A DNA stretch of 64,000 nt, taken from Legionella steigerwaltii. Lineage in GTDB: Bacteria; Pseudomonadota; Gammaproteobacteria; Legionellales; Legionellaceae. Shown here in pieces: positions 1 through 64,000 of this stretch; positions within the stretch are counted from its first letter, which is position 1; every line of letters starts with the position of its first letter. A model generated the notes under the pieces. The model had not been told where the DNA came from and made no database searches. It saw nothing but the letters and a program-made list of their open reading frames with translations. The DNA is taken from NCBI RefSeq assembly GCF_001468065.1, contig NZ_LNYZ01000013.1:1-64000 (forward strand). The letters are read 5' to 3'. The position numbers and the translations under genes are program-made.

Positions 1-41
1 CTCATCTCAACAAATTGATTTAGTCAAAAGCGCGTAGAATA

Positions 42-239
42 TCACATAAAATCAATAACTTTTAGACGCCAGGGTAATAGATGCAGGGAAAATATAAAAA
101 AGATTAAAACGTATAGCCAATATACTCCTAAGAGACCATATCTTAATGAGGGGTATTTTATTGCCAATGTCCAGGTACATCCTAATACAATAACTGAGAG
201 AACAATCGATTCGATTAGAGCTGAATTAGATTTTTTCAT
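42..239 (-). CDS. Small hypothetical membrane protein
   Basis: A 65-residue open frame that I do not recognise. It has a short polar N-terminus followed by two hydrophobic stretches (about residues 10-27 and 33-55), so if expressed it would be a small inner-membrane protein with two membrane segments. The ribosome-binding site before its ATG is weak, and the gene stands alone at the window edge. The roughly 300 bases after it towards the dehydrogenase hold nothing I can identify. It may be real or a chance frame. Confidence 0.3.
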   Translation of the reverse strand: MKKSNSALIESIVLSVIVLGCTWTLAIKYPSLRYGLLGVYWLYVLIFFIFSLHLLPWRLKVIDFM

Positions 240-538
240 AACAACACCTATACAACTTTGGGGCGGTACCTAAAATTATCAAAAATCCCTAGGTACTATT
301 GAGATAAACTAATTAAAAATTTTGCATATCCAACAGTTACTACCTATTTTGTCCAAATTAGCTTTAGTTTTTTAGTATGTTCGTATAATCAGGGCTAATA
401 TACATATTTTTATAGTATAGTTTAATTTTTGGTCAATTAAAGAAAAGAAATCATAATTTACCCTAATGTAATAGAAATAAAGGAAAAAAAGATTTTAACC
501 CATAAAATTATCTGAGTGACTTACAGATATAATGCATG

Positions 539-1273
539 TTAAGCATATCGATTAATTAAGAATAAAATGAATTTATCTGGAAAATATTTCAATAAATTCG
601 TGATATTGGCCAGCAGCGCGGGTATTTTGATTTCTGCCTTTTTTCGTTCAATTCCATTTACGATTTTTTTAGCAGCTTTTGTTGTACTGTAAAGAATGAA
701 TTGGGGAATCTTAAGTTGTTCTGTTAATGGAGTTTTTATAAAGGTAGGCAGCACTGTTGAAACAGTAATTTTTTCCTTTGCCAATTCAATTCTTAATCCC
801 TGAAAAAAATTACGACTTGCAGCTTTGCTTGCTCCATAAGCCTCTGCCCGTGGTAAGCAAATATTCGACATGGCACTACTCATGCCAACAAGATGAGGAC
901 GAGTACTTGCTCGTAAAAGAGGAAGAGCAGCCTCAATACCATAAATCATACCTAAGAAATTGGTTTGCATGATCTCTTCAACGATCGTGCTGTCAAAATT
1001 TTTCACATCAAGCGGTTCATACTTACCCGCATTAAGAAAAACCACATCAACATAACCGTATTTTTCTTTTATTTTCGCTCCAACCTCTAAATTTTGATTT
1101 CTTTCTCTTACGTCAAACACAAAAAAATCGGCCTGGGTACTCTGTGCTATCTCTTGTAGTGCTGTTTGATTACAGTCTGAAAGAATAAGCTGATAACCGC
1201 GAGCATACATTTCTTTGGCTACCGCTTCACCTATACCAGAGGCAGCGCCAGTAATCCAGGCAATGGGTTTCAT
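539..1273 (-). CDS. Short-chain dehydrogenase/reductase (SDR)
   Basis: A classical SDR of about 244 residues that uses NAD(P)H to oxidise or reduce an unknown substrate. The N-terminal nucleotide-binding motif TGAASGIGEA is at about residues 8-17, an N-A-G motif (FLNAGKYE) follows, and the catalytic Ser and YxxxK are visible (YGASKAASRN). I prefer the start at MKPIAW: an AAGG sequence lies at good distance before it, and the ATG 18 bases upstream has none. The C-terminal tail is hydrophobic and may touch the membrane. It lies downstream of the efflux genes on the same strand but about 100 bases away, so co-transcription is uncertain. The substrate cannot be told. Confidence 0.85.
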   Translation of the reverse strand: MKPIAWITGAASGIGEAVAKEMYARGYQLILSDCNQTALQEIAQSTQADFFVFDVRERNQNLEVGAKIKEKYGYVDVVFLNAGKYEPLDVKNFDSTIVEEIMQTNFLGMIYGIEAALPLLRASTRPHLVGMSSAMSNICLPRAEAYGASKAASRNFFQGLRIELAKEKITVSTVLPTFIKTPLTEQLKIPQFILYSTTKAAKKIVNGIERKKAEIKIPALLANITNLLKYFPDKFILFLINRYA

Positions 1274-1374
1274 TAAAAAACCTTGGTTCATACTATCTAA
1301 AGATAATGGGAAACTATAATTTAAAAGTATAGATTAATAATAATAATTTTTTATTCTTTAATCCAAATTACAAG

Positions 1375-2865
1375 TTATTCTTTGTTTTGAGGGTTATTCC
1401 ACCATCCTCCTCCCAAAGATTGGAATAGTGCTGCGGTATCATTATAACGCGTTGCAGCTGTTCGAATTACATTTAAATGGGCATTTAGATATGCTTCTTT
1501 TGCACTTAAAACAGAGATATAATTTATTTTGCCCAGTTGGTGTTGATTGGCGATTAGATTGAATCGAGCTCGTGTATTTTGTTCTACATTGACCTGAGCT
1601 TGGAGAAGTTCCGCATCAAATTCAAGAGCATGTAATACATCTGCTACATCTAAAAAGGCTTCAAGCATAATTTTTTTATATTTAGCGAATGCATACTCGT
1701 ATTCCGCGATGGCCATTTTTCGTTTCGCACGTAAGGCACCTCCTTTAAGTAAAGTTTGTGCAATCTGACCTCCATAACTCCATACACTATTCATAGGATT
1801 AAATAAGTTACTTAAGGTTGTTGAGAACCAACCATAATTAGCTAATATATTGAATTTAGGAAATAGATCCGCCGTAGCAACTCCTATCTCTGCGCTGGCT
1901 TTATGCAACATCGCTTCGGCACTTCGTAAATCAGGACGTTGTCTTACAAGTTGAGAGGGTAAGCTAACTGGTAATTCCGTAGGTAAATGAAGACTGTTCA
2001 GGGTGAAATTAATGTGATGACTCTCACTAGGTAATGATCCAACAAGTACGGCAAGAGCATTATATTTTCTTGCTAAACTGTCTTTAATCGAGGGTAAAGT
2101 AGCCAGAGTCTTTTTTAGACGGTTTTCATTGCTTAATAAATCAAGGCGAGAAATATGCCCTAAATTATAATTGTTTGTTGTTATTCGCAACAATTCTCTT
2201 TGGCAATTGATAAGGTCTTGTGTTGTTTTTAACTGATCCTGTAATGAGGCGATAGTAATACTTGTAGTTACTATGTTTGCAGTTAAAGTTAAATAGGCAG
2301 CTTCCAATTCAAATCGTTCATAATCAATCTCAGCACGCAAAGCCTCCACTTGCCGAAGATTGCCTCCAAATAAATCGAGACTGTAAGAGACATTAACCGA
2401 TGCATTATAAAGATCAAATTGATTCTTAAGGGTAAATGGGAGTTTTTGCCCAGGCAGGGGTGTAATATTTATTCCCGTGGCAAGCAAAGTATTTCTTTCG
2501 CGGCTTCCAAAAAATTGAGTACTGGCTGTCGGGAACAATTTGGGGCCAGCAACGAACAACAAATTGGCATGTGCTTTATGTAAATTTGCTTTACTCATCT
2601 CTACGGTAGGATTGTTTTTTAATCCTTGCTCGATAAGTGAGTTTAACTCCCTGGAATGAAAAAGGGTCCACCAGGAATTGGAAATATCACGATTATAGTG
2701 TAAGTGTTGTGATTTTCCTGCCGGAGTGGAAGCACTCACTGTTTTTGTGATTAAAGGGCCTTTATTATAAAGTGTTGCCTTTGGTGCTGCAGGAGAATGA
2801 AAATTAGGCCCAACCTTGCAGCTTGTGAGTAGTATCGTACATAAAAACAAATAAATTTTTTGCAT
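1375..2865 (-). CDS. Outer-membrane efflux lipoprotein (TolC/NodT family)
   Basis: A 496-residue outer-membrane factor forming the exit duct of a tripartite exporter. It begins with a lipoprotein signal (lipobox LLTSC, Cys at about 16) followed by KVGPNF, the usual start of the mature NodT/OprM family. The two OEP repeats follow, with the typical SWWTLF near residue 65, and RQRPDLRSAEAML at the start of the second repeat. Length fits the family (about 450-500). It is transcribed after the adaptor gene, 56 bases downstream, so the two likely form an operon. The divergent ABC-2 operon on the other side of the promoter region is the probable energy-coupled partner. Confidence 0.88.
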   Translation of the reverse strand: MQKIYLFLCTILLTSCKVGPNFHSPAAPKATLYNKGPLITKTVSASTPAGKSQHLHYNRDISNSWWTLFHSRELNSLIEQGLKNNPTVEMSKANLHKAHANLLFVAGPKLFPTASTQFFGSRERNTLLATGINITPLPGQKLPFTLKNQFDLYNASVNVSYSLDLFGGNLRQVEALRAEIDYERFELEAAYLTLTANIVTTSITIASLQDQLKTTQDLINCQRELLRITTNNYNLGHISRLDLLSNENRLKKTLATLPSIKDSLARKYNALAVLVGSLPSESHHINFTLNSLHLPTELPVSLPSQLVRQRPDLRSAEAMLHKASAEIGVATADLFPKFNILANYGWFSTTLSNLFNPMNSVWSYGGQIAQTLLKGGALRAKRKMAIAEYEYAFAKYKKIMLEAFLDVADVLHALEFDAELLQAQVNVEQNTRARFNLIANQHQLGKINYISVLSAKEAYLNAHLNVIRTAATRYNDTAALFQSLGGGWWNNPQNKE

Positions 2866-2921
2866 TTGCTCTTCTTGTTCGTTTCTGTTGTGTACCTATC
2901 AGTGACATAGAATAAATCAGT

Positions 2922-3785
2922 TCAATCAATACTTGTTGAATTATAAGTCAGGTTAATACTCACAGGTTGCCCTGGATGTAAGTCACTAAATGCCGTTTTT
3001 ACTGGCTTGGCTTCAATTCGATAAACAAATTTTGTTCTCGATGTTTCACTAAATATATAAGGAGGCGTATATTCCGTTTTAGAAGAAATATAACTTACAG
3101 TTGCTGGATAAGCCTTTTTACAGCCATCACAACTGATCATCACTTGATTTTTTAATTTTAGTTTTGCCAATAAAGGTTCAGGAACATAAAAAATAACTTT
3201 GAGATTGTCAGAAGAGACAATCGATACAACAGGGCGTTCCTTACTCACTAGTTCTCCGATTGTAAAATAAGTGTCGTATACATATCCTGAGATGGGGGAG
3301 TATATTTTTTTATTCGACTTGCTCCATTTTGCTTGTGTGAGTTCTGCCATAGAAGACTTGACTGTTGCTCTTTGAGCTAATAATGCCGCTTTGGCATTAT
3401 TATAATTTCTTTTGACTTCTTCAAATTCCTCACGACTTACCCCCCCTGAGACCAGCAATTTTTGATACCTTTTAAATAAATTACTTTGGTAGTCAAGATC
3501 CGATTGTTTTAACTTAGTCACTACTAAAGCATGTGCAAGATTTGCTTTGGCTTTTGAGAGTTGGGATTTTTGTGGCTGTACATCCAAGGTAAATAGGGGA
3601 TCACCTTTATAAACCAGGTTTCCTTTTTCAGTATCTAAGCTTATGAGATTTCCTGAAAAATTACTTGATATATAGGTATAATCAGCATCGACATATCCTT
3701 GTAAGGAGTTATTTTCTTTTTTACAAGCAACAATCGTTATGCATAAGATTAAAACAATCAACCATCTCGGGAAGAATTCTTGCAT
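2922..3785 (-). CDS. Periplasmic adaptor (HlyD/membrane-fusion) lipoprotein
   Basis: A 287-residue membrane-fusion protein linking an inner-membrane transporter to the outer-membrane factor. It starts with a short hydrophobic segment and a lipobox-like IVACKK (Cys at about 21), so it is probably a lipoprotein. A biotinyl-lipoyl-like half-motif (GNLVYKGDPLFTLD) is followed by a helical hairpin at about residues 75-150 and the second lipoyl half (YSPISGYVYDTYFTIGE). It is short for an RND adaptor but normal for the YbhG/YhiI type that works with ABC-2 exporters. It is divergent from that ABC operon across a 347-base gap, which supports the pairing. Confidence 0.85.
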   Translation of the reverse strand: MQEFFPRWLIVLILCITIVACKKENNSLQGYVDADYTYISSNFSGNLISLDTEKGNLVYKGDPLFTLDVQPQKSQLSKAKANLAHALVVTKLKQSDLDYQSNLFKRYQKLLVSGGVSREEFEEVKRNYNNAKAALLAQRATVKSSMAELTQAKWSKSNKKIYSPISGYVYDTYFTIGELVSKERPVVSIVSSDNLKVIFYVPEPLLAKLKLKNQVMISCDGCKKAYPATVSYISSKTEYTPPYIFSETSRTKFVYRIEAKPVKTAFSDLHPGQPVSINLTYNSTSID

Positions 3786-4132
3786 ATTATCTCATTGTTA
3801 AATAATAAAAACCTAACCGGTAGAATTGAAAAGTACCACCAAATTACATTGGTTGACAATGTCTAAAACGATAATGTATCTGTTTCCAAAGGTAAATATG
3901 TAAGTTCATGAGAAACAATGATTGTCAGTTCGATTATTGTTAAGATAGGATATTTATAGTTAATTTTTCCTATTCTTATGCAGTTAAATCAAACTTTCTA
4001 TCTTGGATGTCAAGCAAGAAGTTGAACTGATTCCTGCAATTGAAACAGAACTTTAATGCAATTTTTCAGGGTAGTTTCTACAGGTTGGGCTTAATTTCAA
4101 TGGTTTTTAATGTTCGACATTAAGGAATGTGA
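3786..4132. promoter_or_regulatory. Divergent promoter region between adaptor and ABC exporter operons
   Basis: A gene-free gap between two oppositely directed operons that seem to build one exporter, so it must hold promoters for both strands. A plus-strand TTGACA at 3853-3858 is followed 18 bases later by TATCTG, a weak -10. No clear operator or riboswitch is visible. AAGG at 4122-4125 serves as the ribosome-binding site of the first permease. Confidence 0.4.
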
Positions 4133-5269
4133 ATGATAGGGGATAAGTTTCTTCGAGTTTGGTCCATTGCAAAAAAAGAATTTATTCAAATTCGAAGGGA
4201 CAGAGTCGTTTTTTTATGGTTATTGTTTGCTCCTGCAATGCAAATTCTTTTGTTTGGTTTTATTATTAACACGGATCCAAAACATTTACCAACAACAATT
4301 ATTTCCTCAGAAGATACTCCTTTTACCCGCAGTTTATTGGAAGGACTGAAAAACACTCATTATTTTTCGATAGAAACAGTGGCAAAAGATGAAAAAACTG
4401 CAGAGCGTCTATTACTTAGTGGCAAGTCGTTATTTATTATTAATATTCCACCTAATTTTTCTCGGGATTTAATACGAGAAAAATATCCACATGTATTAAT
4501 TGAAGCAGATGCTTCAGATCCGCTTACCGTAGCAAATGCATTTCGTGCCGCATCTGAACTCCCTTCCAGGGCATTTGAGCATGACTTACATGGTGCTCTT
4601 GAATACCTGGCTCCTAAAGATGAGGTGCCATTTGAGTTCGAGATTCAGGCTAAGTACAATCCTGAAAATATTCCACAGTACAACACCATACCTGGATTAA
4701 TTGCTTATCTAATATTCGCAACGTTTACCGTGCTAACAGCGGTATCTATTAACTCAGAATTTGAACGAGGCACTTTTGAAACGCTGTTAATTACTCCCTT
4801 AACTCCTATAAATATTATTTTTGGTAAAGTGATACCTCATTTTATATTGGCCTATTTACTTTTTTTTATATTATTAATAATTGCTTATTTTATTTTTTCT
4901 ATTCCTTTTTATGGTAGCTTGCCTCTCTACTTGTTGCTATTAGCTCCTTATTCAATATCCAATTTAGGTACAGGACTTGCCATCTCAGCGCTCACCAAAT
5001 CACAGTTTACAGCTGTAAGTTTATCAAATGCTTATATACTTGTAGCCACATTAATTTCTGGATTTTTATTCCCATTTAATGGAATACCTCACTGGGCTCA
5101 ATACCTCAGTCAAGTCATGCCGTTGACTCATTTTTTAAGAATCACTCGAAACAGTATGTTAAAAGGGGCTGGTTTTGATATTTTATGGCCGGATACATGG
5201 CCAATTATTCTCTTTACTGTATTTATTATTTTTTTAGCAACCCTTTTATTTAGAAAAACATTAGACTAA
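4133..5269 (+). CDS. ABC-2 type transporter permease (copy 1)
   Basis: A 378-residue inner-membrane permease of the YhhJ/YbhS/YbhR class. One membrane segment sits near residues 24-47, then a large extracytoplasmic domain (about 50-180), then five hydrophobic segments from about 190 to the end. The family phrase FERGTFETLLITPL is present before the first of the C-terminal segments. It is closely similar along its length to the permease at 7114-8247 (shared SGKxLFxINIPPNFSRDLIR and VLIEADASDP), so the two are a gene duplication and probably form a heterodimer. It is the first gene of the operon permease, CNB protein, ATPase, permease. The substrate is unknown; drugs or lipophilic compounds are typical for the class. 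Confidence 0.88.
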   Translation: MIGDKFLRVWSIAKKEFIQIRRDRVVFLWLLFAPAMQILLFGFIINTDPKHLPTTIISSEDTPFTRSLLEGLKNTHYFSIETVAKDEKTAERLLLSGKSLFIINIPPNFSRDLIREKYPHVLIEADASDPLTVANAFRAASELPSRAFEHDLHGALEYLAPKDEVPFEFEIQAKYNPENIPQYNTIPGLIAYLIFATFTVLTAVSINSEFERGTFETLLITPLTPINIIFGKVIPHFILAYLLFFILLIIAYFIFSIPFYGSLPLYLLLLAPYSISNLGTGLAISALTKSQFTAVSLSNAYILVATLISGFLFPFNGIPHWAQYLSQVMPLTHFLRITRNSMLKGAGFDILWPDTWPIILFTVFIIFLATLLFRKTLD

Positions 5270-5316
5270 TGAAGAACTATGCTTAAGCATCCGAATTTTA
5301 AAGGTACTGATTTCCT

Positions 5317-6135
5317 ATGAAAAAAAATTCAGAGAGATATGAGGATCTTATTTTACATCATCCACTTTTTTGTCTGCTTGATTATCAAAGTGCTCATCAG
5401 CTGATAGGGCATGCGATGTCTGAATTTGTAGAGGCAGAACACATTATTGTTGTTGATGGAGATCCTATAGATTGTATTTACCTTGTTATTTCGGGAAAAG
5501 CAGAAGTAATTAGAACAGTACATGCTTTAGGAAAAAATCGTGAAACGCGCATTGCTACAGTAAAAAAAGGGGATATCATTGGTTTATCGTCAGAGGGCTT
5601 TGCTTCGCATACAGGTTTGCGTACCGCTTCGGTAAGAGCGCTAACTACGATGCATTTACTTAAAATAAGTCTTTATGATTTCCTTCAATTTTTAAAACAA
5701 CCCCAAATTAGATATCCTAATTTAAAGAAATTGAGTGAGGAATTTCTTTTAATTCAATTCATTCGCGCTCACCACACCTTTCAAAATTTTTCTCATGAAA
5801 AAATACAAACTATGGTAAAAACTGCACGAAATATCAAAATTTCTGCGGGAACAAGTTTGTATAAAGAAGGAGATGTCGCTGATACCTGTTATTATCTTCT
5901 CAACGGCGAAGTAGCTCTTTTAAATTTAAAGGGAAGTAGTTCCACTGTAGTTAAAATAAATCAGATGTTTGGTGATGCAGAGTTTTTAACCAATATAAAA
6001 AGAAAGGAAAGTGCTTATGCAAAAGTGGATAGTGAGGTGTTAATTATGGAGGCTGAGGTCGTAAGAAAATTGATCCCCATTGAACACTCGCCCTCACTGT
6101 TTAAAAAAGTTATATCGAGACTTAGAAGAAAATAG
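5317..6135 (+). CDS. Protein with two cyclic-nucleotide-binding-like domains
   Basis: A 272-residue soluble protein with two cNMP-binding beta-barrel repeats, at about residues 15-125 and 140-265. The first shows IVVDGDPIDCIYLVISGKAEV and KKGDIIG; the second shows AGTSLYKEGDVADTCYYLLNGEVAL and FGDAEF. There is no helix-turn-helix after the barrels, so it is not a Crp-type transcription factor. The signature phosphate-binding loop (GE followed by RSA) is not evident, so nucleotide binding is uncertain. It sits 47 bases after the first permease and 51 before the ATPase, inside the exporter operon, which suggests it regulates or scaffolds that transporter. This is inference from position. Confidence 0.75.
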   Translation: MKKNSERYEDLILHHPLFCLLDYQSAHQLIGHAMSEFVEAEHIIVVDGDPIDCIYLVISGKAEVIRTVHALGKNRETRIATVKKGDIIGLSSEGFASHTGLRTASVRALTTMHLLKISLYDFLQFLKQPQIRYPNLKKLSEEFLLIQFIRAHHTFQNFSHEKIQTMVKTARNIKISAGTSLYKEGDVADTCYYLLNGEVALLNLKGSSSTVVKINQMFGDAEFLTNIKRKESAYAKVDSEVLIMEAEVVRKLIPIEHSPSLFKKVISRLRRK

Positions 6136-6186
6136 CATTGGTTTTTTCAATCTTTTCTGTATGTATATAATTTTTATAGGATTTTT

Positions 6187-7113
6187 ATGGAGAAAAGTAA
6201 TTATATCATTGACGTAAGACATCTTACTAAACGATTCAATGAAAATCATGCAGTCAAAGATCTTGAACTTAAGGTGGAATATGGCGATATCTTTGGTTTT
6301 ATTGGTCCTAATGGGGCAGGGAAAACTACTTCGATAAGAATGTTATGTGGTCTTATTACCCCAGACTCTGGAGTTGGGCAATGTGTTGGTTTTGATATTC
6401 TGACTGAATCACGACAGATCAAAACACTTGTCGGTTATATGTCACAAAATTTTGGTCTATATAAAGATCTTACTGTTTATGAAAATATGCTTTTTTTTGC
6501 TGAAATATATGGGGTAATGGATAGAAAGAATCAGATTGAAAAATACTTACATAAATTTGATTTATATAAACATAAAAATCAAATTGCAGGTACATTGTCT
6601 GGGGGATGGAAACAACGCCTTTCCCTTGCAGTTTCTTTGTTGCATGATCCTTTATTGTTATTATTGGATGAACCTACCGCTAACATTGATCCCAAAGCCA
6701 GACGTGAATTTTGGGACCTAATGCACCAACTATCGCGAGAAGGCATTACAATTTTATTGAGCTCACATAATTTGGATGAAGTAGATAAGTGTGACAAAAT
6801 TGCATACATGTATTATGGACGTACGCTCTTGTCAGGAACTATCGAGGAAATCTTAAAAACCGTGAACTTAACTACCTGGGCTATAAAAGGAGTCAATTTA
6901 GCAATGTTGGCGCATCAACTAGAAGCGACTGAAGGAGTGGAACAGGTTTTACGATTTCATAATACCTTGCATGCAAGTAGTAAAAATCACGAAGAATTAT
7001 CTAAGGCAATACAACCTTATATTAATAATGAATTTTTTCAAGGAAAAATAATCGATTCAACTTTAGAGGATGCTTTTGTTTGGCTCGCGACATTCGGAGC
7101 GCAGAGATTATAA
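6187..7113 (+). CDS. ABC transporter ATP-binding protein
   Basis: A 308-residue cytoplasmic ATPase that powers the two ABC-2 permeases around it. Walker A is GPNGAGKTT at about residues 41-49, the Q-loop is at YMSQNFG, the signature is LSGGWKQRL, Walker B is LLLLDEPTANIDP and the switch His is in LLSSHNLDE. A C-terminal domain of about 80 residues is common in the exporter subfamily (CcmA/YbhF-like). It contains one ATPase domain, whereas E. coli YbhF and RbbA carry two, so it must dimerise. Its stop directly abuts the next permease start, indicating translational coupling. Confidence 0.92.
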   Translation: MEKSNYIIDVRHLTKRFNENHAVKDLELKVEYGDIFGFIGPNGAGKTTSIRMLCGLITPDSGVGQCVGFDILTESRQIKTLVGYMSQNFGLYKDLTVYENMLFFAEIYGVMDRKNQIEKYLHKFDLYKHKNQIAGTLSGGWKQRLSLAVSLLHDPLLLLLDEPTANIDPKARREFWDLMHQLSREGITILLSSHNLDEVDKCDKIAYMYYGRTLLSGTIEEILKTVNLTTWAIKGVNLAMLAHQLEATEGVEQVLRFHNTLHASSKNHEELSKAIQPYINNEFFQGKIIDSTLEDAFVWLATFGAQRL

Positions 7114-8247
7114 ATGATAAAAATGGAACTTTGGCGGGTTTTCTCAGTTGCTAAAAAAGAATTTATTCAGATTAAACGGAATCTTGCTACTTTTATCTTT
7201 TTATTCTTAATTCCTGTAATGCAAATACTTTTGTTTGGATTCATGATTAATACGAATCCTAAAAATTTACCAACTACTGTAATTTCTGCTGAAGAGACCA
7301 CGTTTACCCATGCCTTGTTAGAAGGTTTCAAACATACAGGCTATTTCTCATTAGACTCTATTTCTTCTTCAGAAAAATCAGCAGAGAAGTTATTGCTTAG
7401 TGGCAAAGGACTTTTTGTGATTAACATTCCGCCTAATTTTTCCAGAGATTTAATTCGAGGAAAAAAACCGCATGTATTAATAGAAGCAGATGCATCTGAT
7501 CCGATTTCAATCTCAAATGCATTTCGTGCTGCAGCTGAACTTCCTTCTAAGGTATTTGAGCGCGATTTGCGTGGTTCACTCGATTACCTTGCTCCTCGCC
7601 CGGCACCATTTGTATTTGATATTCATCCTAAATTTAATCCTGAGGGTATTGCACAATACAATACTGTACCTGGCCTAATTTCTGTATTAATTTTTACCAC
7701 GCTCACTCTTCTTACTGCAATGTCCATTACTGCAGAGTATGAAGTAGGAACCTTCGAAACACTGTTAATGACCCCTCTTAGTGCAGTAAATATTATTTTT
7801 GGAAAAGTGATTCCTCATTTTTTTGTCGGCTATCTTATTTTGTTTATCTTATTAATGATTTCCATTTTTGTGTTCTCCGTTCCATTTTATGGCAGCGTAT
7901 CTCTATATCTTTTCATCATGGCGTTTTATTCCATGAGCAATCTCTCCATGGGGCTTATCATTTCAGCGTTCGCTAAAACACAATTCCAAGCTGTTGCGGT
8001 AATAAGTGCTTATATATTGGTCGCTGTAATGACTTCCGGCTTTTTATTTCCTTTTAGTGGGATGCCAAATTGGGCCCAATACATCGGTCAAATAATACCA
8101 CTAACCCATTTTATTAGAATTACACGCAATATTATGTTGAAAGGTGCTGATTTTAATATTCTTTGGCCTGATGTATGGCCAATTATTTTATTTACGATAC
8201 TTATTATTGTTTTGGGTACTTTGGTTTTTAGAAAAACTCTAGATTAA
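7114..8247 (+). CDS. ABC-2 type transporter permease (copy 2)
   Basis: A 377-residue inner-membrane permease and close paralogue of the one at 4133-5269, with the same order: one N-terminal membrane segment, a large external domain, then five segments. Shared phrases include PVMQILLFGFMINTNPKNLP, EYEVGTFETLLMTPL and SGMPNWAQYIGQIIPLTHF. It starts with no gap after the ATPase. It ends the operon; downstream lies only the terminator hairpin that serves the convergent rplS cluster. The duplication implies a two-permease complex like YbhR/YbhS. The substrate is unknown. Confidence 0.88.
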   Translation: MIKMELWRVFSVAKKEFIQIKRNLATFIFLFLIPVMQILLFGFMINTNPKNLPTTVISAEETTFTHALLEGFKHTGYFSLDSISSSEKSAEKLLLSGKGLFVINIPPNFSRDLIRGKKPHVLIEADASDPISISNAFRAAAELPSKVFERDLRGSLDYLAPRPAPFVFDIHPKFNPEGIAQYNTVPGLISVLIFTTLTLLTAMSITAEYEVGTFETLLMTPLSAVNIIFGKVIPHFFVGYLILFILLMISIFVFSVPFYGSVSLYLFIMAFYSMSNLSMGLIISAFAKTQFQAVAVISAYILVAVMTSGFLFPFSGMPNWAQYIGQIIPLTHFIRITRNIMLKGADFNILWPDVWPIILFTILIIVLGTLVFRKTLD

Positions 8248-8293
8248 GATTGATGGGATAAAGTAGATTATTGCTGGAATAGCTTAAAAATAA

Positions 8294-8313
8294 ATCCCCG
8301 CAAGTGCGGGGAT
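8294..8313 (-). terminator. Rho-independent terminator after rplS
   Basis: A perfect 8-bp stem (ATCCCCGC / GCGGGGAT) with a 4-base loop. Read on the minus strand it is followed by TTATTTTTAA, a good uridine tract, so it ends the ffh-rplS transcript. On the plus strand the tract is poor (AATTAAATTT), but it may also slow read-through from the ABC operon. Confidence 0.85.
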
Positions 8314-8343
8314 AATTAAATTTAGGGTAGAGGGAATTAAATA

Positions 8344-8709
8344 TTAATCTGCTTTTTTACCCGCTAGCTTTTCTTTGATGCGTGCAGCACGACCAGCTAA
8401 ATTACGGAGGTAATAAAGTTTAGCACGTCGTACATCGCCACGTCTTTTTACTGAAATGCTATCAACAATTGGGCTATAAGTTTGGAATACACGCTCAACA
8501 CCAACACCGTGAGAAATTTTACGAACAGTGAATGCAGAGTTTAAACCACGATTACGTTTTGCTATGACAACACCTTCAAAAGCTTGTAAACGCTCACGGT
8601 TACCTTCAATTACTTTCACCTGAACCAAAACAGTATCACCTGGGTTGAAATCAGGGATTTCTTTGCCTTGCATTTGCTCAGCATTCAGTTGGTCAATAAT
8701 ATTAGTCAT
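8344..8709 (-). CDS. rplS: 50S ribosomal protein L19
   Basis: A 121-residue protein with the full L19 pattern: an N-terminal [22 protein letters not shown] stretch, [28 protein letters not shown] and [16 protein letters not shown]19 sits at the 30S-50S interface. The length is a few residues above the E. coli protein, from a slightly longer Lys/Ala-rich tail. It is the last gene of the rpsP-rimM-trmD-rplS operon, 27 bases after trmD, and is followed by a strong terminator. Confidence 0.98.
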
Positions 8710-8736
8710 GGACTACTCCTCAAATTGGTTCTTCTT

Positions 8737-9486
8737 TTAGGAATCACCGTGTTCATACTTAAACTCAGCAAGCAATTGCTTGTCTGTTTCACTTAACTGT
8801 ATTTTTTCAAGTAAATCTGGACGTTTTAGCCAGGTTTTACCCAGAGATTGTTTTCTTCGCCACAGTTCTATATCTCTGTGATTACCACCTAATAAAACGG
8901 GTGGTACTTCTAACCCGTCAACGGTTGCCGGTCGAGTATAATGAGGGCAATCCAACAAACCATTCATAAAAGAATCTTGTTCCGCTGAACCAAGATGCCC
9001 TAGACTCCCTGGTATTAAACGAATAATTGCATCGATAAATACCGTAGCAGCCAGCTCACCACCACTTAAAACAAAATCCCCAAGAGACCATTCTTCATCA
9101 ACATACTGTTGAAGAATACGCTCATCAATTCCTTCATATCGCCCGGCAATAAAAAGCAAAGGTTGTCTGTCATTTGCCACTTGATTTAAGTCATTTTGTC
9201 GAATTACCTTACCTTGAGGACTCAGATAAATCGTTTTACAATGACCCGGCATTTGACTTCGCGCCTGCATAATTGCCCCTTTTAAGGGCTCATACATCAT
9301 GACCATCCCCGGGCCGCCACCATAAGGCTTATCATCAACTTGCCTATAGGGCCTGGAAGACCAATCTCTTGGATTCCAGTAATCAATTTTGACCAATTCT
9401 TGCTCAATTGCTCTGCCCGTAATGCCATAATTCAAAGCATTAAGTATTTCAGGTATTAAGCTGATTACTCCGAGATGAAGCACCAC
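8737..9486 (-). CDS. trmD: tRNA (guanine-37-N1)-methyltransferase
   Basis: A 249-residue TrmD, which methylates G37 of tRNAs with G36 using S-adenosylmethionine and prevents +1 frameshifting. The trefoil-knot SAM site is visible in YGGGPGMVM, IYLSPQGK, LLFIAGRYEGIDER and the loop SLGDFVLSGGELAA. The N-terminus (LGVISLIPEI) and length fit the family. It starts with no gap after rimM and lies in the conserved rpsP-rimM-trmD-rplS order. Confidence 0.98.
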   Translation of the reverse strand: MVLHLGVISLIPEILNALNYGITGRAIEQELVKIDYWNPRDWSSRPYRQVDDKPYGGGPGMVMMYEPLKGAIMQARSQMPGHCKTIYLSPQGKVIRQNDLNQVANDRQPLLFIAGRYEGIDERILQQYVDEEWSLGDFVLSGGELAATVFIDAIIRLIPGSLGHLGSAEQDSFMNGLLDCPHYTRPATVDGLEVPPVLLGGNHRDIELWRRKQSLGKTWLKRPDLLEKIQLSETDKQLLAEFKYEHGDS

Positions 9487-9996
9487 TTAAAAATCCATAT
9501 CCCAATCAACAGTAATTACTTGCTGCTCGGTATTAATATCTAATATAAATTGGCCGAGTAAATAAGGTATTAAATGCCTTTTATTACCTTCTACAACCAA
9601 CACATCATTTGAGCCTGTAGGAATTATTTCAGTGACATTTCCAAAAGACTCACCTTGTTGGTTTATCACCTTCATACCTATAAGTTGGTGCCAGTAATAT
9701 TCACCAGGTTTCAGTGTTTCCAGTTGTTCCTGTTGCACTGCAATTTCTACATTGGTGAGGTAAGCTACTGATTCGCGTTCAGGATAACCTTCAATTTGGA
9801 CTATGATGGATTTATTTTGTACCTCAGCACGCAATAGTTTAATTGGCTCCCATTTATTATTTATAAAGGCATGCCAATTTGCATACTTCAGGACATTATC
9901 ACGAGGTTCTGTAAAGGAGTGAACCGTAACAGAACCTTTAACACCATGTGGCCGCCCAAAACGGGCAATTACTATCCAGTTTTCCTGATTATTCAC
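9487..9996 (-). CDS. rimM: 16S rRNA processing protein RimM
   Basis: A 169-residue RimM, a ribosome maturation factor that binds S19 and helps mature the 30S head. The N-terminal RimM domain starts with IARFGRPHGVKGSVTVHSFTE. The C-terminal PRC-barrel has EYYWHQLIGMKV, GNVTEIIPTGSNDVLVV and RHLIPYL. Length is typical. It begins 4 bases after rpsP and abuts trmD, so translation is probably coupled. Confidence 0.97.
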   Translation of the reverse strand: MNNQENWIVIARFGRPHGVKGSVTVHSFTEPRDNVLKYANWHAFINNKWEPIKLLRAEVQNKSIIVQIEGYPERESVAYLTNVEIAVQQEQLETLKPGEYYWHQLIGMKVINQQGESFGNVTEIIPTGSNDVLVVEGNKRHLIPYLLGQFILDINTEQQVITVDWDMDF

Positions 9997-10000
9997 GTTA

Positions 10001-10258
10001 TTAAGCAGCTTCGCCTTTTTTATTAAACTCTTTGACTAAAGCGCTTACGCGATCAGACAATTGTGCACCTACTTTTTGCCATTGGCTTAATTTTTCTGTA
10101 TCAATGTGCAGACGAACTTCTTGCCCACGAGCTATAGGGTTAAAGTAACCGATACGCTCAATATAACTACCATCGCGGCGCTTGCGGCTGTCAGTAACGA
10201 CCATATTATAAAACGGACGCTTTTTAGCGCCACCTCTTGATAAACGTATAACGACCAT
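10001..10258 (-). CDS. rpsP: 30S ribosomal protein S16
   Basis: An 85-residue S16. The family start [20 protein letters not shown], the [15 protein letters not shown] block and the DRV segment are all present. S16 helps assemble the 5' domain of 16S rRNA. It is the first gene of the rpsP-rimM-trmD-rplS set and lies 85 bases after the stop of ffh on the same strand, so it may share the ffh transcript or have its own promoter in that gap. Confidence 0.98.
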
Positions 10259-10343
10259 TGTTTTCCTCTACTTTAGAGTGGTTACGTAAAAATGCCGTGT
10301 ATTGTACGAAAATTAATTCAGCATGTGAAGTAATTCTTGCGAA

Positions 10344-11723
10344 TTATTTAAAATCATCGGGTAATATGCCTTTTAAACCAGCCATCCCACCAAGTCCACG
10401 CATCATTTTTTGCATTCCACCGGGTTTAGTAAATTTCTTCATCATTTTTTGCATTTGCTCAAATTGCTTTAATAACTTATTCACATCCTGTATTTGTGTT
10501 CCTGAACCCAAGGCAATGCGTTTTTTGCGTGATCCCACAATAAGCTTAGGTATACGACGCTCTTTGGGGGTCATGGAATTAATAATGGCAATGGTTTGCG
10601 CCATGGCTTTATCGCTAACTTGTTTCATTGCCTGCTGAGGCATCATTTGACCAACACCAGGTAGTTTACTCATCATCCCGGAAATGCCACCCATATTGTT
10701 CATTTGCAGGAGCTGTTGTTTAAAGTCCTCTAGATCAAAGCCTTTGCCCTTTTTCAGTTTTTTAGCAAGCTTTTCACTCGCTTGTTTATCTGCTTTGCGT
10801 TCAACTTCTTCAATAAGCGTGAGAATATCTCCCATGCCAAGAATTCTTGAGGCAATTCGCTCAGGATGAAACGGCTCCAAAGCATCTACTTTTTCACCAC
10901 TACCAATAAATTTAATAGGTTGTCCAGTAATTTGCTTTACAGAAAGAGCTGCTCCACCGCGCGCATCACCATCCGTTTTGGTCAGAATGACCCCGGTTAA
11001 CGGTAACGCTTCATGGAATGCTTTTGCTGTATTTGCAGCATCCTGCCCTGTCATACTATCAACAACAAACAGAGTCTCAATGGGATGTATTTCTTTGTGC
11101 AAGCCCTTAATTTCAGCCATCATATCGGCATCAATATGCAATCGGCCTGCCGTATCAATCAGCAAGACATCCATATATTGTTTCTTAGCTGTATCAAGTG
11201 CTTTTTTTGCAATGGTAAGTGGTTGTTCATTTGCTTCTGCTGGGAAGAAGGCGACACCTATTTGATCCGCTAATACTTTCAGCTGTTGTATTGCCGCAGG
11301 TCGATAAACGTCGACACTGGCTACCATTACTTTTTTATTCTCAGATTCTTTCAAGTAACGAGCTAATTTAGCAGTACTGGTTGTTTTACCTGAGCCTTGC
11401 AATCCTGCCATTAAGAATACCGCAGGAGGTTGGGTTTTAAAATTAAGCTCGGCACGTTCATCGCCCATGATATGGATTAATTCGTCATGAACGATTTTAA
11501 CAAAGGCTTGATCGGGATTTAATTCAGTTAAGACTTCTTGCCCCAAAGCCTTTTGTTTTACTTGTTCAATAAATTCTTTAATAACAGGTAAGGCAACATC
11601 TGCTTCAAGCAGTGAAAGCCTGACTTCACGCAGGGCGTGCTGTACATTCTCTTCTGTTAATCGACCCTGTCCTCGTAAATTTTTAAAGGTGCGAGTCAAA
11701 CGTTCGGTTAAGGTTTCAAACAT
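10344..11723 (-). CDS. ffh: Signal recognition particle protein Ffh (SRP54)
   Basis: A 459-residue SRP GTPase that with 4.5S RNA targets nascent inner-membrane proteins to FtsY. The N domain (MFETLTERLTRTFKNLRG) is followed by the G domain with GLQGSGKTT (about 107-115), DTAGRL, the TKTDGDARGGAALS block and GSGEK. The C-terminal M domain is rich in methionine (QQLLQMNNMGG, FEQMQKMMKKF), as needed to bind signal sequences and RNA. Length is normal. It lies upstream of rpsP on the same strand, a common gammaproteobacterial arrangement. Confidence 0.98.
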   Translation of the reverse strand: MFETLTERLTRTFKNLRGQGRLTEENVQHALREVRLSLLEADVALPVIKEFIEQVKQKALGQEVLTELNPDQAFVKIVHDELIHIMGDERAELNFKTQPPAVFLMAGLQGSGKTTSTAKLARYLKESENKKVMVASVDVYRPAAIQQLKVLADQIGVAFFPAEANEQPLTIAKKALDTAKKQYMDVLLIDTAGRLHIDADMMAEIKGLHKEIHPIETLFVVDSMTGQDAANTAKAFHEALPLTGVILTKTDGDARGGAALSVKQITGQPIKFIGSGEKVDALEPFHPERIASRILGMGDILTLIEEVERKADKQASEKLAKKLKKGKGFDLEDFKQQLLQMNNMGGISGMMSKLPGVGQMMPQQAMKQVSDKAMAQTIAIINSMTPKERRIPKLIVGSRKKRIALGSGTQIQDVNKLLKQFEQMQKMMKKFTKPGGMQKMMRGLGGMAGLKGILPDDFK

Positions 11724-11831
11724 GATATGTTGCCCGAAAAAAATAGGAACTATAGCACAGAGAAGCTATGATATGAAACTGCCAAGGCCATGGTATCAAC
11801 TTAAGGTTACTGCGTATAAAAGTTGGAGTTG

Positions 11832-11904
11832 TGTAGCCCGGATAGACGAAGTCGTAATTTGAGTTAGGCTAAATCCTGTATATGCTACGCTAATCCGGGC
11901 TACA
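11832..11904. repeat. GTAGCCCGG palindromic intergenic repeat
   Basis: Perfect 12-bp inverted arms (TGTAGCCCGGAT at 11832-11843 and ATCCGGGCTACA at 11893-11904) enclose 49 bases. It lies in the 424-base gap between the divergent ffh and the APC permease. A related palindrome with GTAGCCTGG arms is at 38441-38502. This looks like a dispersed REP-like element. Confidence 0.7.
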
Positions 11905-12075
11905 TATAAAAAGTTTAATGTTCACTTCTCATGCGAGGGCGGGTGATTTTGTGCATAAAGACAGGAAAAAAGGCAGAGATTTTCTGATTAAATCATGTTA
12001 TTTTACAATGCGTGTTAAAAATCTGCGGGTTGTTAAATGAAATTAAGGAACATTTTGTTTAATTATTACCCTATT

Positions 12076-12108
12076 ATTAAGGGTTTCTTAAGCTAATTTT
12101 TATATAAT
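12076..12108 (+). promoter_or_regulatory. Possible PmrA box and -10 before the APC permease
   Basis: Two TTAA cores at 12077-12080 and 12088-12091 are 11 bases apart, as in the direct-repeat TTAA site of the Legionella PmrA response regulator. TATAAT follows at 12103-12108, which places the repeat over the -35 position. The flanking bases match the consensus only partly (GGGT instead of TATT after the first core), so this is a candidate only. Confidence 0.35.
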
Positions 12109-12147
12109 TAAGCTTCTGCAAGCCCCAAAATGCACTGAAGGAATGCG

Positions 12148-13557
12148 ATGATCGATAAAAAACATTCACTGACAATTTTCAGTCTGACTATGATAACAGT
12201 TGGTTCTGTGGACAGCATACGCAATTTGCCTGCTACAGCCTTATTTGGTAGTCAATTAATTTTTTATTTTGTTTTGGGTGCTTTATTTTTTCTAATCCCC
12301 ACAGCTTTGGTTTCAGCAGAGTTGGCTTCAGGATGGCCACGACAGGGTGGGATTTACATATGGGTAAAACAGGCTTTTGGCAAAAAAATGGGCTTCTTGG
12401 CCATTTGGTTGCAGTGGATAGAAAATGTAATTTGGTATCCAACGATTTTATCTTTTGTCGCAGGAACTATTGGCTACTTAATTAATCCTCAGTTAACGAG
12501 CAATCCTTATTTTCTCTGGGCGGTAATCGTTAGTTCATTTTGGGGCGCGACGATATTGAATTTGCGGGGAATGAAATCATCTGCCGCGTTCAGTAATCTG
12601 TGTTCTCTTGCAGGTTTATTATTGCCTATGTCATTAATTATTGGTCTTGGAGCCGTGTGGGTTACTCAAGGTAATCCTTTACAAATTCAATTTGATATTC
12701 CAAGTATCGTGCCACATCCGTCCGATAAATCCATGTGGGTGTCCTTAACTGCAATTATTATGTCTTTTTGTGGTATAGAAATCGCGACAGTTCATGCCAA
12801 TGACGTAAATAACCCACAGCATGCTTTTCCCAAAGTCTTAATTTATTCAGTAGGAATTATTTTAAGTACTTTAATTCTTGGGTCTTTAGCCATTGCCATT
12901 GTTTTACCAGGCAAAGATATCAATTTAGTGGCCGGCATTATGCAAGCATTCGAGGCATTCTTCTCCAGCTATCAATTATCGTGGATGATGCCAGTAGTTG
13001 CTATAATGCTGGTTTTGGGAGGACTGGGCGGTGTGAGTAACTGGATAATTGCTCCCACAAAAGGGCTACTGGTTGCTGCAGAAGATGGGAATTTGCCTGA
13101 TTATTTTCAACGTACGAATGCAAAAGGTGCTCCAGCCGTAATGCTTTATACTCAGGCGAGTATTGTCACAATCTTATCAGGCTTATTCTTATTTATGCCC
13201 AGTGTGAATGGATCTTATTGGTTATTAACTGCTTTAGCAGCGCAATTGTATATGTTGATGTATTTCATTATGTTTGCAGCAGCAATTAAATTGCGGTTTG
13301 CTGAACCTCATCATCAGCGACCTTTTGCAATTCCAGGGGGGATGTTGGGTATGTTATTTGTCGCAGGTATAGGCATTATTGGTGTATGTGCTACCTTGGC
13401 AGTGAGTTTTATTCCACCAGATGGAATTAATGTAGGTAGCATGGCGCGTTATGAATTGACACTAATTGGAGGCTTAATTTTAATGTGTTTACCTCCATTT
13501 ATAAGTTCTTGGTCGCGAGAAAAGACAGTGGCATTGGAAGCTGTTGTTCCTGATTAA
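12148..13557 (+). CDS. APC-family amino-acid permease/antiporter
   Basis: A 469-residue inner-membrane transporter with about twelve hydrophobic segments. The N-terminal part has the APC pattern around TVGSVDSIRNLPATALFGS and the following SAELASGWPRQGGIYIWVKQAFG, which resembles the glutamate/GABA antiporter (GadC/YjeM) branch of the superfamily. GGLGGVSNWIIAPTKGLLVAAEDG is a further family block. It probably exchanges or imports amino acids, which would suit an organism that feeds on amino acids, but the substrate is not readable. It stands alone between ffh and a PriC-like gene; a PmrA-box-like repeat lies upstream. Confidence 0.85.
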   Translation: MIDKKHSLTIFSLTMITVGSVDSIRNLPATALFGSQLIFYFVLGALFFLIPTALVSAELASGWPRQGGIYIWVKQAFGKKMGFLAIWLQWIENVIWYPTILSFVAGTIGYLINPQLTSNPYFLWAVIVSSFWGATILNLRGMKSSAAFSNLCSLAGLLLPMSLIIGLGAVWVTQGNPLQIQFDIPSIVPHPSDKSMWVSLTAIIMSFCGIEIATVHANDVNNPQHAFPKVLIYSVGIILSTLILGSLAIAIVLPGKDINLVAGIMQAFEAFFSSYQLSWMMPVVAIMLVLGGLGGVSNWIIAPTKGLLVAAEDGNLPDYFQRTNAKGAPAVMLYTQASIVTILSGLFLFMPSVNGSYWLLTALAAQLYMLMYFIMFAAAIKLRFAEPHHQRPFAIPGGMLGMLFVAGIGIIGVCATLAVSFIPPDGINVGSMARYELTLIGGLILMCLPPFISSWSREKTVALEAVVPD

Positions 13558-13611
13558 AGATTCTTGCACACGTTTCTTGCCCTGTAGAAAGGGCATTTAT
13601 GGTCAAAAAGC

Positions 13612-14148
13612 ATGGCGGATATCCCAGCTGAATCTAATGAATTACTGAGCCAGTTAATGGCAAGATTACCTGAATTGGAATGGAAAATTAACGAGCTCGG
13701 CTCCTTTTTTTCAAGTCATCGTTTGCCCAAAGGGTTGTTTCGGATTGATGAAGGGGTAAGTGGTGTTGCATGTATTGCAGAAATCAAAGCGGACATACAT
13801 GCTTTAAGTAAACAACAAAATAGGCAAAGTGCCTTTTATTTGGCAGAGCGAATCAGACGAAAAATTAATGTTTTGGTTGTTTTGTGTCAAATGCATCAAA
13901 CAAGCAATAAACCAGAGGAAAAACGTTCATTCGGCATCAAGATGTTAAGTACCAGGCGGCAATGGATAAATGATCTTGAGGCGGAAATTAAAACCTTAGA
14001 AGAACAGCAACAAGCCATGACTAAAGCGTTAGAACATCTGAGACATAATCATAACTCCAGCGCAATTTTGCATTTGAAAGCGGAATTGGGGGAAGTAGCG
14101 CGTCGCCTAACTTTGGCTAAAGAAACGCTAAATCGAGCTGTTTCTTGA
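13612..14148 (+). CDS. PriC-like primosomal replication protein
   Basis: A 178-residue, highly charged, all-helical protein. Its pattern resembles the PriC (primosomal protein N'') family: an N-terminal helical region ending in LPKGLFR, a middle helix with YLAERIRRKINVLV, and a C-terminal coiled coil containing STRRQWINDLEAEIKTLEEQ and ELGEVARRLTLAKETL. PriC helps reload the replicative helicase at stalled forks by remodelling SSB. The length fits. It lies 54 bases after the permease and may share its message. The call rests on pattern memory only; an unrelated coiled-coil protein is the alternative. Confidence 0.5.
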   Translation: MADIPAESNELLSQLMARLPELEWKINELGSFFSSHRLPKGLFRIDEGVSGVACIAEIKADIHALSKQQNRQSAFYLAERIRRKINVLVVLCQMHQTSNKPEEKRSFGIKMLSTRRQWINDLEAEIKTLEEQQQAMTKALEHLRHNHNSSAILHLKAELGEVARRLTLAKETLNRAVS

Positions 14149-14422
14149 TCATCAATCTTTTTCTTAATAAAGTAATGCGGTAAATTTCGTGAGTTCGAGA
14201 TGCAAGACTTTTTTATGCCTTGTGTATCGCTCAGTGAACGTATCCCGTAAAGTTTATCTCTGCAAAGGCAGGGATACTAGTATTTGTACGAGATCCAGTT
14301 CAAAATAATCGTGTGCCTTAGCATAATTATTAAATATGATTACTCAACTGAATCACTTATTTGTCTTATAAATCATAAGAAAGATAAGTGGAAATGGGTA
14401 GTTTCAAAAAGGAGCGTTCTAA

Positions 14423-14764
14423 ATGTCAGATAAATTTTCTCAAATCACCAAAGACATCAGTACTCAATTAGCGAAAATGCGTAAGGAAATGCCGGAAGTA
14501 ATGTCTGGATTTTCAGCTCTTGCGCAAGGCGCCACTAAAGACGGTGTACTCGATAAAAAAACAAAAGAATTAATTGCTATGGCTCTTGCTGTTGCAAAAC
14601 AATGCGATGGTTGCATCGGATTTCATGCGCAAACGTTAATTAAATTACAAGCAACACGCGAAGAATTTTTAGAAACTTTAGGCATGGCTGTATATATGGG
14701 GGGTGGCCCATCCCTAATGTATGCTGCAGAAGCTTTAGAAGCTTTTGAAGAGTTCAGTAAATAA
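14423..14764 (+). CDS. AhpD-like carboxymuconolactone decarboxylase family protein
   Basis: A 113-residue protein of the CMD/AhpD fold. The redox motif CDGCIGFH (CxxCxxH, Cys at about 53 and 56) is intact, as in alkylhydroperoxidase-type members, and is followed by GMAVYMGGGPSLMYAAEALEAFEEF. Such proteins act as small thiol peroxidases or reductases under oxidative stress; a true decarboxylase role is unlikely. A strong ribosome-binding site (AAGGAG) precedes the ATG. It appears to be a single-gene unit; the 274-base gap before it holds only a weak hairpin (about 14256-14275). Confidence 0.88.
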   Translation: MSDKFSQITKDISTQLAKMRKEMPEVMSGFSALAQGATKDGVLDKKTKELIAMALAVAKQCDGCIGFHAQTLIKLQATREEFLETLGMAVYMGGGPSLMYAAEALEAFEEFSK

Positions 14765-14810
14765 TACCACTTAAGAATCGATCAAATGGTCGGGTCTTGA
14801 CCCGACCCTG

Positions 14811-15302
14811 CTAATGTGGTTCAGCTGATGGTTGTGGTGTTGGTGGCTGCACTGCTGATGGTTGTCCTAACGCCGCAGAAACATGAATCATTTCATTTTT
14901 GGCTGCAGTATTCTGTTGACATGGGTAGTGTTTACTCGCACCTAACCAGGCAACTTGTGATACCGTCATGGAGTCTTTATCACTTTGCTGGCTTGATATT
15001 TCTTTGTAAGTTTGCTGAATCAGCTCACAAAGAGTCGGTGCAGTAAGTTGTACACTTGGTGGTAAGCAAAAAATAGGGTTACCCTGATTTCTTGCAATTT
15101 CATTCGCCTGAATCATTGTTTCAGCAATGCTTTCGCAGGTTATTGTCAAAACATGGCGGGCAGACCGAGCCCAGGCTTGGGCTTGGGGATCTGCTTTAAC
15201 TTCCATCTGCGGAATATTATTAGCAATATTCATATAGTTTTTTATGGTGTCAGCATGTATGCAATGACAAAAGAATAAGAAACTGAATAATAAAATACGC
15301 AT
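14811..15302 (-). CDS. Secreted protein with a Rap1a/Tai-like cysteine pattern
   Basis: About 163 residues from the start MRILLF, which begins a clear signal peptide ending near CIHA; the ATG 33 bases upstream would put a polar tail before it. The mature part has FCLPPSVQL, a following helix and a later HYPC. This cysteine arrangement resembles the Rap1a/Tai domain found in some type VI immunity proteins, but the likeness is weak. The C-terminus is Pro/Gln-rich. A palindromic element (15352-15443) lies upstream. The function is unknown. Confidence 0.55.
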   Translation of the reverse strand: MRILLFSFLFFCHCIHADTIKNYMNIANNIPQMEVKADPQAQAWARSARHVLTITCESIAETMIQANEIARNQGNPIFCLPPSVQLTAPTLCELIQQTYKEISSQQSDKDSMTVSQVAWLGASKHYPCQQNTAAKNEMIHVSAALGQPSAVQPPTPQPSAEPH

Positions 15303-15351
15303 AATTATACCCTTAAAATTGATGTAAGCATTCACGCTGTATCATCAGCAA

Positions 15352-15443
15352 GTCCGATTTGAGCTCAGGTTGAACGGAAAATATTTAATGTATGCTGCAC
15401 TTTCCTCAGCATATTTTCCGTTCAACCTAAGCTCAAACCTGAC
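15352..15443. repeat. Long inverted repeat (33-bp arms)
   Basis: Arms at 15352-15384 and 15411-15443 pair at 30 of 33 positions around a 26-base centre, and the core TTGAACGGAAAATAT pairs perfectly. It lies between two minus-strand genes (after the DUF2909 gene and before the secreted protein). It could fold as a very stable RNA hairpin or be a MITE-like insertion; no clean uridine tract marks it as an ordinary terminator. Confidence 0.75.
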
Positions 15444-15484
15444 TTTTTACCAAGATTGAAGCATATTCCCTGAATGGTTACAAA

Positions 15485-15688
15485 TTAAATGCCATGAGGC
15501 TTAATTAAACCCAGTTTAAAAGCAATTAATAAAAATATAAATAAACTCACTGAAATACTTATTCTTATGGTTAAGGCTTTAATGGTTCGTTTGGAGTTAC
15601 CTGAATCACGAATAAGAAAAATAAGACCGCTTGCTAGAGAAGCAGCGATGATAATCATGGCAAAGATGATGATAATTTTGGTGATCAT
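15485..15688 (-). CDS. DUF2909 twin-transmembrane protein
   Basis: A 67-residue protein with two membrane segments (about residues 3-25 and 44-62). It has the family pattern: LIFLIRDSGNSKRTIKALTIRISIS between the segments and a C-terminal PHG. Members of this family usually sit next to cytochrome c oxidase assembly genes, and here it is divergent from SURF1 with 56 bases between the starts. Its exact role is unknown; a part in haem-copper oxidase assembly is inferred from context. Confidence 0.8.
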   Translation of the reverse strand: MITKIIIIFAMIIIAASLASGLIFLIRDSGNSKRTIKALTIRISISVSLFIFLLIAFKLGLIKPHGI

Positions 15689-15744
15689 TTGTTATACTCC
15701 TGAAATTGCCGTCTGATTATGACTAACGTTTGAACAATTAAATA

Positions 15745-16479
15745 ATGATGCCTAGTTTAACCTGTTTTAAATTTCGTTTCACCCCAAGCTGGCCGATGTT
15801 GATTCTTGCTATCTTGTTTTTTTCCTTATTTGTACGCCTTGGCTTTTGGCAAGTTGCTCGTGCAGATGAAAAAACAAAAATGATTTTTGCACAAAAGACA
15901 CAAGAAAGGCAAAAACCAGTTCTTTGGACCTCACAGAAAAAATTGCCTTTGCAATACGAACGCATCGTATTGAAAGGGAAGTATTTGTCTCAAATATTCT
16001 TATTGGATAATCAGCATCATAAGCATCAATTTGGTTACGATGTACTATCTCCCCTTGAATTATCTGATGGCACCATCATTATAGTTGATCGAGGCTGGGT
16101 ACCTGGTGAGTTGACACGCCGAGTTCTCCCCAATGTTCAAATTCCCAAAGGGACAGTAGAATTACAGGGTTCAACATACTTTCCAAGCAAAAATCAATGG
16201 GTTTTGGGCCCTGCTTTGGAAGAAAAGGGGAATAAAATGATCATTTTAGAACGTGTGGATGATCAATTGATGAGTCAAATTTTGCAAAAATCAGTCTCTC
16301 CGTTTATTATTCGCCTCGACAAGCAAGATACAAATGGATTTGTGCGTGAATGGGAGACGGTATCCATGCCTCCGCAGCGGCATCTGGCTTATGCTTTGCA
16401 GTGGTTTGTTATGGCATTGGTGGTTCTAATTATATTTGTAGCATTAAATCTGAAGAAAAAAGATGAGAAAACAAACTAG
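15745..16479 (+). CDS. SURF1-family cytochrome oxidase assembly protein
   Basis: A 244-residue inner-membrane protein with a membrane segment near residues 14-32, a large periplasmic domain and a second segment near 216-237, the SURF1 layout. Family phrases visible are RLGFWQVARADEK, FLLDNQHHKHQFGYDVLSPL, IIVDRGWVPG and the C-terminal HLAYALQWFVMA. SURF1 helps deliver haem a to the oxidase. It begins an apparent assembly operon (SURF1, thioredoxin-like, CtaA, CtaB) whose genes overlap, but the structural cox genes are not in this window. Confidence 0.93.
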   Translation: MMPSLTCFKFRFTPSWPMLILAILFFSLFVRLGFWQVARADEKTKMIFAQKTQERQKPVLWTSQKKLPLQYERIVLKGKYLSQIFLLDNQHHKHQFGYDVLSPLELSDGTIIIVDRGWVPGELTRRVLPNVQIPKGTVELQGSTYFPSKNQWVLGPALEEKGNKMIILERVDDQLMSQILQKSVSPFIIRLDKQDTNGFVREWETVSMPPQRHLAYALQWFVMALVVLIIFVALNLKKKDEKTN

Positions 16480-17011
16480 TAAATATTATATTTTATTGTT
16501 GTTAGTTGTAATATTCGCCACTCCTGGAGTAGCTGCTTATGTGTTTTTTCAGCACCCTTCCTGGTTGGGATCTGCACGGGTCAATAAAGGGACTTTACTG
16601 AATCCACCAGTACAATTGGGTGCTTTGGAAGGAAAGTCTAAATGGAGTATCATTTTTTGGAGTCCAAAAACTTGTGATCAGGCATGTGTGAAACAATTGG
16701 ATGTCTTGGCTCGAATTCGTCTGGCATTAGGGCGTAAATTGTACCAGGTCGATCAATGGCTTCTTATCAGTGATAAAGCACCTCCTTTATCGCAAGAGCA
16801 ACAATCCTTTTTAAAGGATATAGATTTTAAAGTGGCGAAATTATCTGCGACAGAGCTTGTTGCAAAAGGTACTTTATTCTCAAAATCGAAAGTATTTGTA
16901 GCTGATCCAGGTAATTATTTAATTCTCAGTTACGCACCTCAGGCTAATCCTGAGGATGTATATAAAGATTTGAAATTGTTGCTGAATACAACAGAAAACA
17001 AGAGTGATTAA
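16463..17011 (+). CDS. Membrane-anchored thioredoxin-like protein, oxidase assembly context
   Basis: A 182-residue protein with one N-terminal membrane anchor (about 9-30) and a periplasmic domain that reads like a SCO/thioredoxin fold. WSIIFWSPKTCDQACVKQLDVLARIR has Cys-x3-Cys spacing (C-D-Q-A-C) as in SCO copper chaperones. The usual later His ligand of SCO is not evident. It overlaps SURF1 by 17 bases and nearly touches CtaA, so it very probably acts in cytochrome oxidase assembly, perhaps in copper or disulphide handling. The specific role is inferred. Confidence 0.65.
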   Translation: MRKQTSKYYILLLLVVIFATPGVAAYVFFQHPSWLGSARVNKGTLLNPPVQLGALEGKSKWSIIFWSPKTCDQACVKQLDVLARIRLALGRKLYQVDQWLLISDKAPPLSQEQQSFLKDIDFKVAKLSATELVAKGTLFSKSKVFVADPGNYLILSYAPQANPEDVYKDLKLLLNTTENKSD

Positions 17012-17015
17012 CCTG

Positions 17016-18023
17016 ATGCAGAATAAATTATTACGGTATGTAGTATCATTTGCTGTACTTTTATCATTATTAGTCGTGATGCTAGGGGCATATACGCGCT
17101 TGACCGATGCTGGCTTAGGTTGTCCTGATTGGCCTGGTTGTTATGGACAGATGGTTCTTCCGAGTGCTAAAGAAAAGTTACAGGCAGCTCAGACTCACTA
17201 TCCAAAAATTCCTATCGAATCGAGAAAGGCATGGACTGAAATGGTCCATCGTTATGCCGCGGGGTCTTTAGCTTTATTGATCTTTTTTATTGTTTTTTAT
17301 GCACTACGCAAGCGCTTACAAGGTAATTATTTGATGCCTTGGCATTTACCGACTGCATTATTCATACTGGTTTTTTTTCAAGCTGCTTTGGGAATGTGGA
17401 CAGTAACCTTAAAGTTACTGCCGGTAGTGGTCATGGGGCATCTTTTAGGCGGGATGCTTATTGTTGCTTGTTTAAGCCGTTTTCGATTGCAAATCAGTTC
17501 ATTAAGTGGGCAGGATTTACCGCAATGGCGCCCTTGGTTGCGTCTTGGAGTAATCATCGTATTCTTACAAATCGCTTTGGGTGGTTGGGTGAGCTCAAAC
17601 TATGCAGGAATCTCATGTATTGGTTTCCCTCAGTGTAATGGGGTGTGGTTGCCTGATTTGCATTTCGCACAAGGATTTAATTTATTTTCACCAGTAGGGG
17701 CTAATTATCAAGGTGGTTTATTAGATCATGATGTTCGGGTAACAATTCAATGGATTCATCGATTAGGAGCAGTAATTACTGCTACTTATCTTTTTGTGCT
17801 TGTTTTATTAATCCTGTTGCGAAGCAGTTTCAATTATCTCAAAAAAGCTGCTGTGCTGATATTCCTATTAGTATTAGTGCAATTTACTTTAGGCATTCTC
17901 AATGTAGTTTATCTACTCCCAATCAGTGTCGCTGTAGCGCATAACGGAGTTGCGGCTCTATTATTGGCAACGGTATTTAGTACACTTCATTTTACGCGTA
18001 AGGGGCAAAATGATGCACGTTGA
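17016..18023 (+). CDS. ctaA: Haem A synthase (CtaA/COX15)
   Basis: An inner-membrane protein of about 335 residues with eight hydrophobic segments that oxidises the haem O methyl group to give haem A. The N-terminal block [22 protein letters not shown] is diagnostic, and conserved histidines occur in [22 protein letters not shown] and [10 protein letters not shown] chose the ATG at MQNKLL rather than the GTG 12 bases earlier, though either is possible. It overlaps the next gene (ctaB), and together they convert haem B to O to A. Confidence 0.95.
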
Positions 18024-18900
18024 TCATGTAGTTCAACCCTCGTCAGCTGCTTGGCGTGATTATCTTGAGTTATGTAAGCCTCGAGTGGTGTTACTGATGT
18101 TGCTGACTGTAGTTGTTGGTATGTACTTGGCAACACCAGGCTGGGTCAGTCTGTCATTATTATTTTTTTCCTTAATTGGTATTGGTCTGTGTGCAGGAAG
18201 TGCCGCTGCAATTAATCATTTAGTGGATAAACGAATTGATGCCATCATGGCCAGAACTAAAAAAAGGCCTGTTGCCAGTGGCCATGTTTCAGTACGTCAG
18301 GCTTTAGGGTTTGCTTTAATCATGGGAACCCTTGGCTTGATCATTTTAGTAGTTTTTGTAAATCAATTAACTGCCTTGCTGACCTTTGTTACCCTGATTG
18401 GCTATGCTGGTATTTATACAGGCTATTTAAAAAGAGCCACGTCCCAAAACATAGTCATAGGAGGATTAGCTGGGGCTGCTCCACCATTACTTGGATGGAC
18501 GGCAGTGACGAATCAATTGGACCCCCAAGCATTATTGTTGGTATTAATTATTTTTATTTGGACGCCGCCCCATTTTTGGGCTTTAGCGATCTATCGCTAT
18601 GAAGAGTACAAAGATGCGCAAATTCCAATGTTACCCGTGACTCATGGCATTGAATTTACTAAATTGAATGTTTATTTATATACCATTTTATTATTGGTAG
18701 TAAGCATTTTGCCTTTTGTTATCGGAATGAGTGGTTTGTTTTATTTAATAGGGGCTATAGTGCTTGGTGGGCGTTTTTTATTTTGGTCTCACAAGTTATA
18801 TCGCACAGATAAGCCAGTAGTTGCGATGCAAACATTTAGATTTTCAATAGTGTATTTGATGTTATTGTTTGTTTTTTTATTGTTCGATCATTATTTATAG
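18013..18900 (+). CDS. ctaB: Protohaem IX farnesyltransferase (haem O synthase)
   Basis: A prenyltransferase of about 295 residues with nine hydrophobic segments that adds a farnesyl group to haem B. The UbiA-family Asp-rich motifs are present: [20 protein letters not shown] and the later [16 protein letters not shown]. The N-terminal [13 protein letters not shown] is typical. AGGGG lies just before the start, and the frame overlaps the end of ctaA by 11 bases; a longer reading upstream is only the overlap. The name cyoE is also used for this family. Confidence 0.95.
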
Positions 18901-18999
18901 GGAATGTTTTGAAATAAGTCCCATGCCACAATTCAAATAGATATTTTTAAGAAGCGAGTTGTGAGACTTATTTCCTGTACATTCTTATAAGGGGGTAAA

Positions 19000-19644
19000 A
19001 TGAGTTTAAAGGCTAAAAGTGTTACCTTTACTGTAGTTGTTTTGCTGGCTCTTGCAGGATTATTCTCAGGGGTTTTTGTAGGCCAACATTTTCATTTTAA
19101 GAAAAGAATTGATGTAACTAAGTTTCATGGTACATACCTTGAAAATCCAAGGACTGTGAACCGGTTCAGTTTAACAGGAATTGATGATAAGTCATTCGAT
19201 AATAAAAGCTTAAAAGGAAAATGGACTTTAATGTTTTTTGGTTTTACAAACTGCGGTTATGTTTGTCCAACGACAATGGCTGAATTAACAAAAATGTATC
19301 ATATCCTTGAAGACAAGGGTGTGAAGAACTTACCTCGCATCGTTATGATCTCCATCGATCCAGAGCGTGATAACCAAGAGAAATTACGTGGTTACGTGAC
19401 TTCTTTCCATCCTAATTTTTATGGGGCTCGGGGAGATGAGGAATCCATTAAGGCTATGACTCGCGAAATGGGTATTGCTTATGCGAAGGTAATTGAAAAA
19501 GGAATTAATGACGCTACAAACTATGATATTCAGCACAGTGGTGCTTTGATGCTATTTAATCCTCACGGAGAATTGAATGCATTTTTTACCACACCGCATC
19601 ATGCCGATTTATTAGCAAAAGATTATCTGGTACTGGTCTCCTAA
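19000..19644 (+). CDS. SCO1/SenC copper chaperone
   Basis: A 214-residue membrane-anchored periplasmic protein that delivers copper to the CuA site of cytochrome oxidase. The N-terminal membrane segment is at about residues 8-28. The thioredoxin-like fold carries the copper motif CGYVCPTT (CxxxC) and the distant His in QHSGALMLFNPHGE. A very strong ribosome-binding site (AAGGGGGT) precedes the start. It lies 100 bases after ctaB on the same strand, so it probably belongs to the same assembly group but may have its own promoter. Confidence 0.94.
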   Translation: MSLKAKSVTFTVVVLLALAGLFSGVFVGQHFHFKKRIDVTKFHGTYLENPRTVNRFSLTGIDDKSFDNKSLKGKWTLMFFGFTNCGYVCPTTMAELTKMYHILEDKGVKNLPRIVMISIDPERDNQEKLRGYVTSFHPNFYGARGDEESIKAMTREMGIAYAKVIEKGINDATNYDIQHSGALMLFNPHGELNAFFTTPHHADLLAKDYLVLVS

Positions 19645-19756
19645 TCGAGGATTTTTTTATAAATATATTTTTTTAACACCAATGTGATTTTTACATTTTT
19701 TAGACTAGGCTTTATTTATATGAGTCAGTTATAAGTAAATTTTAGCATGGATTTCT

Positions 19757-19898
19757 AGAGTCTATTTACAATTCAACTATCATGGCCAAAATGCTGTGAT
19801 TTTATGTGCTCTGATATGCACTTGCTTCGTATATGCTGGTTCCGGTGCTCTAAAATCGCAGCATTTTGGCTCAAGATAGCAAATTGTAAACAGACCCT
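19757..19898. repeat. 142-bp palindromic MITE-like element, copy 1
   Basis: An imperfect palindrome with outer arms AGAGTCTATTTACAATT and AATTGTAAACAGACCCT and inner arms around GGCCAAAATGCTG and CAGCATTTTGGCT. It is highly similar along its length to the element at 36763-36905. It contains no gene and lies between the SCO and RimK-like genes. Non-coding, dispersed and palindromic, it looks like a miniature inverted-repeat element or a REP-type sequence. Confidence 0.8.
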
Positions 19899-19933
19899 AA
19901 TAATAAAAATAAAAAGTTGAGGAAAGCGTTTTC

Positions 19934-20842
19934 ATGAAAATTGCAATATTGGCCACTAATCCACATTTGTACTCGCATAAGCGTTTGAAAGCCGAGGGTG
20001 AAGCTGCTGGTCATGAAATTAGAATTATCAATCCATTATATTGTTACATGAATGTCGCTGCTTCTTGTCCCAAAGTGCATTATCGAGGTGGCTCACCTTT
20101 GCCTCATTTTGATGCGGTAATTCCTAGAATTGGCGCATCGAATACTTATTATGGAACCGCAGTTTTGCGTCATATGGAAACGATGGGTATGTATGCTTTA
20201 AATGAATCTTTAGCTATAGCGCGCTCTCGAGATAAATTTCGTTCACTACAGTTATTAGCGCGTAAAGGTATCCCTATGCCATTAACTAGTTTTGCTCAAT
20301 CACCTGATGATACTGAAGATTTAGTGCGCATGGTTGGCGGCGCGCCCTTAGTTATTAAGTTATTGGAGGGAACACAGGGAAAAGGAGTAATCCTAGCCGA
20401 TAGTCATCAATCTGCCATCAGCATCATTAATGCTTTTAAAGAAATGCATGCCAATATTTTGGTGCAAGAATTTATTGAGGAATCACGCGGAGTTGATATT
20501 CGCTGCTTTGTCGTAGGGGATAAGGTGATTGCTGCTGTGAAACGGCAGGCAAAAGATGGAGAGTTTCGTGCGAACGTCCATCAAGGTGGAAAAGCAGTTA
20601 AGGTAAAGTTATCACCACAAGAACGTGCAATTGCAGTCAGTGCTGCTAAAACCATGGGTTTAAAAGTTGCTGGTGTTGACTTAATACGCTCGAATCATGG
20701 ACCTTTAGTTTTGGAAATTAATTCTTCACCTGGCCTAGAAGGTGTAGAAAAAGCGACTGGCATCAATATTGCTGGAAAAGTTATTGAATACATTGAGAAA
20801 CATGCAAAACCGATCAGTGCTAATGATCGATTTCACGGATAG
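19934..20842 (+). CDS. rimK: RimK-like ATP-grasp glutamate ligase
   Basis: A 302-residue ATP-grasp enzyme matching RimK, which adds glutamate residues to the C-terminus of ribosomal protein S6 (and can make poly-glutamate). The family start [18 protein letters not shown] is present, then [17 protein letters not shown] for ATP binding, [18 protein letters not shown], and the metal-binding [14 protein letters not shown] near the end. Length fits. It stands alone between two palindromic elements. I could not exclude a related ligase with another substrate. Confidence 0.88.
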
Positions 20843-20935
20843 TTGCAGATCTTATAAACATCCCACTGAAAAGCCATATTTGGCGTATCTTGAGTGAAAA
20901 TCGAGACTCTTTACTTTTTGACGAAGAAACAGTAA

Positions 20936-21098
20936 GTGCCCGGTTGTTTACAGCTGACTCTTAGTCACAAGTCTGTATAAGTTTTTACACTTACCCCATA
21001 TCCTCGACCTACCGCGCTTGTCCGCAGTACGTCGAAGATAGGTCGAAAAAATCGATACAAACTTGTGTTGAAGAGGCAGTTGCAAGCAACCCGGCCAC
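20936..21098. repeat. 163-bp palindromic MITE-like element
   Basis: Nested inverted arms run the full length: GTGCCCGGTTG against CAACCCGGCCAC at the ends, CACAAGTCTGTAT (20965-20977) against ATACAAACTTGTG further in, and TCGACCTAC against ATAGGTCGA near the centre. It fills the gap between the convergent RimK-like and MFS genes and ends 3 bases before the MFS stop codon. There is no coding content. It differs in sequence from the other palindromes in the window. Confidence 0.65.
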
Positions 21099-21101
21099 CG
21101 A

Positions 21102-22667
21102 TTAGGCTATGGAACCATTGCCTTTAACATTGGCAACTTTATTTAAGTTCGCTTTCCTTTCAGCTTTTTTACCCCGCCAAACAACCGAGAATGCAATAAG
21201 AGAAGCGATAAATAGCAACGCCATCACGCCAGTAAAACCATTCATGAATATTTTATTAAACAATTGATGGGTTAAATCATTTTCTGAAAGTTGTAATGAA
21301 TGAGTAGGATTTGCAATAAAATCTTTCAAACTGGAAATTTGTGTTTCACTTAGTCCATTCGGATTGGACGTTGATAATGAAGATAGAGAATGATTTGTTA
21401 CAAAATTATAAACAACAATAGCAAGAGATAAGCCTATAGAGCCACCAATATTAAATAAGGTAACCATAGATCCTGTCGCAACACTTGCACGTTCAGGGCC
21501 TACTGCGGTTTGAGCCGCAATGATTGAAACGGTGTTCCCCATTGCCCACATGCTTCCAAGACAAATAAATGCAAAAATAATGTAGAATATTGAGGCATTA
21601 CTCGTAAAAAACACTTGTAAGAGGGTAGAGAAACATGCCAAGAATAATCCTAATAAAATAGTATGCACTAGGCCTAGGCTGCTGATTAGTCTTCCTACAA
21701 AAAAAGCAATTAAGAATACTGAGACAGGAATGGCAAATAAAACAAAGCCAGATAATTCCGCTGATTGCTCTTTTATGATTTGTAAATATAGAGGATCAAA
21801 AAATAAAGTAACGGCGCTTAATATCCCCGCTAAAAAGACAAGAATAGCCCCAGATGAGAAGAGTAGATTGGAATAATCTTTAAAATCAATGAGGGGATTA
21901 GGGTGATTATTTTCAGCTTTGACTAATAAAGTGCCTGTAACTAGAGTCACTGCAAAGCAGGTTAAAGTGATTGGTGCGGTCCAGCCATAACTTTGGCTGT
22001 AAATTAAGCCCAGTACGATGCTACCCATAGTGAATGCAAGTAAGAGCATCCCTTTTATATCTAAAGAGACCTGTTGGGAATTTGTCTGCGATTCCGTAAC
22101 CGATTTGAAGCAAAAAACATACCCTAACAAGCAGATAGGAATATTGATGAAGAAAATCCATCTCCACCCCAAATAAGTAACAATAAGACCACCTAAAAGA
22201 GGGCCTAAGGCCAAAGCAATGCCTCCTATACTGCCAAACCAAGCGACCGCTTTACCTCGTTCTTGCTCAGGAAAAAATTGTGGTAGTAATGAAAGACCCA
22301 AGGGAAATATAATTGCAGCACCGACTCCTTGCAATAATCGACCTAAAATTAACCAATGAATATGAGACGAAACACCGGCAATAATCGAGGCAATGACAAA
22401 AATCCCTCCACCCAGATACAGACAACGTCGACGGCCATATAAATCACCAAAACCGCCCATTACAGTAGCTAAAACGCATAATGCTAAGAAGTAAATATTC
22501 ATTATCCATTGCATTGAGACTAGGTTTGCTTGCAATTCGTGTTGTATGGTGGGTAATGCAACATTTACTACGGTATAATCGAGATAACACCCAAAAGAAA
22601 GCAGGGCGATTCCAATAAATGCATACCATTTATACTGATAGTTATCGACTTTACTGATTGTAGACAC
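21102..22667 (-). CDS. DHA2-type MFS multidrug/metabolite exporter
   Basis: A 521-residue major facilitator with about fourteen membrane segments, the EmrB/QacA (DHA2) size class of H+-driven exporters. Family motifs are DYTVVNVALPTIQHEL in segment 1, the motif-A-like GGFGDLYGRRRCLYLGG, GRLLQGVGAAIIFPLGLSLL, and GPLLGGLIVTYLGWRWIFFINIP (motif C and the following block). It lies 146 bases downstream of the TauD-like dioxygenase on the same strand. In the context of the CDPS cluster it is the natural candidate to export the product, but general drug efflux is equally compatible. Confidence 0.9.
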   Translation of the reverse strand: MSTISKVDNYQYKWYAFIGIALLSFGCYLDYTVVNVALPTIQHELQANLVSMQWIMNIYFLALCVLATVMGGFGDLYGRRRCLYLGGGIFVIASIIAGVSSHIHWLILGRLLQGVGAAIIFPLGLSLLPQFFPEQERGKAVAWFGSIGGIALALGPLLGGLIVTYLGWRWIFFINIPICLLGYVFCFKSVTESQTNSQQVSLDIKGMLLLAFTMGSIVLGLIYSQSYGWTAPITLTCFAVTLVTGTLLVKAENNHPNPLIDFKDYSNLLFSSGAILVFLAGILSAVTLFFDPLYLQIIKEQSAELSGFVLFAIPVSVFLIAFFVGRLISSLGLVHTILLGLFLACFSTLLQVFFTSNASIFYIIFAFICLGSMWAMGNTVSIIAAQTAVGPERASVATGSMVTLFNIGGSIGLSLAIVVYNFVTNHSLSSLSTSNPNGLSETQISSLKDFIANPTHSLQLSENDLTHQLFNKIFMNGFTGVMALLFIASLIAFSVVWRGKKAERKANLNKVANVKGNGSIA

Positions 22668-22813
22668 GTTCCATCCTAATGATTATGTTTAAAAAAAAGC
22701 TATAAATGATAATTTTTAGCCAAATATGCGGGGAAATTGTAAAGTAATATCTATTTTAAAACAAATGAAATTTTTAATAGATGAATGTGAACAACATCCT
22801 TGTTGTATCTATT

Positions 22814-23785
22814 TTATCCTGGATATCCTAAAAAACTAGGAAAGGTATGTTTAATTTTAGGGGTATTTAACCAAATCCTTAATAAATGACGAACAGTTTG
22901 ATTTTCAGGATGGTCAAAGGACGTTCTGCCGTGGAGGATTTCTTCATTGTTTATAAAAATTATGCTACCTGGTTTTACTTTTGTTTCAAATGCAATGTCT
23001 TTACGCAGGGAAACCTGATCGAATAGTTCCATGGCTTCAATTTGTTGAGGAGTATAACGGGGTAGCTCAGGGAATTTTTTTTGCGCATCGTTATAAAAAG
23101 GTTGATGATATTGACAACGTAATTCATCCCCATGCATAGCAAAGACAGGACTTAAATCATAAGGTGATGCGCCTGCAGGTTCATTTCCACGTCGATCTGC
23201 ATAAACAGGTTGATATAACACATCAAGAAGATCAGGTCTTATTTTCTGTATTTCATCATGAACAGTTCGAGAACTGGCAAGTATCGTATGGCCACCAACA
23301 TCAGCTGATGCAAGACAATACATCCCAAGAATAGCTCCTGCATCGGTATGCATTGGCAAAGCTTCTTTCACGTAGGGACCACGCGAATCTCTAGTATCTA
23401 GAGTCATTCCTTCGATGCTTTTAACATCAAATATAAGGTCATTATTTTTATTTTGGATTAAGGGGGAACCTAGATGTGAACAGAACGCTAAAAGGAATTT
23501 TTTAATTACATCGGCACTGTATTTATCATTGGCAGAGGGAAATCCAGTTAATGTTATAAATCCTCGAACATGAATTAGGGAGTGCATGATTTCGTCAAAT
23601 AATGGTAGAAGTTCATGGTGCAATGTATTTTTGACAGTACTGTTATCCCATGAGAAATCACTGTGTTCCAAAAGATCCAGAACTTGTATGACTATCTTTT
23701 TTTCATGTATAGAAAGTTCTCGAGAATTAGCAGGGCCTTCCTTAACCTCATTGCTATACCATTTTAACGGATTCATCTGCTTCAT
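22814..23785 (-). CDS. TauD/TfdA-like Fe(II)/2-oxoglutarate dioxygenase
   Basis: A 323-residue oxygenase of the TauD/clavaminate-synthase-like group. The Fe(II) facial triad is visible: HxD in LPMHTDAGAILG and the distal His in NEEILHGRTSF, with the 2-oxoglutarate-binding Arg in RHLLRIWL. It would use 2-oxoglutarate and O2 to hydroxylate or desaturate a small substrate. It is divergent from the cyclodipeptide synthase across 250 bases and upstream of the exporter, so a tailoring role in the same pathway is plausible. A role with an unrelated amino-acid substrate is the alternative. Confidence 0.8.
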   Translation of the reverse strand: MKQMNPLKWYSNEVKEGPANSRELSIHEKKIVIQVLDLLEHSDFSWDNSTVKNTLHHELLPLFDEIMHSLIHVRGFITLTGFPSANDKYSADVIKKFLLAFCSHLGSPLIQNKNNDLIFDVKSIEGMTLDTRDSRGPYVKEALPMHTDAGAILGMYCLASADVGGHTILASSRTVHDEIQKIRPDLLDVLYQPVYADRRGNEPAGASPYDLSPVFAMHGDELRCQYHQPFYNDAQKKFPELPRYTPQQIEAMELFDQVSLRKDIAFETKVKPGSIIFINNEEILHGRTSFDHPENQTVRHLLRIWLNTPKIKHTFPSFLGYPG

Positions 23786-23928
23786 CTTTAATCCTATATG
23801 TTTAGTACTTAAATTAATCGTTTATTTCGAGCTCATTAAAAACAAATTTATTGAATTAGTAAATAGCAAAATGAATATTTTTAATGTTTTGTGAAAAAAA
23901 AATAGTGAAACAGTACTGATAATTGATA

Positions 23929-24001
23929 TATAATCACCCACACTCTCAAATTGTAAGTTTTTTTAGTTATTAAAATTAAAGAGTTAGCAAATTTGAGTGT
24001 G
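23929..24001 (+). promoter_or_regulatory. Promoter and operator-like palindrome before the cyclodipeptide synthase
   Basis: TATAAT at 23929-23934 is a good -10; the -35 is poor, so activation may be needed. Directly downstream, CACACTCTCAAATTG (23939-23953) and CAAATTTGAGTGTG (23988-24001) form an imperfect inverted repeat over the expected transcript start and leader. It could bind a regulator or fold in the 5' leader. Confidence 0.45.
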
Positions 24002-24035
24002 CATAAAAACAACCATTTTCAAGAGGAAGCTATAG

Positions 24036-24782
24036 ATGTTTTCTGTCGAGCACAAAAGTGAGGAACAATGGATCCCATTAAACACGGAGGAGTTAAATAC
24101 ACATAAGGCGTCATTCAGATATTCCGATTTGGATATCGAGAGTGAAAATAAAAAAATGAATTTTGAAGGAAAGAAAGCGCTGTTATTTATTAGTGTCGGA
24201 CAGGCTTATCATGAAAAAGGGAAGTTTTTAGCAACAATTGAATTAGTTAATAAACATCCATTTGCACGCTGTGATATTGTATTAGCTGATACCCTACAAA
24301 AGCATAATCACTACGGCAGATTGGGCGAAGAAAAGGCATATATCTTTGCTAAAGAGGCAGGAGATTTGTGGCTCGAAAGAAGTGCTCTTGCGCTGAGTAA
24401 ATTGAACGTTCCACACAGCATTATTCGTTGGGATGATTTTCTATTTCATGAAGAATATGCAGGGCTGAAAGAGCGTATCGATGCTGCCTATAATGAAAAT
24501 GAAGAATATAGGGCAGCTCTTCACACTAATGTTTTGACGTATATTGATCGTTTAACATTGATTAATCCTTCTACAGATACTAGTACGCTATTTAAGCATG
24601 GATTGAATTATCTCATTGAGGAATGTCCTATTGTAATGCCACTTTGGGCAAAAATGGGCTATGACTACATTATTTATCCTAAACCCTTAACACCTGGTAT
24701 GGCTAAAACTCGGGAATTATTTGTTGCAGATGAATATGGTGATAAATGCCAGTGGATTTATCTACGCTTTAAAAAGAAATAA
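24036..24782 (+). CDS. tRNA-dependent cyclodipeptide synthase (XYP subfamily)
   Basis: A 248-residue CDPS, an enzyme that takes two aminoacyl-tRNAs and makes a cyclic dipeptide (2,5-diketopiperazine). The nucleophilic Ser is in LLFISVGQAYHEKGKF (Ser53), with Gln56 where the NYH subfamily has Asn. VLADTLQKHNHYGR and AGDLWLERSALALSKL are typical of the fold, which resembles class-I tRNA synthetases. The catalytic Tyr192 and Glu196 stand in YLIEECP, and Tyr214-Pro215 in YIIYPKP gives the XYP signature. Length is normal. It is the first of four co-directional genes that could tailor the product. Which amino acids are joined cannot be read reliably. Confidence 0.88.
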   Translation: MFSVEHKSEEQWIPLNTEELNTHKASFRYSDLDIESENKKMNFEGKKALLFISVGQAYHEKGKFLATIELVNKHPFARCDIVLADTLQKHNHYGRLGEEKAYIFAKEAGDLWLERSALALSKLNVPHSIIRWDDFLFHEEYAGLKERIDAAYNENEEYRAALHTNVLTYIDRLTLINPSTDTSTLFKHGLNYLIEECPIVMPLWAKMGYDYIIYPKPLTPGMAKTRELFVADEYGDKCQWIYLRFKKK

Positions 24783-24884
24783 TAAAACATCAGGAGGCAT
24801 CCTTTTTTAGGATGCCAAAATGCTAGGGATGCTGCATTTTTACCAAAAATTGTTTTGTTATAGGCCGTTTATTAAGGAATTTTT

Positions 24885-25880
24885 ATGATAAAAGTTAGCC
24901 AAGTCCCAGTAATTGATGTTTCAGCCTTATACACTGCGCGCTCAGTGCACGATTTGTACGCTTTAGCTCAAAAGTTTAAAGAAGTTTATACCAATATTGG
25001 CTTCGCATATGTTGTTAATCATGGTATTTCCCCACACATGTTTGATACGATTTTTGAACAATCAAGATTGTTTCACCATTTACCTGAAGAAGAAAAATTA
25101 AAAATAAAGCAAAATCAATTTTTTCGCGGATATATGGCGATTCAGGGATCTCGGTTTAAGTTATCGACTTTAGGTGAAACGATTATACCAAATCAAAGCG
25201 CAGCATTCATATTGGGTCATGAAGTACCAGATACAGATCCTGATTATAAATTAGGAGTTAATCTTGCAGGACCTAATCAGTGGCCTTCAGAACATTTATT
25301 ACCGGATTTTAAGAATGTATTACTCCATTATCGTGAAAATGTTTTACTTCTTTTACGTAATTTAGTTCGCGTTTTTTCTCTATCATTGAATCAAGATTAT
25401 TACGCTTTAGATAAATTCTTTATCAAGCCAACTACTTTTTTACGTTTGCAATATTATCCAGCTCAGCCTGAAGTGATCCCTGAGCATCAATATGGAATTG
25501 CACCACATACTGATTGGGGCGCGTTGACTTTGTTAGCTCAAGATTCTGTTGGTGGTTTGCAAGTGAAGCAATGTGATGATACATGGTTGGATGTACCCCC
25601 TTTAGAAGGTGCTTTTATTTTAAATACAGGGGATATGATGCATCGCCTAAGTAATGGCAAATATATTTCAACGCCACATCGTGTAATTAATGTTTCAGGA
25701 AAAGAAAGATATTCTATTCCGCTTTTCTTTGAACCGGATCCTCACGCATTGATAGCACCAGTTAATACTGAGGAAGAGCCAATATTTGAACCTATGGAAT
25801 ACGCTGACTTTTTAATGAAGCAGATCACCAATAATTACAACATAGGTGCCAAGGATAAAGAAGCATTAGCGGATGCATAG
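24885..25880 (+). CDS. Isopenicillin-N-synthase-like Fe(II)/2OG oxygenase
   Basis: A 331-residue oxygenase of the IPNS/DIOX family. The N-terminal region (VPVIDVSALY, IGFAYVVNHGI) and the double-stranded helix core are both present. Iron ligands are in PHTDWGALTLLAQD (HxD) and in STPHRVIN (distal His), and the 2-oxoglutarate or substrate RxS motif is ERYSIPLFFEPD. It lies 102 bases after the cyclodipeptide synthase. It could hydroxylate, desaturate or cyclise the diketopiperazine or a side-chain precursor; this is inference from position. Plant- and fungus-like members of this family act in secondary metabolism. Confidence 0.85.
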   Translation: MIKVSQVPVIDVSALYTARSVHDLYALAQKFKEVYTNIGFAYVVNHGISPHMFDTIFEQSRLFHHLPEEEKLKIKQNQFFRGYMAIQGSRFKLSTLGETIIPNQSAAFILGHEVPDTDPDYKLGVNLAGPNQWPSEHLLPDFKNVLLHYRENVLLLLRNLVRVFSLSLNQDYYALDKFFIKPTTFLRLQYYPAQPEVIPEHQYGIAPHTDWGALTLLAQDSVGGLQVKQCDDTWLDVPPLEGAFILNTGDMMHRLSNGKYISTPHRVINVSGKERYSIPLFFEPDPHALIAPVNTEEEPIFEPMEYADFLMKQITNNYNIGAKDKEALADA

Positions 25881-25945
25881 CATCAAAATATTGAAAACGC
25901 TTCAATGAAACACGGAAGTTATTTATTCAATTTTTTGGGGTTAAT

Positions 25946-27283
25946 ATGTCAAGTATATTTTTAGGTCAAAATGATCAAAAAGAGTTGTGCGATCGTTTTA
26001 ACGATTTGATTCAATATGTAAAAGAGAATTTTGCATTTTATAAAAACACCTACAAGAATGTTCCAGCTTCAATTAATGACTTAAGTGATTTGCGCCATTT
26101 TCCTGCTCTTGATAAAAAATATCCAGGAATTTCTGTCCTTGTTGACGAAGCACTCGCCAAAAGACCCCCCGCTTATTTTGAAACAAGCGGTACTTCAGGT
26201 AATCCATTTCCTGTTATTCCCGATTTAGGACCAGAACGCAGTCGTGAGTTCGCGAATTTTATTTATGAATGGCTTGGCTTGGATAAAACTGAAGTTAAAA
26301 GTGCAGTGATTGCATTACCCTTTGAGATGAATCCTATTGGCTTAAAATATTTTGCTGCGTTAAACCAATTAGGGATTATGGCTATTCCAACGGGTGTAAA
26401 AACTCATCTTTGCTCACCCAGAAAGATGTTGGAAATTTTTGCCCGTATGAAGCCTGAGTTACTGATTGCTCGTCCATTGGAAACGCTACGTTATGCAGAG
26501 GCAATGCGTGCTCAAGGCATTGATCCTGCAAAATCTTCAATTAAAAAAATTATTTTAACTGGGGAAATTATCTCCAAAGCTAAATTTGCTCGTATCAGTA
26601 AGATGTACGGGGGAGCAACGGTTCATGGAGTTTATGGTTTAACCGAACTCGATAGTGGTGGTTTAGTATCATGTAGTAATCATCAGTATCATTTACCTTC
26701 AAAACCTTACTTGATTATTGAATTATTAGAAGATGATTTTAATACACCAATAAAAAATGAGGGGGAATTAGGTAATATTGTTTTAACCAACACTCACAAA
26801 AATCATATGCCACTGTTACGTTATAAAACTGGTGATTTTGGTAAATTACAACATGGCTGTGGCTGTGAATACTCAACCCCAGTGATCAATGCGATGGGAC
26901 GAGCTGCGGATTTAATTCAGTGCAAAACCACAGGAAACTCGGCGTTTCCAATCGAAATTGAAAATATTTTATTTCAAAATGATGAAATTGCTTGTGATTA
27001 CCAAATTATCACAAGAAATGGTGCCATTGAGTTAAGAATTGAATTATTAAACAATTTAGATTCAGCACAAATTTCAGCGTTAATTCAACAACTAAAAACA
27101 GATATTATGCATCAATTGTCTGTTGCTGTTGAACAGATCCACGTTTTTATGCCAGGTCAATTAGCTAATAAACTAGGGATTGCAAAAACTAAGGCAGGCA
27201 CTCTTTATGTGTTAGATGGTATGAGTGATGAAGAAGCTAAAGAACGGCTGGAGTTAAATTATTGTTGTGAAGAAGGATTATAA
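25946..27283 (+). CDS. PaaK-like adenylate-forming enzyme
   Basis: A 445-residue member of the ANL superfamily closest in pattern to phenylacetate-CoA ligase. The phosphate loop is YFETSGTSGNP, the A5-like motif is GVYGLTELDSGG, the Asp motif is LRYKTGDFGKL and GRAADLIQ marks the hinge. A small C-terminal domain follows. It would activate a carboxylate with ATP, then transfer it to CoA, another thiol or an amine. No carrier-protein domain is attached or encoded nearby. It lies 65 bases after the oxygenase and 4 before the aminotransferase-fold gene, so the genes are probably co-transcribed. The substrate is unknown. Confidence 0.8.
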   Translation: MSSIFLGQNDQKELCDRFNDLIQYVKENFAFYKNTYKNVPASINDLSDLRHFPALDKKYPGISVLVDEALAKRPPAYFETSGTSGNPFPVIPDLGPERSREFANFIYEWLGLDKTEVKSAVIALPFEMNPIGLKYFAALNQLGIMAIPTGVKTHLCSPRKMLEIFARMKPELLIARPLETLRYAEAMRAQGIDPAKSSIKKIILTGEIISKAKFARISKMYGGATVHGVYGLTELDSGGLVSCSNHQYHLPSKPYLIIELLEDDFNTPIKNEGELGNIVLTNTHKNHMPLLRYKTGDFGKLQHGCGCEYSTPVINAMGRAADLIQCKTTGNSAFPIEIENILFQNDEIACDYQIITRNGAIELRIELLNNLDSAQISALIQQLKTDIMHQLSVAVEQIHVFMPGQLANKLGIAKTKAGTLYVLDGMSDEEAKERLELNYCCEEGL

Positions 27284-27287
27284 GATA

Positions 27288-28391
27288 ATGATAAATTGGG
27301 AAAAATACAGAGAATTGTTTCCTGTTGTAAATCAGCAAACCTATTTTATGACAGCTGGGGGAGGGGCTTTATCAAAAAAAGCACTCCAAGCGGTCACCGA
27401 TAGATACCAATCATTAGCATTGAATGGAGGGAGAATTTTTGGTGACAACATTCAGTTGATGGAAACATGTCGAGAAAAAATTGCTCGGTTAATTAATGCA
27501 GAAAAAGAGCATATTGCCTTTATTCCCAGTGTTTCATTCGGTATGAATGCATTAGCTCATTCTCTTCCTCGCAAAAATTCTGTTTTGCTTGTAAAAAATG
27601 ATTTTTCCTCATCCATTTTACCCTGGGAAAATGCTGGACATTCAGTAAAATGGGTTGACTCAGCTGCAGATCTTGCTGCACGAGTAGTTTCTGCGCAACA
27701 AGAAGATGAAAAAATTTCTTCGATTGTCGCCAGCTCTGTTCATTATGCCAATGGGTACAAGCTTAATTTAGAAGAAATTAAGGAATTAAAAAAAGAGGCT
27801 CATTTTATTGTGAATGGAACTCAAGGAATTGGTGCATTCCCTATCGATGTTAAAAAGCAAGGAATTGATGCATTAGTTTGCTCTTGCTATAAATGGATGT
27901 GTTGTGGTGAAGGAATAGCATTTATCTATATTCATCCAGACTTATTCAAACAATTGACTCCTGCTTTAATCGGATGGAGGAGTGTGCAGTCTGCGATGAA
28001 CTTTGATGGAAGTTGCCAATTTTATCAATCTGCTCGTGTTTTTGAATTAGGCTGGGATAATATGACTATTTTTTCCGGTTTCAATGCGGCACTTGATTTG
28101 ATTGAAGAAATTGGCATTTCAAACATTGAAGAGCGAATTATGTCTCTTACTGATTATTTAGTAGAACGATTGCACCAATTAAATGTTCCCGTACTTTCAA
28201 ATACTGAAAAGCAACATCGATCGGGTATTGTACAATTAGGGCCTTTCAACGAATTAGATAAGATCATGAAACACCTGGAAAGCCATAATGTCTGGGTAAC
28301 TCAGCGTGACGGCGGTATTAGAATTTCCTTGCATTACTACAACAATGAAACGGATATTGATAATTTATTAAATGCACTTCAGGAGTTATAG
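27288..28391 (+). CDS. Class-V aminotransferase / cysteine-desulfurase-fold PLP protein
   Basis: About 367 residues with the class-V PLP fold: an N-terminal AGGGALSK, a middle HYANG, and CSCYKWMCCGEGIAFIYI, whose Lys is the expected PLP Schiff-base residue. The position that normally holds Asp contacting the pyridine nitrogen reads Asn176 in FIVNGTQGIGAFPID. That is unusual and could change the reaction. The reaction could be epimerisation, beta-lyase or desulfurase chemistry or transamination. I prefer the ATG at MINWEKY (GAAGG upstream) to the GTG 21 bases earlier. It is the last gene of the CDPS arm, 4 bases after the adenylating enzyme. Confidence 0.8.
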   Translation: MINWEKYRELFPVVNQQTYFMTAGGGALSKKALQAVTDRYQSLALNGGRIFGDNIQLMETCREKIARLINAEKEHIAFIPSVSFGMNALAHSLPRKNSVLLVKNDFSSSILPWENAGHSVKWVDSAADLAARVVSAQQEDEKISSIVASSVHYANGYKLNLEEIKELKKEAHFIVNGTQGIGAFPIDVKKQGIDALVCSCYKWMCCGEGIAFIYIHPDLFKQLTPALIGWRSVQSAMNFDGSCQFYQSARVFELGWDNMTIFSGFNAALDLIEEIGISNIEERIMSLTDYLVERLHQLNVPVLSNTEKQHRSGIVQLGPFNELDKIMKHLESHNVWVTQRDGGIRISLHYYNNETDIDNLLNALQEL

Positions 28392-28404
28392 GTAACCGTA
28401 GAAA

Positions 28405-28436
28405 TGGCCTCACGCTCGCTGATACAGGGGAGGCCA
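28405..28436. terminator. Hairpin between convergent genes
   Basis: TGGCCTC (28405-28411) pairs with GAGGCCA (28430-28436) in the 74-base gap between the aminotransferase-fold gene and the convergent P-loop gene. There is no clear uridine tract on either side, so terminator function is only likely from position. Confidence 0.45.
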
Positions 28437-28465
28437 TCACGATTTGTCATGAAATTTTAAACTGA

Positions 28466-30235
28466 TTAAGCAGGAGAATTCGGGTTAGCTTGCGCTTCTG
28501 GATCATCCACATTTTCAAATTGTTTTTTATCTTCGTTATATTTCGTCTTAAAGAATACGGTATGATTGCGCTCTTCATAGAAAGTTGGATTATTTTGGAA
28601 TTCATTACTTGCTTTCTCAAGCGTTTGTAAGAACTCATTGACTGTCTTCATCGTTCTTTTGCTCAGGATCTTTTTCGCATTAGAGTCTAGCTGTAAAGAG
28701 ACAAGTTGATCTTCAACCTGAGATTTCATTTGTCCAATATCATGCCAACTATCCAAATTCTTTAGAGAAAAGCTCATAATGCCATCTAGGAAAGCCTCTC
28801 TTGTCTTTAGGCACCTAATTCTTTCTTCATTTTTGGACTTTTTCTTAGGATTTGTTTCATGAACATTTCGTTCCTCAGCTTGCTTAATTTTTTCCTGGCC
28901 TAAAGCAATTTTTTCTTCCACTTTCTTTTGGGCTATGAGAAAGTCAATTTGCGGAGATGTTGTAATTTGAGATTTAGAATTTTTAGTGTGATACTCGATA
29001 AAGTCAGGTTTAGGAGTATCAGGTGTAGAAGCTAAGCTTTTCCATTGCTTATAGACCTTCTCAGAGAATAGCTTCGCCCCTTCATCGTTTTGTTTTGCGC
29101 CAATCCAATTTCCTTGGTGATTGGGATCAGGTTTTAAAAGAATGAGATCATTAGTGATGCGCATATATAATTTATCTTTACTATGTCTTCTAAACCAATC
29201 TTCCGCTTCTTTTGAGAAAAGTTTACCCCAAGTAAACCCGCTTTTGCCGTATGCTTTTGATTCTGCTAAACCGGATTTATTCAAATCTAATTCTTCTTCA
29301 ATAAAGTTTTTCGTTTTCCAGGCCCTTCTTGAGCCCATAAACCCAACAACTTTTCGAAAATTATCGTCATCGTGACCTTGCACACGTGTAAAAATATGTT
29401 TTGTATCAGGTAACTTTTCAATTTGTTTCAGCAGTTTTCTTCCTTTTAATGGGTCTGTAAAAGTTTCTGGGATCACCACACCTAATCCAGAGGTTCGAAA
29501 AGCTGCTTCACGTACACAGTCTTTTATGCCATCCATAGATTTTTTAGATTTGCTGTATAAATCTTCAATACCAGGATATCCTTGATTGTTGGCTAATTGG
29601 ATGACTAGTTTACGCATTTGTGATACTTCACGAACAATTCCTCCATCCGCCGCGATAACATGATTTCCACTCATATCACTATAATCAGATGCTAAAAATT
29701 CTTTGGCTTTTTCCACTGCCGCTTGAGCAGCAAAGGATTTTCCAGAGGCTGATGGGCCACCAACGATTACCACGGGACGTTCTGACCACTTTGGTCCTGC
29801 AAAATGTGTGGTTGATTTGATGACGACCGCATTCCTAAAGTCTTTGCTATTCATTTCTTCGTCTAATGCGAGTTTGTATAATTCAACGCCTTGTTTACCA
29901 AGAAATGTTTCCATATCTGTGGTGGCTTCTTCAGGGTTGGTTTCACGTTTTTTGGGGTCACCGCTATATCGGGGGAATGGATGTTTCTGAATGTATTCTA
30001 TCAATTTCTTTCTAAAAAACTGAGGGTCAGAAGAAGCGACACTAGGATCTATATTTTGATCATATTTTCCTGCATAAGATTTTGCTAGGGCAGCGCGCGT
30101 TCTTTCATAGTCCTCTATACCTTTATATAACTGTTCTTCACCTTCCTGACTGATACAAAATGGACCATGATTCTCATAGTTATCGATTTGTTGCTTTAAA
30201 GAAACTACAATTGATGCATCGATTGGTGTGTGCAT
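28466..30235 (-). CDS. Large zeta-toxin-like P-loop protein, candidate Dot/Icm effector
   Basis: A 589-residue soluble protein. A Walker A motif GGPSASGKS (Lys166) lies in VVIVGGPSASGKSFAAQAA and is followed by HVIAADGGIVREV. This order resembles zeta-toxin / UDP-N-acetylglucosamine kinase folds, although the protein is about twice the usual zeta length. Long charged helices with coiled-coil character occupy about residues 430-560. The C-terminal 30 residues are polar and rich in Glu, Asp, Asn and small residues, loosely like Dot/Icm secretion signals but without a clear E-block. There is no signal peptide. A small XRE-like gene lies upstream on the same strand. The function is not established. 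Confidence 0.6.
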   Translation of the reverse strand: MHTPIDASIVVSLKQQIDNYENHGPFCISQEGEEQLYKGIEDYERTRAALAKSYAGKYDQNIDPSVASSDPQFFRKKLIEYIQKHPFPRYSGDPKKRETNPEEATTDMETFLGKQGVELYKLALDEEMNSKDFRNAVVIKSTTHFAGPKWSERPVVIVGGPSASGKSFAAQAAVEKAKEFLASDYSDMSGNHVIAADGGIVREVSQMRKLVIQLANNQGYPGIEDLYSKSKKSMDGIKDCVREAAFRTSGLGVVIPETFTDPLKGRKLLKQIEKLPDTKHIFTRVQGHDDDNFRKVVGFMGSRRAWKTKNFIEEELDLNKSGLAESKAYGKSGFTWGKLFSKEAEDWFRRHSKDKLYMRITNDLILLKPDPNHQGNWIGAKQNDEGAKLFSEKVYKQWKSLASTPDTPKPDFIEYHTKNSKSQITTSPQIDFLIAQKKVEEKIALGQEKIKQAEERNVHETNPKKKSKNEERIRCLKTREAFLDGIMSFSLKNLDSWHDIGQMKSQVEDQLVSLQLDSNAKKILSKRTMKTVNEFLQTLEKASNEFQNNPTFYEERNHTVFFKTKYNEDKKQFENVDDPEAQANPNSPA

Positions 30236-30295
30236 AATACATATATCCCACAGTTATAACTGTTTTGATTTAATTATAGCCAATATATGTATTAT
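30234..30295 (-). promoter_or_regulatory. Nested palindromes over the promoter and start codon of the P-loop gene
   Basis: ACAGTTATAACTGT (30250-30263) is a perfect 14-bp palindrome. Around it, ATAATACATATAT (30234-30246) and ATATATGTATTAT (30283-30295) form perfect 13-bp inverted arms. On the minus strand TATAAT occurs between them as a likely -10, and one arm runs into the ATG of the 589-residue gene. It could be an operator, a leader structure, or both. Confidence 0.6.
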
Positions 30296-30318
30296 ACGTG
30301 TTCAAGCTGAACAAAATA

Positions 30319-30555
30319 TTAATGAGATGAATCGCTTTTACCAACTAACCAATCCGCACTCACTTCAAATTCTTGTGCTAATGCGTTGAGTAATTTTTCA
30401 TCTGGATTTGTAGCACCATTAAGTAACGCTTCTGCTTTAAATTTTGGAATCTTAACGAGCTTTGATAATACTTCAATACGTTCCACACTTGATTCGGGAG
30501 CACCAATATTATCCAGTTCTTTATTTAGTCTTTCTGAAAATCTCTTATTAAGCAT
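30319..30555 (-). CDS. Small XRE/Cro-like helix-turn-helix regulator
   Basis: A 78-residue protein that is almost entirely a helix-turn-helix domain: FSERLNKELDNIG, ERIEVLSKLVKIPKFKAEALLNG and EKLLNALAQEFEVSADWLVG. The last phrase is typical of phage-repressor-like XRE proteins. A strong ribosome-binding site (AGGAGAAG) precedes the ATG. It lies upstream of the zeta-toxin-like gene on the same strand, with the palindromes at 30234-30295 between them. It may control itself and that gene like an antitoxin or operon repressor; this is inference. Confidence 0.75.
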   Translation of the reverse strand: MLNKRFSERLNKELDNIGAPESSVERIEVLSKLVKIPKFKAEALLNGATNPDEKLLNALAQEFEVSADWLVGKSDSSH

Positions 30556-30981
30556 CTGCTTCTCCTAATAATGATTTAGGTTAAAGTAAATACGGCAACT
30601 ACTCATCTAAGTCATCGCTCCAAAGCTAAGCCATAGGATGTCCGGCAGAAGCGAACAGCTACCTTATTTATTTCATATAGCATAAAAATGAGGTTTTGCA
30701 ATAATATACCTAAAAAACTTGGGTATTATCCTGAAAATTCAATACAGTAAACAGTTTTATTCAAATTGCACCTGCTTTTGTAGGATAATATCAGGGGCTA
30801 CGTATTTTACGTCGTGCACTTGTTGGCAAGATAACTGGATTCCGCAGATAAACCACAGAACGTCGGATTGCAAGAGTTTCCCTCGTGCGTAGGCCTTGAA
30901 GATAATCTGGATTTCGGTTGATCTGGACTATCTTTCAATTTAGTATTGAACCTCTAAAAGATGATTGTTTTTAGGATAAAC
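30556..30981. other. Gene-free region between the XRE gene and zwf
   Basis: This 426-base divergent gap must contain promoters for the XRE-like gene (minus) and the zwf operon (plus). I see TATTATCCT (30724-30732) and AGGATAATA (30782-30790) as a separated 9-bp inverted repeat, and ATAATATACC / GGGTATTAT facing each other around 30701-30729. No strong -35/-10 pair stands out, and there is no recognisable RNA gene. Confidence 0.4.
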
Positions 30982-32469
30982 ATGATCGAAGAAGTTGCTG
31001 TAAAGTATCCTTGTGATTTAATTATATTTGGTGCCTTGGGGGATCTGTCTTGTCGTAAATTATTTCCTGCTTTATATCAACTGGAACACGCTCATTTGCT
31101 TCACGCCAATACACGTATCATTGGTTGTGCGCGTGACTCCTTAACATTAACCGACTTCACTGGATTAATGAAATCCAAAATGCAAACTTTTTTAAGTGAA
31201 GGGCTGGAAGAAAATGTTTGGTCACGTCTTGTTGACCGAATGGCCTATTGTCAGATCGATTTAGCTCAATCTGAAGATTTCGCAAAAATAATAGATTATG
31301 TGAACCCACAAGATCGAGTCCCCATTTCCTATTTTGCAATTCCTCCCTCACTATATGCTCAAACATGCCAAGGTCTTTCCAGTATTGGTTTAACGAAGCA
31401 ACCCTCTCGTGTGGTTTTAGAAAAACCAATAGGTCATGATTTACCATCATCTATTGCAATTAATAATGAAGTAGCTCATTTTTTTGCTGAAAATCAGATT
31501 TATCGAATTGATCATTATTTAGGTAAAGAAACGGTATTGAATCTTTTAGTACTTCGATTTGCTAATGCGATTTTTTCCTCAAATTGGGACCACCAGGCTA
31601 TTGATAAAGTCGAAATTACTGTGGCTGAAGAGGTCGGGGTTGAAGGACGATGGGCTTACTATGATAAGTCAGGTCAAGTAAGGGACATGTTACAAAATCA
31701 TTTATTGCAAATCCTATCGCTTCTGGCAATGGAACCGCCAATGAGTCTCGCTCCTGAATGCATTCGTAGTGAAAAATTAAAGGTACTCAAGTCATTACGG
31801 CCTATTTCAGATGCTCATGTGCATGAACATACGGTACGAGCTCAATATGTAGCAAACAGAAGTAAAGGACAACAGATTCCTGGATATTTGGAGGAAGAAG
31901 GGGCCCACAAAGAGTCAGCCACAGAGACTTTTGTTGCAATTAAAGCCTATATTGATAATTGGCGCTGGTCCGGTGTCCCTTTTTATTTATTGACGGGTAA
32001 ACGATTATCAAAAAAACAAAGTGAAGTAGTGATTTACTTTAAACCACAACCGTACAACATTTTCAAACAATTAAAACAGGAACTGTCTGCTAATCAGCTC
32101 ATTATCCGTCTGCAGCCTGATGAAGGGGTGGAGTTACAAATGATGAACAAAGTTCCTGGCCTTAGTGAAAGCATGCAATTAAGGGACAGTAAGTTGAATT
32201 TAAATTTCAACCACCTTTTTAATTCACAAAGAATTGCTGATGCTTATGAACGGTTGTTGTTGGAAGTGATGTTAGGGCATCAATATCTGTTTGTGAGTCG
32301 CGAAGAGGTAGAGCAAGCCTGGCAATGGATTGATGAAATCAAGCAAGCATGGGAAAGACAAGATACCCCCCTCTATACTTATCCATCAGGAACTTGGGGC
32401 CCTTTAGAGGTAATTCGTTTATACAATGGCAAAGCACATGTATGGGGTGATCAAAATGCAGTTACATAG
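30982..32469 (+). CDS. zwf: Glucose-6-phosphate 1-dehydrogenase
   Basis: A 495-residue enzyme that oxidises glucose 6-phosphate to 6-phosphogluconolactone with NADP, feeding the Entner-Doudoroff route. The N-terminal cofactor motif is IIFGALGDLSCRKLFPAL, the substrate/catalytic motif is YRIDHYLGKE, and the EKP block is VVLEKPIGHDL. I chose the start at MIEEVAV because AGGA lies 5 bases before it; an ATG 21 bases upstream is also in frame. It is the first gene of zwf-pgl-edd-glk-eda and overlaps pgl by 14 bases. Confidence 0.97.
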   Translation: MIEEVAVKYPCDLIIFGALGDLSCRKLFPALYQLEHAHLLHANTRIIGCARDSLTLTDFTGLMKSKMQTFLSEGLEENVWSRLVDRMAYCQIDLAQSEDFAKIIDYVNPQDRVPISYFAIPPSLYAQTCQGLSSIGLTKQPSRVVLEKPIGHDLPSSIAINNEVAHFFAENQIYRIDHYLGKETVLNLLVLRFANAIFSSNWDHQAIDKVEITVAEEVGVEGRWAYYDKSGQVRDMLQNHLLQILSLLAMEPPMSLAPECIRSEKLKVLKSLRPISDAHVHEHTVRAQYVANRSKGQQIPGYLEEEGAHKESATETFVAIKAYIDNWRWSGVPFYLLTGKRLSKKQSEVVIYFKPQPYNIFKQLKQELSANQLIIRLQPDEGVELQMMNKVPGLSESMQLRDSKLNLNFNHLFNSQRIADAYERLLLEVMLGHQYLFVSREEVEQAWQWIDEIKQAWERQDTPLYTYPSGTWGPLEVIRLYNGKAHVWGDQNAVT

Positions 32470-33130
32470 TTTCAGTGAGGCGCCTTTATTAACTGAAGAC
32501 TTAGTGGATCAGTTAACGAAGATTCTTTGTGATGCAGTCAAACAACGTGGTTATGCTTATTTAGTGGTTTCAGGTGGAAAAACTCCGATTGATTTATTTA
32601 AGGCTCTGGCAAAAACTGATATTCCCTGGAGTAATGTTACGGTAACTCTGGCAGATGAGCGTTGCGTTCCTGTTCATGATCCCGAACGAAATGAACATTT
32701 GGTTCGACAATTTTTACTCCAGAATCATGCATCTAAAGCTCATTTTCTGAGTTTATATAATGAAGGTCATTCCATAGAAAAAACAGAGCGTATTATTGCT
32801 TCTTTACCCACATTTGATGCAGTGGTTTTAGGTATGGGGGAGGATGGGCATACTGCATCTTTATTTCCTTGCGCTGACGAGCTTGTTGAGGGGTTAGATG
32901 ATCATGCTGCAGCAGTACTTCGTGTTAGTCCGAAAAAAGCACCTCATCAACGAATAAGTTTATCTAAAAAAAGATTATTAAACAGTCGTGTGATTTTTTT
33001 TCATTTAGTAGGCCCAAAAAAATTGGCGGTATTGCACCAAGCAATGGCAGAGCACGATCCTATGGTGATGCCGGTCAGTGCTTTTCTAAATAATGAAGAT
33101 GCTAATGTTCAGGTGTTGTATGCACCTTAA
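32456..33130 (+). CDS. pgl: 6-Phosphogluconolactonase
   Basis: About 224 residues; it hydrolyses 6-phosphogluconolactone to 6-phosphogluconate. The family blocks are [29 protein letters not shown] and [18 protein letters not shown]. The start MQLHSF overlaps the end of zwf by 14 bases with GGGGTGA before it; the longer upstream reading lies wholly within zwf. It sits 9 bases before edd. It belongs to the NagB/DevB-like Pgl type, not the beta-propeller type. Confidence 0.96.
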
Positions 33131-33139
33131 GGAAAAAGA

Positions 33140-34975
33140 ATGCACCCGGTTGTAACCCAAGTCACTGATCGCATCCGTAAACGCAGTATGCATGCCAGAG
33201 ATTTATATCTGAAGCATATAGAAAAATCGCGTATAAAAGGTCCTCAGCGTAGCCTACTCCACTGTGGTAACTTAGCGCATGGCTTTGCCGCCTGTGTGAA
33301 GCAGGATAAAGCGAATCTGAGCGGGATGGCCAAAGCAAATATAGCGATTGTCTCTGCCTATAACGACATGCTTTCCGCACATCAACCTTATCTGAATTAT
33401 TCATCTTTAATTAAAGAAGCTATTTCTGCAGCAGGAGGTGTCGCACAATTTGCAGCAGGTGTTCCAGCAATGTGTGATGGGATAACCCAAGGTCAGGCGG
33501 GAATGGAGTTAAGTTTATTAAGTCGAGATGTGATTGCCATGTCAGCAGCTATAGGCTTGTCACATAATATGTTTGATGGCGGACTCATGCTGGGTATTTG
33601 CGATAAAATTGTTCCTGGCTTATTGATGGCAGCATTGAGCTTTGGTCATTTACCTTTTATTTTTATTCCAGCAGGCCCTATGCCTTCAGGAATATCAAAT
33701 GAGGAAAAAGCACGTATTCGCCAATTGTATGCAGAGGGAAAGGTAGATAAAAACGCTCTGCTTGAAGCAGAAGCTGCCTCATATCATTCTGCAGGTACAT
33801 GCACTTTTTATGGCACAGCGAATTCCAATCAGCTTATTATTGAAACTATGGGCTTGCAACTCCCAGGTTCATCATTCATCAATCCGAACACACCTTTGCG
33901 CGATGCATTAACCTGGAATGCAGCACAACAGATTCTTTCTTTAACGGATTTGACTAAATCCTACATGCCTATAGGTCAAATGCTCGATGTAAAAAATATT
34001 GTTAACGGTATTGTAGCTTTGTTGGCATCTGGAGGTTCAACTAATCATACTATGCATCTGATTGCGATAGCGAACATGGCAGGTTATTCGATCAATTGGG
34101 ATGATTTTGCTCAATTATCTGCAGTTACTCCCTTAATTGCCAAAATTTACCCTAATGGATATGCAGACATTAATCATTTTCAGCGAGCCGGTGGTATGGC
34201 ATATTTCATTCACACTCTGCTTGAGGCCAAGTTATTACATGAAGATGTTGATACCGTGATGGGGCACGGTTTGCAACGATATACGCAACAACCCATATTA
34301 GATAATGAACAACTGCTATGGACTTCTGGTCCTGCTAGTTCAACTGATGAGCGTGTATTAACTTCAGCGCAAACTCCCTTTAAACCACAAGGTGGCTTGC
34401 AAGTGTTAAGTGGAAATATAGGAAGAGCTGTAATTAAAACCTCTGGACTAGCCGCTGGAAAAAGTAAGATTGAAGCTCCTGCAGTAGTTTGTTCCAGCCA
34501 AGAAGAATTTGAGGAGATGTTTCAAAAAGGTATTTTGAATCAAGATTGTGTGGTTGTACTTCGCTTCCAAGGACCTAAAGCCTGTGGAATGCCTGAACTC
34601 CATCAATTAACACCTAAGCTTGGGGTGCTCATGGACAAAGGATATCAAGTGGCTTTGGTTACTGATGGACGTATGTCTGGTGCTTCGGGTAAAGTTCCAG
34701 CTGCAATTCATGTCACACCTGAAGCAATAAATAATGAGGTGCTTTCTCGGGTTGAAACGGGAGATATGATTTTAATTGATGCGGAACAAGGTATATTACA
34801 ATTACTAGTTCCTGATCAGGAATTGGAACTAAGAACCAAAGCTGTTTTACATGAGGCAGCATTTCAACTGGGTACGGGGCGAGAATTATTCGCCAGTTTA
34901 AGGTCACAATTTACGGGAGCTGAACAGGGGGCTTGCAGTTTGTTTCAGGGAAAAGAGTCTTGCTATGAGTGTTGA
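33140..34975 (+). CDS. edd: Phosphogluconate dehydratase
   Basis: A 611-residue Entner-Doudoroff dehydratase that converts 6-phosphogluconate to 2-keto-3-deoxy-6-phosphogluconate. It belongs to the IlvD/Edd family of Fe-S dehydratases: VPAMCDGITQGQAGMELSLLSRD has one cluster Cys, HSAGTCTFYGTANSNQ another, and VTDGRMSGASGKVPAAIHV is the C-terminal signature. Length matches Edd rather than IlvD. A good ribosome-binding site (AAGGAAAA) precedes the start. Its end overlaps glk by 11 bases. Confidence 0.96.
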   Translation: MHPVVTQVTDRIRKRSMHARDLYLKHIEKSRIKGPQRSLLHCGNLAHGFAACVKQDKANLSGMAKANIAIVSAYNDMLSAHQPYLNYSSLIKEAISAAGGVAQFAAGVPAMCDGITQGQAGMELSLLSRDVIAMSAAIGLSHNMFDGGLMLGICDKIVPGLLMAALSFGHLPFIFIPAGPMPSGISNEEKARIRQLYAEGKVDKNALLEAEAASYHSAGTCTFYGTANSNQLIIETMGLQLPGSSFINPNTPLRDALTWNAAQQILSLTDLTKSYMPIGQMLDVKNIVNGIVALLASGGSTNHTMHLIAIANMAGYSINWDDFAQLSAVTPLIAKIYPNGYADINHFQRAGGMAYFIHTLLEAKLLHEDVDTVMGHGLQRYTQQPILDNEQLLWTSGPASSTDERVLTSAQTPFKPQGGLQVLSGNIGRAVIKTSGLAAGKSKIEAPAVVCSSQEEFEEMFQKGILNQDCVVVLRFQGPKACGMPELHQLTPKLGVLMDKGYQVALVTDGRMSGASGKVPAAIHVTPEAINNEVLSRVETGDMILIDAEQGILQLLVPDQELELRTKAVLHEAAFQLGTGRELFASLRSQFTGAEQGACSLFQGKESCYEC

Positions 34976-35942
34976 TGATTTCAAGTCGTATGCGATCGTT
35001 GCTGATATTGGTGGCACTTTTGCACGCTTTAGCCGGGTCAATTTAGAAAATTTGGTCATGGATAAAGTAGAAATTTATTCGTGCGCCGCATACAACAGTC
35101 TTGAATCAGTATTATTGGCTTATAAAGAACAACACAAATTGGAGGAAATTAAGCAGGTTGCTCTCGCTATTGCATGCCCAGTGCTTGATGACGTGATCTG
35201 TATGACCAATGCACATTGGCGTTTTTCGATCAGCGAATTAAAGCATAAATTAGCTCTGACAGAATTGAAGGTTTTGAATGATTTTAATGCGATTGCAATG
35301 AGCTTACCTGTTTTATCGAACCAGCAAATACTTCAGATAGGAAGAGGCACAGCAGACCCAAACGGAGCAAGAGCTGTATTAGGCGCAGGAACAGGACTCG
35401 GAGTCGCTTTCCTAGTCCCAGGTCAGGAAGGATTCTCAGCCCATGCGGGAGAGGGGGGGCACATCAGCTGGGGAGCAAGAACAGAGCAGGAATGGTTTAT
35501 TTATTCTCATCTGAAAAAAAAATATGATCATGTATCTTATGAGCGCTTATTGTCAGGTCATGGTTTGGAAAATCTATATCAAGCATTGGCGGTTTTCCAT
35601 CAAAAAGAGAAGCCACCTATTCCTGCATCGCAGATAATTATTTTGGCTTTAGCACAACAATGTGCTATTGCTGAAGCAGCTGTAGCACAGTTTTTCGCAA
35701 TTCTAGGTTCTTATGCCGGAGACCTGGCATTAATTATTGCGGCGTTTGGCGGTATTTATATCGCAGGTGGTATTGTGCCGCGATTAATTTCGTTGCTGCC
35801 TTGCAGTGATTTCAGAACCCGTTTTGAAGAAAAGGGTCGTTTTAGCAATTTTAATGCGAAAATTCCGACTTATGTAATTACTGCTGAGCAGCCAGGAATT
35901 TTAGGTGCTGCAGTTTATTTAAAACAATCGAGGCCTAGGTAA
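34965..35942 (+). CDS. glk: Glucokinase
   Basis: A 325-residue bacterial-type (group A) glucokinase that phosphorylates glucose with ATP in the cytoplasm. The phosphate-1 motif is VADIGGTFARF, the sugar-binding motif is LNDFNAIAMSLP, and GAGTGLGVAFLVPG and AGEGGHISWG follow, with IAGGIVPR near the end. It is translated with an 11-base overlap from edd. In the cassette it supplies glucose 6-phosphate to zwf, fitting glucose import by the nearby symporter. Confidence 0.96.
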   Translation: MSVDDFKSYAIVADIGGTFARFSRVNLENLVMDKVEIYSCAAYNSLESVLLAYKEQHKLEEIKQVALAIACPVLDDVICMTNAHWRFSISELKHKLALTELKVLNDFNAIAMSLPVLSNQQILQIGRGTADPNGARAVLGAGTGLGVAFLVPGQEGFSAHAGEGGHISWGARTEQEWFIYSHLKKKYDHVSYERLLSGHGLENLYQALAVFHQKEKPPIPASQIIILALAQQCAIAEAAVAQFFAILGSYAGDLALIIAAFGGIYIAGGIVPRLISLLPCSDFRTRFEEKGRFSNFNAKIPTYVITAEQPGILGAAVYLKQSRPR

Positions 35943-36110
35943 AATGAGAAACTATTAAGTTAAGGATTCTTTCACTTATCACAAAAGTGGAAGAAGGGGT
36001 TTTTTCTTAACTTTAATGACGGAATGGGAATAACCAGAATTTCATTTGCTTTAATCCCGAGTTACACTGTTGTTTCATTTAGCCTATAACCGACTACAAG
36101 GAGAGGTTTC

Positions 36111-36764
36111 ATGTTGTTTTCAAAGAAGAAGGTGCAACCGGAAATGATATTCCGTACATCACCTGTAATCCCGGTTGTTGTAATTAAAGAAATACAACAT
36201 GCAGTACCTTTGGCCACAGCGTTATTTGCAGGTGGTATTCAGGTAATCGAGGTTGCACTGAGAACGCCAATCGCTTTGGATGCGATTAAAACACTCTCAG
36301 AAACCTTTCCTGAAGCCTTAATTGGTGCAGGTACTGTGACTACTCCGGAACAATTAAAACAAGTAGCCGATTTAGGTGCAAAATTTGCGTTCAGTCCTGG
36401 GAAAACACAAGCACTATTAACCGCCGGATCTACTTCCACTATCCCTTTAATTCCAGGTATATCCAGTGTTTCTGAATTGATGGAAGGATTAATTTTGGGA
36501 TATACACACTTTAAATTTTTCCCCGCAGCAGCTGCTGGCGGAGTGAATATGCTGCAGGCGATTCATGGTCCGTTTCCACAGGCAAAATTTTGTCCAACCG
36601 GCGGCATTAATGAAGTAAATTTTGTTGACTACTTAGCCCTGCCCAATGTTTCTTGTGTAGGAGGCTCTTGGATAGTACCCGAAGAAGCAATCAAAAAAGG
36701 CAATTGGTTATTAATTACTGAGCTCGCTTTTGCTGCACGTCAAAGTGTTAGAGGATGGGATTAG
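36111..36764 (+). CDS. eda: KDPG aldolase
   Basis: A 217-residue class-I aldolase that splits 2-keto-3-deoxy-6-phosphogluconate into pyruvate and glyceraldehyde 3-phosphate. The order PVIPVVVI, IEVALRTPIALDAI, IGAGTVTTPEQL and the Schiff-base Lys in HFKFFPAAAAGG are diagnostic. It is 168 bases after glk, with a strong AAGGAGAGG before the start, so it may also have its own promoter. Its stop codon (TAG at 36762-36764) overlaps the first base pairs of a palindromic repeat element. Confidence 0.96.
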   Translation: MLFSKKKVQPEMIFRTSPVIPVVVIKEIQHAVPLATALFAGGIQVIEVALRTPIALDAIKTLSETFPEALIGAGTVTTPEQLKQVADLGAKFAFSPGKTQALLTAGSTSTIPLIPGISSVSELMEGLILGYTHFKFFPAAAAGGVNMLQAIHGPFPQAKFCPTGGINEVNFVDYLALPNVSCVGGSWIVPEEAIKKGNWLLITELAFAARQSVRGWD

Positions 36765-36905
36765 GGTCTGTTTGCAATTCTACTATCTAGGCCAAAATGC
36801 TACGATTTTATGCGCTCCGATACTCACACCTTTCGTGTATGCTGCGTTTCGGTGCTCCAAAAGCGCAGCATTTTGGCTCAATCTAGCGAATTGTAAACTG
36901 ACCCT
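36763..36905. repeat. 143-bp palindromic MITE-like element, copy 2
   Basis: Second copy of the element at 19757-19898, with outer arms AGGGTCTGTTTGCAATTC and GAATTGTAAACTGACCCT and the same inner GGCCAAAATGCT / AGCATTTTGGCT pairing. It begins inside the eda stop codon and ends 34 bases before the sugar transporter start, so it occupies the operon junction. It could terminate or stabilise the eda message. Confidence 0.82.
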
Positions 36906-36939
36906 AGCTGTTTTGGATTATCAATTCAAGGAGTTGAAT

Positions 36940-38358
36940 ATGACATGGGTTGTTGCAATTATTGGTTCGGTTGCTGGTTTTTTGTTTGGTTATGACGAGG
37001 GAATCATCGCTGGCTCCTTAGAGTTAGTCAAAAATCATTTTGAATTGAATGAAGCGCATATTGGTATAATGGCCTCGGCCTTACCCTTTGGTGCTTTATT
37101 TGGCTCCATGCTGATTGGTGCAATTACCGCATCAAAGGGGGTAAAACGTTTTGGCCGTCGTACCTTACTCTCTTTTGCAGGTGCGTTGTTCTTTTTAGGA
37201 GCATTAGGCGCTGGATTCGCCGATTCGATTACTGTACTTATTATCTCACGACTGGTACTTGGTTTGGCAATTGGAGTAGCATCCGTAATGGCACCTTTGT
37301 ACTTAGCTGAAACAGCAACGTATGAAACTCGAGGAGCAGTAGTTGCTATTTATCAATTAGCAATGACCGTAGGAATTGTTTGTTCTTATTCAGTCAATTA
37401 CCTTCTGCTTGAAAATCATGATTGGCGTGCCATGTTTGCTTCAAGTGCTTTTCCTGCCCTGGTTTTAAGTCTCGGAATTTTACTTATGCCCGAATCTCCA
37501 AGATGGCTGTGCAGTGTAGGGCGCCGTGAAGCCGCATCTAAGGCCTTGAAAAAATTAAGAAAAAGCCATTCTATCGAGCATGAGTTGACTGATATTGAAA
37601 CCACATTAGCTAATGAACCGAAAAAAGGAAGTTGGTTGTTGTTATTTAAGAGTCCTTTACTGCCTGTTTTGATGCTAGGGACTATGTTGTTTTGTTTGCA
37701 ACAATTGAGTGGAATTAATGTGGTAATTTATTTTGCGCCCGAAATTTTTAAAAATTTAGGTATGAATAGTACTACGGGACAAATATTGGCAACCATTGGG
37801 ATTGGCCTGGTTAATTTATTGGTGACGATCATTGCGATGCTTAGTGTCGATAGAGTAGGTCGTCGTAAACTATTGCTGTTTGGTTTTTCTGGTATGTTCG
37901 CCAGCTTGCTGGCTTTGTGTATCTTTTCTTTAAATCAAGTCGCTTGGCTTCCTTATTTGTCAGTTGCTTGCCTCATTCTTTATATTTTTTCTTTTGCAGT
38001 GAGTGTAGGTCCAATACCGCATATTGCAATGGCTGAAATATTTCCTTTGCACGTACGTGGAGCTGGTATGGGTTTCTCTGCCATGAGTAATTGGACCTTT
38101 AATACAGTAGTCATCTTTAGTTTTCCTCTTTTGGAAAAAATGATGGGTATTGAATATACCTTTGCCTTGTATGGGGTGATTTGCTTTTTGGGACTAATCT
38201 TTACCTATTTTTATATGCCCGAAACAAAGAATATCAGCTTGGAACAAATTGAGAATTATATCGTATCAGGTAAGCCATTACGGTTATTAGGCCGTAAAGA
38301 GATTCCTTCTACCGAGGATATTGGCAAAAAAGAACCATCTTATTTCGCGTCTACCTAA
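36940..38358 (+). CDS. MFS sugar/H+ symporter
   Basis: A 472-residue sugar-porter-family transporter with twelve membrane segments. Family marks are GFLFGYDEGIIAGSL in segment 1, RFGRRTLLSFAGALFFLGAL, PLYLAETATYETRGAVVAIYQL, PESPRWLC, QQLSGINVVIYFAPEIFK, DRVGRRKLLLFG and the C-terminal MPETKNISLEQIE. I place the start at MTWVVA, with AAGGAG 7 bases before it; an apparent 70-residue extension runs through the repeat element and is not coding. It follows the Entner-Doudoroff genes and probably imports glucose or a related sugar. Confidence 0.92.
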   Translation: MTWVVAIIGSVAGFLFGYDEGIIAGSLELVKNHFELNEAHIGIMASALPFGALFGSMLIGAITASKGVKRFGRRTLLSFAGALFFLGALGAGFADSITVLIISRLVLGLAIGVASVMAPLYLAETATYETRGAVVAIYQLAMTVGIVCSYSVNYLLLENHDWRAMFASSAFPALVLSLGILLMPESPRWLCSVGRREAASKALKKLRKSHSIEHELTDIETTLANEPKKGSWLLLFKSPLLPVLMLGTMLFCLQQLSGINVVIYFAPEIFKNLGMNSTTGQILATIGIGLVNLLVTIIAMLSVDRVGRRKLLLFGFSGMFASLLALCIFSLNQVAWLPYLSVACLILYIFSFAVSVGPIPHIAMAEIFPLHVRGAGMGFSAMSNWTFNTVVIFSFPLLEKMMGIEYTFALYGVICFLGLIFTYFYMPETKNISLEQIENYIVSGKPLRLLGRKEIPSTEDIGKKEPSYFAST

Positions 38359-38440
38359 AAGTGGATTGGATGGATTGCATGTATTCGGGTATATGTCATT
38401 TGTAAACTCCTCAGGATGATGGTAACTGTAGGGTAATAGG

Positions 38441-38502
38441 GTAGCCTGGGTGAAGGTCCGTAGGACCGAAACCCGGGTTTCACTTCGTTTCACCCAGGCT
38501 AC
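38441..38502. repeat. GTAGCCTGG palindromic repeat between convergent genes
   Basis: Perfect 14-bp arms GTAGCCTGGGTGAA (38441-38454) and TTCACCCAGGCTAC (38489-38502), with a small inner hairpin GGTCC/GGACC. It lies between the convergent transporter and glucoamylase genes and can act as a bidirectional transcription barrier. It is related to the GTAGCCCGG palindrome at 11832-11904. Confidence 0.7.
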
Positions 38503-38526
38503 AGGTGCGAAATAGTTATTAAGAAA

Positions 38527-39813
38527 TTATTTTAATTTACTTGTGAGTTTATCTCTTAATTCAATAGCGCGTAAAACAGCCACATAGCTCCAGGTAAGTG
38601 ATGGAGCTCCTTGTTGGATCCCTGTATTTAAGTTTATTTGTTCACTTAACTTCATGTTTGGAGCATATTTTTTTATAAGTTTCAAATAATTATCGCCAAC
38701 TTGGATGTGTTTCGCTATCTCGGATTGATGTATTTTATCCAAAGGCAGGTTATCGGCAAGCGTATAATAATATTCAGCCATAGTCGCAGTTAAAATAAAC
38801 CATGGATTTCCTATACCATTTGTTTGATATCCATCGTATGTATCACCCGGATAACGACCAAATAAAATTTCACCTGAATGATTTTTATTAATAGGGAACA
38901 TGGAATTAAACTGCTCATATAAGGCTTGAACTGTGTTTTGAACGTAAGTGCTACTGGGAGACAAAAAACCATCATCTTGAGGATTAAATAAAACTCCCAA
39001 AATCACTGATGAATCAAGTTCTAAAGTTTTTTGTGGGCCAGGATGTGGTAAAAGCGTTGCTTGAATTGTTTTATGATCGCGATCTAAATGTTGCTTCAGA
39101 CGAGCGTTTATCATCTCCGCTTGCTGTTCATAGTAAACTGCCGCATTATTATCATTGAGACGACGTGCAAGAGCTGCACCTTCGTAGAGTGCTTTTTGCT
39201 GAACCATAGCTGTAAAGAAATGATGTCCTAGCACTTCTTCCCAAAGGTCAAAGTTTTTGTCAGACCAGTGATGGGCAGTGTATTCCAAATCCATTTTGAT
39301 TACGCCCATAGAATATGGGTCCAAGTTATTATTATAAAGATGGGTTTTTACGTATTCCATTTCATCATCGTCTAACAGTTGTTGGGCAAAACGAGTCAGC
39401 ACAGAAGCTCTTATGGCAGGGCCGTCATTTTGTGGTCTTCCCCAGGGGCCGTCAAAAGGATAGCCATCAACATAAAATTTAGGCTCTCCCAAAATATCTT
39501 GTCCAGGTAATGGATCATCTTGGTGTTGAAGCTTTTGAGTCCAGAAAACATAATTAAATAAGCGTTCTTTATATCCATATGCGTGAGAGGATTCATACCA
39601 TGCTTCAATCAAACCCATGGCAATTGCGGAGTCACGAATCCAATCATAATAGTAATCTGGATTTTGTTTTGAAGGGGCGGCAACTATTGCTCCATTAGAT
39701 TGTATATTGGCAAAAAAATTCTGTCTCAGCTTTTGGATGTCTTCTGTACTAAATACAGAACTTATTGCTTGAGAAACAAAAAATATCATTAAAAAACAGA
39801 TCCTTTTCAACAT
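38527..39813 (-). CDS. gamA: Secreted GH15 glucoamylase, eukaryote-like
   Basis: A 428-residue glycoside hydrolase family 15 enzyme that releases glucose from the ends of starch or glycogen. A signal peptide covers about the first 18-20 residues. The catalytic domain matches fungal-type glucoamylase: YYDWIRDSAIAMGL, the general-acid Glu in NFDLWEEVLGHHFFT, and the second catalytic Glu in LSEQINLNTG followed by SLTWSYVAVLRA. The L. pneumophila counterpart beside the glucose genes is known as gamA. It converges on the sugar transporter, so exported GamA could feed glucose to transporter, glucokinase and Entner-Doudoroff enzymes. Confidence 0.9.
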   Translation of the reverse strand: MLKRICFLMIFFVSQAISSVFSTEDIQKLRQNFFANIQSNGAIVAAPSKQNPDYYYDWIRDSAIAMGLIEAWYESSHAYGYKERLFNYVFWTQKLQHQDDPLPGQDILGEPKFYVDGYPFDGPWGRPQNDGPAIRASVLTRFAQQLLDDDEMEYVKTHLYNNNLDPYSMGVIKMDLEYTAHHWSDKNFDLWEEVLGHHFFTAMVQQKALYEGAALARRLNDNNAAVYYEQQAEMINARLKQHLDRDHKTIQATLLPHPGPQKTLELDSSVILGVLFNPQDDGFLSPSSTYVQNTVQALYEQFNSMFPINKNHSGEILFGRYPGDTYDGYQTNGIGNPWFILTATMAEYYYTLADNLPLDKIHQSEIAKHIQVGDNYLKLIKKYAPNMKLSEQINLNTGIQQGAPSLTWSYVAVLRAIELRDKLTSKLK

Positions 39814-40041
39814 AATCTCCTATAAAAAAATGAACGATTTCATAGTACATTAAATTAATTGTGCAGAGTATAGGGTTATTCAAGAAGATAGGTGTTCGGA
39901 GTGTAGTGAAGCGGAACCTGGGAGAAACTGAGATTATTTTTTCAGATTCCGCTGTGTTGCACCAAGTGTTTCAATCATAGGGTTCAAGCGCATTGTTTTT
40001 TAAATCATATGATGCGCTTGGGAGTAGTCCTACTTTTGTTG

Positions 40042-41529
40042 TCAAGACAATGTACATGTTTTATTTTCTTCATGGGCACTGAGTTGATTATTTCGTTCAA
40101 TAACGTAACCGCTTTCATCGAGGAAATTTTGTAAGCGTCTATTCGCAGTTGGGGCTCGATGATGTTTAAGATGTATTGATCGTGCTGCTTGCAGTGCTGC
40201 AATGGTTCCATCTTCGTGGGAATCCCCCTTCCAGCCTAAAATTCCTCCAAAGTAGAGTCCATACTTTTTTTGCATCGTATGTAGTTTTTGCTGTGCGATA
40301 AAGTAGTTTTTATCCATAATAGGATGTTTATAGTGTTCCGTTTTAAGAATATTATTAGGCATTGGTTGACCAGGTAATACCCATGTTTTTTTCACTGGAG
40401 TCGCTCCATTTTTTGCTTTCCAGTCTTTTTGTGCTGTATTTGCTGCTAAGTCTCCTTCCACGCGAGTATGAACCACAGTCCCGCGCGGTGGGGCATAATT
40501 AGGATCAAGATGAAAAGCAAGTGTAGTATCGTAATACCGAACTTTTTTAAGAGCCTCTTTAAGTTCTTGCATGTCTTGGGTATCTATATCAGGTAGTATA
40601 GCTGCTGATGCGTATGCAGGGGTAGAAATAACAACATCATCAAACAACAGGGGAATACCTTTTTCAGTTTGCATTAGAGTACCATCACTAAGCATGGCCT
40701 GATATTTGGTGCTTTCTGAATCAGTAATGGGGATGAGTTTTGTAACCTCTGTGTTAAGGCGCATGTCTAGGTTTTTACATTGGGCTTTCATTGCGTCCAT
40801 GTAACTGCTTAGCCCACTTGGTGCATCATACCAGTCTTTACTCAAAGCTAAATAATTCATTGCATAAAATGCGCAAAATTTCTTGGCTTCGGAGATAGGG
40901 ATACCCCATGCTGCTCCTACTATGGGATACAATACTCGATTGCTAAAATTATCAATATCTTCTTCTTTAAAGCCGGGATTTTTTTTCTTAAATCCTTCCA
41001 TAAACTCTTCAAGTGTTTGAACTTCATTAATATTTTCAGGTTCTCTTTCATGTTGTGCACGCAGAATTTCCCATTCCAATGTTAATAGATCAGAAAATTT
41101 ATTTAATAGAGTGCCAAAATCAATACGTATTTCTTTCTGTGATGCATTGTGATCAGTAAAAAAACAACCAAAAAAATCAGACAAAGAATGATTATTTTTT
41201 TCTGCAGAATGATAAACGGGAGGTAAAACTAGGTGATCATCTTTACCATGCTCAATACTGACTTTATGTAAGTCAGCATTCAGTTCAAAGCGTTTTAGTT
41301 TAACACCTAGCATGGAAAATAGTTTGTGAACATTAGGGTAACTTTCTGGTGCGCCTATAAATTCGGCGCCACCCTCTGCAATTCCGTGGTCACCAAAATT
41401 TAGGCTATTAATATGACCGCCATAACGTTCACTCTTTTCTGCTAAAGTGATGTTGAACCCCATTACATTTTCTAACATATAGGCTGTTGTTAGGCCTGTT
41501 CCACCACCAATTACTAGTATATTTGGCAT
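40042..41529 (-). CDS. FAD-dependent amine oxidoreductase
   Basis: A 495-residue flavoprotein of the amine-oxidase/phytoene-desaturase-like group. The dinucleotide-binding start ILVIGGGTGLTTAYMLE is followed by AEKSERYGGHINS, and VVISTPAYASA matches the family's central motif. The C-terminal FAD motif region is less clear (YFGGILGWKGDSHEDGTIAALQAAR). There is no signal peptide. The substrate cannot be predicted; amines, carotenoid-like or cyclic compounds are possible. It stands alone on the minus strand. Confidence 0.8.
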   Translation of the reverse strand: MPNILVIGGGTGLTTAYMLENVMGFNITLAEKSERYGGHINSLNFGDHGIAEGGAEFIGAPESYPNVHKLFSMLGVKLKRFELNADLHKVSIEHGKDDHLVLPPVYHSAEKNNHSLSDFFGCFFTDHNASQKEIRIDFGTLLNKFSDLLTLEWEILRAQHEREPENINEVQTLEEFMEGFKKKNPGFKEEDIDNFSNRVLYPIVGAAWGIPISEAKKFCAFYAMNYLALSKDWYDAPSGLSSYMDAMKAQCKNLDMRLNTEVTKLIPITDSESTKYQAMLSDGTLMQTEKGIPLLFDDVVISTPAYASAAILPDIDTQDMQELKEALKKVRYYDTTLAFHLDPNYAPPRGTVVHTRVEGDLAANTAQKDWKAKNGATPVKKTWVLPGQPMPNNILKTEHYKHPIMDKNYFIAQQKLHTMQKKYGLYFGGILGWKGDSHEDGTIAALQAARSIHLKHHRAPTANRRLQNFLDESGYVIERNNQLSAHEENKTCTLS

Positions 41530-41773
41530 TTTTTATATCCTTATATTTATTTTTGTTAGATCCTGTTACTTTTAAGGACAATAATGGCTTGCTTTGTTAA
41601 AGAAAAAAAGAGTTTTTGCAATAAAAAATGAGTAGCTCCAGTTGAGTCTTCTGTTCTTGGAGATTGTAGAAAAATTAGTGGTTCCTTATTTATGAGAAAG
41701 CTAACAATCTCCTACTTTTTCTCCACTTTTTGAGCTATATAACTATCTAATATTATTAAGAAAAGGATCCTCT

Positions 41774-42595
41774 ATGTTTTATTCCCTCAAAAATAGAGTT
41801 ATATTGATGGTGTTCGGTTGTTTTCTTATTTCTATTGCCTATGCTGACCCGCTCCCACCCTTATCACTTTGGACAAATGCCCAAGATGATTCACGACCAT
41901 TGTTGGTGTTGAATCAAAAAAACCAATTAGTCCCTAAAACGGTTCAAACTGAAAAAACGAGATATCTTCTTCAGCTGCGTTACCCACAAATTGTTGGGAG
42001 CCCCTTACCTCAGACCGCTAAAGATTTTAATCATTTGTTACAGTCATTTGTCGATAAAGAAATAAATCAATTTAGACATGTGATCAACCAAACAACACCA
42101 ACACAATCGATGGAAGTGATGCAAAACCACCTAAAGATCAATTATGATTTAGCAGGTTTTGTGTCTCAGTCTCAACATACTGAATACATTAGCATTCGTT
42201 TCAGGAGAGATTCTTTTGTACAAGGCATGGCTCATCCAGGTCAGCAAATACAAACGTTTAACTTTGACTTAGGACATAATAAATTACTGTCGTTAAGCAA
42301 TTTATTTAAGCCAAATAGCAATTATTTGGACAAAATTTCATCTTACTGTTCAAATCAGTTAAGTTCTAGAAAATTTCCTGCAGAAATGATTAAAGCTGGG
42401 GCTGGACCCAGAATGGAAAATTATAAAAATTGGAATCTGACCTTGAGTGGTTTATTAATTACTTTTGATGAGGCTCAAGTGGCACCTCGTTATAAAGGAG
42501 TTCAGGAAGTACTTATCCCTTATGAGGTATTAAAAAGTAGTTACACCCATGAAACGGCGTGTACTCTTTTTGTTATTAATTGTGATGTAACCTAA
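41774..42595 (+). CDS. Secreted DUF3298-like protein
   Basis: A 273-residue exported protein with a signal peptide ending near SIAYADP. The mature part has an N-terminal LQLRYPQIVGSPLP and a C-terminal DUF3298-like region (GMAHPGQQIQTFNFDLGHNKLLSLSNLFKP, then PRYKGVQEVLIPYEVL). This is the fold seen in RsiV and the C-terminus of PdaC, often linked to cell-wall or lysozyme contact. The catalytic NodB domain of PdaC is absent. It stands alone, and a 14-bp-arm hairpin follows at 42602-42639. The function is unknown. Confidence 0.7.
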   Translation: MFYSLKNRVILMVFGCFLISIAYADPLPPLSLWTNAQDDSRPLLVLNQKNQLVPKTVQTEKTRYLLQLRYPQIVGSPLPQTAKDFNHLLQSFVDKEINQFRHVINQTTPTQSMEVMQNHLKINYDLAGFVSQSQHTEYISIRFRRDSFVQGMAHPGQQIQTFNFDLGHNKLLSLSNLFKPNSNYLDKISSYCSNQLSSRKFPAEMIKAGAGPRMENYKNWNLTLSGLLITFDEAQVAPRYKGVQEVLIPYEVLKSSYTHETACTLFVINCDVT

Positions 42596-42601
42596 CTCAA
42601 A

Positions 42602-42639
42602 CATGCATAGGCTGGACTGTTAAGCTCAGCCTACGCATG
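42602..42639 (+). terminator. Hairpin after the DUF3298-like gene
   Basis: CATGCATAGGCTGG (42602-42615) pairs with TCAGCCTACGCATG (42626-42639) at 12 of 14 positions, starting a few bases after the stop codon. No uridine tract follows, so it may be a Rho-type or mRNA-stabilising structure. Confidence 0.4.
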
Positions 42640-42762
42640 CTTGGCAGTGCTCTTGCTATCAATCCAAACCATATTAAATTTTTTGTTTACTTTATTTTGC
42701 TTACATACCAAATTGGTATAATAATCAATGAACAACAACCTATACATCGATAGGAATAACCA

Positions 42763-43467
42763 ATGATAAAGCTCTATCAATATCCCTCTGCATGGTCGCT
42801 ACCTAATCCCAGTCCATTTTGTATGAAGCTAGAAACCTATTTGCGAATGGCGAAACTTCCTTTTGAAATTGTAACCGTTATTGATCCGCGCAAAGCGCCA
42901 AAGGGAAAATTGCCTGTCATTAGTGATGATGGACGAAAAATAGCAGATAGTGGTTTTATTATCGATTACTTGCAACAGAAATACAGCGACCCTTTAGATG
43001 GTCATTTAACTGCGACTCAAAAAGCAGAGGCGTTGGCAGTAAGGCGCATGCTTGAAGAGCACTTGTACTGGGTCATTGTTTATTCGCGCTGGATTGATAA
43101 TCGATATTGGCCAACCACTAAAGAGGCTTTTTTTGGTCATCTTAAAAAACCACTTTATTACTTTATTCCTAAATTGATTCAAAAAAAAGTAAGTCAGGAT
43201 CTTTATCGACAAGGAATAGGTCGACACAGTGCAACAGAAATTTATCAATTAGGTATTGCAGACTTGCATGCACTGAGTGTTTTATTGGAACAGAGCGACT
43301 TTTGTATGGGTAATGAACCTACCAGCATCGATGCCACTGCTTATGCATTTCTTAAAAGTATCATCCAGCCGCCTATCTCCTCTCCATTGCAAGATTATGC
43401 TAAATCCCATCCTCATTTTCTAAGTTATTGTGAACGTATGACGCAGATGTTTTATTCAGATCGTTAA
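42763..43467 (+). CDS. Glutathione S-transferase-fold protein (Fax/metaxin-like)
   Basis: A 234-residue protein with a thioredoxin-like N-terminal half and helical C-terminal half. The start IKLYQYPSAWSLPNPSPFCMKLETYLRMAKLPFE resembles the failed-axon-connections/metaxin-like GST group, and GKLPVISDDGRKIADS is the glutathione-site block. CMGNEPTSIDATAYAFL matches the C-terminal domain. It is 29 bases before a second GST gene, and the two may be an operon. The substrate is unknown. Confidence 0.82.
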   Translation: MIKLYQYPSAWSLPNPSPFCMKLETYLRMAKLPFEIVTVIDPRKAPKGKLPVISDDGRKIADSGFIIDYLQQKYSDPLDGHLTATQKAEALAVRRMLEEHLYWVIVYSRWIDNRYWPTTKEAFFGHLKKPLYYFIPKLIQKKVSQDLYRQGIGRHSATEIYQLGIADLHALSVLLEQSDFCMGNEPTSIDATAYAFLKSIIQPPISSPLQDYAKSHPHFLSYCERMTQMFYSDR

Positions 43468-43497
43468 ACTAAAATTTTTTTCCACTAAGGGATATTA

Positions 43498-44196
43498 ATG
43501 ATTACATTATATGGAGCACCTGCTTCAGTATTTGTCAGGAAACCACGAATATTACTGTATGAAAAGAACGTTTCTTTTTGGATTGATCCAATTAATCTCT
43601 ATCAATACGTTAATGAAGATTTTCAACAAGCAAGCCCGCTTAACAAAATTCCAGCATTAAGAGATGCTTCTTTTACGCTTGCTGATTCTTCCGCAATTTG
43701 TGCTTATATTGACAAAAAATACCCCTATCCCGGCTTTTATCCACAGAACCCAGAAGATTATGCTACGGCACTATGGTTTGAAGAATATGCTGATACCGCC
43801 TTATTCCAGGCAATTGCCCCTTGTTATTATCAAACGATTCTTGTTCCGCTTTACCATCAACGAGAACCAGATAGTACAGCAATTGACAGAGCGATTACTC
43901 AAAATCTTCCGCCAGTTGCGCAGTACTTGGAAGCAAAATTAGGGGATAAACTATTTTTTGTAGGTGAACAATTCAGTATTGCTGATGTTGCTGTTGTAAG
44001 CATGTTTATGAATATGCATTTCTCGGGCTATCCATTAGATGCTGGACGTTGGCCTAATTTGTCTGCTTACTTAAACACACATTTCCAACGTGAAAGTTTT
44101 TATTGTTGCATTAAAGAAATAGAGAGAGAATTAATCCGAACCCCACCCCAAACTGCACCATATCAGTATCCTACACAAAGCTTATCATCGGCCTAG
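43498..44196 (+). CDS. Glutathione S-transferase family protein
   Basis: A 232-residue GST. The N-terminal domain shows LYGAPASVFVRKPRILLYEKN, then SPLNKIPALRD and the glutathione-binding ADSSAICAYIDKKYP. The C-terminal helical domain has LFFVGEQFSIADVAVVSMFMN, the usual capping-box region. It probably conjugates glutathione to an electrophile or acts in redox protection. It follows another GST-fold gene by 30 bases and does not closely resemble it, so this is a pairing rather than a recent duplication. Confidence 0.87.
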   Translation: MITLYGAPASVFVRKPRILLYEKNVSFWIDPINLYQYVNEDFQQASPLNKIPALRDASFTLADSSAICAYIDKKYPYPGFYPQNPEDYATALWFEEYADTALFQAIAPCYYQTILVPLYHQREPDSTAIDRAITQNLPPVAQYLEAKLGDKLFFVGEQFSIADVAVVSMFMNMHFSGYPLDAGRWPNLSAYLNTHFQRESFYCCIKEIERELIRTPPQTAPYQYPTQSLSSA

Positions 44197-44253
44197 GTCA
44201 GGCCTTAGTCTAATGAATACCACCATTTGAGGCGTTTGGATTTTAGTCAGAGA

Positions 44254-45516
44254 TTAAACTAACTTGTATAATTTAATAGGATGATCACGATGTTTTAGCA
44301 TCACATCGCCGACCAATTCAGCCTGAATATTAGATAATTTGTTGAAGGCCTCTTCAGAGATAAGTAGGTTTGTATTATAAGTTTTGTTGGACTGTTCTAT
44401 ATGAGCTGCTGAATTCACTACATCTCCTACAACTGTATATTCAAGGCGGTTTTTTGCACCAATAGTACCTGTGATTGCATTACCATAATGCACCCCTATT
44501 CCTAATTTGAAATCAGGAATATTGCCTTTTTTTATTTCTTCTTCAGTACGTTGAATAATTTTTAAGGCAGCATTCACTGCATTTTCCACATCATTTCCAC
44601 TGGACGTAGGAGCACCAAATATTGCCATAAAACCATCCCCTAAAAATTTATTTATAATCCCTTTATTTTCATGGATGATTTCAACCATATATTTAAATAG
44701 TTTATTAAGATTTTGAACAACAACAGTTGGTTCAGTTTCTTCGGCAAAATGAGTAAAATTTCTTATGTCCAAAAACATAATACAAACAGGTATATATTCA
44801 CTTGCATTCGAATTTTTTGATAATAACTTGGATACAACTTCAGGAGAAACGTGCATACCAAAAATATGTTCAATTTCATTACGTGCTTGTTGTGCATCAA
44901 AAGCGGCATTAAATTGTTGCTTAATTTGAGCTGTGACGAATCCTGTAACTATGCCTCCAACTAACAATAATGCACCACGAGCAGCATAGGAAAACCATCC
45001 TGTTAAATAGTAAACAATGCGTGAAGTATCCGTATAATGCAAAATATAATAGGACAGTCCCAAATACTGAAATGCTGCGATTAATCCTGCAAAAAAACAT
45101 AACCGTATATTTAATGTCAGTGAAGTCAGAAAAATGAAAATGAAATAAATTAAAATAGGCGGCATTACAAGCACATAGGCTGATCTTTGAAAGTTGTCGA
45201 TGATAAGAAGAGCCACAGTGGGAATACTCATTTCGATAAACGTGTTAAAGTACCGTAGAAGAATAGGTAAATTTTTTTTATAGAGCATATAGTGATAAAT
45301 AACTTGACGCATCAATAAAAAATATATCCCTACAACTGCGAAATAACCCGGAAAAATTATGACGGATGTTTTACCGTAATATTGATAATATTGTTGTGGG
45401 GCGTAAGAAATAAATATTATCCACATAAGAGATAATGCAAAAAAAAAGAAAGCTAAAATTGTTGTTCTTAACTTTTCCGTTTTTAATATTTCCAATTCCA
45501 AAGGTGTCTGAGTCAT
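44254..45516 (-). CDS. Membrane-bound class-III adenylate/guanylate cyclase
   Basis: A 420-residue protein: six hydrophobic segments in the first 210 residues, a linker helix, and a C-terminal cyclase domain from about 230. The metal-binding Asp is in CIMFLDIRNFTHFAEE and the second in NKFLGDGFMAIFGAP, where Lys is the adenine-type residue. The NxxxR transition-state motif reads VVNSAAHIEQ, with His372 in place of the Arg. It would make cAMP if active. It lies 76 bases after the RND pump on the same strand, close enough for co-transcription but with no functional link visible. Confidence 0.85.
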   Translation of the reverse strand: MTQTPLELEILKTEKLRTTILAFFFFALSLMWIIFISYAPQQYYQYYGKTSVIIFPGYFAVVGIYFLLMRQVIYHYMLYKKNLPILLRYFNTFIEMSIPTVALLIIDNFQRSAYVLVMPPILIYFIFIFLTSLTLNIRLCFFAGLIAAFQYLGLSYYILHYTDTSRIVYYLTGWFSYAARGALLLVGGIVTGFVTAQIKQQFNAAFDAQQARNEIEHIFGMHVSPEVVSKLLSKNSNASEYIPVCIMFLDIRNFTHFAEETEPTVVVQNLNKLFKYMVEIIHENKGIINKFLGDGFMAIFGAPTSSGNDVENAVNAALKIIQRTEEEIKKGNIPDFKLGIGVHYGNAITGTIGAKNRLEYTVVGDVVNSAAHIEQSNKTYNTNLLISEEAFNKLSNIQAELVGDVMLKHRDHPIKLYKLV

Positions 45517-45592
45517 TTGTCCGAGTCCATGATCTCTTTCTTTAATTTTAGACTAAATTAGAAACGGAAATCTTATTGGAAATGAGCACTTA

Positions 45593-48500
45593 TTACTCAG
45601 GTTTTTTTATTATTTTCGAGGTTATGAAATAAACAGTAGGAAGTAAAAATAAAGTGAATAATGTGCCTATGCATAAACCACCAATAAGCACGGTACCTAT
45701 TGCATGCCTGGCTTCAGCTCCAGCATCATGTGAGAGCACTAATGGGATGGCACCAAAAACCATAGCTCCAGTAGTCATGAGAATAGGGCGCAGCCTTAGT
45801 GAACACGATTTTTTTATTGCATCGGCTAAGGTAAAGCCTTCTTTTTGTAATTGGTTGGCAAATTCTACAATCAAAATTCCGTGTTTACTGATGAGTCCTA
45901 CTAAAGTGACCAGCCCGATTTGAGTAAAAATATTTAGAGATTGGCCAAATAAGTAAGCAAATAATAAAGCTCCAAAACATGCTAAAGGCACAGTGAACAG
46001 AATAATGAATGGATAAATAAAGTTCTCGAATTGTGCTGCAAGAATGGCATAAATAAAGAGAATAGATAAAGCGAATAACAAAACCATAGTGTGTGATGAT
46101 TCATTATAGGCTTTGGCAGCACCCGCCCAGCTCAATTTATATTGGTTAGACAGATTTTCTTTCGCTATTTTCATGAGTTTATTCATGCCTTTTTTAAAGG
46201 ATTGTTGTTTAGGTAATTGAGCATATAAAGTTGTCGAGCGCATTTGATTGACATGTTCCAATGCAGTGGGTTGCGCACGTCTTTTCATTTGTGCTACTGA
46301 ACCTAAAGAAACACGTTTTCCAGAGGGGGTTGTAAGATACAGCTCATCTAAGGTCCAGGGTTTAGATGAACCTTGTAAGGTTAGGTTATAGGACACACCA
46401 TCCTTTTGAAAGGACATGGATTTATCGCCACTGAAAAACACTTCTATGGTTTTAGCCAATTGTGCAGGAGTCAATCCCAGTTGAGCTAAGGCATTTTTGT
46501 CGATATTTACAGAGTATCCCATGGAATCAAGACGTAAATCATAGCGAGTAGAGGCAAATTCCTTACTCTGATCCAACATCTTTTTTAAATGTTCTGTTGC
46601 CTCAAATAATTGTCGAAAATTTTCAGTAGTTGAAATGACGAGTTCCAATTCCGAGTTGTTGCGCGCATCATCTACTCCAGGTAAGCCTGAATCCCAACTC
46701 CAGACGGAAGCATCCACAGAGGGTAATTGTTCTGTTTTCGGTTTTAATGAATTAACAATTTGCTCTGCGGAACGATTTCTTTGCTTATGGGGTTTTAAAG
46801 GCATGACGATGCTGCTACCCCAATTTCCAAGAAAAGTTAATGTATTGTTTGCCTCAGGAATTTTGCCTATGGATTGTTGTATGCGTTTTGTATTGGCTTC
46901 CAATGTATCTAAATTATCCCCGGATAGAGGGGGGGTATAGATTCCTATCAAACTGCGATCTTCCTTTGGGGCTGTTTCGCTAGGCATCACTTTGTAAAAA
47001 AATATGCTTAGGCCGAGTGACAGGAAGAGTATAAACAGCATGGTTTTTTTTCGGTAAATTATAATGCTCAGTAATTTATAGTAGTATTGTGCCAGTTTAC
47101 TCAGGAATTTATCGATAGCAGGCCATAAATGGTTTGTATTTTTGTGTAGGAAGGTAGCGCACATTAAAGGTGAAAGTGTCAGGGCAACTACTCCCGAGAT
47201 GAATACACTTCCGGCCAAAGCAACAGCAAATTCAATGAATAACTGACCAATCATGCCATCAATCAAAGCAATCGGTGCATAAACACTGGTTAAAGTGAGC
47301 GTCATAGCGATAATAGCGAAACCTATTTGCTTTGATCCTTTAAGTGCTGCATCCATGGGTGATAAATCATCTTCAATATGACGCCATATATTCTCAAGAA
47401 CAATAATGGCATCATCGACAACCAAACCAACTGCTAACACCATCGCAAGAAGAGTCATTTGATTAATAGTAAAGCCGGCAATTTTCAAAAATAATAAAGA
47501 GCCAAAAAGTGAAATTGGGATTGCAATTAGTGGAATTATTGTAGCGCGCACATTTCGCAAAAAGATAAAAATGATGACTAAGACCAATAAAATGGACTCA
47601 AGAATAGACGATTGGATGTTTTTAAGTGATGCTTTAATGAATTCGGATTGATCAATAATAATTCTAGTCTTGATGTCATCGGGTAACCCTTTTTTCAAGG
47701 CCATCAGTTCCTTGCGAACGCTTTGCGATACTTCGATCGGATTTGCATCATTTGCACGATTAATCGCAAGCACTAAGCCTGGATGGCCATTGACCTTGAC
47801 GCGGAATTGGTTGTTATCCGTAGTTAATTGAATTTGAGCTAATGACTTAAGAAAAACAGGATGATGATTTTGAGTTTTAATTACCAGGTTTTCGTAATCT
47901 TCTGGGGTTTTTAATTCAAAATCAAGCGTCGTAGGGATTCTGTTTTGATAATTCCCCGCGGGTAGAGATAAGCGGTTGTTGGCAATTGCATAAGCAATTT
48001 CATCGACATTAATTCCAAATGTATATAACTTCTTTTGATCTAATTGCACGGCATAAGTGTACGGTTGTCCCCATACCTCGACTGAGGCAACCCCTTTAAG
48101 ACTACGAAACACATTTTTAAGATTCAAATTGGCATAATGCGTGAGCTCTCCGAAATTAAGTGATGAGGATTCCAGTGCAATGCCTATAAAAGGTAAACCA
48201 TCTGCTTGCCTTTGGCGTTCGATTATGGGAGTTTTTACTGTTGAAGGAAGCTGTGCTAGCCGTGCTGCCTCATGCGTAGCATTCAGAGCTTTCTCCATAG
48301 GAGTTCCTGGACGAAAGCGCAAGGTAATGTATGAGCTTCCTGCATTAGAACGCGAAGTCATCATCTCCAATCCTTCTACCCCAGCAAGTTGATCCTCTAA
48401 TACATTAGTGACTACAGATTCGACTAATTCAGGGCTGGCATTGGGATAACTGGTATTTATTGTAATGATTGGAAAACTGATGTTGGGATATTCTCTCAAG

Positions 48501-48598
48501 GGTAATGAATGGAAACACAATATTCCCAAGAGCAGAATCATGCAATTAAGAATAATTGAAATAACGGGATGTTTTAAAAAATAACTCGTAAATTTCAT
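45593..48598 (-). CDS. RND multidrug efflux pump (HAE-1/AcrB-like)
   Basis: A 1001-residue inner-membrane proton-driven pump. It opens with the RND segment YFLKHPVISIILN and PLREYPNISFPIITINTSYPNASPE, and has two copies of a large periplasmic domain between twelve membrane segments. The segment-4 motif VLAVGLVVDDAIIVLENIWRH contains the paired Asp of the proton relay. PSETAPKEDRSLIGIYT starts the second half. It is a little shorter than AcrB (about 1050). It follows its adaptor by 10 bases. No outer-membrane factor is adjacent, so it may use a TolC-like protein encoded elsewhere. Confidence 0.93.
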   Translation of the reverse strand: MKFTSYFLKHPVISIILNCMILLLGILCFHSLPLREYPNISFPIITINTSYPNASPELVESVVTNVLEDQLAGVEGLEMMTSRSNAGSSYITLRFRPGTPMEKALNATHEAARLAQLPSTVKTPIIERQRQADGLPFIGIALESSSLNFGELTHYANLNLKNVFRSLKGVASVEVWGQPYTYAVQLDQKKLYTFGINVDEIAYAIANNRLSLPAGNYQNRIPTTLDFELKTPEDYENLVIKTQNHHPVFLKSLAQIQLTTDNNQFRVKVNGHPGLVLAINRANDANPIEVSQSVRKELMALKKGLPDDIKTRIIIDQSEFIKASLKNIQSSILESILLVLVIIFIFLRNVRATIIPLIAIPISLFGSLLFLKIAGFTINQMTLLAMVLAVGLVVDDAIIVLENIWRHIEDDLSPMDAALKGSKQIGFAIIAMTLTLTSVYAPIALIDGMIGQLFIEFAVALAGSVFISGVVALTLSPLMCATFLHKNTNHLWPAIDKFLSKLAQYYYKLLSIIIYRKKTMLFILFLSLGLSIFFYKVMPSETAPKEDRSLIGIYTPPLSGDNLDTLEANTKRIQQSIGKIPEANNTLTFLGNWGSSIVMPLKPHKQRNRSAEQIVNSLKPKTEQLPSVDASVWSWDSGLPGVDDARNNSELELVISTTENFRQLFEATEHLKKMLDQSKEFASTRYDLRLDSMGYSVNIDKNALAQLGLTPAQLAKTIEVFFSGDKSMSFQKDGVSYNLTLQGSSKPWTLDELYLTTPSGKRVSLGSVAQMKRRAQPTALEHVNQMRSTTLYAQLPKQQSFKKGMNKLMKIAKENLSNQYKLSWAGAAKAYNESSHTMVLLFALSILFIYAILAAQFENFIYPFIILFTVPLACFGALLFAYLFGQSLNIFTQIGLVTLVGLISKHGILIVEFANQLQKEGFTLADAIKKSCSLRLRPILMTTGAMVFGAIPLVLSHDAGAEARHAIGTVLIGGLCIGTLFTLFLLPTVYFITSKIIKKPE

Positions 48599-48608
48599 AA
48601 CCGGATGG

Positions 48609-49661
48609 TTAACCTTTATAAATTGAGACTTCCAGTCCTGGATAGAGTCGTTCGGGATTTTTACTCACTATTTTATCCCCAGATTTTAATCCCGAAATAA
48701 TTTCTACTTTATCCTTTTCCTGTATTCCTGTTTTAACAGCAACAAGTTCTATTTTTTTATCAATTACCTTATAAACATGTGTTTTACCTTGCTTGAGAAA
48801 TAAGGCTTGGGTTGGAATAATCAATGTTCCTGTTTTTTTATTCACTACGAGTTGACTTGATACACTTGCGCCGATTAAGCAATGAGTACATTGTATATCA
48901 ACATCAGCGGGACACATATGCGTTTCATCATCTATCATTTTTTGGACATGACTTAAATGAAAAAGTTGATCAAATATATAAATAGGTTGGTTTTCTTCAA
49001 TTGAGTGATTATTTGTACAGGGAATATCAAGTTCTACGGTTAATGAATGAGGATCGTAAATGGTAACAATAGGCACGCCTTCAGTTATTTGTGCTCCTTC
49101 TTTAATTTTAAATGCACCTATTACGCCGTCAAATGGTGCATAAAAGCGCATATTTTTGAGTTCTATTTTAGTTCTGGCCTTTTCTTTTTGTGAATCGATC
49201 CAGATTCTTTTTTTCTCCTCTACTTCTCTTGCACTGACAAAGCCTGTTTTTTGCAAACTTTTGAGACGTTGGTATTGCGTGCTTTCCAGTTGTTCCGTTT
49301 GTTTAGAAAGTTGATAGCTTCTTTCGATGTCTGGATTGGTTATTTTAGCAATTAAATCACCTTTTTTGACAGTTTGTCCTGAGCTCATTAGGGTATCGAG
49401 CATTCCAGATCCTTTGGCAACAAGTATTGTTGCATGTTTTGGGCGTATGGTTCCTATAAGTTTGATTGTTTTTTCAATAGTAGATGGCGTTACAGTAACT
49501 ACTTCAACTATTTTAGTGGCAGGGGGAGGAGCTATTTTCGCATGATAATAAAATATAGAGTAAATGCTTAAGGCCGCGATAGTTACGCTTGATAATCCAA
49601 TAATCTTATATTTAGAAAATAGGGCACTCCATACTTTTTGGAGAATTAATTGCAGAGTCAC
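48609..49661 (-). CDS. RND efflux periplasmic adaptor
   Basis: A 350-residue membrane-fusion protein with an N-terminal membrane anchor (about 19-36). The lipoyl halves are IGTIRPKHATILVAKGSGMLDTL with GQTVKKGDLIAKI and FYAPFDGVIGAFKIKEGAQI, the hairpin is at about 105-150, and the C-terminal beta-barrel ends at IVSKNPERLYPGLEV. A cysteine-rich insert (CPADVDIQCTHC) in the barrel region is unusual for this family. Its ATG overlaps the hemH stop in an ATGA arrangement and it is followed directly by the pump gene. Confidence 0.88.
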   Translation of the reverse strand: MTLQLILQKVWSALFSKYKIIGLSSVTIAALSIYSIFYYHAKIAPPPATKIVEVVTVTPSTIEKTIKLIGTIRPKHATILVAKGSGMLDTLMSSGQTVKKGDLIAKITNPDIERSYQLSKQTEQLESTQYQRLKSLQKTGFVSAREVEEKKRIWIDSQKEKARTKIELKNMRFYAPFDGVIGAFKIKEGAQITEGVPIVTIYDPHSLTVELDIPCTNNHSIEENQPIYIFDQLFHLSHVQKMIDDETHMCPADVDIQCTHCLIGASVSSQLVVNKKTGTLIIPTQALFLKQGKTHVYKVIDKKIELVAVKTGIQEKDKVEIISGLKSGDKIVSKNPERLYPGLEVSIYKG

Positions 49662-50677
49662 AAGATGCTCCTACATTGGGAATCAGATTGAATATCTGTC
49701 ATTGTGATTATGGCTTTTATCCAGGAAGGGTCGGTATTCATGCTCGGAACGAGAATCAATTCTTTGCCCCCTAGTGTTGTCCATTGTTGTTGGAGACGGA
49801 TACCTATTTCTTCTAGTGTTTCTAAACAATCAGCAACAAATGAAGGACAAGCAATAATGAGTTTTTTAACCCCTTTGGTAACCAATTCAGCAAGAATTTG
49901 ATCGGTATAAGGTTTTACCCAGGGTGTTTTACCCAGCCTTGATTGAAAAGCGGTACTGTAACTATTGGCAGACAAACCCAGTTTATGTGCCAATAAACGA
50001 CTGGTCTCATAACATTGGGCTCTGTAACATCCATGGATATTGTCTGTTAAAGCAGGGCAAGATTCGGCGCAAATTGATTTACAACTGATTTTGGTGATTT
50101 GACGTTCAGGAATTCCATGATAGCTAAAAAGAACATGGGTTTGTTCTTGAAGACACGATTTAATGATTTGGGCTTGCGCGTTCAGGTATGCTGGATGTTG
50201 AAAAAAATCACTAATAATGGTGATTGATGGAATGAGATCCCAGGTGCTGATGATGCGCATGACTTCTGCAATAGATGAGCCAGTAGCAGCAGATGAATAT
50301 TGTGGGTATAAGGGTAAAATAGTAATGGATTCACAATGTCTTAACTGCTCTAAAGCTGTTTCAATAGACGGTTTTCCATAGCGCATGCCAAGAGCAATTA
50401 TATTTTCTGCGCCAACTTCTTTTTGTATTTGGTTCACTAAATTCTGGCTATGCATCAGCAAAGGAGAACCTTGTTCAGTCCATATAGATTGATAAGCACG
50501 AGCCGAACGTTTTGTACGGAACGGTATAATGAATGCATAAACTAAGATGTAGCGAAACAATGCCGGTAGATCGACAACCCGCTTGTCGGTAAGAAATTCG
50601 CGTAAATAACTCCTGACAGAAGAGATCTCTGTACTGTTAGGGGTGCCAAGATTTATCAGTAACAAACCACGCTTCAT
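49658..50677 (-). CDS. hemH: Ferrochelatase
   Basis: About 339 residues; inserts Fe(II) into protoporphyrin IX, the last step of haem synthesis. The start MKRGLLLINLGTPNS is typical; an upstream ATG would add twelve residues with no family match. The catalytic His is in FSYHGIPERQ, and the family Cys region is CYRAQCYETSRLLA with an upstream CKSICAESCP. GKTPWVKPYTDQILAEL is conserved. Its end overlaps the RND adaptor start, so efflux genes appear to ride on the haem gene's message. Confidence 0.95.
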   Translation of the reverse strand: MKRGLLLINLGTPNSTEISSVRSYLREFLTDKRVVDLPALFRYILVYAFIIPFRTKRSARAYQSIWTEQGSPLLMHSQNLVNQIQKEVGAENIIALGMRYGKPSIETALEQLRHCESITILPLYPQYSSAATGSSIAEVMRIISTWDLIPSITIISDFFQHPAYLNAQAQIIKSCLQEQTHVLFSYHGIPERQITKISCKSICAESCPALTDNIHGCYRAQCYETSRLLAHKLGLSANSYSTAFQSRLGKTPWVKPYTDQILAELVTKGVKKLIIACPSFVADCLETLEEIGIRLQQQWTTLGGKELILVPSMNTDPSWIKAIITMTDIQSDSQCRSIL

Positions 50678-50804
50678 CAGCAATTCAGACCTTAAATAGA
50701 ATAAGGCCATCATACATGAAGACGGTTTGTAATTCAGTATTTGCGCAAAATTTGATCTTTCCTGGCTAATGGACGCAGCACCACCATGATACTGCGTTAG
50801 CTAA

Positions 50805-51035
50805 TTAAGCCATTTCAGCATCAGCATTCTCATTGAGCACAATTACATTAGCTGCGTGTAGACCTTTATCGCCAGTTTCTACATCGTAGTTGACCACTTG
50901 TCCTGGAACTAATGTTTTATAACCTGTGCCATGAATCGACGAGAAATGAACAAAAATATCATCGCCGCCATTTTCTGGAATAATAAAACCCCAACCTTTG
51001 GCATTATTAAACCATTTAACTTCACCTTTAGCCAT
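50805..51035 (-). CDS. Cold-shock-domain protein (CspA family)
   Basis: A 76-residue single-domain nucleic-acid-binding protein. RNP1 is KGWGFI and RNP2 is DIFVHFS, preceded by [12 protein letters not shown]. It binds single-stranded RNA or DNA and acts as an RNA chaperone. The C-terminus has a short acidic tail (ENADAEMA). A good ribosome-binding site (GGAGGAAAC) precedes the ATG. The 250 bases upstream are AT-rich and shared with the divergent 77-residue gene. Confidence 0.95.
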
Positions 51036-51223
51036 GTTTCCTCCTTTTCTAGAGTCTTATTTCCAGACTCTATTGTTCTCAATCGCCCTGACTCTTTCTG
51101 TCAATTGAGCAATTGCATTTATCCATAAATGACAATTGAACCTATTTTTCTAATAGGTTGTTTTAACATAACGTAAAACAGACTCACTACTCAATAGTAT
51201 TTTTTATAAAAAATTTAATTGTT

Positions 51224-51243
51224 CTTAATAATTCCTTAAGTTG
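51224..51243 (+). promoter_or_regulatory. Possible PmrA box before the 77-residue gene
   Basis: CTTAATAAT, two bases, then CTTAAGTTG gives two TTAA cores 11 bases apart (51225-51228 and 51236-51239), matching the tandem cTTAAtatT layout of the Legionella PmrA site. It lies about 50 bases before the ATG, a position that fits overlap with the -35. A -10 such as TATGCT or TAAGTT follows but is weak. Confidence 0.45.
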
Positions 51244-51286
51244 TTTATGCTAAGTTATAGGTATAGGTGTAATAGGAGGAGTTCAG

Positions 51287-51520
51287 ATGAGTCAATTCAG
51301 TACTTCTAAAATGTTAGGAAAACTGACTGCTGGACAGAACAACCCTCGGGTTGCAGATGTTTCGCAGGAGATAGAGGAAGTTGGCGAAGAGGTTGCTGCA
51401 CCGAAACATCAATTAATGCCTTCTGCAAAACCATCTGAGGAATTAAAAATGCAAAATGTCCTAACGAATATCTTAGGGCAACCTTTGCAAAATGGACCTT
51501 CCCCAATGGATAAAAAATAA
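51287..51520 (+). CDS. Small hypothetical protein upstream of icmT
   Basis: A 77-residue hydrophilic protein that I do not recognise. It is acidic in the middle (EIEEVGEEV) and Pro/Gln-rich at the end, with no signal peptide or membrane segment. A strong AGGAGGAG precedes the start, so it is very likely translated. A PmrA-box-like repeat lies upstream and a strong terminator follows (51572-51596), making it a single-gene unit next to, but not part of, the icmTS transcript. It could be a small Dot/Icm-related or regulatory protein; there is no direct evidence. Confidence 0.65.
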   Translation: MSQFSTSKMLGKLTAGQNNPRVADVSQEIEEVGEEVAAPKHQLMPSAKPSEELKMQNVLTNILGQPLQNGPSPMDKK

Positions 51521-51571
51521 TTTCTTTAGTAACCGTTATCCGTATAAAAAAAGCAATCATCCGTAACATGT

Positions 51572-51596
51572 AACCCTCTCCTAGTCAGAGAGGGTT
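51572..51596 (+). terminator. Rho-independent terminator after the 77-residue gene
   Basis: A perfect 9-bp stem AACCCTCTC / GAGAGGGTT with a 7-base loop, followed by TTTATTTC. It separates the small gene from the icmT promoter. Confidence 0.88.
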
Positions 51597-51715
51597 TTTA
51601 TTTCAAAGCTAAGATCATAAAATATTCATAGATATATATTCATTAAAAGTACGAATTGTAGTAAAAATATTATTAATATTCTTAAGACAAAGGTGCTAAA
51701 GCCTGTATTTAGGTA

Positions 51716-51721
51716 TATACT
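51716..51721 (+). promoter_or_regulatory. TATACT -10 element before icmT
   Basis: A TATACT hexamer 38 bases before the icmT start. As I recall, TATACT was described as a -10 element of several L. pneumophila icm promoters, so this is the likely icmTS promoter. No good -35 stands 16-18 bases upstream. Confidence 0.55.
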
Positions 51722-51758
51722 TTTTTAAAAGGGTTTATTTTTTATTTGAGGCATATAT

Positions 51759-52016
51759 ATGGCAGGGTTTGCTGAAACAGCACATTGGAGAGATTCTGCT
51801 CGCAGCGCTCGGTTTTTTATAGTTGATGCTCGAGCGGCATTCCCTATATTTTTATTTCTAATGCACATTAGAATATGGACAGGAATACTTGTTTTAATCT
51901 CCGCAGTGTTTTTTGGGATCATTGAGCATTATGGTTTTACAGTGCCAGTTTTTTTAAGGTGGATAAGAAGCACGTTAGCTGGATCAGTCAGGTCTTCAAA
52001 ACCATGGTGGCGATAA
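51759..52016 (+). CDS. icmT: Dot/Icm secretion protein IcmT
   Basis: An 85-residue inner-membrane protein of the Dot/Icm type IVB system, with one or two hydrophobic segments (about 25-60) and a basic C-terminus (RSTLAGSVRSSKPWWR). The start MAGFAETAHWRDSARSARFF matches L. pneumophila IcmT as I remember it. In that organism it is needed for intracellular growth and for egress from the host cell. GAGG precedes the ATG, and icmS follows after a single base, so translation is coupled. Confidence 0.93.
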   Translation: MAGFAETAHWRDSARSARFFIVDARAAFPIFLFLMHIRIWTGILVLISAVFFGIIEHYGFTVPVFLRWIRSTLAGSVRSSKPWWR

Positions 52017-52017
52017 C

Positions 52018-52362
52018 ATGGAGAGAGATATTAGCAAAAGTATGTCCGTTATTGCTGCAAGTTTAAACGCAAAATTTTATCTTAATGATAGATTTGTGAG
52101 TTATGAGGAGGTTTTTGCCGATACAGGTTTGTTACCCGCAATTGCTAAACGAGCAGATCAATTGTGTTCCTTATGCCTTGGGTATGGATTAGGGGCTTCG
52201 TTTGATGAAGCGGAAGGTGCTTTGCTTGGGCTTAGGGTTGTTTTTGATGAGGTAACACCCAACGTATTGCGTTTATTATGTATGACTGATGTGTTAAATG
52301 AGTTGATACAAGGTGGTCCAAGTCGTGATTATACCCCTCTAGATGAGTTGATGTACGACTAG
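52018..52362 (+). CDS. icmS: Dot/Icm effector chaperone subunit IcmS
   Basis: A 114-residue small acidic cytoplasmic protein. With IcmW and the coupling protein IcmO/DotL it forms the adaptor that recognises a subset of effectors lacking a strong C-terminal signal. The sequence (ISKSMSVIAASLNAKF at the start, LDELMYD at the end) and length match IcmS. It is one base after icmT. Its partner icmW is not in this window, as expected from the separate icmVWX locus. Confidence 0.95.
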   Translation: MERDISKSMSVIAASLNAKFYLNDRFVSYEEVFADTGLLPAIAKRADQLCSLCLGYGLGASFDEAEGALLGLRVVFDEVTPNVLRLLCMTDVLNELIQGGPSRDYTPLDELMYD

Positions 52363-52422
52363 GTGTGTTATTAAAAAATATATTGTAAAGAAATCGTAAG
52401 TACTGGTAATTTTAGATGCATT

Positions 52423-52428
52423 TATAAT
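52423..52428 (+). promoter_or_regulatory. Candidate -10 before the icmR-position gene
   Basis: TATAAT 52 bases before the start of the icmR-position gene, in the 117-base gap after icmS. The -35 is not clear. It suggests a separate promoter for this gene and icmQ. Confidence 0.4.
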
Positions 52429-52479
52429 TGATTTTGATAAACTATGTTAATTAAAGGTTTTATGTTTAGGGGTGTCGTG

Positions 52480-52818
52480 ATGGCAACAGATAAATTTGGA
52501 TTTTTTAAGCCCTCTGGAGACGCATCTACGGAAGTGGCTAAAGGCGTTGAGGCATTGAAGGAAACTGTGGGACGTTTGGCGTCAATGAAAGGTAATGATG
52601 GCGATCTTCAAAAGGTAAGTGGGAATCTAAACCTGATACAAACAGTTGCAAATGCTTCGCCTGAACAAGCTCAGAAAATTTTAGAAGCAGAATTGCAAAA
52701 ACTTGGCGTTCAGCAAGACTTTAACTTTAAGAAAAACCTTCAAGATGTTAAAGGTGAGGCTGAGGCTCAGACTAAAGAACAAGAACAAGTTGAAAATACC
52801 AGTTATGGAATGAAATAA
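52480..52818 (+). CDS. IcmR-position protein (FIR-type IcmQ chaperone candidate)
   Basis: A 112-residue hydrophilic, helical protein starting at MATDKFGFF; the 12 codons upstream lack a better ribosome-binding site. It occupies the slot between icmS and icmQ that holds icmR in L. pneumophila. In other Legionella species this slot carries unrelated FIR proteins (functional homologues of IcmR) that bind IcmQ and control its membrane-pore activity. The sequence shows a Glu/Gln-rich amphipathic helix region (ASPEQAQKILEAELQKLG) and an acidic tail. I do not recognise it as IcmR. The FIR role is inferred from position and general properties. Confidence 0.65.
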   Translation: MATDKFGFFKPSGDASTEVAKGVEALKETVGRLASMKGNDGDLQKVSGNLNLIQTVANASPEQAQKILEAELQKLGVQQDFNFKKNLQDVKGEAEAQTKEQEQVENTSYGMK

Positions 52819-52988
52819 TAGTTTATTGATTAGATTTTAGTCACTTATGAAATTTACAAAGAGTGCGTAGGCTCTTTGTGAATTTTATCTTTTTTCTTTT
52901 TCTATACATAGAAATTACTGTTATACTCCTAATATTGCCTTGGATTTTTGCAGAGTGTTTCATTTCTTATAAGGTTACATTTGACGTG

Positions 52989-53567
52989 ATGAATAAAGAT
53001 GATTTCAGAGAAGAACATAATGACGCAATCCTTAAAGCATTGGATTATGCGATTCAAAATGGGCCCTGGGATAAGTCGAATTTTCTACGGTCAATTGGTA
53101 ATCGTTTAATCGGAATTCGCGATAATTTTTGCAAAAAAATTAATGCGCGCAGTCAAGCACAAATTCAATCAGATGCTAATTTAGCAAATCGTCTAGCTTT
53201 GAGAGGGAATCAGCAAGAAGTTTTTGTTTCTTTATATACTTCGGATGGTTCTAATATTCAATCTTGGGAAAGGATAATCATTAATTTGCCACGTCAAATG
53301 ATTTCTCGTCCAATCTATGGAAATGAAGATCAGGTGAGAGAATTAATCAAATCAAAAGAAAACAAGCAGAATGAGGCTTACGTAGGCATCTATATCAATA
53401 ATACCGATGTTATTCACCTGGCTCCAGATAAAATCTTATATGATAGGTTAGGAAATCCTTTATTAACGTTAAAAGATAGATCTTTAGACTTAGAGAATGT
53501 TACTCGTTTTGTTCACATCAGTGGTATTTATAAATATTCACGTGGTCGCTTGACTAAAGAATCGTGA
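52989..53567 (+). CDS. icmQ: Dot/Icm protein IcmQ
   Basis: About 192 residues from MNKDDF, the length of L. pneumophila IcmQ; the open frame extends 42 codons upstream through a spurious hydrophobic stretch. IcmQ binds membranes and NAD and can form pores, held in check by IcmR or a FIR protein. The recognisable blocks are NGPWDKSNFLRSIGNRL, SLYTSDGSNIQSWERIIINL, PRQMISRPIYG and LTLKDRSLDLENVTRFVH. It is strongly conserved while its upstream partner is not, consistent with a fast-evolving partner for a stable target. Confidence 0.93.
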   Translation: MNKDDFREEHNDAILKALDYAIQNGPWDKSNFLRSIGNRLIGIRDNFCKKINARSQAQIQSDANLANRLALRGNQQEVFVSLYTSDGSNIQSWERIIINLPRQMISRPIYGNEDQVRELIKSKENKQNEAYVGIYINNTDVIHLAPDKILYDRLGNPLLTLKDRSLDLENVTRFVHISGIYKYSRGRLTKES

Positions 53568-53605
53568 GTTTTATCATATCTCTTTGTTGTGATGTAAAGC
53601 ACAGA

Positions 53606-53651
53606 TATACTCGCGAATCTCTCGCAAATTTATACTAGGGCAGTATATACT
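53606..53651 (+). promoter_or_regulatory. Three TATACT hexamers before icmP
   Basis: TATACT occurs at 53606-53611, 53631-53636 and 53646-53651, all on the coding strand within 80 bases of the icmP start. Any one could be the -10 of the icmPO transcript; the same hexamer lies before icmT. Confidence 0.5.
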
Positions 53652-53684
53652 TATAAAGAAATAAACTTTTTGAAGTAATCACTA

Positions 53685-54815
53685 ATGGCACAACAACCGC
53701 AACAACAGGGTCAAGATAGTGGCATGGGTCCAATATGGGTCATGGTGCTGGTGTTTATTACTGTGTTTCTTATTTGGAAAATGGGACATCAGTATATTGT
53801 GATGGTTGTTTTTCAAATTAATATTTTGCAAGCAAAACTTGTCAACCTTTTTGTTCATAGTGATCAGCTCGCAAGCTTGATTCAGATTATGCAAACAATA
53901 GATCCTAATGCAGTGGATTGGAATCAATTGTTAGAAACAACGCGTGCTGTTGGCGACTTCATGCGTTATCCAGTAGTTATTGTCCTCCTTTTTTTAGCAG
54001 GGTTTCTGTATCAATCAAATATCACTTTAAAATTCCGTAAAATTTACGATATGAAAAAGCTGCGTGAGCAAGAACAATTTAACTGGCCTGCAATCATGCC
54101 TATAGTAAAAGAAGATTTAGCAGCTCAGGATATAAATAAAGGCCCATGGTCTATGGCTTTGACCCCAATGGAATTTGCACGTAAATACAATTTATTAAAA
54201 AAAGAAGATGTTTTATTAGACAATCCTGTACCTGGCCAAGAGATGACGGCGGGAGTTAGAAGAGGCGATGCAAAACGAGTTTTTACTCTGCAATTAGGCC
54301 CTTATTGGGATGGTTTTGAGCATTGTTCGCCACAAGCTTATGCCTTAGCTGCTGTTTTTATGGCACGTATTAATCGGGATAGAGATGCTGCAAACAATAT
54401 TTTAGCTGTGTTAGATAGAACTTATGTTTCAGGAAAACCTGATTATTCTGTTGCTAGACCAGTAATAGAAAAATATAAAAATACAGAAATTATCCAGGAA
54501 GTTGTTTCAAAACACGCCTATACTTTAAGTGTAATGGCATCATTACTTGAGAAGGCTCGGGATGATGGGGTTGTTCCGAGTTCTGAGTTTTTATGGTTAA
54601 GACCTGTTGATAGGCGTTTATGGTATATGCTCAATTGTGTTGGTAGACAAACTCCCTTTTCAGAGGTTGCAGGCCCTTTCTCTCATTGGAAAGCTGAGAA
54701 AGAAATGGGACGACGTTCTTTAGTGCCTATGGTAGATGAGGCGATTAAAGCTTTGGAAATTGCCATAAAAGAAGTTAAGTTAACACCCCGACAAATGCAG
54801 GAGTTAGAGCCATGA
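53685..54815 (+). CDS. icmP: Dot/Icm coupling-complex protein IcmP/DotM
   Basis: A 376-residue inner-membrane protein with segments near residues 14-34 and 84-107 and a cytoplasmic C-terminal domain. With IcmO/DotL it forms the type IV coupling complex that receives effectors; the cytoplasmic domain of DotM is known to recognise acidic Glu-rich signals. Gln/Pro-rich residues open the protein, and the domain shows GPWSMALTPMEFARKYNLL and FSEVAGPFSHWKAEKEMGRR. Length matches the family. It overlaps icmO by four bases (ATGA), so they are co-translated. Confidence 0.95.
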   Translation: MAQQPQQQGQDSGMGPIWVMVLVFITVFLIWKMGHQYIVMVVFQINILQAKLVNLFVHSDQLASLIQIMQTIDPNAVDWNQLLETTRAVGDFMRYPVVIVLLFLAGFLYQSNITLKFRKIYDMKKLREQEQFNWPAIMPIVKEDLAAQDINKGPWSMALTPMEFARKYNLLKKEDVLLDNPVPGQEMTAGVRRGDAKRVFTLQLGPYWDGFEHCSPQAYALAAVFMARINRDRDAANNILAVLDRTYVSGKPDYSVARPVIEKYKNTEIIQEVVSKHAYTLSVMASLLEKARDDGVVPSSEFLWLRPVDRRLWYMLNCVGRQTPFSEVAGPFSHWKAEKEMGRRSLVPMVDEAIKALEIAIKEVKLTPRQMQELEP

Positions 54816-57154
54816 TGCGCGGTATTGAATCACGTCATGAGTTAGATCCCACCCTCCTACTTAGGGACACCCGGACTTTGGGGCAGCGGGTGGCGGATTT
54901 TTTTGCAGATCCTACGAACATTTCAATTGTTCTGTTTACTTTGTCAGCCATGGCGTATTATTTCTCAGAAGTAGCTACTCTTTTGATGCTTATTGGAGGA
55001 GGATGTTTTCTTTATAGCTACACACGAAAACAAAAGCTACCTTTCCGTCTTCCTCAAATTTCTCGAGTAAAAGATTATAATGATATGAAGCCGGGTGTGA
55101 ACAAGCCCAATATGGCCCGAGGAATAGCGTTTTTTGGTAACGATCGCAAAACGGGGCATGAATTATGGTTTGCTAATGATGATATGCGTACCCATGCGTT
55201 AATTTTCGGCTCCACCGGTAGCGGTAAAACAGAATGTTTGGTCTCTCTTGCTTTTAATGCTTTGGTACAAGGTAGTGGTTTTATTTATGTCGATGGTAAA
55301 GGGGATAACTCACTCTATGCTAAAGTTTTTTCTATGGTCCGCAGCATGGGGCGTGAAGATGATTTACTTCTGATTAACTTTATGACTGGTGCGCGAGATA
55401 TTATTGGTCCACAAGAAAAAAGATTGTCTAATACGTTTAACCCTTTCTCTCAAGGGTCTTCTAGTATGTTGACCCAACTTGTAGTGAGTTTGATGGGCGA
55501 TTCAAAAGGCGGCGGAGACGGTGATATGTGGAAAGGCCGTGCTATCGCTTTCGTCGAAGCGTTAATGCGTCTTCTGGTTTATATGCGTGATGAAGGTGCA
55601 ATTCTTTTAGATGCTGATACCATCCGTAACTACTTTGATTTAACCCGATTAGAAACAATCGTCGTAGATAAAATATTTCCACGCGATAATCAGGAAAGTG
55701 TTAATATTGAGCAGATTCCAAAATTGGTTACCGACCCTTTACGTAACTATTTAGGTACTTTGCCAGGTTATAATAAAGAGAAAAAAGGAAAACAAGTATC
55801 ACAGGTTCTAGAGCAGCACGGTTTTATTACCATGCAGTTGGTAAGAGCGTTTTCATCCCTGGCTGATACTTATGGGCATATTGTTCGTACCAATCTGGCC
55901 GAGGTAGATTTTAAGGACGTGGTGTTGAATCGGAGAATTCTTGTTGTACTACTGCCCGCTTTGGAAAAATCTCCAGATGAGTTATCTAACTTAGGTAAAA
56001 TTATTGTCTCTTCATTGAAAGCGATGATGGCAGCAGGTTTGGGAGAAGATGTCGAAGGGGACTATCGAGATGTAATCTTGAGAAAACCAACCAATGCACC
56101 TACTCCTTATATGTGTATCCTTGATGAGTATGGATATTATGCTGTTCAAGGGTTTGCAGTGGTTCCTGCACAAGCGCGTTCTCTAGGATTCTCTGCGATT
56201 TTCGCAGGACAAGATTTACCTGCATTCCAAAAAGCATCCAAAGAAGAAGCGGCATCTATCGGTGCAAATACAAACATTAAAATATGTATGAAATTGGAAG
56301 ACCCGACCGAAACCTGGGATTTCTTCACTAAAACAGCAGGCGAGGCTTATGTCACCAAGGTTGATTCATTTCAAGCCAAAGATACCAGCATGGCTAATAC
56401 GTATATGGACAGTAAAAGTTCTTCATTTGAAAAGAGAGCTCGTGTTGATCTATTGGATTTAAAGGAACAAACAGAAGGTGAAGCGCATATATTTTTCAAG
56501 TCAAAAATTGTACGTGCACGAATGTTTTATGCGAATCCTAAACCTGTAAAGCAGTTAAAATTAAATCAATTTTTAAAGGTAGAAGCTCCTCCAGACGATT
56601 ATTTAATGAGATTACAAAAGCAATTAGTCTCATTCCAATCCATTTTGGAAAGTGGCGATTTGTCAATTAATAAGACAGTTGAAAATGAAGAAATTACCCT
56701 TATTTCCAAGCTGTTACGCGAATCACCCATAGAAGAGCCCATAGAGCGGGGCGTGTCTGCTTTAATTGCATTTCATGGTCATAATGAACCTGAACCAGTT
56801 GAGGATTTGATTGAAGAAGAAGTAGAAGGTGCACTAACAATATTTAGTAATTTGCGAGAAAATCCAAATGGCCCGCCAATTTTAGCGAGTGATAAGGCTA
56901 CATTCTCTGAAGCGTTACTACCCATTAATGAAACACGTAATCAGATGATGAATATTGAGCGTTTGGCTGGAGCTAAAGATAAATATGCTGGTACGGTTGC
57001 GAATGAGCTGGTTAAAGATTTCCAATTGGCAACGAGTTATCCGCCAGAAGAAAGGGATGTTATTGCTCCAGATGAGCTAACTGACATGGTCAGGACTTTA
57101 TCAGAAAAAATTGCTACAGAACGTGAGAATGCAAGTAAAAAAACTGAAGAATAG
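54812..57154 (+). CDS. icmO: Dot/Icm coupling ATPase IcmO/DotL
   Basis: A 780-residue type IV coupling protein (VirD4/TraG-like) that brings effectors to the Dot/Icm channel. Two membrane segments lie at about 37-73. Walker A is FGSTGSGKTE (Lys139), and Walker B is CILDEYGYYAVQG. The C-terminal tail beyond about 600 is acidic and helical, the part that binds IcmSW, LvgA and DotN in L. pneumophila. The start MMRGIESRHELDP is strongly conserved. It is translationally coupled to icmP. A 501-base gap follows before icmN. Confidence 0.97.
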   Translation: MMRGIESRHELDPTLLLRDTRTLGQRVADFFADPTNISIVLFTLSAMAYYFSEVATLLMLIGGGCFLYSYTRKQKLPFRLPQISRVKDYNDMKPGVNKPNMARGIAFFGNDRKTGHELWFANDDMRTHALIFGSTGSGKTECLVSLAFNALVQGSGFIYVDGKGDNSLYAKVFSMVRSMGREDDLLLINFMTGARDIIGPQEKRLSNTFNPFSQGSSSMLTQLVVSLMGDSKGGGDGDMWKGRAIAFVEALMRLLVYMRDEGAILLDADTIRNYFDLTRLETIVVDKIFPRDNQESVNIEQIPKLVTDPLRNYLGTLPGYNKEKKGKQVSQVLEQHGFITMQLVRAFSSLADTYGHIVRTNLAEVDFKDVVLNRRILVVLLPALEKSPDELSNLGKIIVSSLKAMMAAGLGEDVEGDYRDVILRKPTNAPTPYMCILDEYGYYAVQGFAVVPAQARSLGFSAIFAGQDLPAFQKASKEEAASIGANTNIKICMKLEDPTETWDFFTKTAGEAYVTKVDSFQAKDTSMANTYMDSKSSSFEKRARVDLLDLKEQTEGEAHIFFKSKIVRARMFYANPKPVKQLKLNQFLKVEAPPDDYLMRLQKQLVSFQSILESGDLSINKTVENEEITLISKLLRESPIEEPIERGVSALIAFHGHNEPEPVEDLIEEEVEGALTIFSNLRENPNGPPILASDKATFSEALLPINETRNQMMNIERLAGAKDKYAGTVANELVKDFQLATSYPPEERDVIAPDELTDMVRTLSEKIATERENASKKTEE

Positions 57155-57655
57155 TTAAGCGAAATACAACTAAGGCTCAGCTCAGAATAATTCATTTTTC
57201 TTTTCATAATTATTTTTCGATACTAGAAAATTGAGTTAGGTGAAGCCGTTCATACCTTTTCGTATGAGTTATTGAGTTAATTTCTTATCTATGAGCATAT
57301 GCGATTTGGCTATTAGGCTTCTTTCGAAATTCTACTTGCAGCAAACTGCTTCGTCGGTGCGGTGTTCGAAACCTCATATACTCGCGTGTATACTACTCCC
57401 ATGCTTTGCTTTTCCTTGCATTTTGCTCGCTACTGCGCGTTTCAAAATGAGTCTATTTTCTTTTTCATTGTTGCGAAAAAATAATCCTTGGCGATTTGTT
57501 TTTATTCAGAAAAATGTAAAGAAATAAATATATTTTTAAAAAAATAGCTATTTTATTGAATTCATTGTAACGTAATGATTTGTATGTTTTTCTCAAAGAT
57601 GGAACACACAACAGAGCTACAGTCAGAATCATTTATTGAGATATGAGGATAGTGA
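57155..57655. other. Long intergenic region between icmO and icmN
   Basis: This 501-base gap interrupts the Dot/Icm run. Its middle (about 57310-57450) is less AT-rich than its flanks, contains GCTTCTTTCGAAATTCTA and TCGCTACTGCGCGTTTCAAA, and looks like a dispersed repeat or decayed element; a 78-codon frame through it is not convincing. Two TATACT hexamers (57377-57382, 57389-57394) lie inside. Nearer icmN, TTGAAT (57556-57561) could belong to an icmN promoter. GAGGA at 57645 is the icmN ribosome-binding site. Confidence 0.45.
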
Positions 57656-58213
57656 GTGAGATCAGTACGTATTAATCTAATTCCGGCTGTTGGATTGGTT
57701 GCCATATTAATGTTAACTGCCTGCAAGGGTGACTATTGGGCGCTAGAAAAAGATGAACCTAAATATCCATGTAAGGTTCTGGGCGCCTGTGATGCTACTA
57801 TCATGAAGCTGGCTAAAAGACTCAATAGAAAAGGGGTAAAAGTAATTACCATTGGTCAGGATTATATGATTAGTATTCCTGCCAGCTACTTATTTGAGCC
57901 AGAAACACCACGTCTAAAATGGAAATCTTATCCTTTGTTAAATGAAATTGTTGTGTTCCTGAAACAATTTCGTAAAATTGCAATTAATATAGCCAGTTAC
58001 AGCAACAAATATGTATCACCACAAAGAGAGCATGCATTAACTTTAGCCCGGTCGAGAGTTGTTAGTGACTATCTTTGGTCTCAAGGGGTAGATAGTCGTT
58101 TTATCTTTACACAGGGGTTAGGTAGTGATAAACCTATTATTTCATTCACTCAAGGCGGTGATAATTCAGCAAATGCTAGGGTAGAAATAACATTTAGGCG
58201 AGCCGTGGCGTAG
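57656..58213 (+). CDS. icmN: Dot/Icm lipoprotein IcmN/DotK
   Basis: A 185-residue outer-membrane lipoprotein with an OmpA-like domain, part of the outer-membrane core complex with DotC, DotD and DotH. It starts with GTG, supported by GAGGA 6 bases upstream. The signal ends in a lipobox LMLTAC (Cys about 23). The OmpA-like peptidoglycan-binding half has IASYSNKYVSPQREHALTLARSRVVSDYLWSQGVDS and ARVEITFRR. It is 8 bases before icmM and begins the icmN-M-L-K-E-G run. Confidence 0.93.
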   Translation: MRSVRINLIPAVGLVAILMLTACKGDYWALEKDEPKYPCKVLGACDATIMKLAKRLNRKGVKVITIGQDYMISIPASYLFEPETPRLKWKSYPLLNEIVVFLKQFRKIAINIASYSNKYVSPQREHALTLARSRVVSDYLWSQGVDSRFIFTQGLGSDKPIISFTQGGDNSANARVEITFRRAVA

Positions 58214-58221
58214 GGGAAATA

Positions 58222-58506
58222 ATGAGTCGTGAAACATGGGAATTGATAAAAAGCAGTAAGAATTTCTACGTTAACTCATACAGACGCGGGTTGATTACAT
58301 TGATTCTTTCCCTGATATTGAATTGCATTTTTGGAGTTTTAATCGCTTATATTCATTTAACAGAGCCTGAACGAGATTTTTATGCAACGAGTGGTATAGC
58401 ACCACCCATTCAATTGCAGCCTCTTTCGGCTCCAAATTATTCATCGAACGCGTTACTTCCTCCTGATCCGCCTGCGGAGAATGAGGATAAATTGATACCG
58501 CAATAA
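58222..58506 (+). CDS. icmM: Dot/Icm inner-membrane protein IcmM/DotJ
   Basis: A 94-residue protein with one membrane segment (about 21-45) and a short Pro-rich periplasmic tail. It is a paralogue of the N-terminal part of the next gene product, IcmL/DotI, with which it forms an inner-membrane complex related to conjugation TraM. Both share the pattern of a short cytoplasmic start, membrane segment and FYATSG / YFATSI after it. The short length is normal for DotJ. Confidence 0.93.
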   Translation: MSRETWELIKSSKNFYVNSYRRGLITLILSLILNCIFGVLIAYIHLTEPERDFYATSGIAPPIQLQPLSAPNYSSNALLPPDPPAENEDKLIPQ

Positions 58507-58525
58507 GTAATAAATAGAGGATATT

Positions 58526-59164
58526 ATGGCTGAAGATTCCTTGACAGTTGTAGCATTAAGAAACAAATTTTATAAAGACAGCCAACGTAAGGTAATACTT
58601 GCGTTGTTAATTGCTCTTCTTGTCAATATTGTTTTAGCTGCGCTATTGGTGTACATGATTACTCATCCACCAGCCCCTAAATATTTTGCGACCAGCATAA
58701 ACGGTCGCATCACTCCGCTTTTCCCTTTAAATGAGCCAAACCAGTCGGATTCTGCTGTATTGCAATGGGCGAATCAGGCTGCTATTGCTGCATTTACTTA
58801 TAATTTTGTTAACTATAGAGACGAACTACAAGCTTCATCCGGGTTTTTTACCCCTGAAGGTTGGGATCAATTTCTAAGTGCATTACAACAATCAAATAAC
58901 TTAGATGCAGTAAAGGCCAAAAAACTAATTGTTTCTGCTGTGGCAACACGAGCTCCCATTATTTTGCAAAAAGGCGTGTTGAATGGAAACTTTTCATGGC
59001 GAGTACAAATGCCTATATTGGTAACCTATCAGAGCGCCAGTGAATTTACTCAACAAAATAATGTGGTTACCATGTTAATTACCCGTGTTTCTACTTTGAA
59101 TTCGCCTAGAGGAATAGGTATATCGCAATTTGTTGTAGGACCTGCCACAGGTGGAGTGTCTTAA
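58526..59164 (+). CDS. icmL: Dot/Icm inner-membrane protein IcmL/DotI
   Basis: A 212-residue protein with a cytoplasmic N-terminus, a membrane segment at about 25-45 and a periplasmic VirB8-like domain. It belongs to the IcmL/TraM family; the start ALRNKFYKDSQRKVILALL and the periplasmic AIAAFTYNFVNYRDELQASSGFFTPEGW are diagnostic. It is thought to be a structural part of the channel inner-membrane complex. Its stop overlaps the icmK start by one base. Confidence 0.95.
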   Translation: MAEDSLTVVALRNKFYKDSQRKVILALLIALLVNIVLAALLVYMITHPPAPKYFATSINGRITPLFPLNEPNQSDSAVLQWANQAAIAAFTYNFVNYRDELQASSGFFTPEGWDQFLSALQQSNNLDAVKAKKLIVSAVATRAPIILQKGVLNGNFSWRVQMPILVTYQSASEFTQQNNVVTMLITRVSTLNSPRGIGISQFVVGPATGGVS

Positions 59165-60318
59165 TGAAAAAGCTGAGCTGGTTTTTAAAGTTTTGTTTGT
59201 TGCATGGTATAGCCTATTGGCTGCCTGCTCCTACTTATGCACAGGAGCAGTCCGGGGATAGTGCGCAGCAGGCTTTACAACAGTTACGCATATTGCAACA
59301 ACGTTTAGCACAAAATCAGCCAGCAGGACAAAACCTACCACCAGGACAACAACCTGCGGGACAACCTCAAGCAGGACAAAATCCAAATCCGGCGCAAAAT
59401 CCGCCCGCAGCACAACAACAAGGACCAAATATTCCGATTCCTCTTGCTAATAATATTTACAGTGCACCTGCACGACCTGAAATGCCTCCTGCAAATGTTG
59501 CGCCTAATCCCAATGCGCCGCAAATTGTAAGTCAAAGTGATGAAGAGGTTATTGAGAATAAAGCATTTAAAGATATGACAAGAACTATCTATCCAATGAG
59601 TACGGAGCAGGTTGTTCAATTAAAGCAATTATCTGAAACTATGGAATATGCTAAGGTTTCACCTGTGGGCACGCCACCGAAACCTACAGCAACTTCTCAA
59701 TTTGTGAATTTGTCTCCAGGCTCTACTCCACCCGTTATCCGTTTGGCACAAGGGTTTGTGTCTTCGTTAGTTTTTCTAGATTCATCTGGAGCTCCATGGC
59801 CGATTGCTGCTTATGATTTGGGAGATCCCAATTCGTTTAATATTCAATGGGATAAAACAAGTAATACAATAATGATTCAAGCAATGAAATTATACAATTA
59901 TGGTAATTTGGCTGTGCGTTTGAGAGGTTTAAATACTCCAGTAATGCTCACTCTGATCCCCGGGCAAAAAGCAGTTGATTATCGGGTTGATTTGCGCGTC
60001 CAAGGTTTTGGACCAAATGCTAAAACGATGCCACTAGAAACTGGGATTCCGCCCTCAGCTAGTGAATTACTGCTTCACGTTTTAGATGGTGTACCGCCTC
60101 CTGGAAGTAAACGACTGAGTATTATAGGAGGAGATGCGCGTGCTTGGTTGGTCAATGACAGAATGTATGTTAGAACAAATCTTACAATATTGTCGCCGGG
60201 CTGGCTGGCAAGTATGACCAGCGCAGATGGGACGCATGCTTATGAAATGCGTAAATCTCCGGTATTACTGGTTTCCTGGCATGGGAAGGTCATGCAGCTC
60301 AAGGTAGAAGGGTTATAA
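59164..60318 (+). CDS. icmK: Dot/Icm core-complex protein IcmK/DotH
   Basis: A 384-residue exported protein, the VirB9-like member of the core complex, reaching the outer membrane with help from DotC and DotD. A signal peptide ends near APTYAQEQ. A long Gln/Pro/Asn-rich low-complexity stretch follows (about 40-115), longer than I recall for L. pneumophila IcmK. The conserved C-terminal domain starts at about residue 175 (PVIRLAQGFVSSLVFLDSSG, PWPIAAYDLGDPNSF). It is directly followed by icmE. Confidence 0.95.
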   Translation: MKKLSWFLKFCLLHGIAYWLPAPTYAQEQSGDSAQQALQQLRILQQRLAQNQPAGQNLPPGQQPAGQPQAGQNPNPAQNPPAAQQQGPNIPIPLANNIYSAPARPEMPPANVAPNPNAPQIVSQSDEEVIENKAFKDMTRTIYPMSTEQVVQLKQLSETMEYAKVSPVGTPPKPTATSQFVNLSPGSTPPVIRLAQGFVSSLVFLDSSGAPWPIAAYDLGDPNSFNIQWDKTSNTIMIQAMKLYNYGNLAVRLRGLNTPVMLTLIPGQKAVDYRVDLRVQGFGPNAKTMPLETGIPPSASELLLHVLDGVPPPGSKRLSIIGGDARAWLVNDRMYVRTNLTILSPGWLASMTSADGTHAYEMRKSPVLLVSWHGKVMQLKVEGL

Positions 60319-63300
60319 ATGGCTGGCAAAAAAGAAAATATCAAATCACTTTTTTCAAATACTCGTACCCGAGTTATTATCATTTTTACAATAGCATTAT
60401 TATTGCTTGCTGTAGTGATAGGGTATATAAAATTAAGATCAATAAGTAGTGGCCCTGCGGCGGAGGCGACTCTTGGACATACTCCCGGAAGCATCCAGTC
60501 TATTCCTGGTGTACTCAACCCAACAGCCCAATATGCCAAGTTACAAGAAGAGCAAAATGTCACCCAGGCAGCAAAAGCAGAGCAAACTGGAGGCAGTGCG
60601 ATTCCAACAATTATTCGAACTCAAGCTCTGGGAGAGGGCGTTGGTGTTATTGGCTCTCAAGGTGGTCAAAGTGGCGTAGGGTTTGCTACCTTAGCGCGTG
60701 AGACTGAAGAAGGCCCTCAAAAAAGTCTTTGGTTGCAAGCATTACAAAATGGTGGTTGTTCAAAGACTGTTGTGAATCAGGTTGTTAGCCAAGGAGCACA
60801 ATTAACTGATCTAAAGCAAGCATGCAGCTGCGCACAGTTGAAAGATAGTTTTTCTTTAAAGGAACTAAATCAAGTTTGCCCCTGTAAAGAATTAAAAGCT
60901 GCAGGATTTAATGCAAGACAACTTAAAGATGCTGGATATACTGCTTCCAGATTAAGAGATTGTGGTTTTAATGCGTGCGAATTACGTAATGCAGGGTTTA
61001 CAGCCCAAGAACTAAAAGATGCAGGTTTTTCTGATGATGAATTAAAAGGAGCTGGATATACGCCTGAGGAGATCGCTAGGGCCAGTGGTTTACCAGACGG
61101 AATATCCGCTGCAGATGTATTAAAAGCTGGGTGCAGTGTTGAGGCATTGACCAAATTACGGAAAGCCGGAGTTACAGCTTCTGCAATTCGCAGGATAAGC
61201 GGATGTAGTGCAGAGCAATTAAAAGCGGCTGGTTTTACTGCTAAAGAATTGCGTGATGCAGGATTTAGCGCAGCCGATTTAAAACGAGCCGGTTTTACCC
61301 CAGAGGAATTAAGAGCGGCAGGGTTTACAGCTAGGGATCTATTAAATGCTGGATTTTCACCAGAAGATCTTGCCAAAGCAGGGTATTCTGCAGCTGATAT
61401 AAAGGCAGCAGAGGCCGAACTTCCGCCAGGTGTTACTCCTGAAGATATAAAAAAGGCGGGCTGCGATGTTGATGCCTTAAAAAGGGAAAGAGCAGCAGGA
61501 GTTAGTGCAACTCTGATTAAACAATATGCTGGATGCAGTGCTCAGGCACTAAAAGCTGCCGGCTTTACTGATGCAGAATTAGCTAATGCAGGTTTCACTC
61601 CAGCGCAAATTAGTGCTGCAACCCCTCTTACGGATGCACAAATTAAAGCTGCTGGTTGTGACCCGTCCAATCTGAAAAAACTCTTTGCAGCAGGTGTTTC
61701 TGCCAAGCGAATTAAAGAATTAAATGGATGTAGTGCTGCTGATTTAAAAAATGCAGGGTATGGTGCTAAATCATTACTTGATGCAGGATTTACCCCTTCA
61801 CAGCTTCTCGATGCCGGCTTTACTGCCCAGGACTTGCAAAATGCAGGATTGACTCCAGCAGATATTATTGCAAATGGACGTGTCGCAGATTGTAGTGTTG
61901 AGTCATTGAAGAAAGCGAGAGCCGCAGGTGTTAGTGCTCTGACAATAAAGAAAACATTAGGATGTTCTGCAAAGGCACTAAAAGATGCTGGTTATACAGC
62001 TAAAGAACTTAAAGATGCGGGTTTTACTGCAGCTGAACTTAAAGCAGCGGGTTTTAGTGCTAAAGACTTAAAAGACGCAGGATTCAGTGCTAAAGAATTA
62101 AAAGATGCTGGTTTTAGTGCTAAAGACTTAAAAGATGCTGGTTTTAGTGCTAAGGATTTAAAAGATGCCGGTTTTAGCGCCAAGGATTTAAAAGATGCAG
62201 GATTTAGCGCTAAAGATTTAAAGGCTGCCGGTTTTAGTGCTAAGGACTTAAAAGATGCGGGTTTTAGTGCCAAGGATTTAAAAGATGCGGGATTTAGTGC
62301 TAAAGAATTAAAGGACGCTGGTTTTAGTGCTAAGGATTTAAAAGATGCGGGTTTTAGTGCCAAGGATTTAAAAGATGCGGGATTTAGTGCCAAGGATTTA
62401 AAAGATGCGGGCTTTACAGCAGCAGAAATGAAAGCAGCAGGTTTTAGTGCTAAAGATTTAGCTGATGCAGGATATAGCGCTGCTGATTTAAAAAATGCTG
62501 GTTATAGTCCTACTGAATTATCACAAGTAGCGGGTTTAGGCGCTCCGAATTTACAGCAAGGCACATTTAATATTGGTGGTGTACCAACAGTAGGTCAAGG
62601 GCCGGGAGCGGTGGTAACACCAGGATCTGCTGCAAGTAACCAACAGTTGCAAGCCATTATCAATAAACAAAATCAGCTGCAAGCGGAGCAAAAATATCAA
62701 CAAAAAATCCAACAAAAAAGTTCAGAGATGTTGGCAGCTGCAAACCAATTAATTAATGAGTGGAAAAGTGTGCCTGCACAGACTTATACAGCGGGTAAAG
62801 AAGAAGAAAAAGGTCCAGCAGCTGCGGCAGTAGCAGCAGCTGGCCCTGGAGGAACAGCAGTTACCGAAACCACTTCTACATCTGTTACTCAGGTCAATAT
62901 GATTAAAACAGGTGATATACTGTTTGCAGTAATTGATACTGCAGTTAACAGTGATGAACCAGGCCCCATTCTCGCGAGCATTGTTTCTGGAAGACTTAAA
63001 GGAGCCAAATTAATTGGTAGCTTTAATTTACCTTCGAATGCTAACAAGATGGTGATTACATTTAATACAATGTCAATTCCAGGTGCACCAAGAACAATTC
63101 CAATCTCTGCGTATGCAATTGATCCGAATACTGCAAGAACTGCTCTTTCCAGTAAAACAAATCATCACTATTTACTGAGATACGGTTCATTATTTGCCTC
63201 CTCATTTTTAGAGGGTTTTGGTAATGCATTCCAGTCAGCCAATACAACAGTCACCATTGGTGGAACAGGTGGTGGTAATAACGTAACCGTTGCAAACGGT

Positions 63301-63462
63301 GTTGGACGATCTACTCTGGAAAATGCTGTAATTGGCTTGGCAACCGTTGGTAAGACTTGGGGACAGCAAGCACAAGTATTATTTAATACACCTACAACTG
63401 TTGAAGTTTATTCCGGAACTCCCGTAGGAGTTTTATTTACTCAGGATGTAAAATCTATTTAA
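60319..63462 (+). CDS. icmE: Dot/Icm channel protein IcmE/DotG
   Basis: A 1047-residue protein that spans the periplasm as the central core component. The N-terminal membrane segment is at about 15-36. A long middle region (about 150-740) consists of degenerate ten-residue repeats of the form AGFSAKDLKD, including Cys-bearing variants (AGCSV, LNGCSAADLKNAGY). The C-terminal domain (about 850-1047) is VirB10/TrbI-like, with GDILFAVIDTAVNSDEPGPILASIVSGRLKGA and VTVANGVGR. Twelve consecutive repeats at 62041-62400 are nearly identical, much more uniform than the rest. It abuts icmK. Confidence 0.96.
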   Translation: MAGKKENIKSLFSNTRTRVIIIFTIALLLLAVVIGYIKLRSISSGPAAEATLGHTPGSIQSIPGVLNPTAQYAKLQEEQNVTQAAKAEQTGGSAIPTIIRTQALGEGVGVIGSQGGQSGVGFATLARETEEGPQKSLWLQALQNGGCSKTVVNQVVSQGAQLTDLKQACSCAQLKDSFSLKELNQVCPCKELKAAGFNARQLKDAGYTASRLRDCGFNACELRNAGFTAQELKDAGFSDDELKGAGYTPEEIARASGLPDGISAADVLKAGCSVEALTKLRKAGVTASAIRRISGCSAEQLKAAGFTAKELRDAGFSAADLKRAGFTPEELRAAGFTARDLLNAGFSPEDLAKAGYSAADIKAAEAELPPGVTPEDIKKAGCDVDALKRERAAGVSATLIKQYAGCSAQALKAAGFTDAELANAGFTPAQISAATPLTDAQIKAAGCDPSNLKKLFAAGVSAKRIKELNGCSAADLKNAGYGAKSLLDAGFTPSQLLDAGFTAQDLQNAGLTPADIIANGRVADCSVESLKKARAAGVSALTIKKTLGCSAKALKDAGYTAKELKDAGFTAAELKAAGFSAKDLKDAGFSAKELKDAGFSAKDLKDAGFSAKDLKDAGFSAKDLKDAGFSAKDLKAAGFSAKDLKDAGFSAKDLKDAGFSAKELKDAGFSAKDLKDAGFSAKDLKDAGFSAKDLKDAGFTAAEMKAAGFSAKDLADAGYSAADLKNAGYSPTELSQVAGLGAPNLQQGTFNIGGVPTVGQGPGAVVTPGSAASNQQLQAIINKQNQLQAEQKYQQKIQQKSSEMLAAANQLINEWKSVPAQTYTAGKEEEKGPAAAAVAAAGPGGTAVTETTSTSVTQVNMIKTGDILFAVIDTAVNSDEPGPILASIVSGRLKGAKLIGSFNLPSNANKMVITFNTMSIPGAPRTIPISAYAIDPNTARTALSSKTNHHYLLRYGSLFASSFLEGFGNAFQSANTTVTIGGTGGGNNVTVANGVGRSTLENAVIGLATVGKTWGQQAQVLFNTPTTVEVYSGTPVGVLFTQDVKSI
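62041..62400 (+). repeat. Twelve tandem 30-bp repeats inside icmE
   Basis: Twelve in-frame 30-bp units encode near-identical decapeptides (AGFSAKDLKD with Glu/Asp and Ala/Asp variants). DNA identity between neighbours is high, with mostly synonymous changes such as GCGGGT/GCCGGT. The uniformity implies recent expansion or gene conversion, and the number may vary between strains. Confidence 0.9.
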
Positions 63463-63479
63463 TTTGATGGCAGGTAAAA

Positions 63480-64000
63480 ATGGCAGATAATGATCAAAAT
63501 GATGAGTATAAGTTCGCTGAGTTAGATTCTCTTGAGAATGAACCTCTGGAGACCTCAGAGTTTGATGCAAAAAGTTCTACCCCTGCAGGATCAGGTGGAA
63601 TGGAACCAAGAAAAAATATTAAGCGCAATGCTTTAATTGCAGTGGGCGTAATTGTTTTTGCAATGTTGATGTATAAATTTATCGGTGGGATGTTCTCTAA
63701 AACTACCCCCACTCCTCCTAAAGAGAATGTAAGTCCTGCCCCCATGGCGGAAGTCACCCCACCTCCTCAACCCCAGGTAACTCAAACTGAAATTCCTAAA
63801 GAACCGATTCAGCCACAACCCGTGGTTCAACAACAACCTCCAGTTGTACAAGAGAATCCGGCGTTACAACAAAAGGTTGCTTCCATTGAAGCGAGCCAGC
63901 AAACAGTTCAATCTGAAGTAAGTTCAATGAGTCAGCAAGTAGGTAATGTCAATAATAATGTAAACGCATTAAATGCACAGATTACAAAATTAAATCAGAT
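63480..64000 (+). CDS. icmG: Dot/Icm protein IcmG/DotF, cut by the window end
   Basis: The first 173 codons of IcmG/DotF. A hydrophilic acidic cytoplasmic start (MADNDQNDEYKFAELDSLE) leads to one membrane segment at about 48-68 (NALIAVGVIVFAMLMYKFIG), then a Pro/Gln-rich linker and the beginning of a coiled coil (QQKVASIEASQQTVQSEV). DotF joins the core complex and has been reported to bind some effectors. The reading frame runs open to the last base, so the C-terminal domain lies outside. It begins 17 bases after icmE in the conserved order. Confidence 0.92.
   Translation, partial: MADNDQNDEYKFAELDSLENEPLETSEFDAKSSTPAGSGGMEPRKNIKRNALIAVGVIVFAMLMYKFIGGMFSKTTPTPPKENVSPAPMAEVTPPPQPQVTQTEIPKEPIQPQPVVQQQPPVVQENPALQQKVASIEASQQTVQSEVSSMSQQVGNVNNNVNALNAQITKLNQ

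What the first reader, a model, noticed from the sequence alone, without database searches (positions are those of the whole stretch)
21102..28391. Candidate cyclodipeptide natural-product cluster in a Legionella chromosome
A CDPS is followed on the same strand by an IPNS-like 2OG oxygenase, a PaaK-like adenylating enzyme and a class-V aminotransferase-fold protein with short gaps (102, 65 and 4 bases). Divergent from it are a TauD-like dioxygenase and a DHA2 exporter. Seen directly: motifs and gene order. Known: CDPS enzymes make diketopiperazines that neighbouring oxygenases and transferases tailor. Inferred: the six genes form one pathway whose product is exported. I do not recognise this enzyme set from any described pathway; the pairing of a CDPS with a PaaK-like and a class-V PLP enzyme is unusual.
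Basis: partly seen in the sequence, partly recalled or inferred. Interest (0 to 1): 0.85.

Follow-up and report, generated by a model that had tools for sequence, protein, structure and literature searches.

The report
Mobile Legionella cyclodipeptide gene cluster
A set of neighbouring Legionella genes looks like a small assembly line that makes a ring-shaped dipeptide, modifies it and exports it; the same genes recur together in several Legionella species and appear to have moved between them, but their product is unknown.

Summary
In detail: MFS, TauD, CDPS, IPNS-like 2OG oxygenase, PaaK-like ligase and class-V PLP genes lie at 21102-28391. CDPS, 2OG, PaaK-like and PLP orthologs occur in the same 12 of 143 genomes of the family. 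All six genes stand in the same arrangement at another site in a distant relative, G127, and cluster and marker trees conflict, so the set moves horizontally. TauD is optional (intact in 8 of 12); the exporter comes in two types. The CDPS has Phe at the P1 position that the literature ties to cyclo(Gly-Glu), in 12 of 12 orthologs. I propose that the PaaK-like enzyme activates that scaffold's only free carboxylate, with PLP-dependent processing, oxidation and export. The PLP enzyme has Asn where relatives read here have Asp. Product, step order and function are inferred. My searches found no paper on this enzyme set; CDPS neighbourhoods with acyl-CoA ligase, 2OG dioxygenase or PLP enzyme were noted in 2010. 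New variant of a known kind.

The parts
21102..22667 (-). DHA2-type MFS exporter, 521 aa (accessory; likely exporter or self-protection)
   Evidence: in the cluster in the window clade (6 genomes) and G127; at the rimK-zwf site in G019, G040, G041 without an intact core
22814..23785 (-). TauD-type Fe(II)/2OG dioxygenase, 323 aa (optional tailoring); H146-x-D148, H285
   Evidence: FrbJ best solved relative; intact in 8 of 12 cluster genomes
24036..24782 (+). XYP-type cyclodipeptide synthase, 248 aa; S53, Y192, E196, Y214-P215; P1 residue F51, predicted product cyclo(Gly-Glu)
24796..24816 (+). hairpin GGCATCC-loop-GGATGCC between CDPS and 2OG genes; role unknown (perhaps transcript processing or attenuation)
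   Evidence: single match to the pattern in this genome; a hairpin in 7 of the 9 CDPS-2OG gaps read (not in G019, G040), with a different sequence in G127
24885..25880 (+). IPNS-like Fe(II)/2OG oxygenase, 331 aa; H208-x-D210, H265, R275-x-S277
   Evidence: (ortholog in 12 of 12 cluster genomes; unlinked in G043)
25946..27283 (+). PaaK-like adenylate-forming ligase, 445 aa; T80-P87 ATP motif, D297, K416
27288..28391 (+). class-V PLP enzyme, 367 aa from ATG (GTG start at 27267 possible); K202, F106, R345, and N176 where relatives read here have Asp

Best explanation
This is a horizontally mobile, CDPS-dependent natural-product cluster confined, as far as sampled, to Legionellaceae. Shown here: gene content, co-occurrence, different genomic sites, conserved catalytic residues. 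Inferred, with rough likelihoods: (1) the CDPS joins Gly-tRNA and Glu-tRNA into cyclo(Gly-Glu) (about 0.8). (2) The PaaK-like enzyme uses ATP to activate the side-chain carboxylate, the only free carboxylate of that scaffold, as an acyl-adenylate or CoA ester (about 0.5). (3) The class-V PLP enzyme supplies or processes the partner, an amino acid-derived nitrogen or sulfur nucleophile, or acts on an amino acid joined to the scaffold; a diketopiperazine has no free amine for PLP, so it should not act on the bare scaffold (about 0.5). (4) The 2OG oxygenase hydroxylates or desaturates the scaffold, and TauD adds an optional second oxidation (about 0.6). (5) An MFS protein exports the product (about 0.75).
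For: The same 12 of 143 genomes carry orthologs of all four enzymes, with a wide score gap to the next hits: CDPS at least 334 bits against 155, PaaK-like 12 at E<=1e-40, 2OG at least 470 against 165, PLP at least 523 against 162, a broken second copy in G040 set apart. Linked CDPS+PaaK+PLP in 12 of 12, with 2OG linked in 11 of 12. All six genes in the same arrangement at another site in G127; trees conflict both ways (p-AU 1.9e-5 and 1.6e-4). Pairwise identities of the four proteins correlate with each other at 0.86-0.98 and with Ffh at 0.51-0.74. F51 in 12 of 12 window-type CDPSs against Pro in 18 and Thr in 1 of the 19 second-type Legionellaceae CDPS genes whose loci were fetched; Phe at that place in CDPS 87 of L. 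lansingensis, which makes 100% cGE, while Leu goes with cAE (PMC5816076; Nbra L32, PMC13062777). One of two MFS types was found in 12 of 12 cluster genomes.
Against: No product, transcript or enzyme assay was seen. The Glu-binding (P2/C2) motif was not tested because the published motifs are logos. The PaaK-like and PLP substrates are inferred by elimination; the PaaK-like enzyme could act on another acid. The DHA2 MFS is not tied strictly to the core. The P1 rule predicts only the main product (the authors' own caveat). The clades for the AU tests were chosen after the identities were seen, and only 1 of 9 inner branches of the Ffh tree is starred.
Confidence: 0.6

Rival explanations
1. The PaaK-like and PLP enzymes build a separate acyl group (a kynureninase-like PLP step giving an acid that the PaaK-like enzyme activates), which is then attached to a hydroxyl that the 2OG oxygenase puts on the diketopiperazine; the Glu carboxylate stays free.
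For: PaaK-like relatives with solved structures include 6siw and AjiA1 (that these are natural-product ligases is recalled); kynureninase models match the PLP enzyme weakly, and its Phe106 sits where desulfurases have a His (the likeness to kynureninase at this place is recalled).
Against: In the window span there is no further ORF of at least 90 aa except one antisense to TauD (23586-23894), and of 10 neighbours of other clusters scanned none looks like a precursor supplier or acyltransferase; other neighbours were read by eye only. Kynureninase cut-off far from met (64 against 246 bits).
Confidence: 0.2
2. The PLP enzyme is a sulfur donor (cystine/cysteine C-S lyase type): with the PaaK-like adenylate it makes a side-chain thiocarboxylate of the cyclodipeptide.
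For: Profile search places cysteine desulfurases and the cystine C-S lyase C-DES (1elq, 1n2t; matched over nearly the whole length) nearest among solved structures.
Against: The segment holding the Cys in 5b7s aligns to a gap here, Phe106 stands where the desulfurases have a His, Asn176 where they have Asp, and the SufS cut-off is not met (117.6 against 475.1).
Confidence: 0.12
3. The CDPS makes another cyclodipeptide than cyclo(Gly-Glu), so the carboxylate-activation logic fails.
For: Only one pocket residue was checked; G127 could not be named, so identity of any of the 12 with CDPS 87 was not tested.
Against: F51 is invariant in 12 of 12 and absent from the 19 second-type CDPSs checked; nearest solved relative is the cAE enzyme of Nocardia brasiliensis, E about 1e-51.
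Confidence: 0.15
4. The genes are neighbours by chance.
For: The DHA2 MFS stands at this site in G041 with only TauD and PLP scraps, and in G019 with no trace of the core.
Against: Identical 12-of-143 distribution of four enzymes, the same six-gene arrangement at another site, remnants of the same genes at the rimK-zwf site in G040 and G041.
Confidence: 0.02

Closest known systems
cGE specificity group of XYP CDPSs (CDPS 87, Legionella lansingensis; PMC5816076, section 10 and passages seen)
   Same: XYP signature, catalytic residues, Phe at the second P1 position, Legionella host
   Different: There only the CDPS was tested, in E. coli; the parts I saw describe no tailoring genes. Sequence identity with the window CDPS not tested (supplements not available).
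Bicyclomycin cluster bcm (PMC6934819, passages seen)
   Same: CDPS plus Fe(II)/2OG dioxygenases plus MFS transporter
   Different: bcm has five 2OG enzymes and a P450, starts from cyclo(Ile-Leu), and lists no adenylating ligase or PLP enzyme
CDPS neighbourhoods with acyl-CoA ligase, 2OG dioxygenase or SelA-like PLP enzyme (PMC2922099, section 5 read)
   Same: Individual enzyme classes beside a CDPS
   Different: Actinomycete, Burkholderia/Pseudomonas and Desulfovibrio/Rickettsiella cases; the classes are not described together and no Legionella operon is described in that section
PaaK / phenylacetate-CoA ligases and PaaK-like ligases (4r1l, 6siw, AjiA1)
   Same: Sequence family, ATP motif
   Different: Far below the PaaK cut-off (100.5 against 646.3 bits)
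Class-V PLP enzymes: SufS, C-DES, kynureninase, PvdN
   Same: Aminotran_5 family, PLP Lys202, C-terminal Arg345
   Different: Asn176 for Asp, no desulfurase Cys segment

Membership tests
Cyclodipeptide synthase, XYP subfamily | Catalytic Ser, Tyr, Glu, Tyr (Nbra S34, Y172, E176, Y194) | tested here: met
   S53, Y192, E196, Y214
Cyclodipeptide synthase, XYP subfamily | X40-Y202-P203 signature instead of N-Y-H | tested here: met
   Q56, Y214, P215, counted from S53 = S37
Cyclodipeptide synthase, XYP subfamily | Family model cut-offs | tested here: met
   Pfam 28.2 against 27; TIGR04539 48.1 against 45
cGE specificity group | Phe at second P1 position (AlbC 35) | tested here: met
   F51 in 12 of 12 orthologs
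cGE specificity group | Glu-type P2 motif | not tested
   Published as logos in the text held; supplement look-ups not available
cGE specificity group | Makes cyclo(Gly-Glu) | not testable with these tools
   Needs an assay
Phenylacetate-CoA ligase PaaK | NCBIfam TIGR02155 cut-off | tested here: not met
   100.5 against 646.3 bits
PaaK-like ligase superfamily | ATP motif, Asp and C-terminal Lys | tested here: met
   TSGTSGNP 80-87, D297, K416 invariant in the 8-row alignment; G104, outside it, has Ser for Asn86; roles recalled
Cysteine desulfurase (SufS type) | Model cut-off and catalytic Cys segment | tested here: not met
   117.6 against 475.1 bits; Cys segment of 5b7s aligned to a gap
Class-V aminotransferase fold | Pfam cut-off and PLP Lys | tested here: met
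   132.6 against 21.5 bits; K202 in 12 of 12
Class-V aminotransferase fold | Asp contacting the PLP ring nitrogen | tested here: not met
   Asn176 in 12 of 12; Asp in the 3 plasmid homologs read and the 5 PDB chains shown; the Asp's role is recalled
Bicyclomycin-type pathway | P450 and several 2OG enzymes beside the CDPS | tested here: not met
   No P450 among the window's cluster ORFs or the 10 neighbours of other clusters scanned; one IPNS-like 2OG enzyme and an optional TauD

The most novel reading that the evidence does not exclude
The cluster would be the first CDPS pathway known to me in which the cyclodipeptide's own side-chain carboxylate is activated by a stand-alone adenylating enzyme and converted with a class-V PLP enzyme that works with Asn in place of the usual ring-nitrogen Asp, giving a new class of side-chain-conjugated diketopiperazine spread by horizontal transfer among intracellular bacteria.
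Probability: 0.3. Interest if true: 0.8.

Novelty: new variant of a known kind. Interest (0 to 1): 0.6.

Why it matters
It links an already described but orphan CDPS activity (cyclo(Gly-Glu) from a Legionella enzyme) to a defined, conserved set of tailoring genes, so a predicted scaffold and several enzyme functions can be tested. It is a small-molecule pathway without PKS or NRPS genes in a genus known mostly for protein effectors. Its transfer, decay and exporter replacement suggest that the product is under changing selection. The PLP enzyme with Asn at a usually Asp position is an enzymology question of its own.

Tried and rejected
Chance neighbourhood: rejected by the 12-of-143 distribution and the second site. 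SufS-type desulfurase and true PaaK: cut-offs not met. Promoter and terminator scan: 21 promoter-like and 3 terminator-like sites against 29.5 and 5.6 expected from shuffles, so uninformative. AlphaFold models of the PLP and PaaK-like proteins were poor (mean pLDDT 57 and 47, six-row alignments), so no fold search was run. Plasmid searches: PLP relatives in 224 records, at most 30.2% identity in the 25 rows shown; PaaK relatives in 230 records, at most 27.9% in the 15 rows shown; CDPS relatives in 4 records, all Endohaliclona. The three PLP neighbourhoods opened have no gene annotated as CDPS or PaaK, in an incomplete gene table. Class and phylum samples: no genome besides the window's own among 369 with the PaaK ortholog (E<=1e-30) or among 398 with such a CDPS (E<=1e-15); thin samples of large groups. 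A small carrier protein was not found: the intergenic ORFs of 30-89 aa are at most 45 aa.
Full report
What is there. The six ORFs stand at the stated coordinates with the stated gaps. The PLP gene can start at GTG 27267 or ATG 27288; orthologs start at the matching MIN. Catalytic residues are present: CDPS S53, Y192, E196, Y214; 2OG H208-x-D210, H265, R275-x-S277; TauD H146-x-D148 and H285; PaaK-like T80-P87, D297, K416; PLP K202 and R345 (roles of the non-CDPS residues are recalled). Against two relatives per gene, dN/dS is 0.05-0.09 for the six genes, 0.27-0.28 for the neighbour at 28466-30235, and 0.02-0.06 for rimK and zwf.

The genome and its kin. The named records hit by the CDPS are L. 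parisiensis, L. bozemanae, L. steelei, Legionella sp. PATHC038 and sp. PC1000 (5 loci); their contig lengths equal those of G017, G004, G040, G025 and G019. It has two further CDPS-type proteins: a 36% identical one at C13:231871 and a 519-aa one at C3:93283. PMC5816076 reports Legionellaceae CDPSs with an additional C-terminal domain, predicted to make cyclo(Ala-Ala) (passage); the 519-aa protein may be one of these.

Distribution. Among 143 genomes of the family (one search was run on the order, also 143 genomes), window-type CDPS (at least 334 bits, next 155), PaaK-like (12 at E<=1e-40), 2OG (at least 470 bits, next 165) and PLP orthologs (at least 523 bits, next 162) lie in the same 12 genomes. 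Set apart: a broken second PaaK/PLP copy in G040, a second weaker 2OG relative in G104 (165 bits) and a partial one in G083 (117 bits). Relatedness means these are not independent events, so no probability is given.

Arrangements. (a) Six genomes, window included: all six genes between rimK and zwf. (b) G127, another genus-level group: all six genes in the same arrangement at another site, beside an NMT1/THI5-like gene. (c) G019 and G040: CDPS-2OG-PaaK-PLP at a third site beside metK/ahcY-like genes (names recalled), with the DHA2 MFS at the rimK-zwf site; G019 has an intact TauD elsewhere (69%). (d) G043: CDPS-PaaK-PLP, with 2OG and a different MFS together on another contig. (e) G080 and G104: CDPS-PaaK-PLP-2OG followed by that different MFS (the three are 68-80% identical; no BLAST match to the window's DHA2 at E<=1e-3). 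So linked CDPS+PaaK+PLP in 12 of 12, with 2OG linked in 11 of 12; intact TauD in 8 of 12, fragments in G040, none at E<=1e-20 in G043, G080, G104; one of two MFS types found in 12 of 12, though no genome-wide MFS search was run.

Gain and loss. In G009 and G031 rimK and zwf are neighbours with no cluster. At the rimK-zwf site G040 keeps the MFS, with broken TauD, PaaK and PLP and no CDPS or 2OG; G041 keeps the MFS with TauD and PLP scraps; G019 has the MFS and no trace of the core. These copies are described only. The four-protein tree puts G127 with the window clade (100/100) and rejects grouping the window clade with G019, G040 and G043 against G127, G080 and G104 (p-AU 1.9e-5). The Ffh tree rejects joining G127 to the six (p-AU 1.6e-4). 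Caveats: the clades were chosen after identities were seen, 1 of 9 inner branches of the Ffh tree is starred, and G080 is a long branch there. Ffh identity to the window is 82% for G127 and 95-97% for G019/G040, while the four cluster proteins are 72-80% and 64-71%. The set, or its carriers, therefore moved horizontally; direction is not known.

Scaffold. PMC5816076 (section 10 and passages) reports that L. lansingensis CDPS 87 makes only cGE, and that the second P1 residue is Ala for cLE, Leu for cAE, and Phe in CDPS 87. PMC13062777 (passages) shows the equivalent Nbra L32 controlling P1 size; Nbra itself makes cAE and no cGE. The window residue is F51, and it is Phe in 12 of 12 window-type genes. 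Among 19 distinct second-type genes whose loci were fetched (more are listed without loci) it is Pro in 18 and Thr in 1; the 12 C-terminally extended hits were not aligned at this site, and L032 gave no match. Nbra is the closest solved relative. Hence cyclo(Gly-Glu), about 0.8.

Tailoring logic (inference). Cyclo(Gly-Glu) has one carboxylate and no amine. An adenylating enzyme that is always present points to that carboxylate; an always-present PLP enzyme points to an amino-acid partner or an amino acid after attachment. In the window span no other ORF of at least 90 aa occurs except one antisense to TauD, intergenic ORFs of 30-89 aa reach at most 45 aa, and 10 neighbours of other clusters scanned with Pfam show no carrier protein, acyltransferase or P450. 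The PLP enzyme is not a SufS-type desulfurase (no Cys segment; Phe106). Its N176 replaces the Asp seen in the 5 PDB chains shown and the 3 plasmid homologs read. That this Asp contacts the PLP ring nitrogen is recalled, and the effect on chemistry is open.

Literature. Searches: (listings capped at 10-25 papers; one search was not accepted). None of the listings or passages I saw describes this enzyme set. PMC2922099 (section 5; passages) noted CDPS neighbourhoods with an acyl-CoA ligase and methyltransferase, with 2OG dioxygenases, and with a SelA-like PLP enzyme, and suggested a role for cyclodipeptides in intracellular bacteria. PMC5126622 (Legionella BGC survey with L. parisiensis; term search of the main text) has no hit for CDPS or diketopiperazine. 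PMC5767969 (passages) counts Legionella among genera with CDPS clusters. PMC11828895 (passages) reports a putative CDPS on an L. lytica plasmid. PMC6934819 (passages) describes bicyclomycin. PMC11610984 (passages) names ligases among CDPS tailoring enzymes without detail there. PMC12945691 (passages) added nothing on this set. Subscription papers are mostly not held, so absence is weak evidence.

Verdict. A real, conserved, mobile CDPS cluster with a predicted scaffold and unknown product: a new variant of a known kind.

Noticed in passing
28466-30235 (-): 589-aa fast-evolving protein with weak P-loop hits (dN/dS 0.27-0.28) in the same rimK-zwf insertion; still present in G019, G040 and G041, and not found beside the clusters at other sites.
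   Followed up: partly
24796-24816: Hairpin between CDPS and 2OG genes, a single pattern match in the genome; a hairpin with another sequence stands in the same gap in G127.
   Followed up: partly
own genome C13:231871 and C3:93283 (L002, L003): Two further CDPS-type proteins in the same genome, one with a long C-terminal extension; their neighbourhoods were fetched (L041, L044) but not studied.
   Followed up: no
L080:14896-15708: A CDPS relative (30.6% identity) annotated as hypothetical beside renA-F on the renieramycin plasmid of Candidatus Endohaliclona renieramycinifaciens.
   Followed up: partly
L127:8780-11167 and L128:8431-10614: Decayed copies of the cluster at the rimK-zwf site: TauD, PaaK and PLP broken and CDPS and 2OG missing in G040; TauD and PLP scraps only in G041; the MFS stays intact in both.
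   Followed up: yes
L038:5943-7016: A protein with Beta-lactamase2 match (161 bits) near the PLP end of the G043 cluster; not seen beside the others.
   Followed up: no
52863-63462: Genes that look like part of the Dot/Icm secretion system (names recalled, not tested).
   Followed up: no
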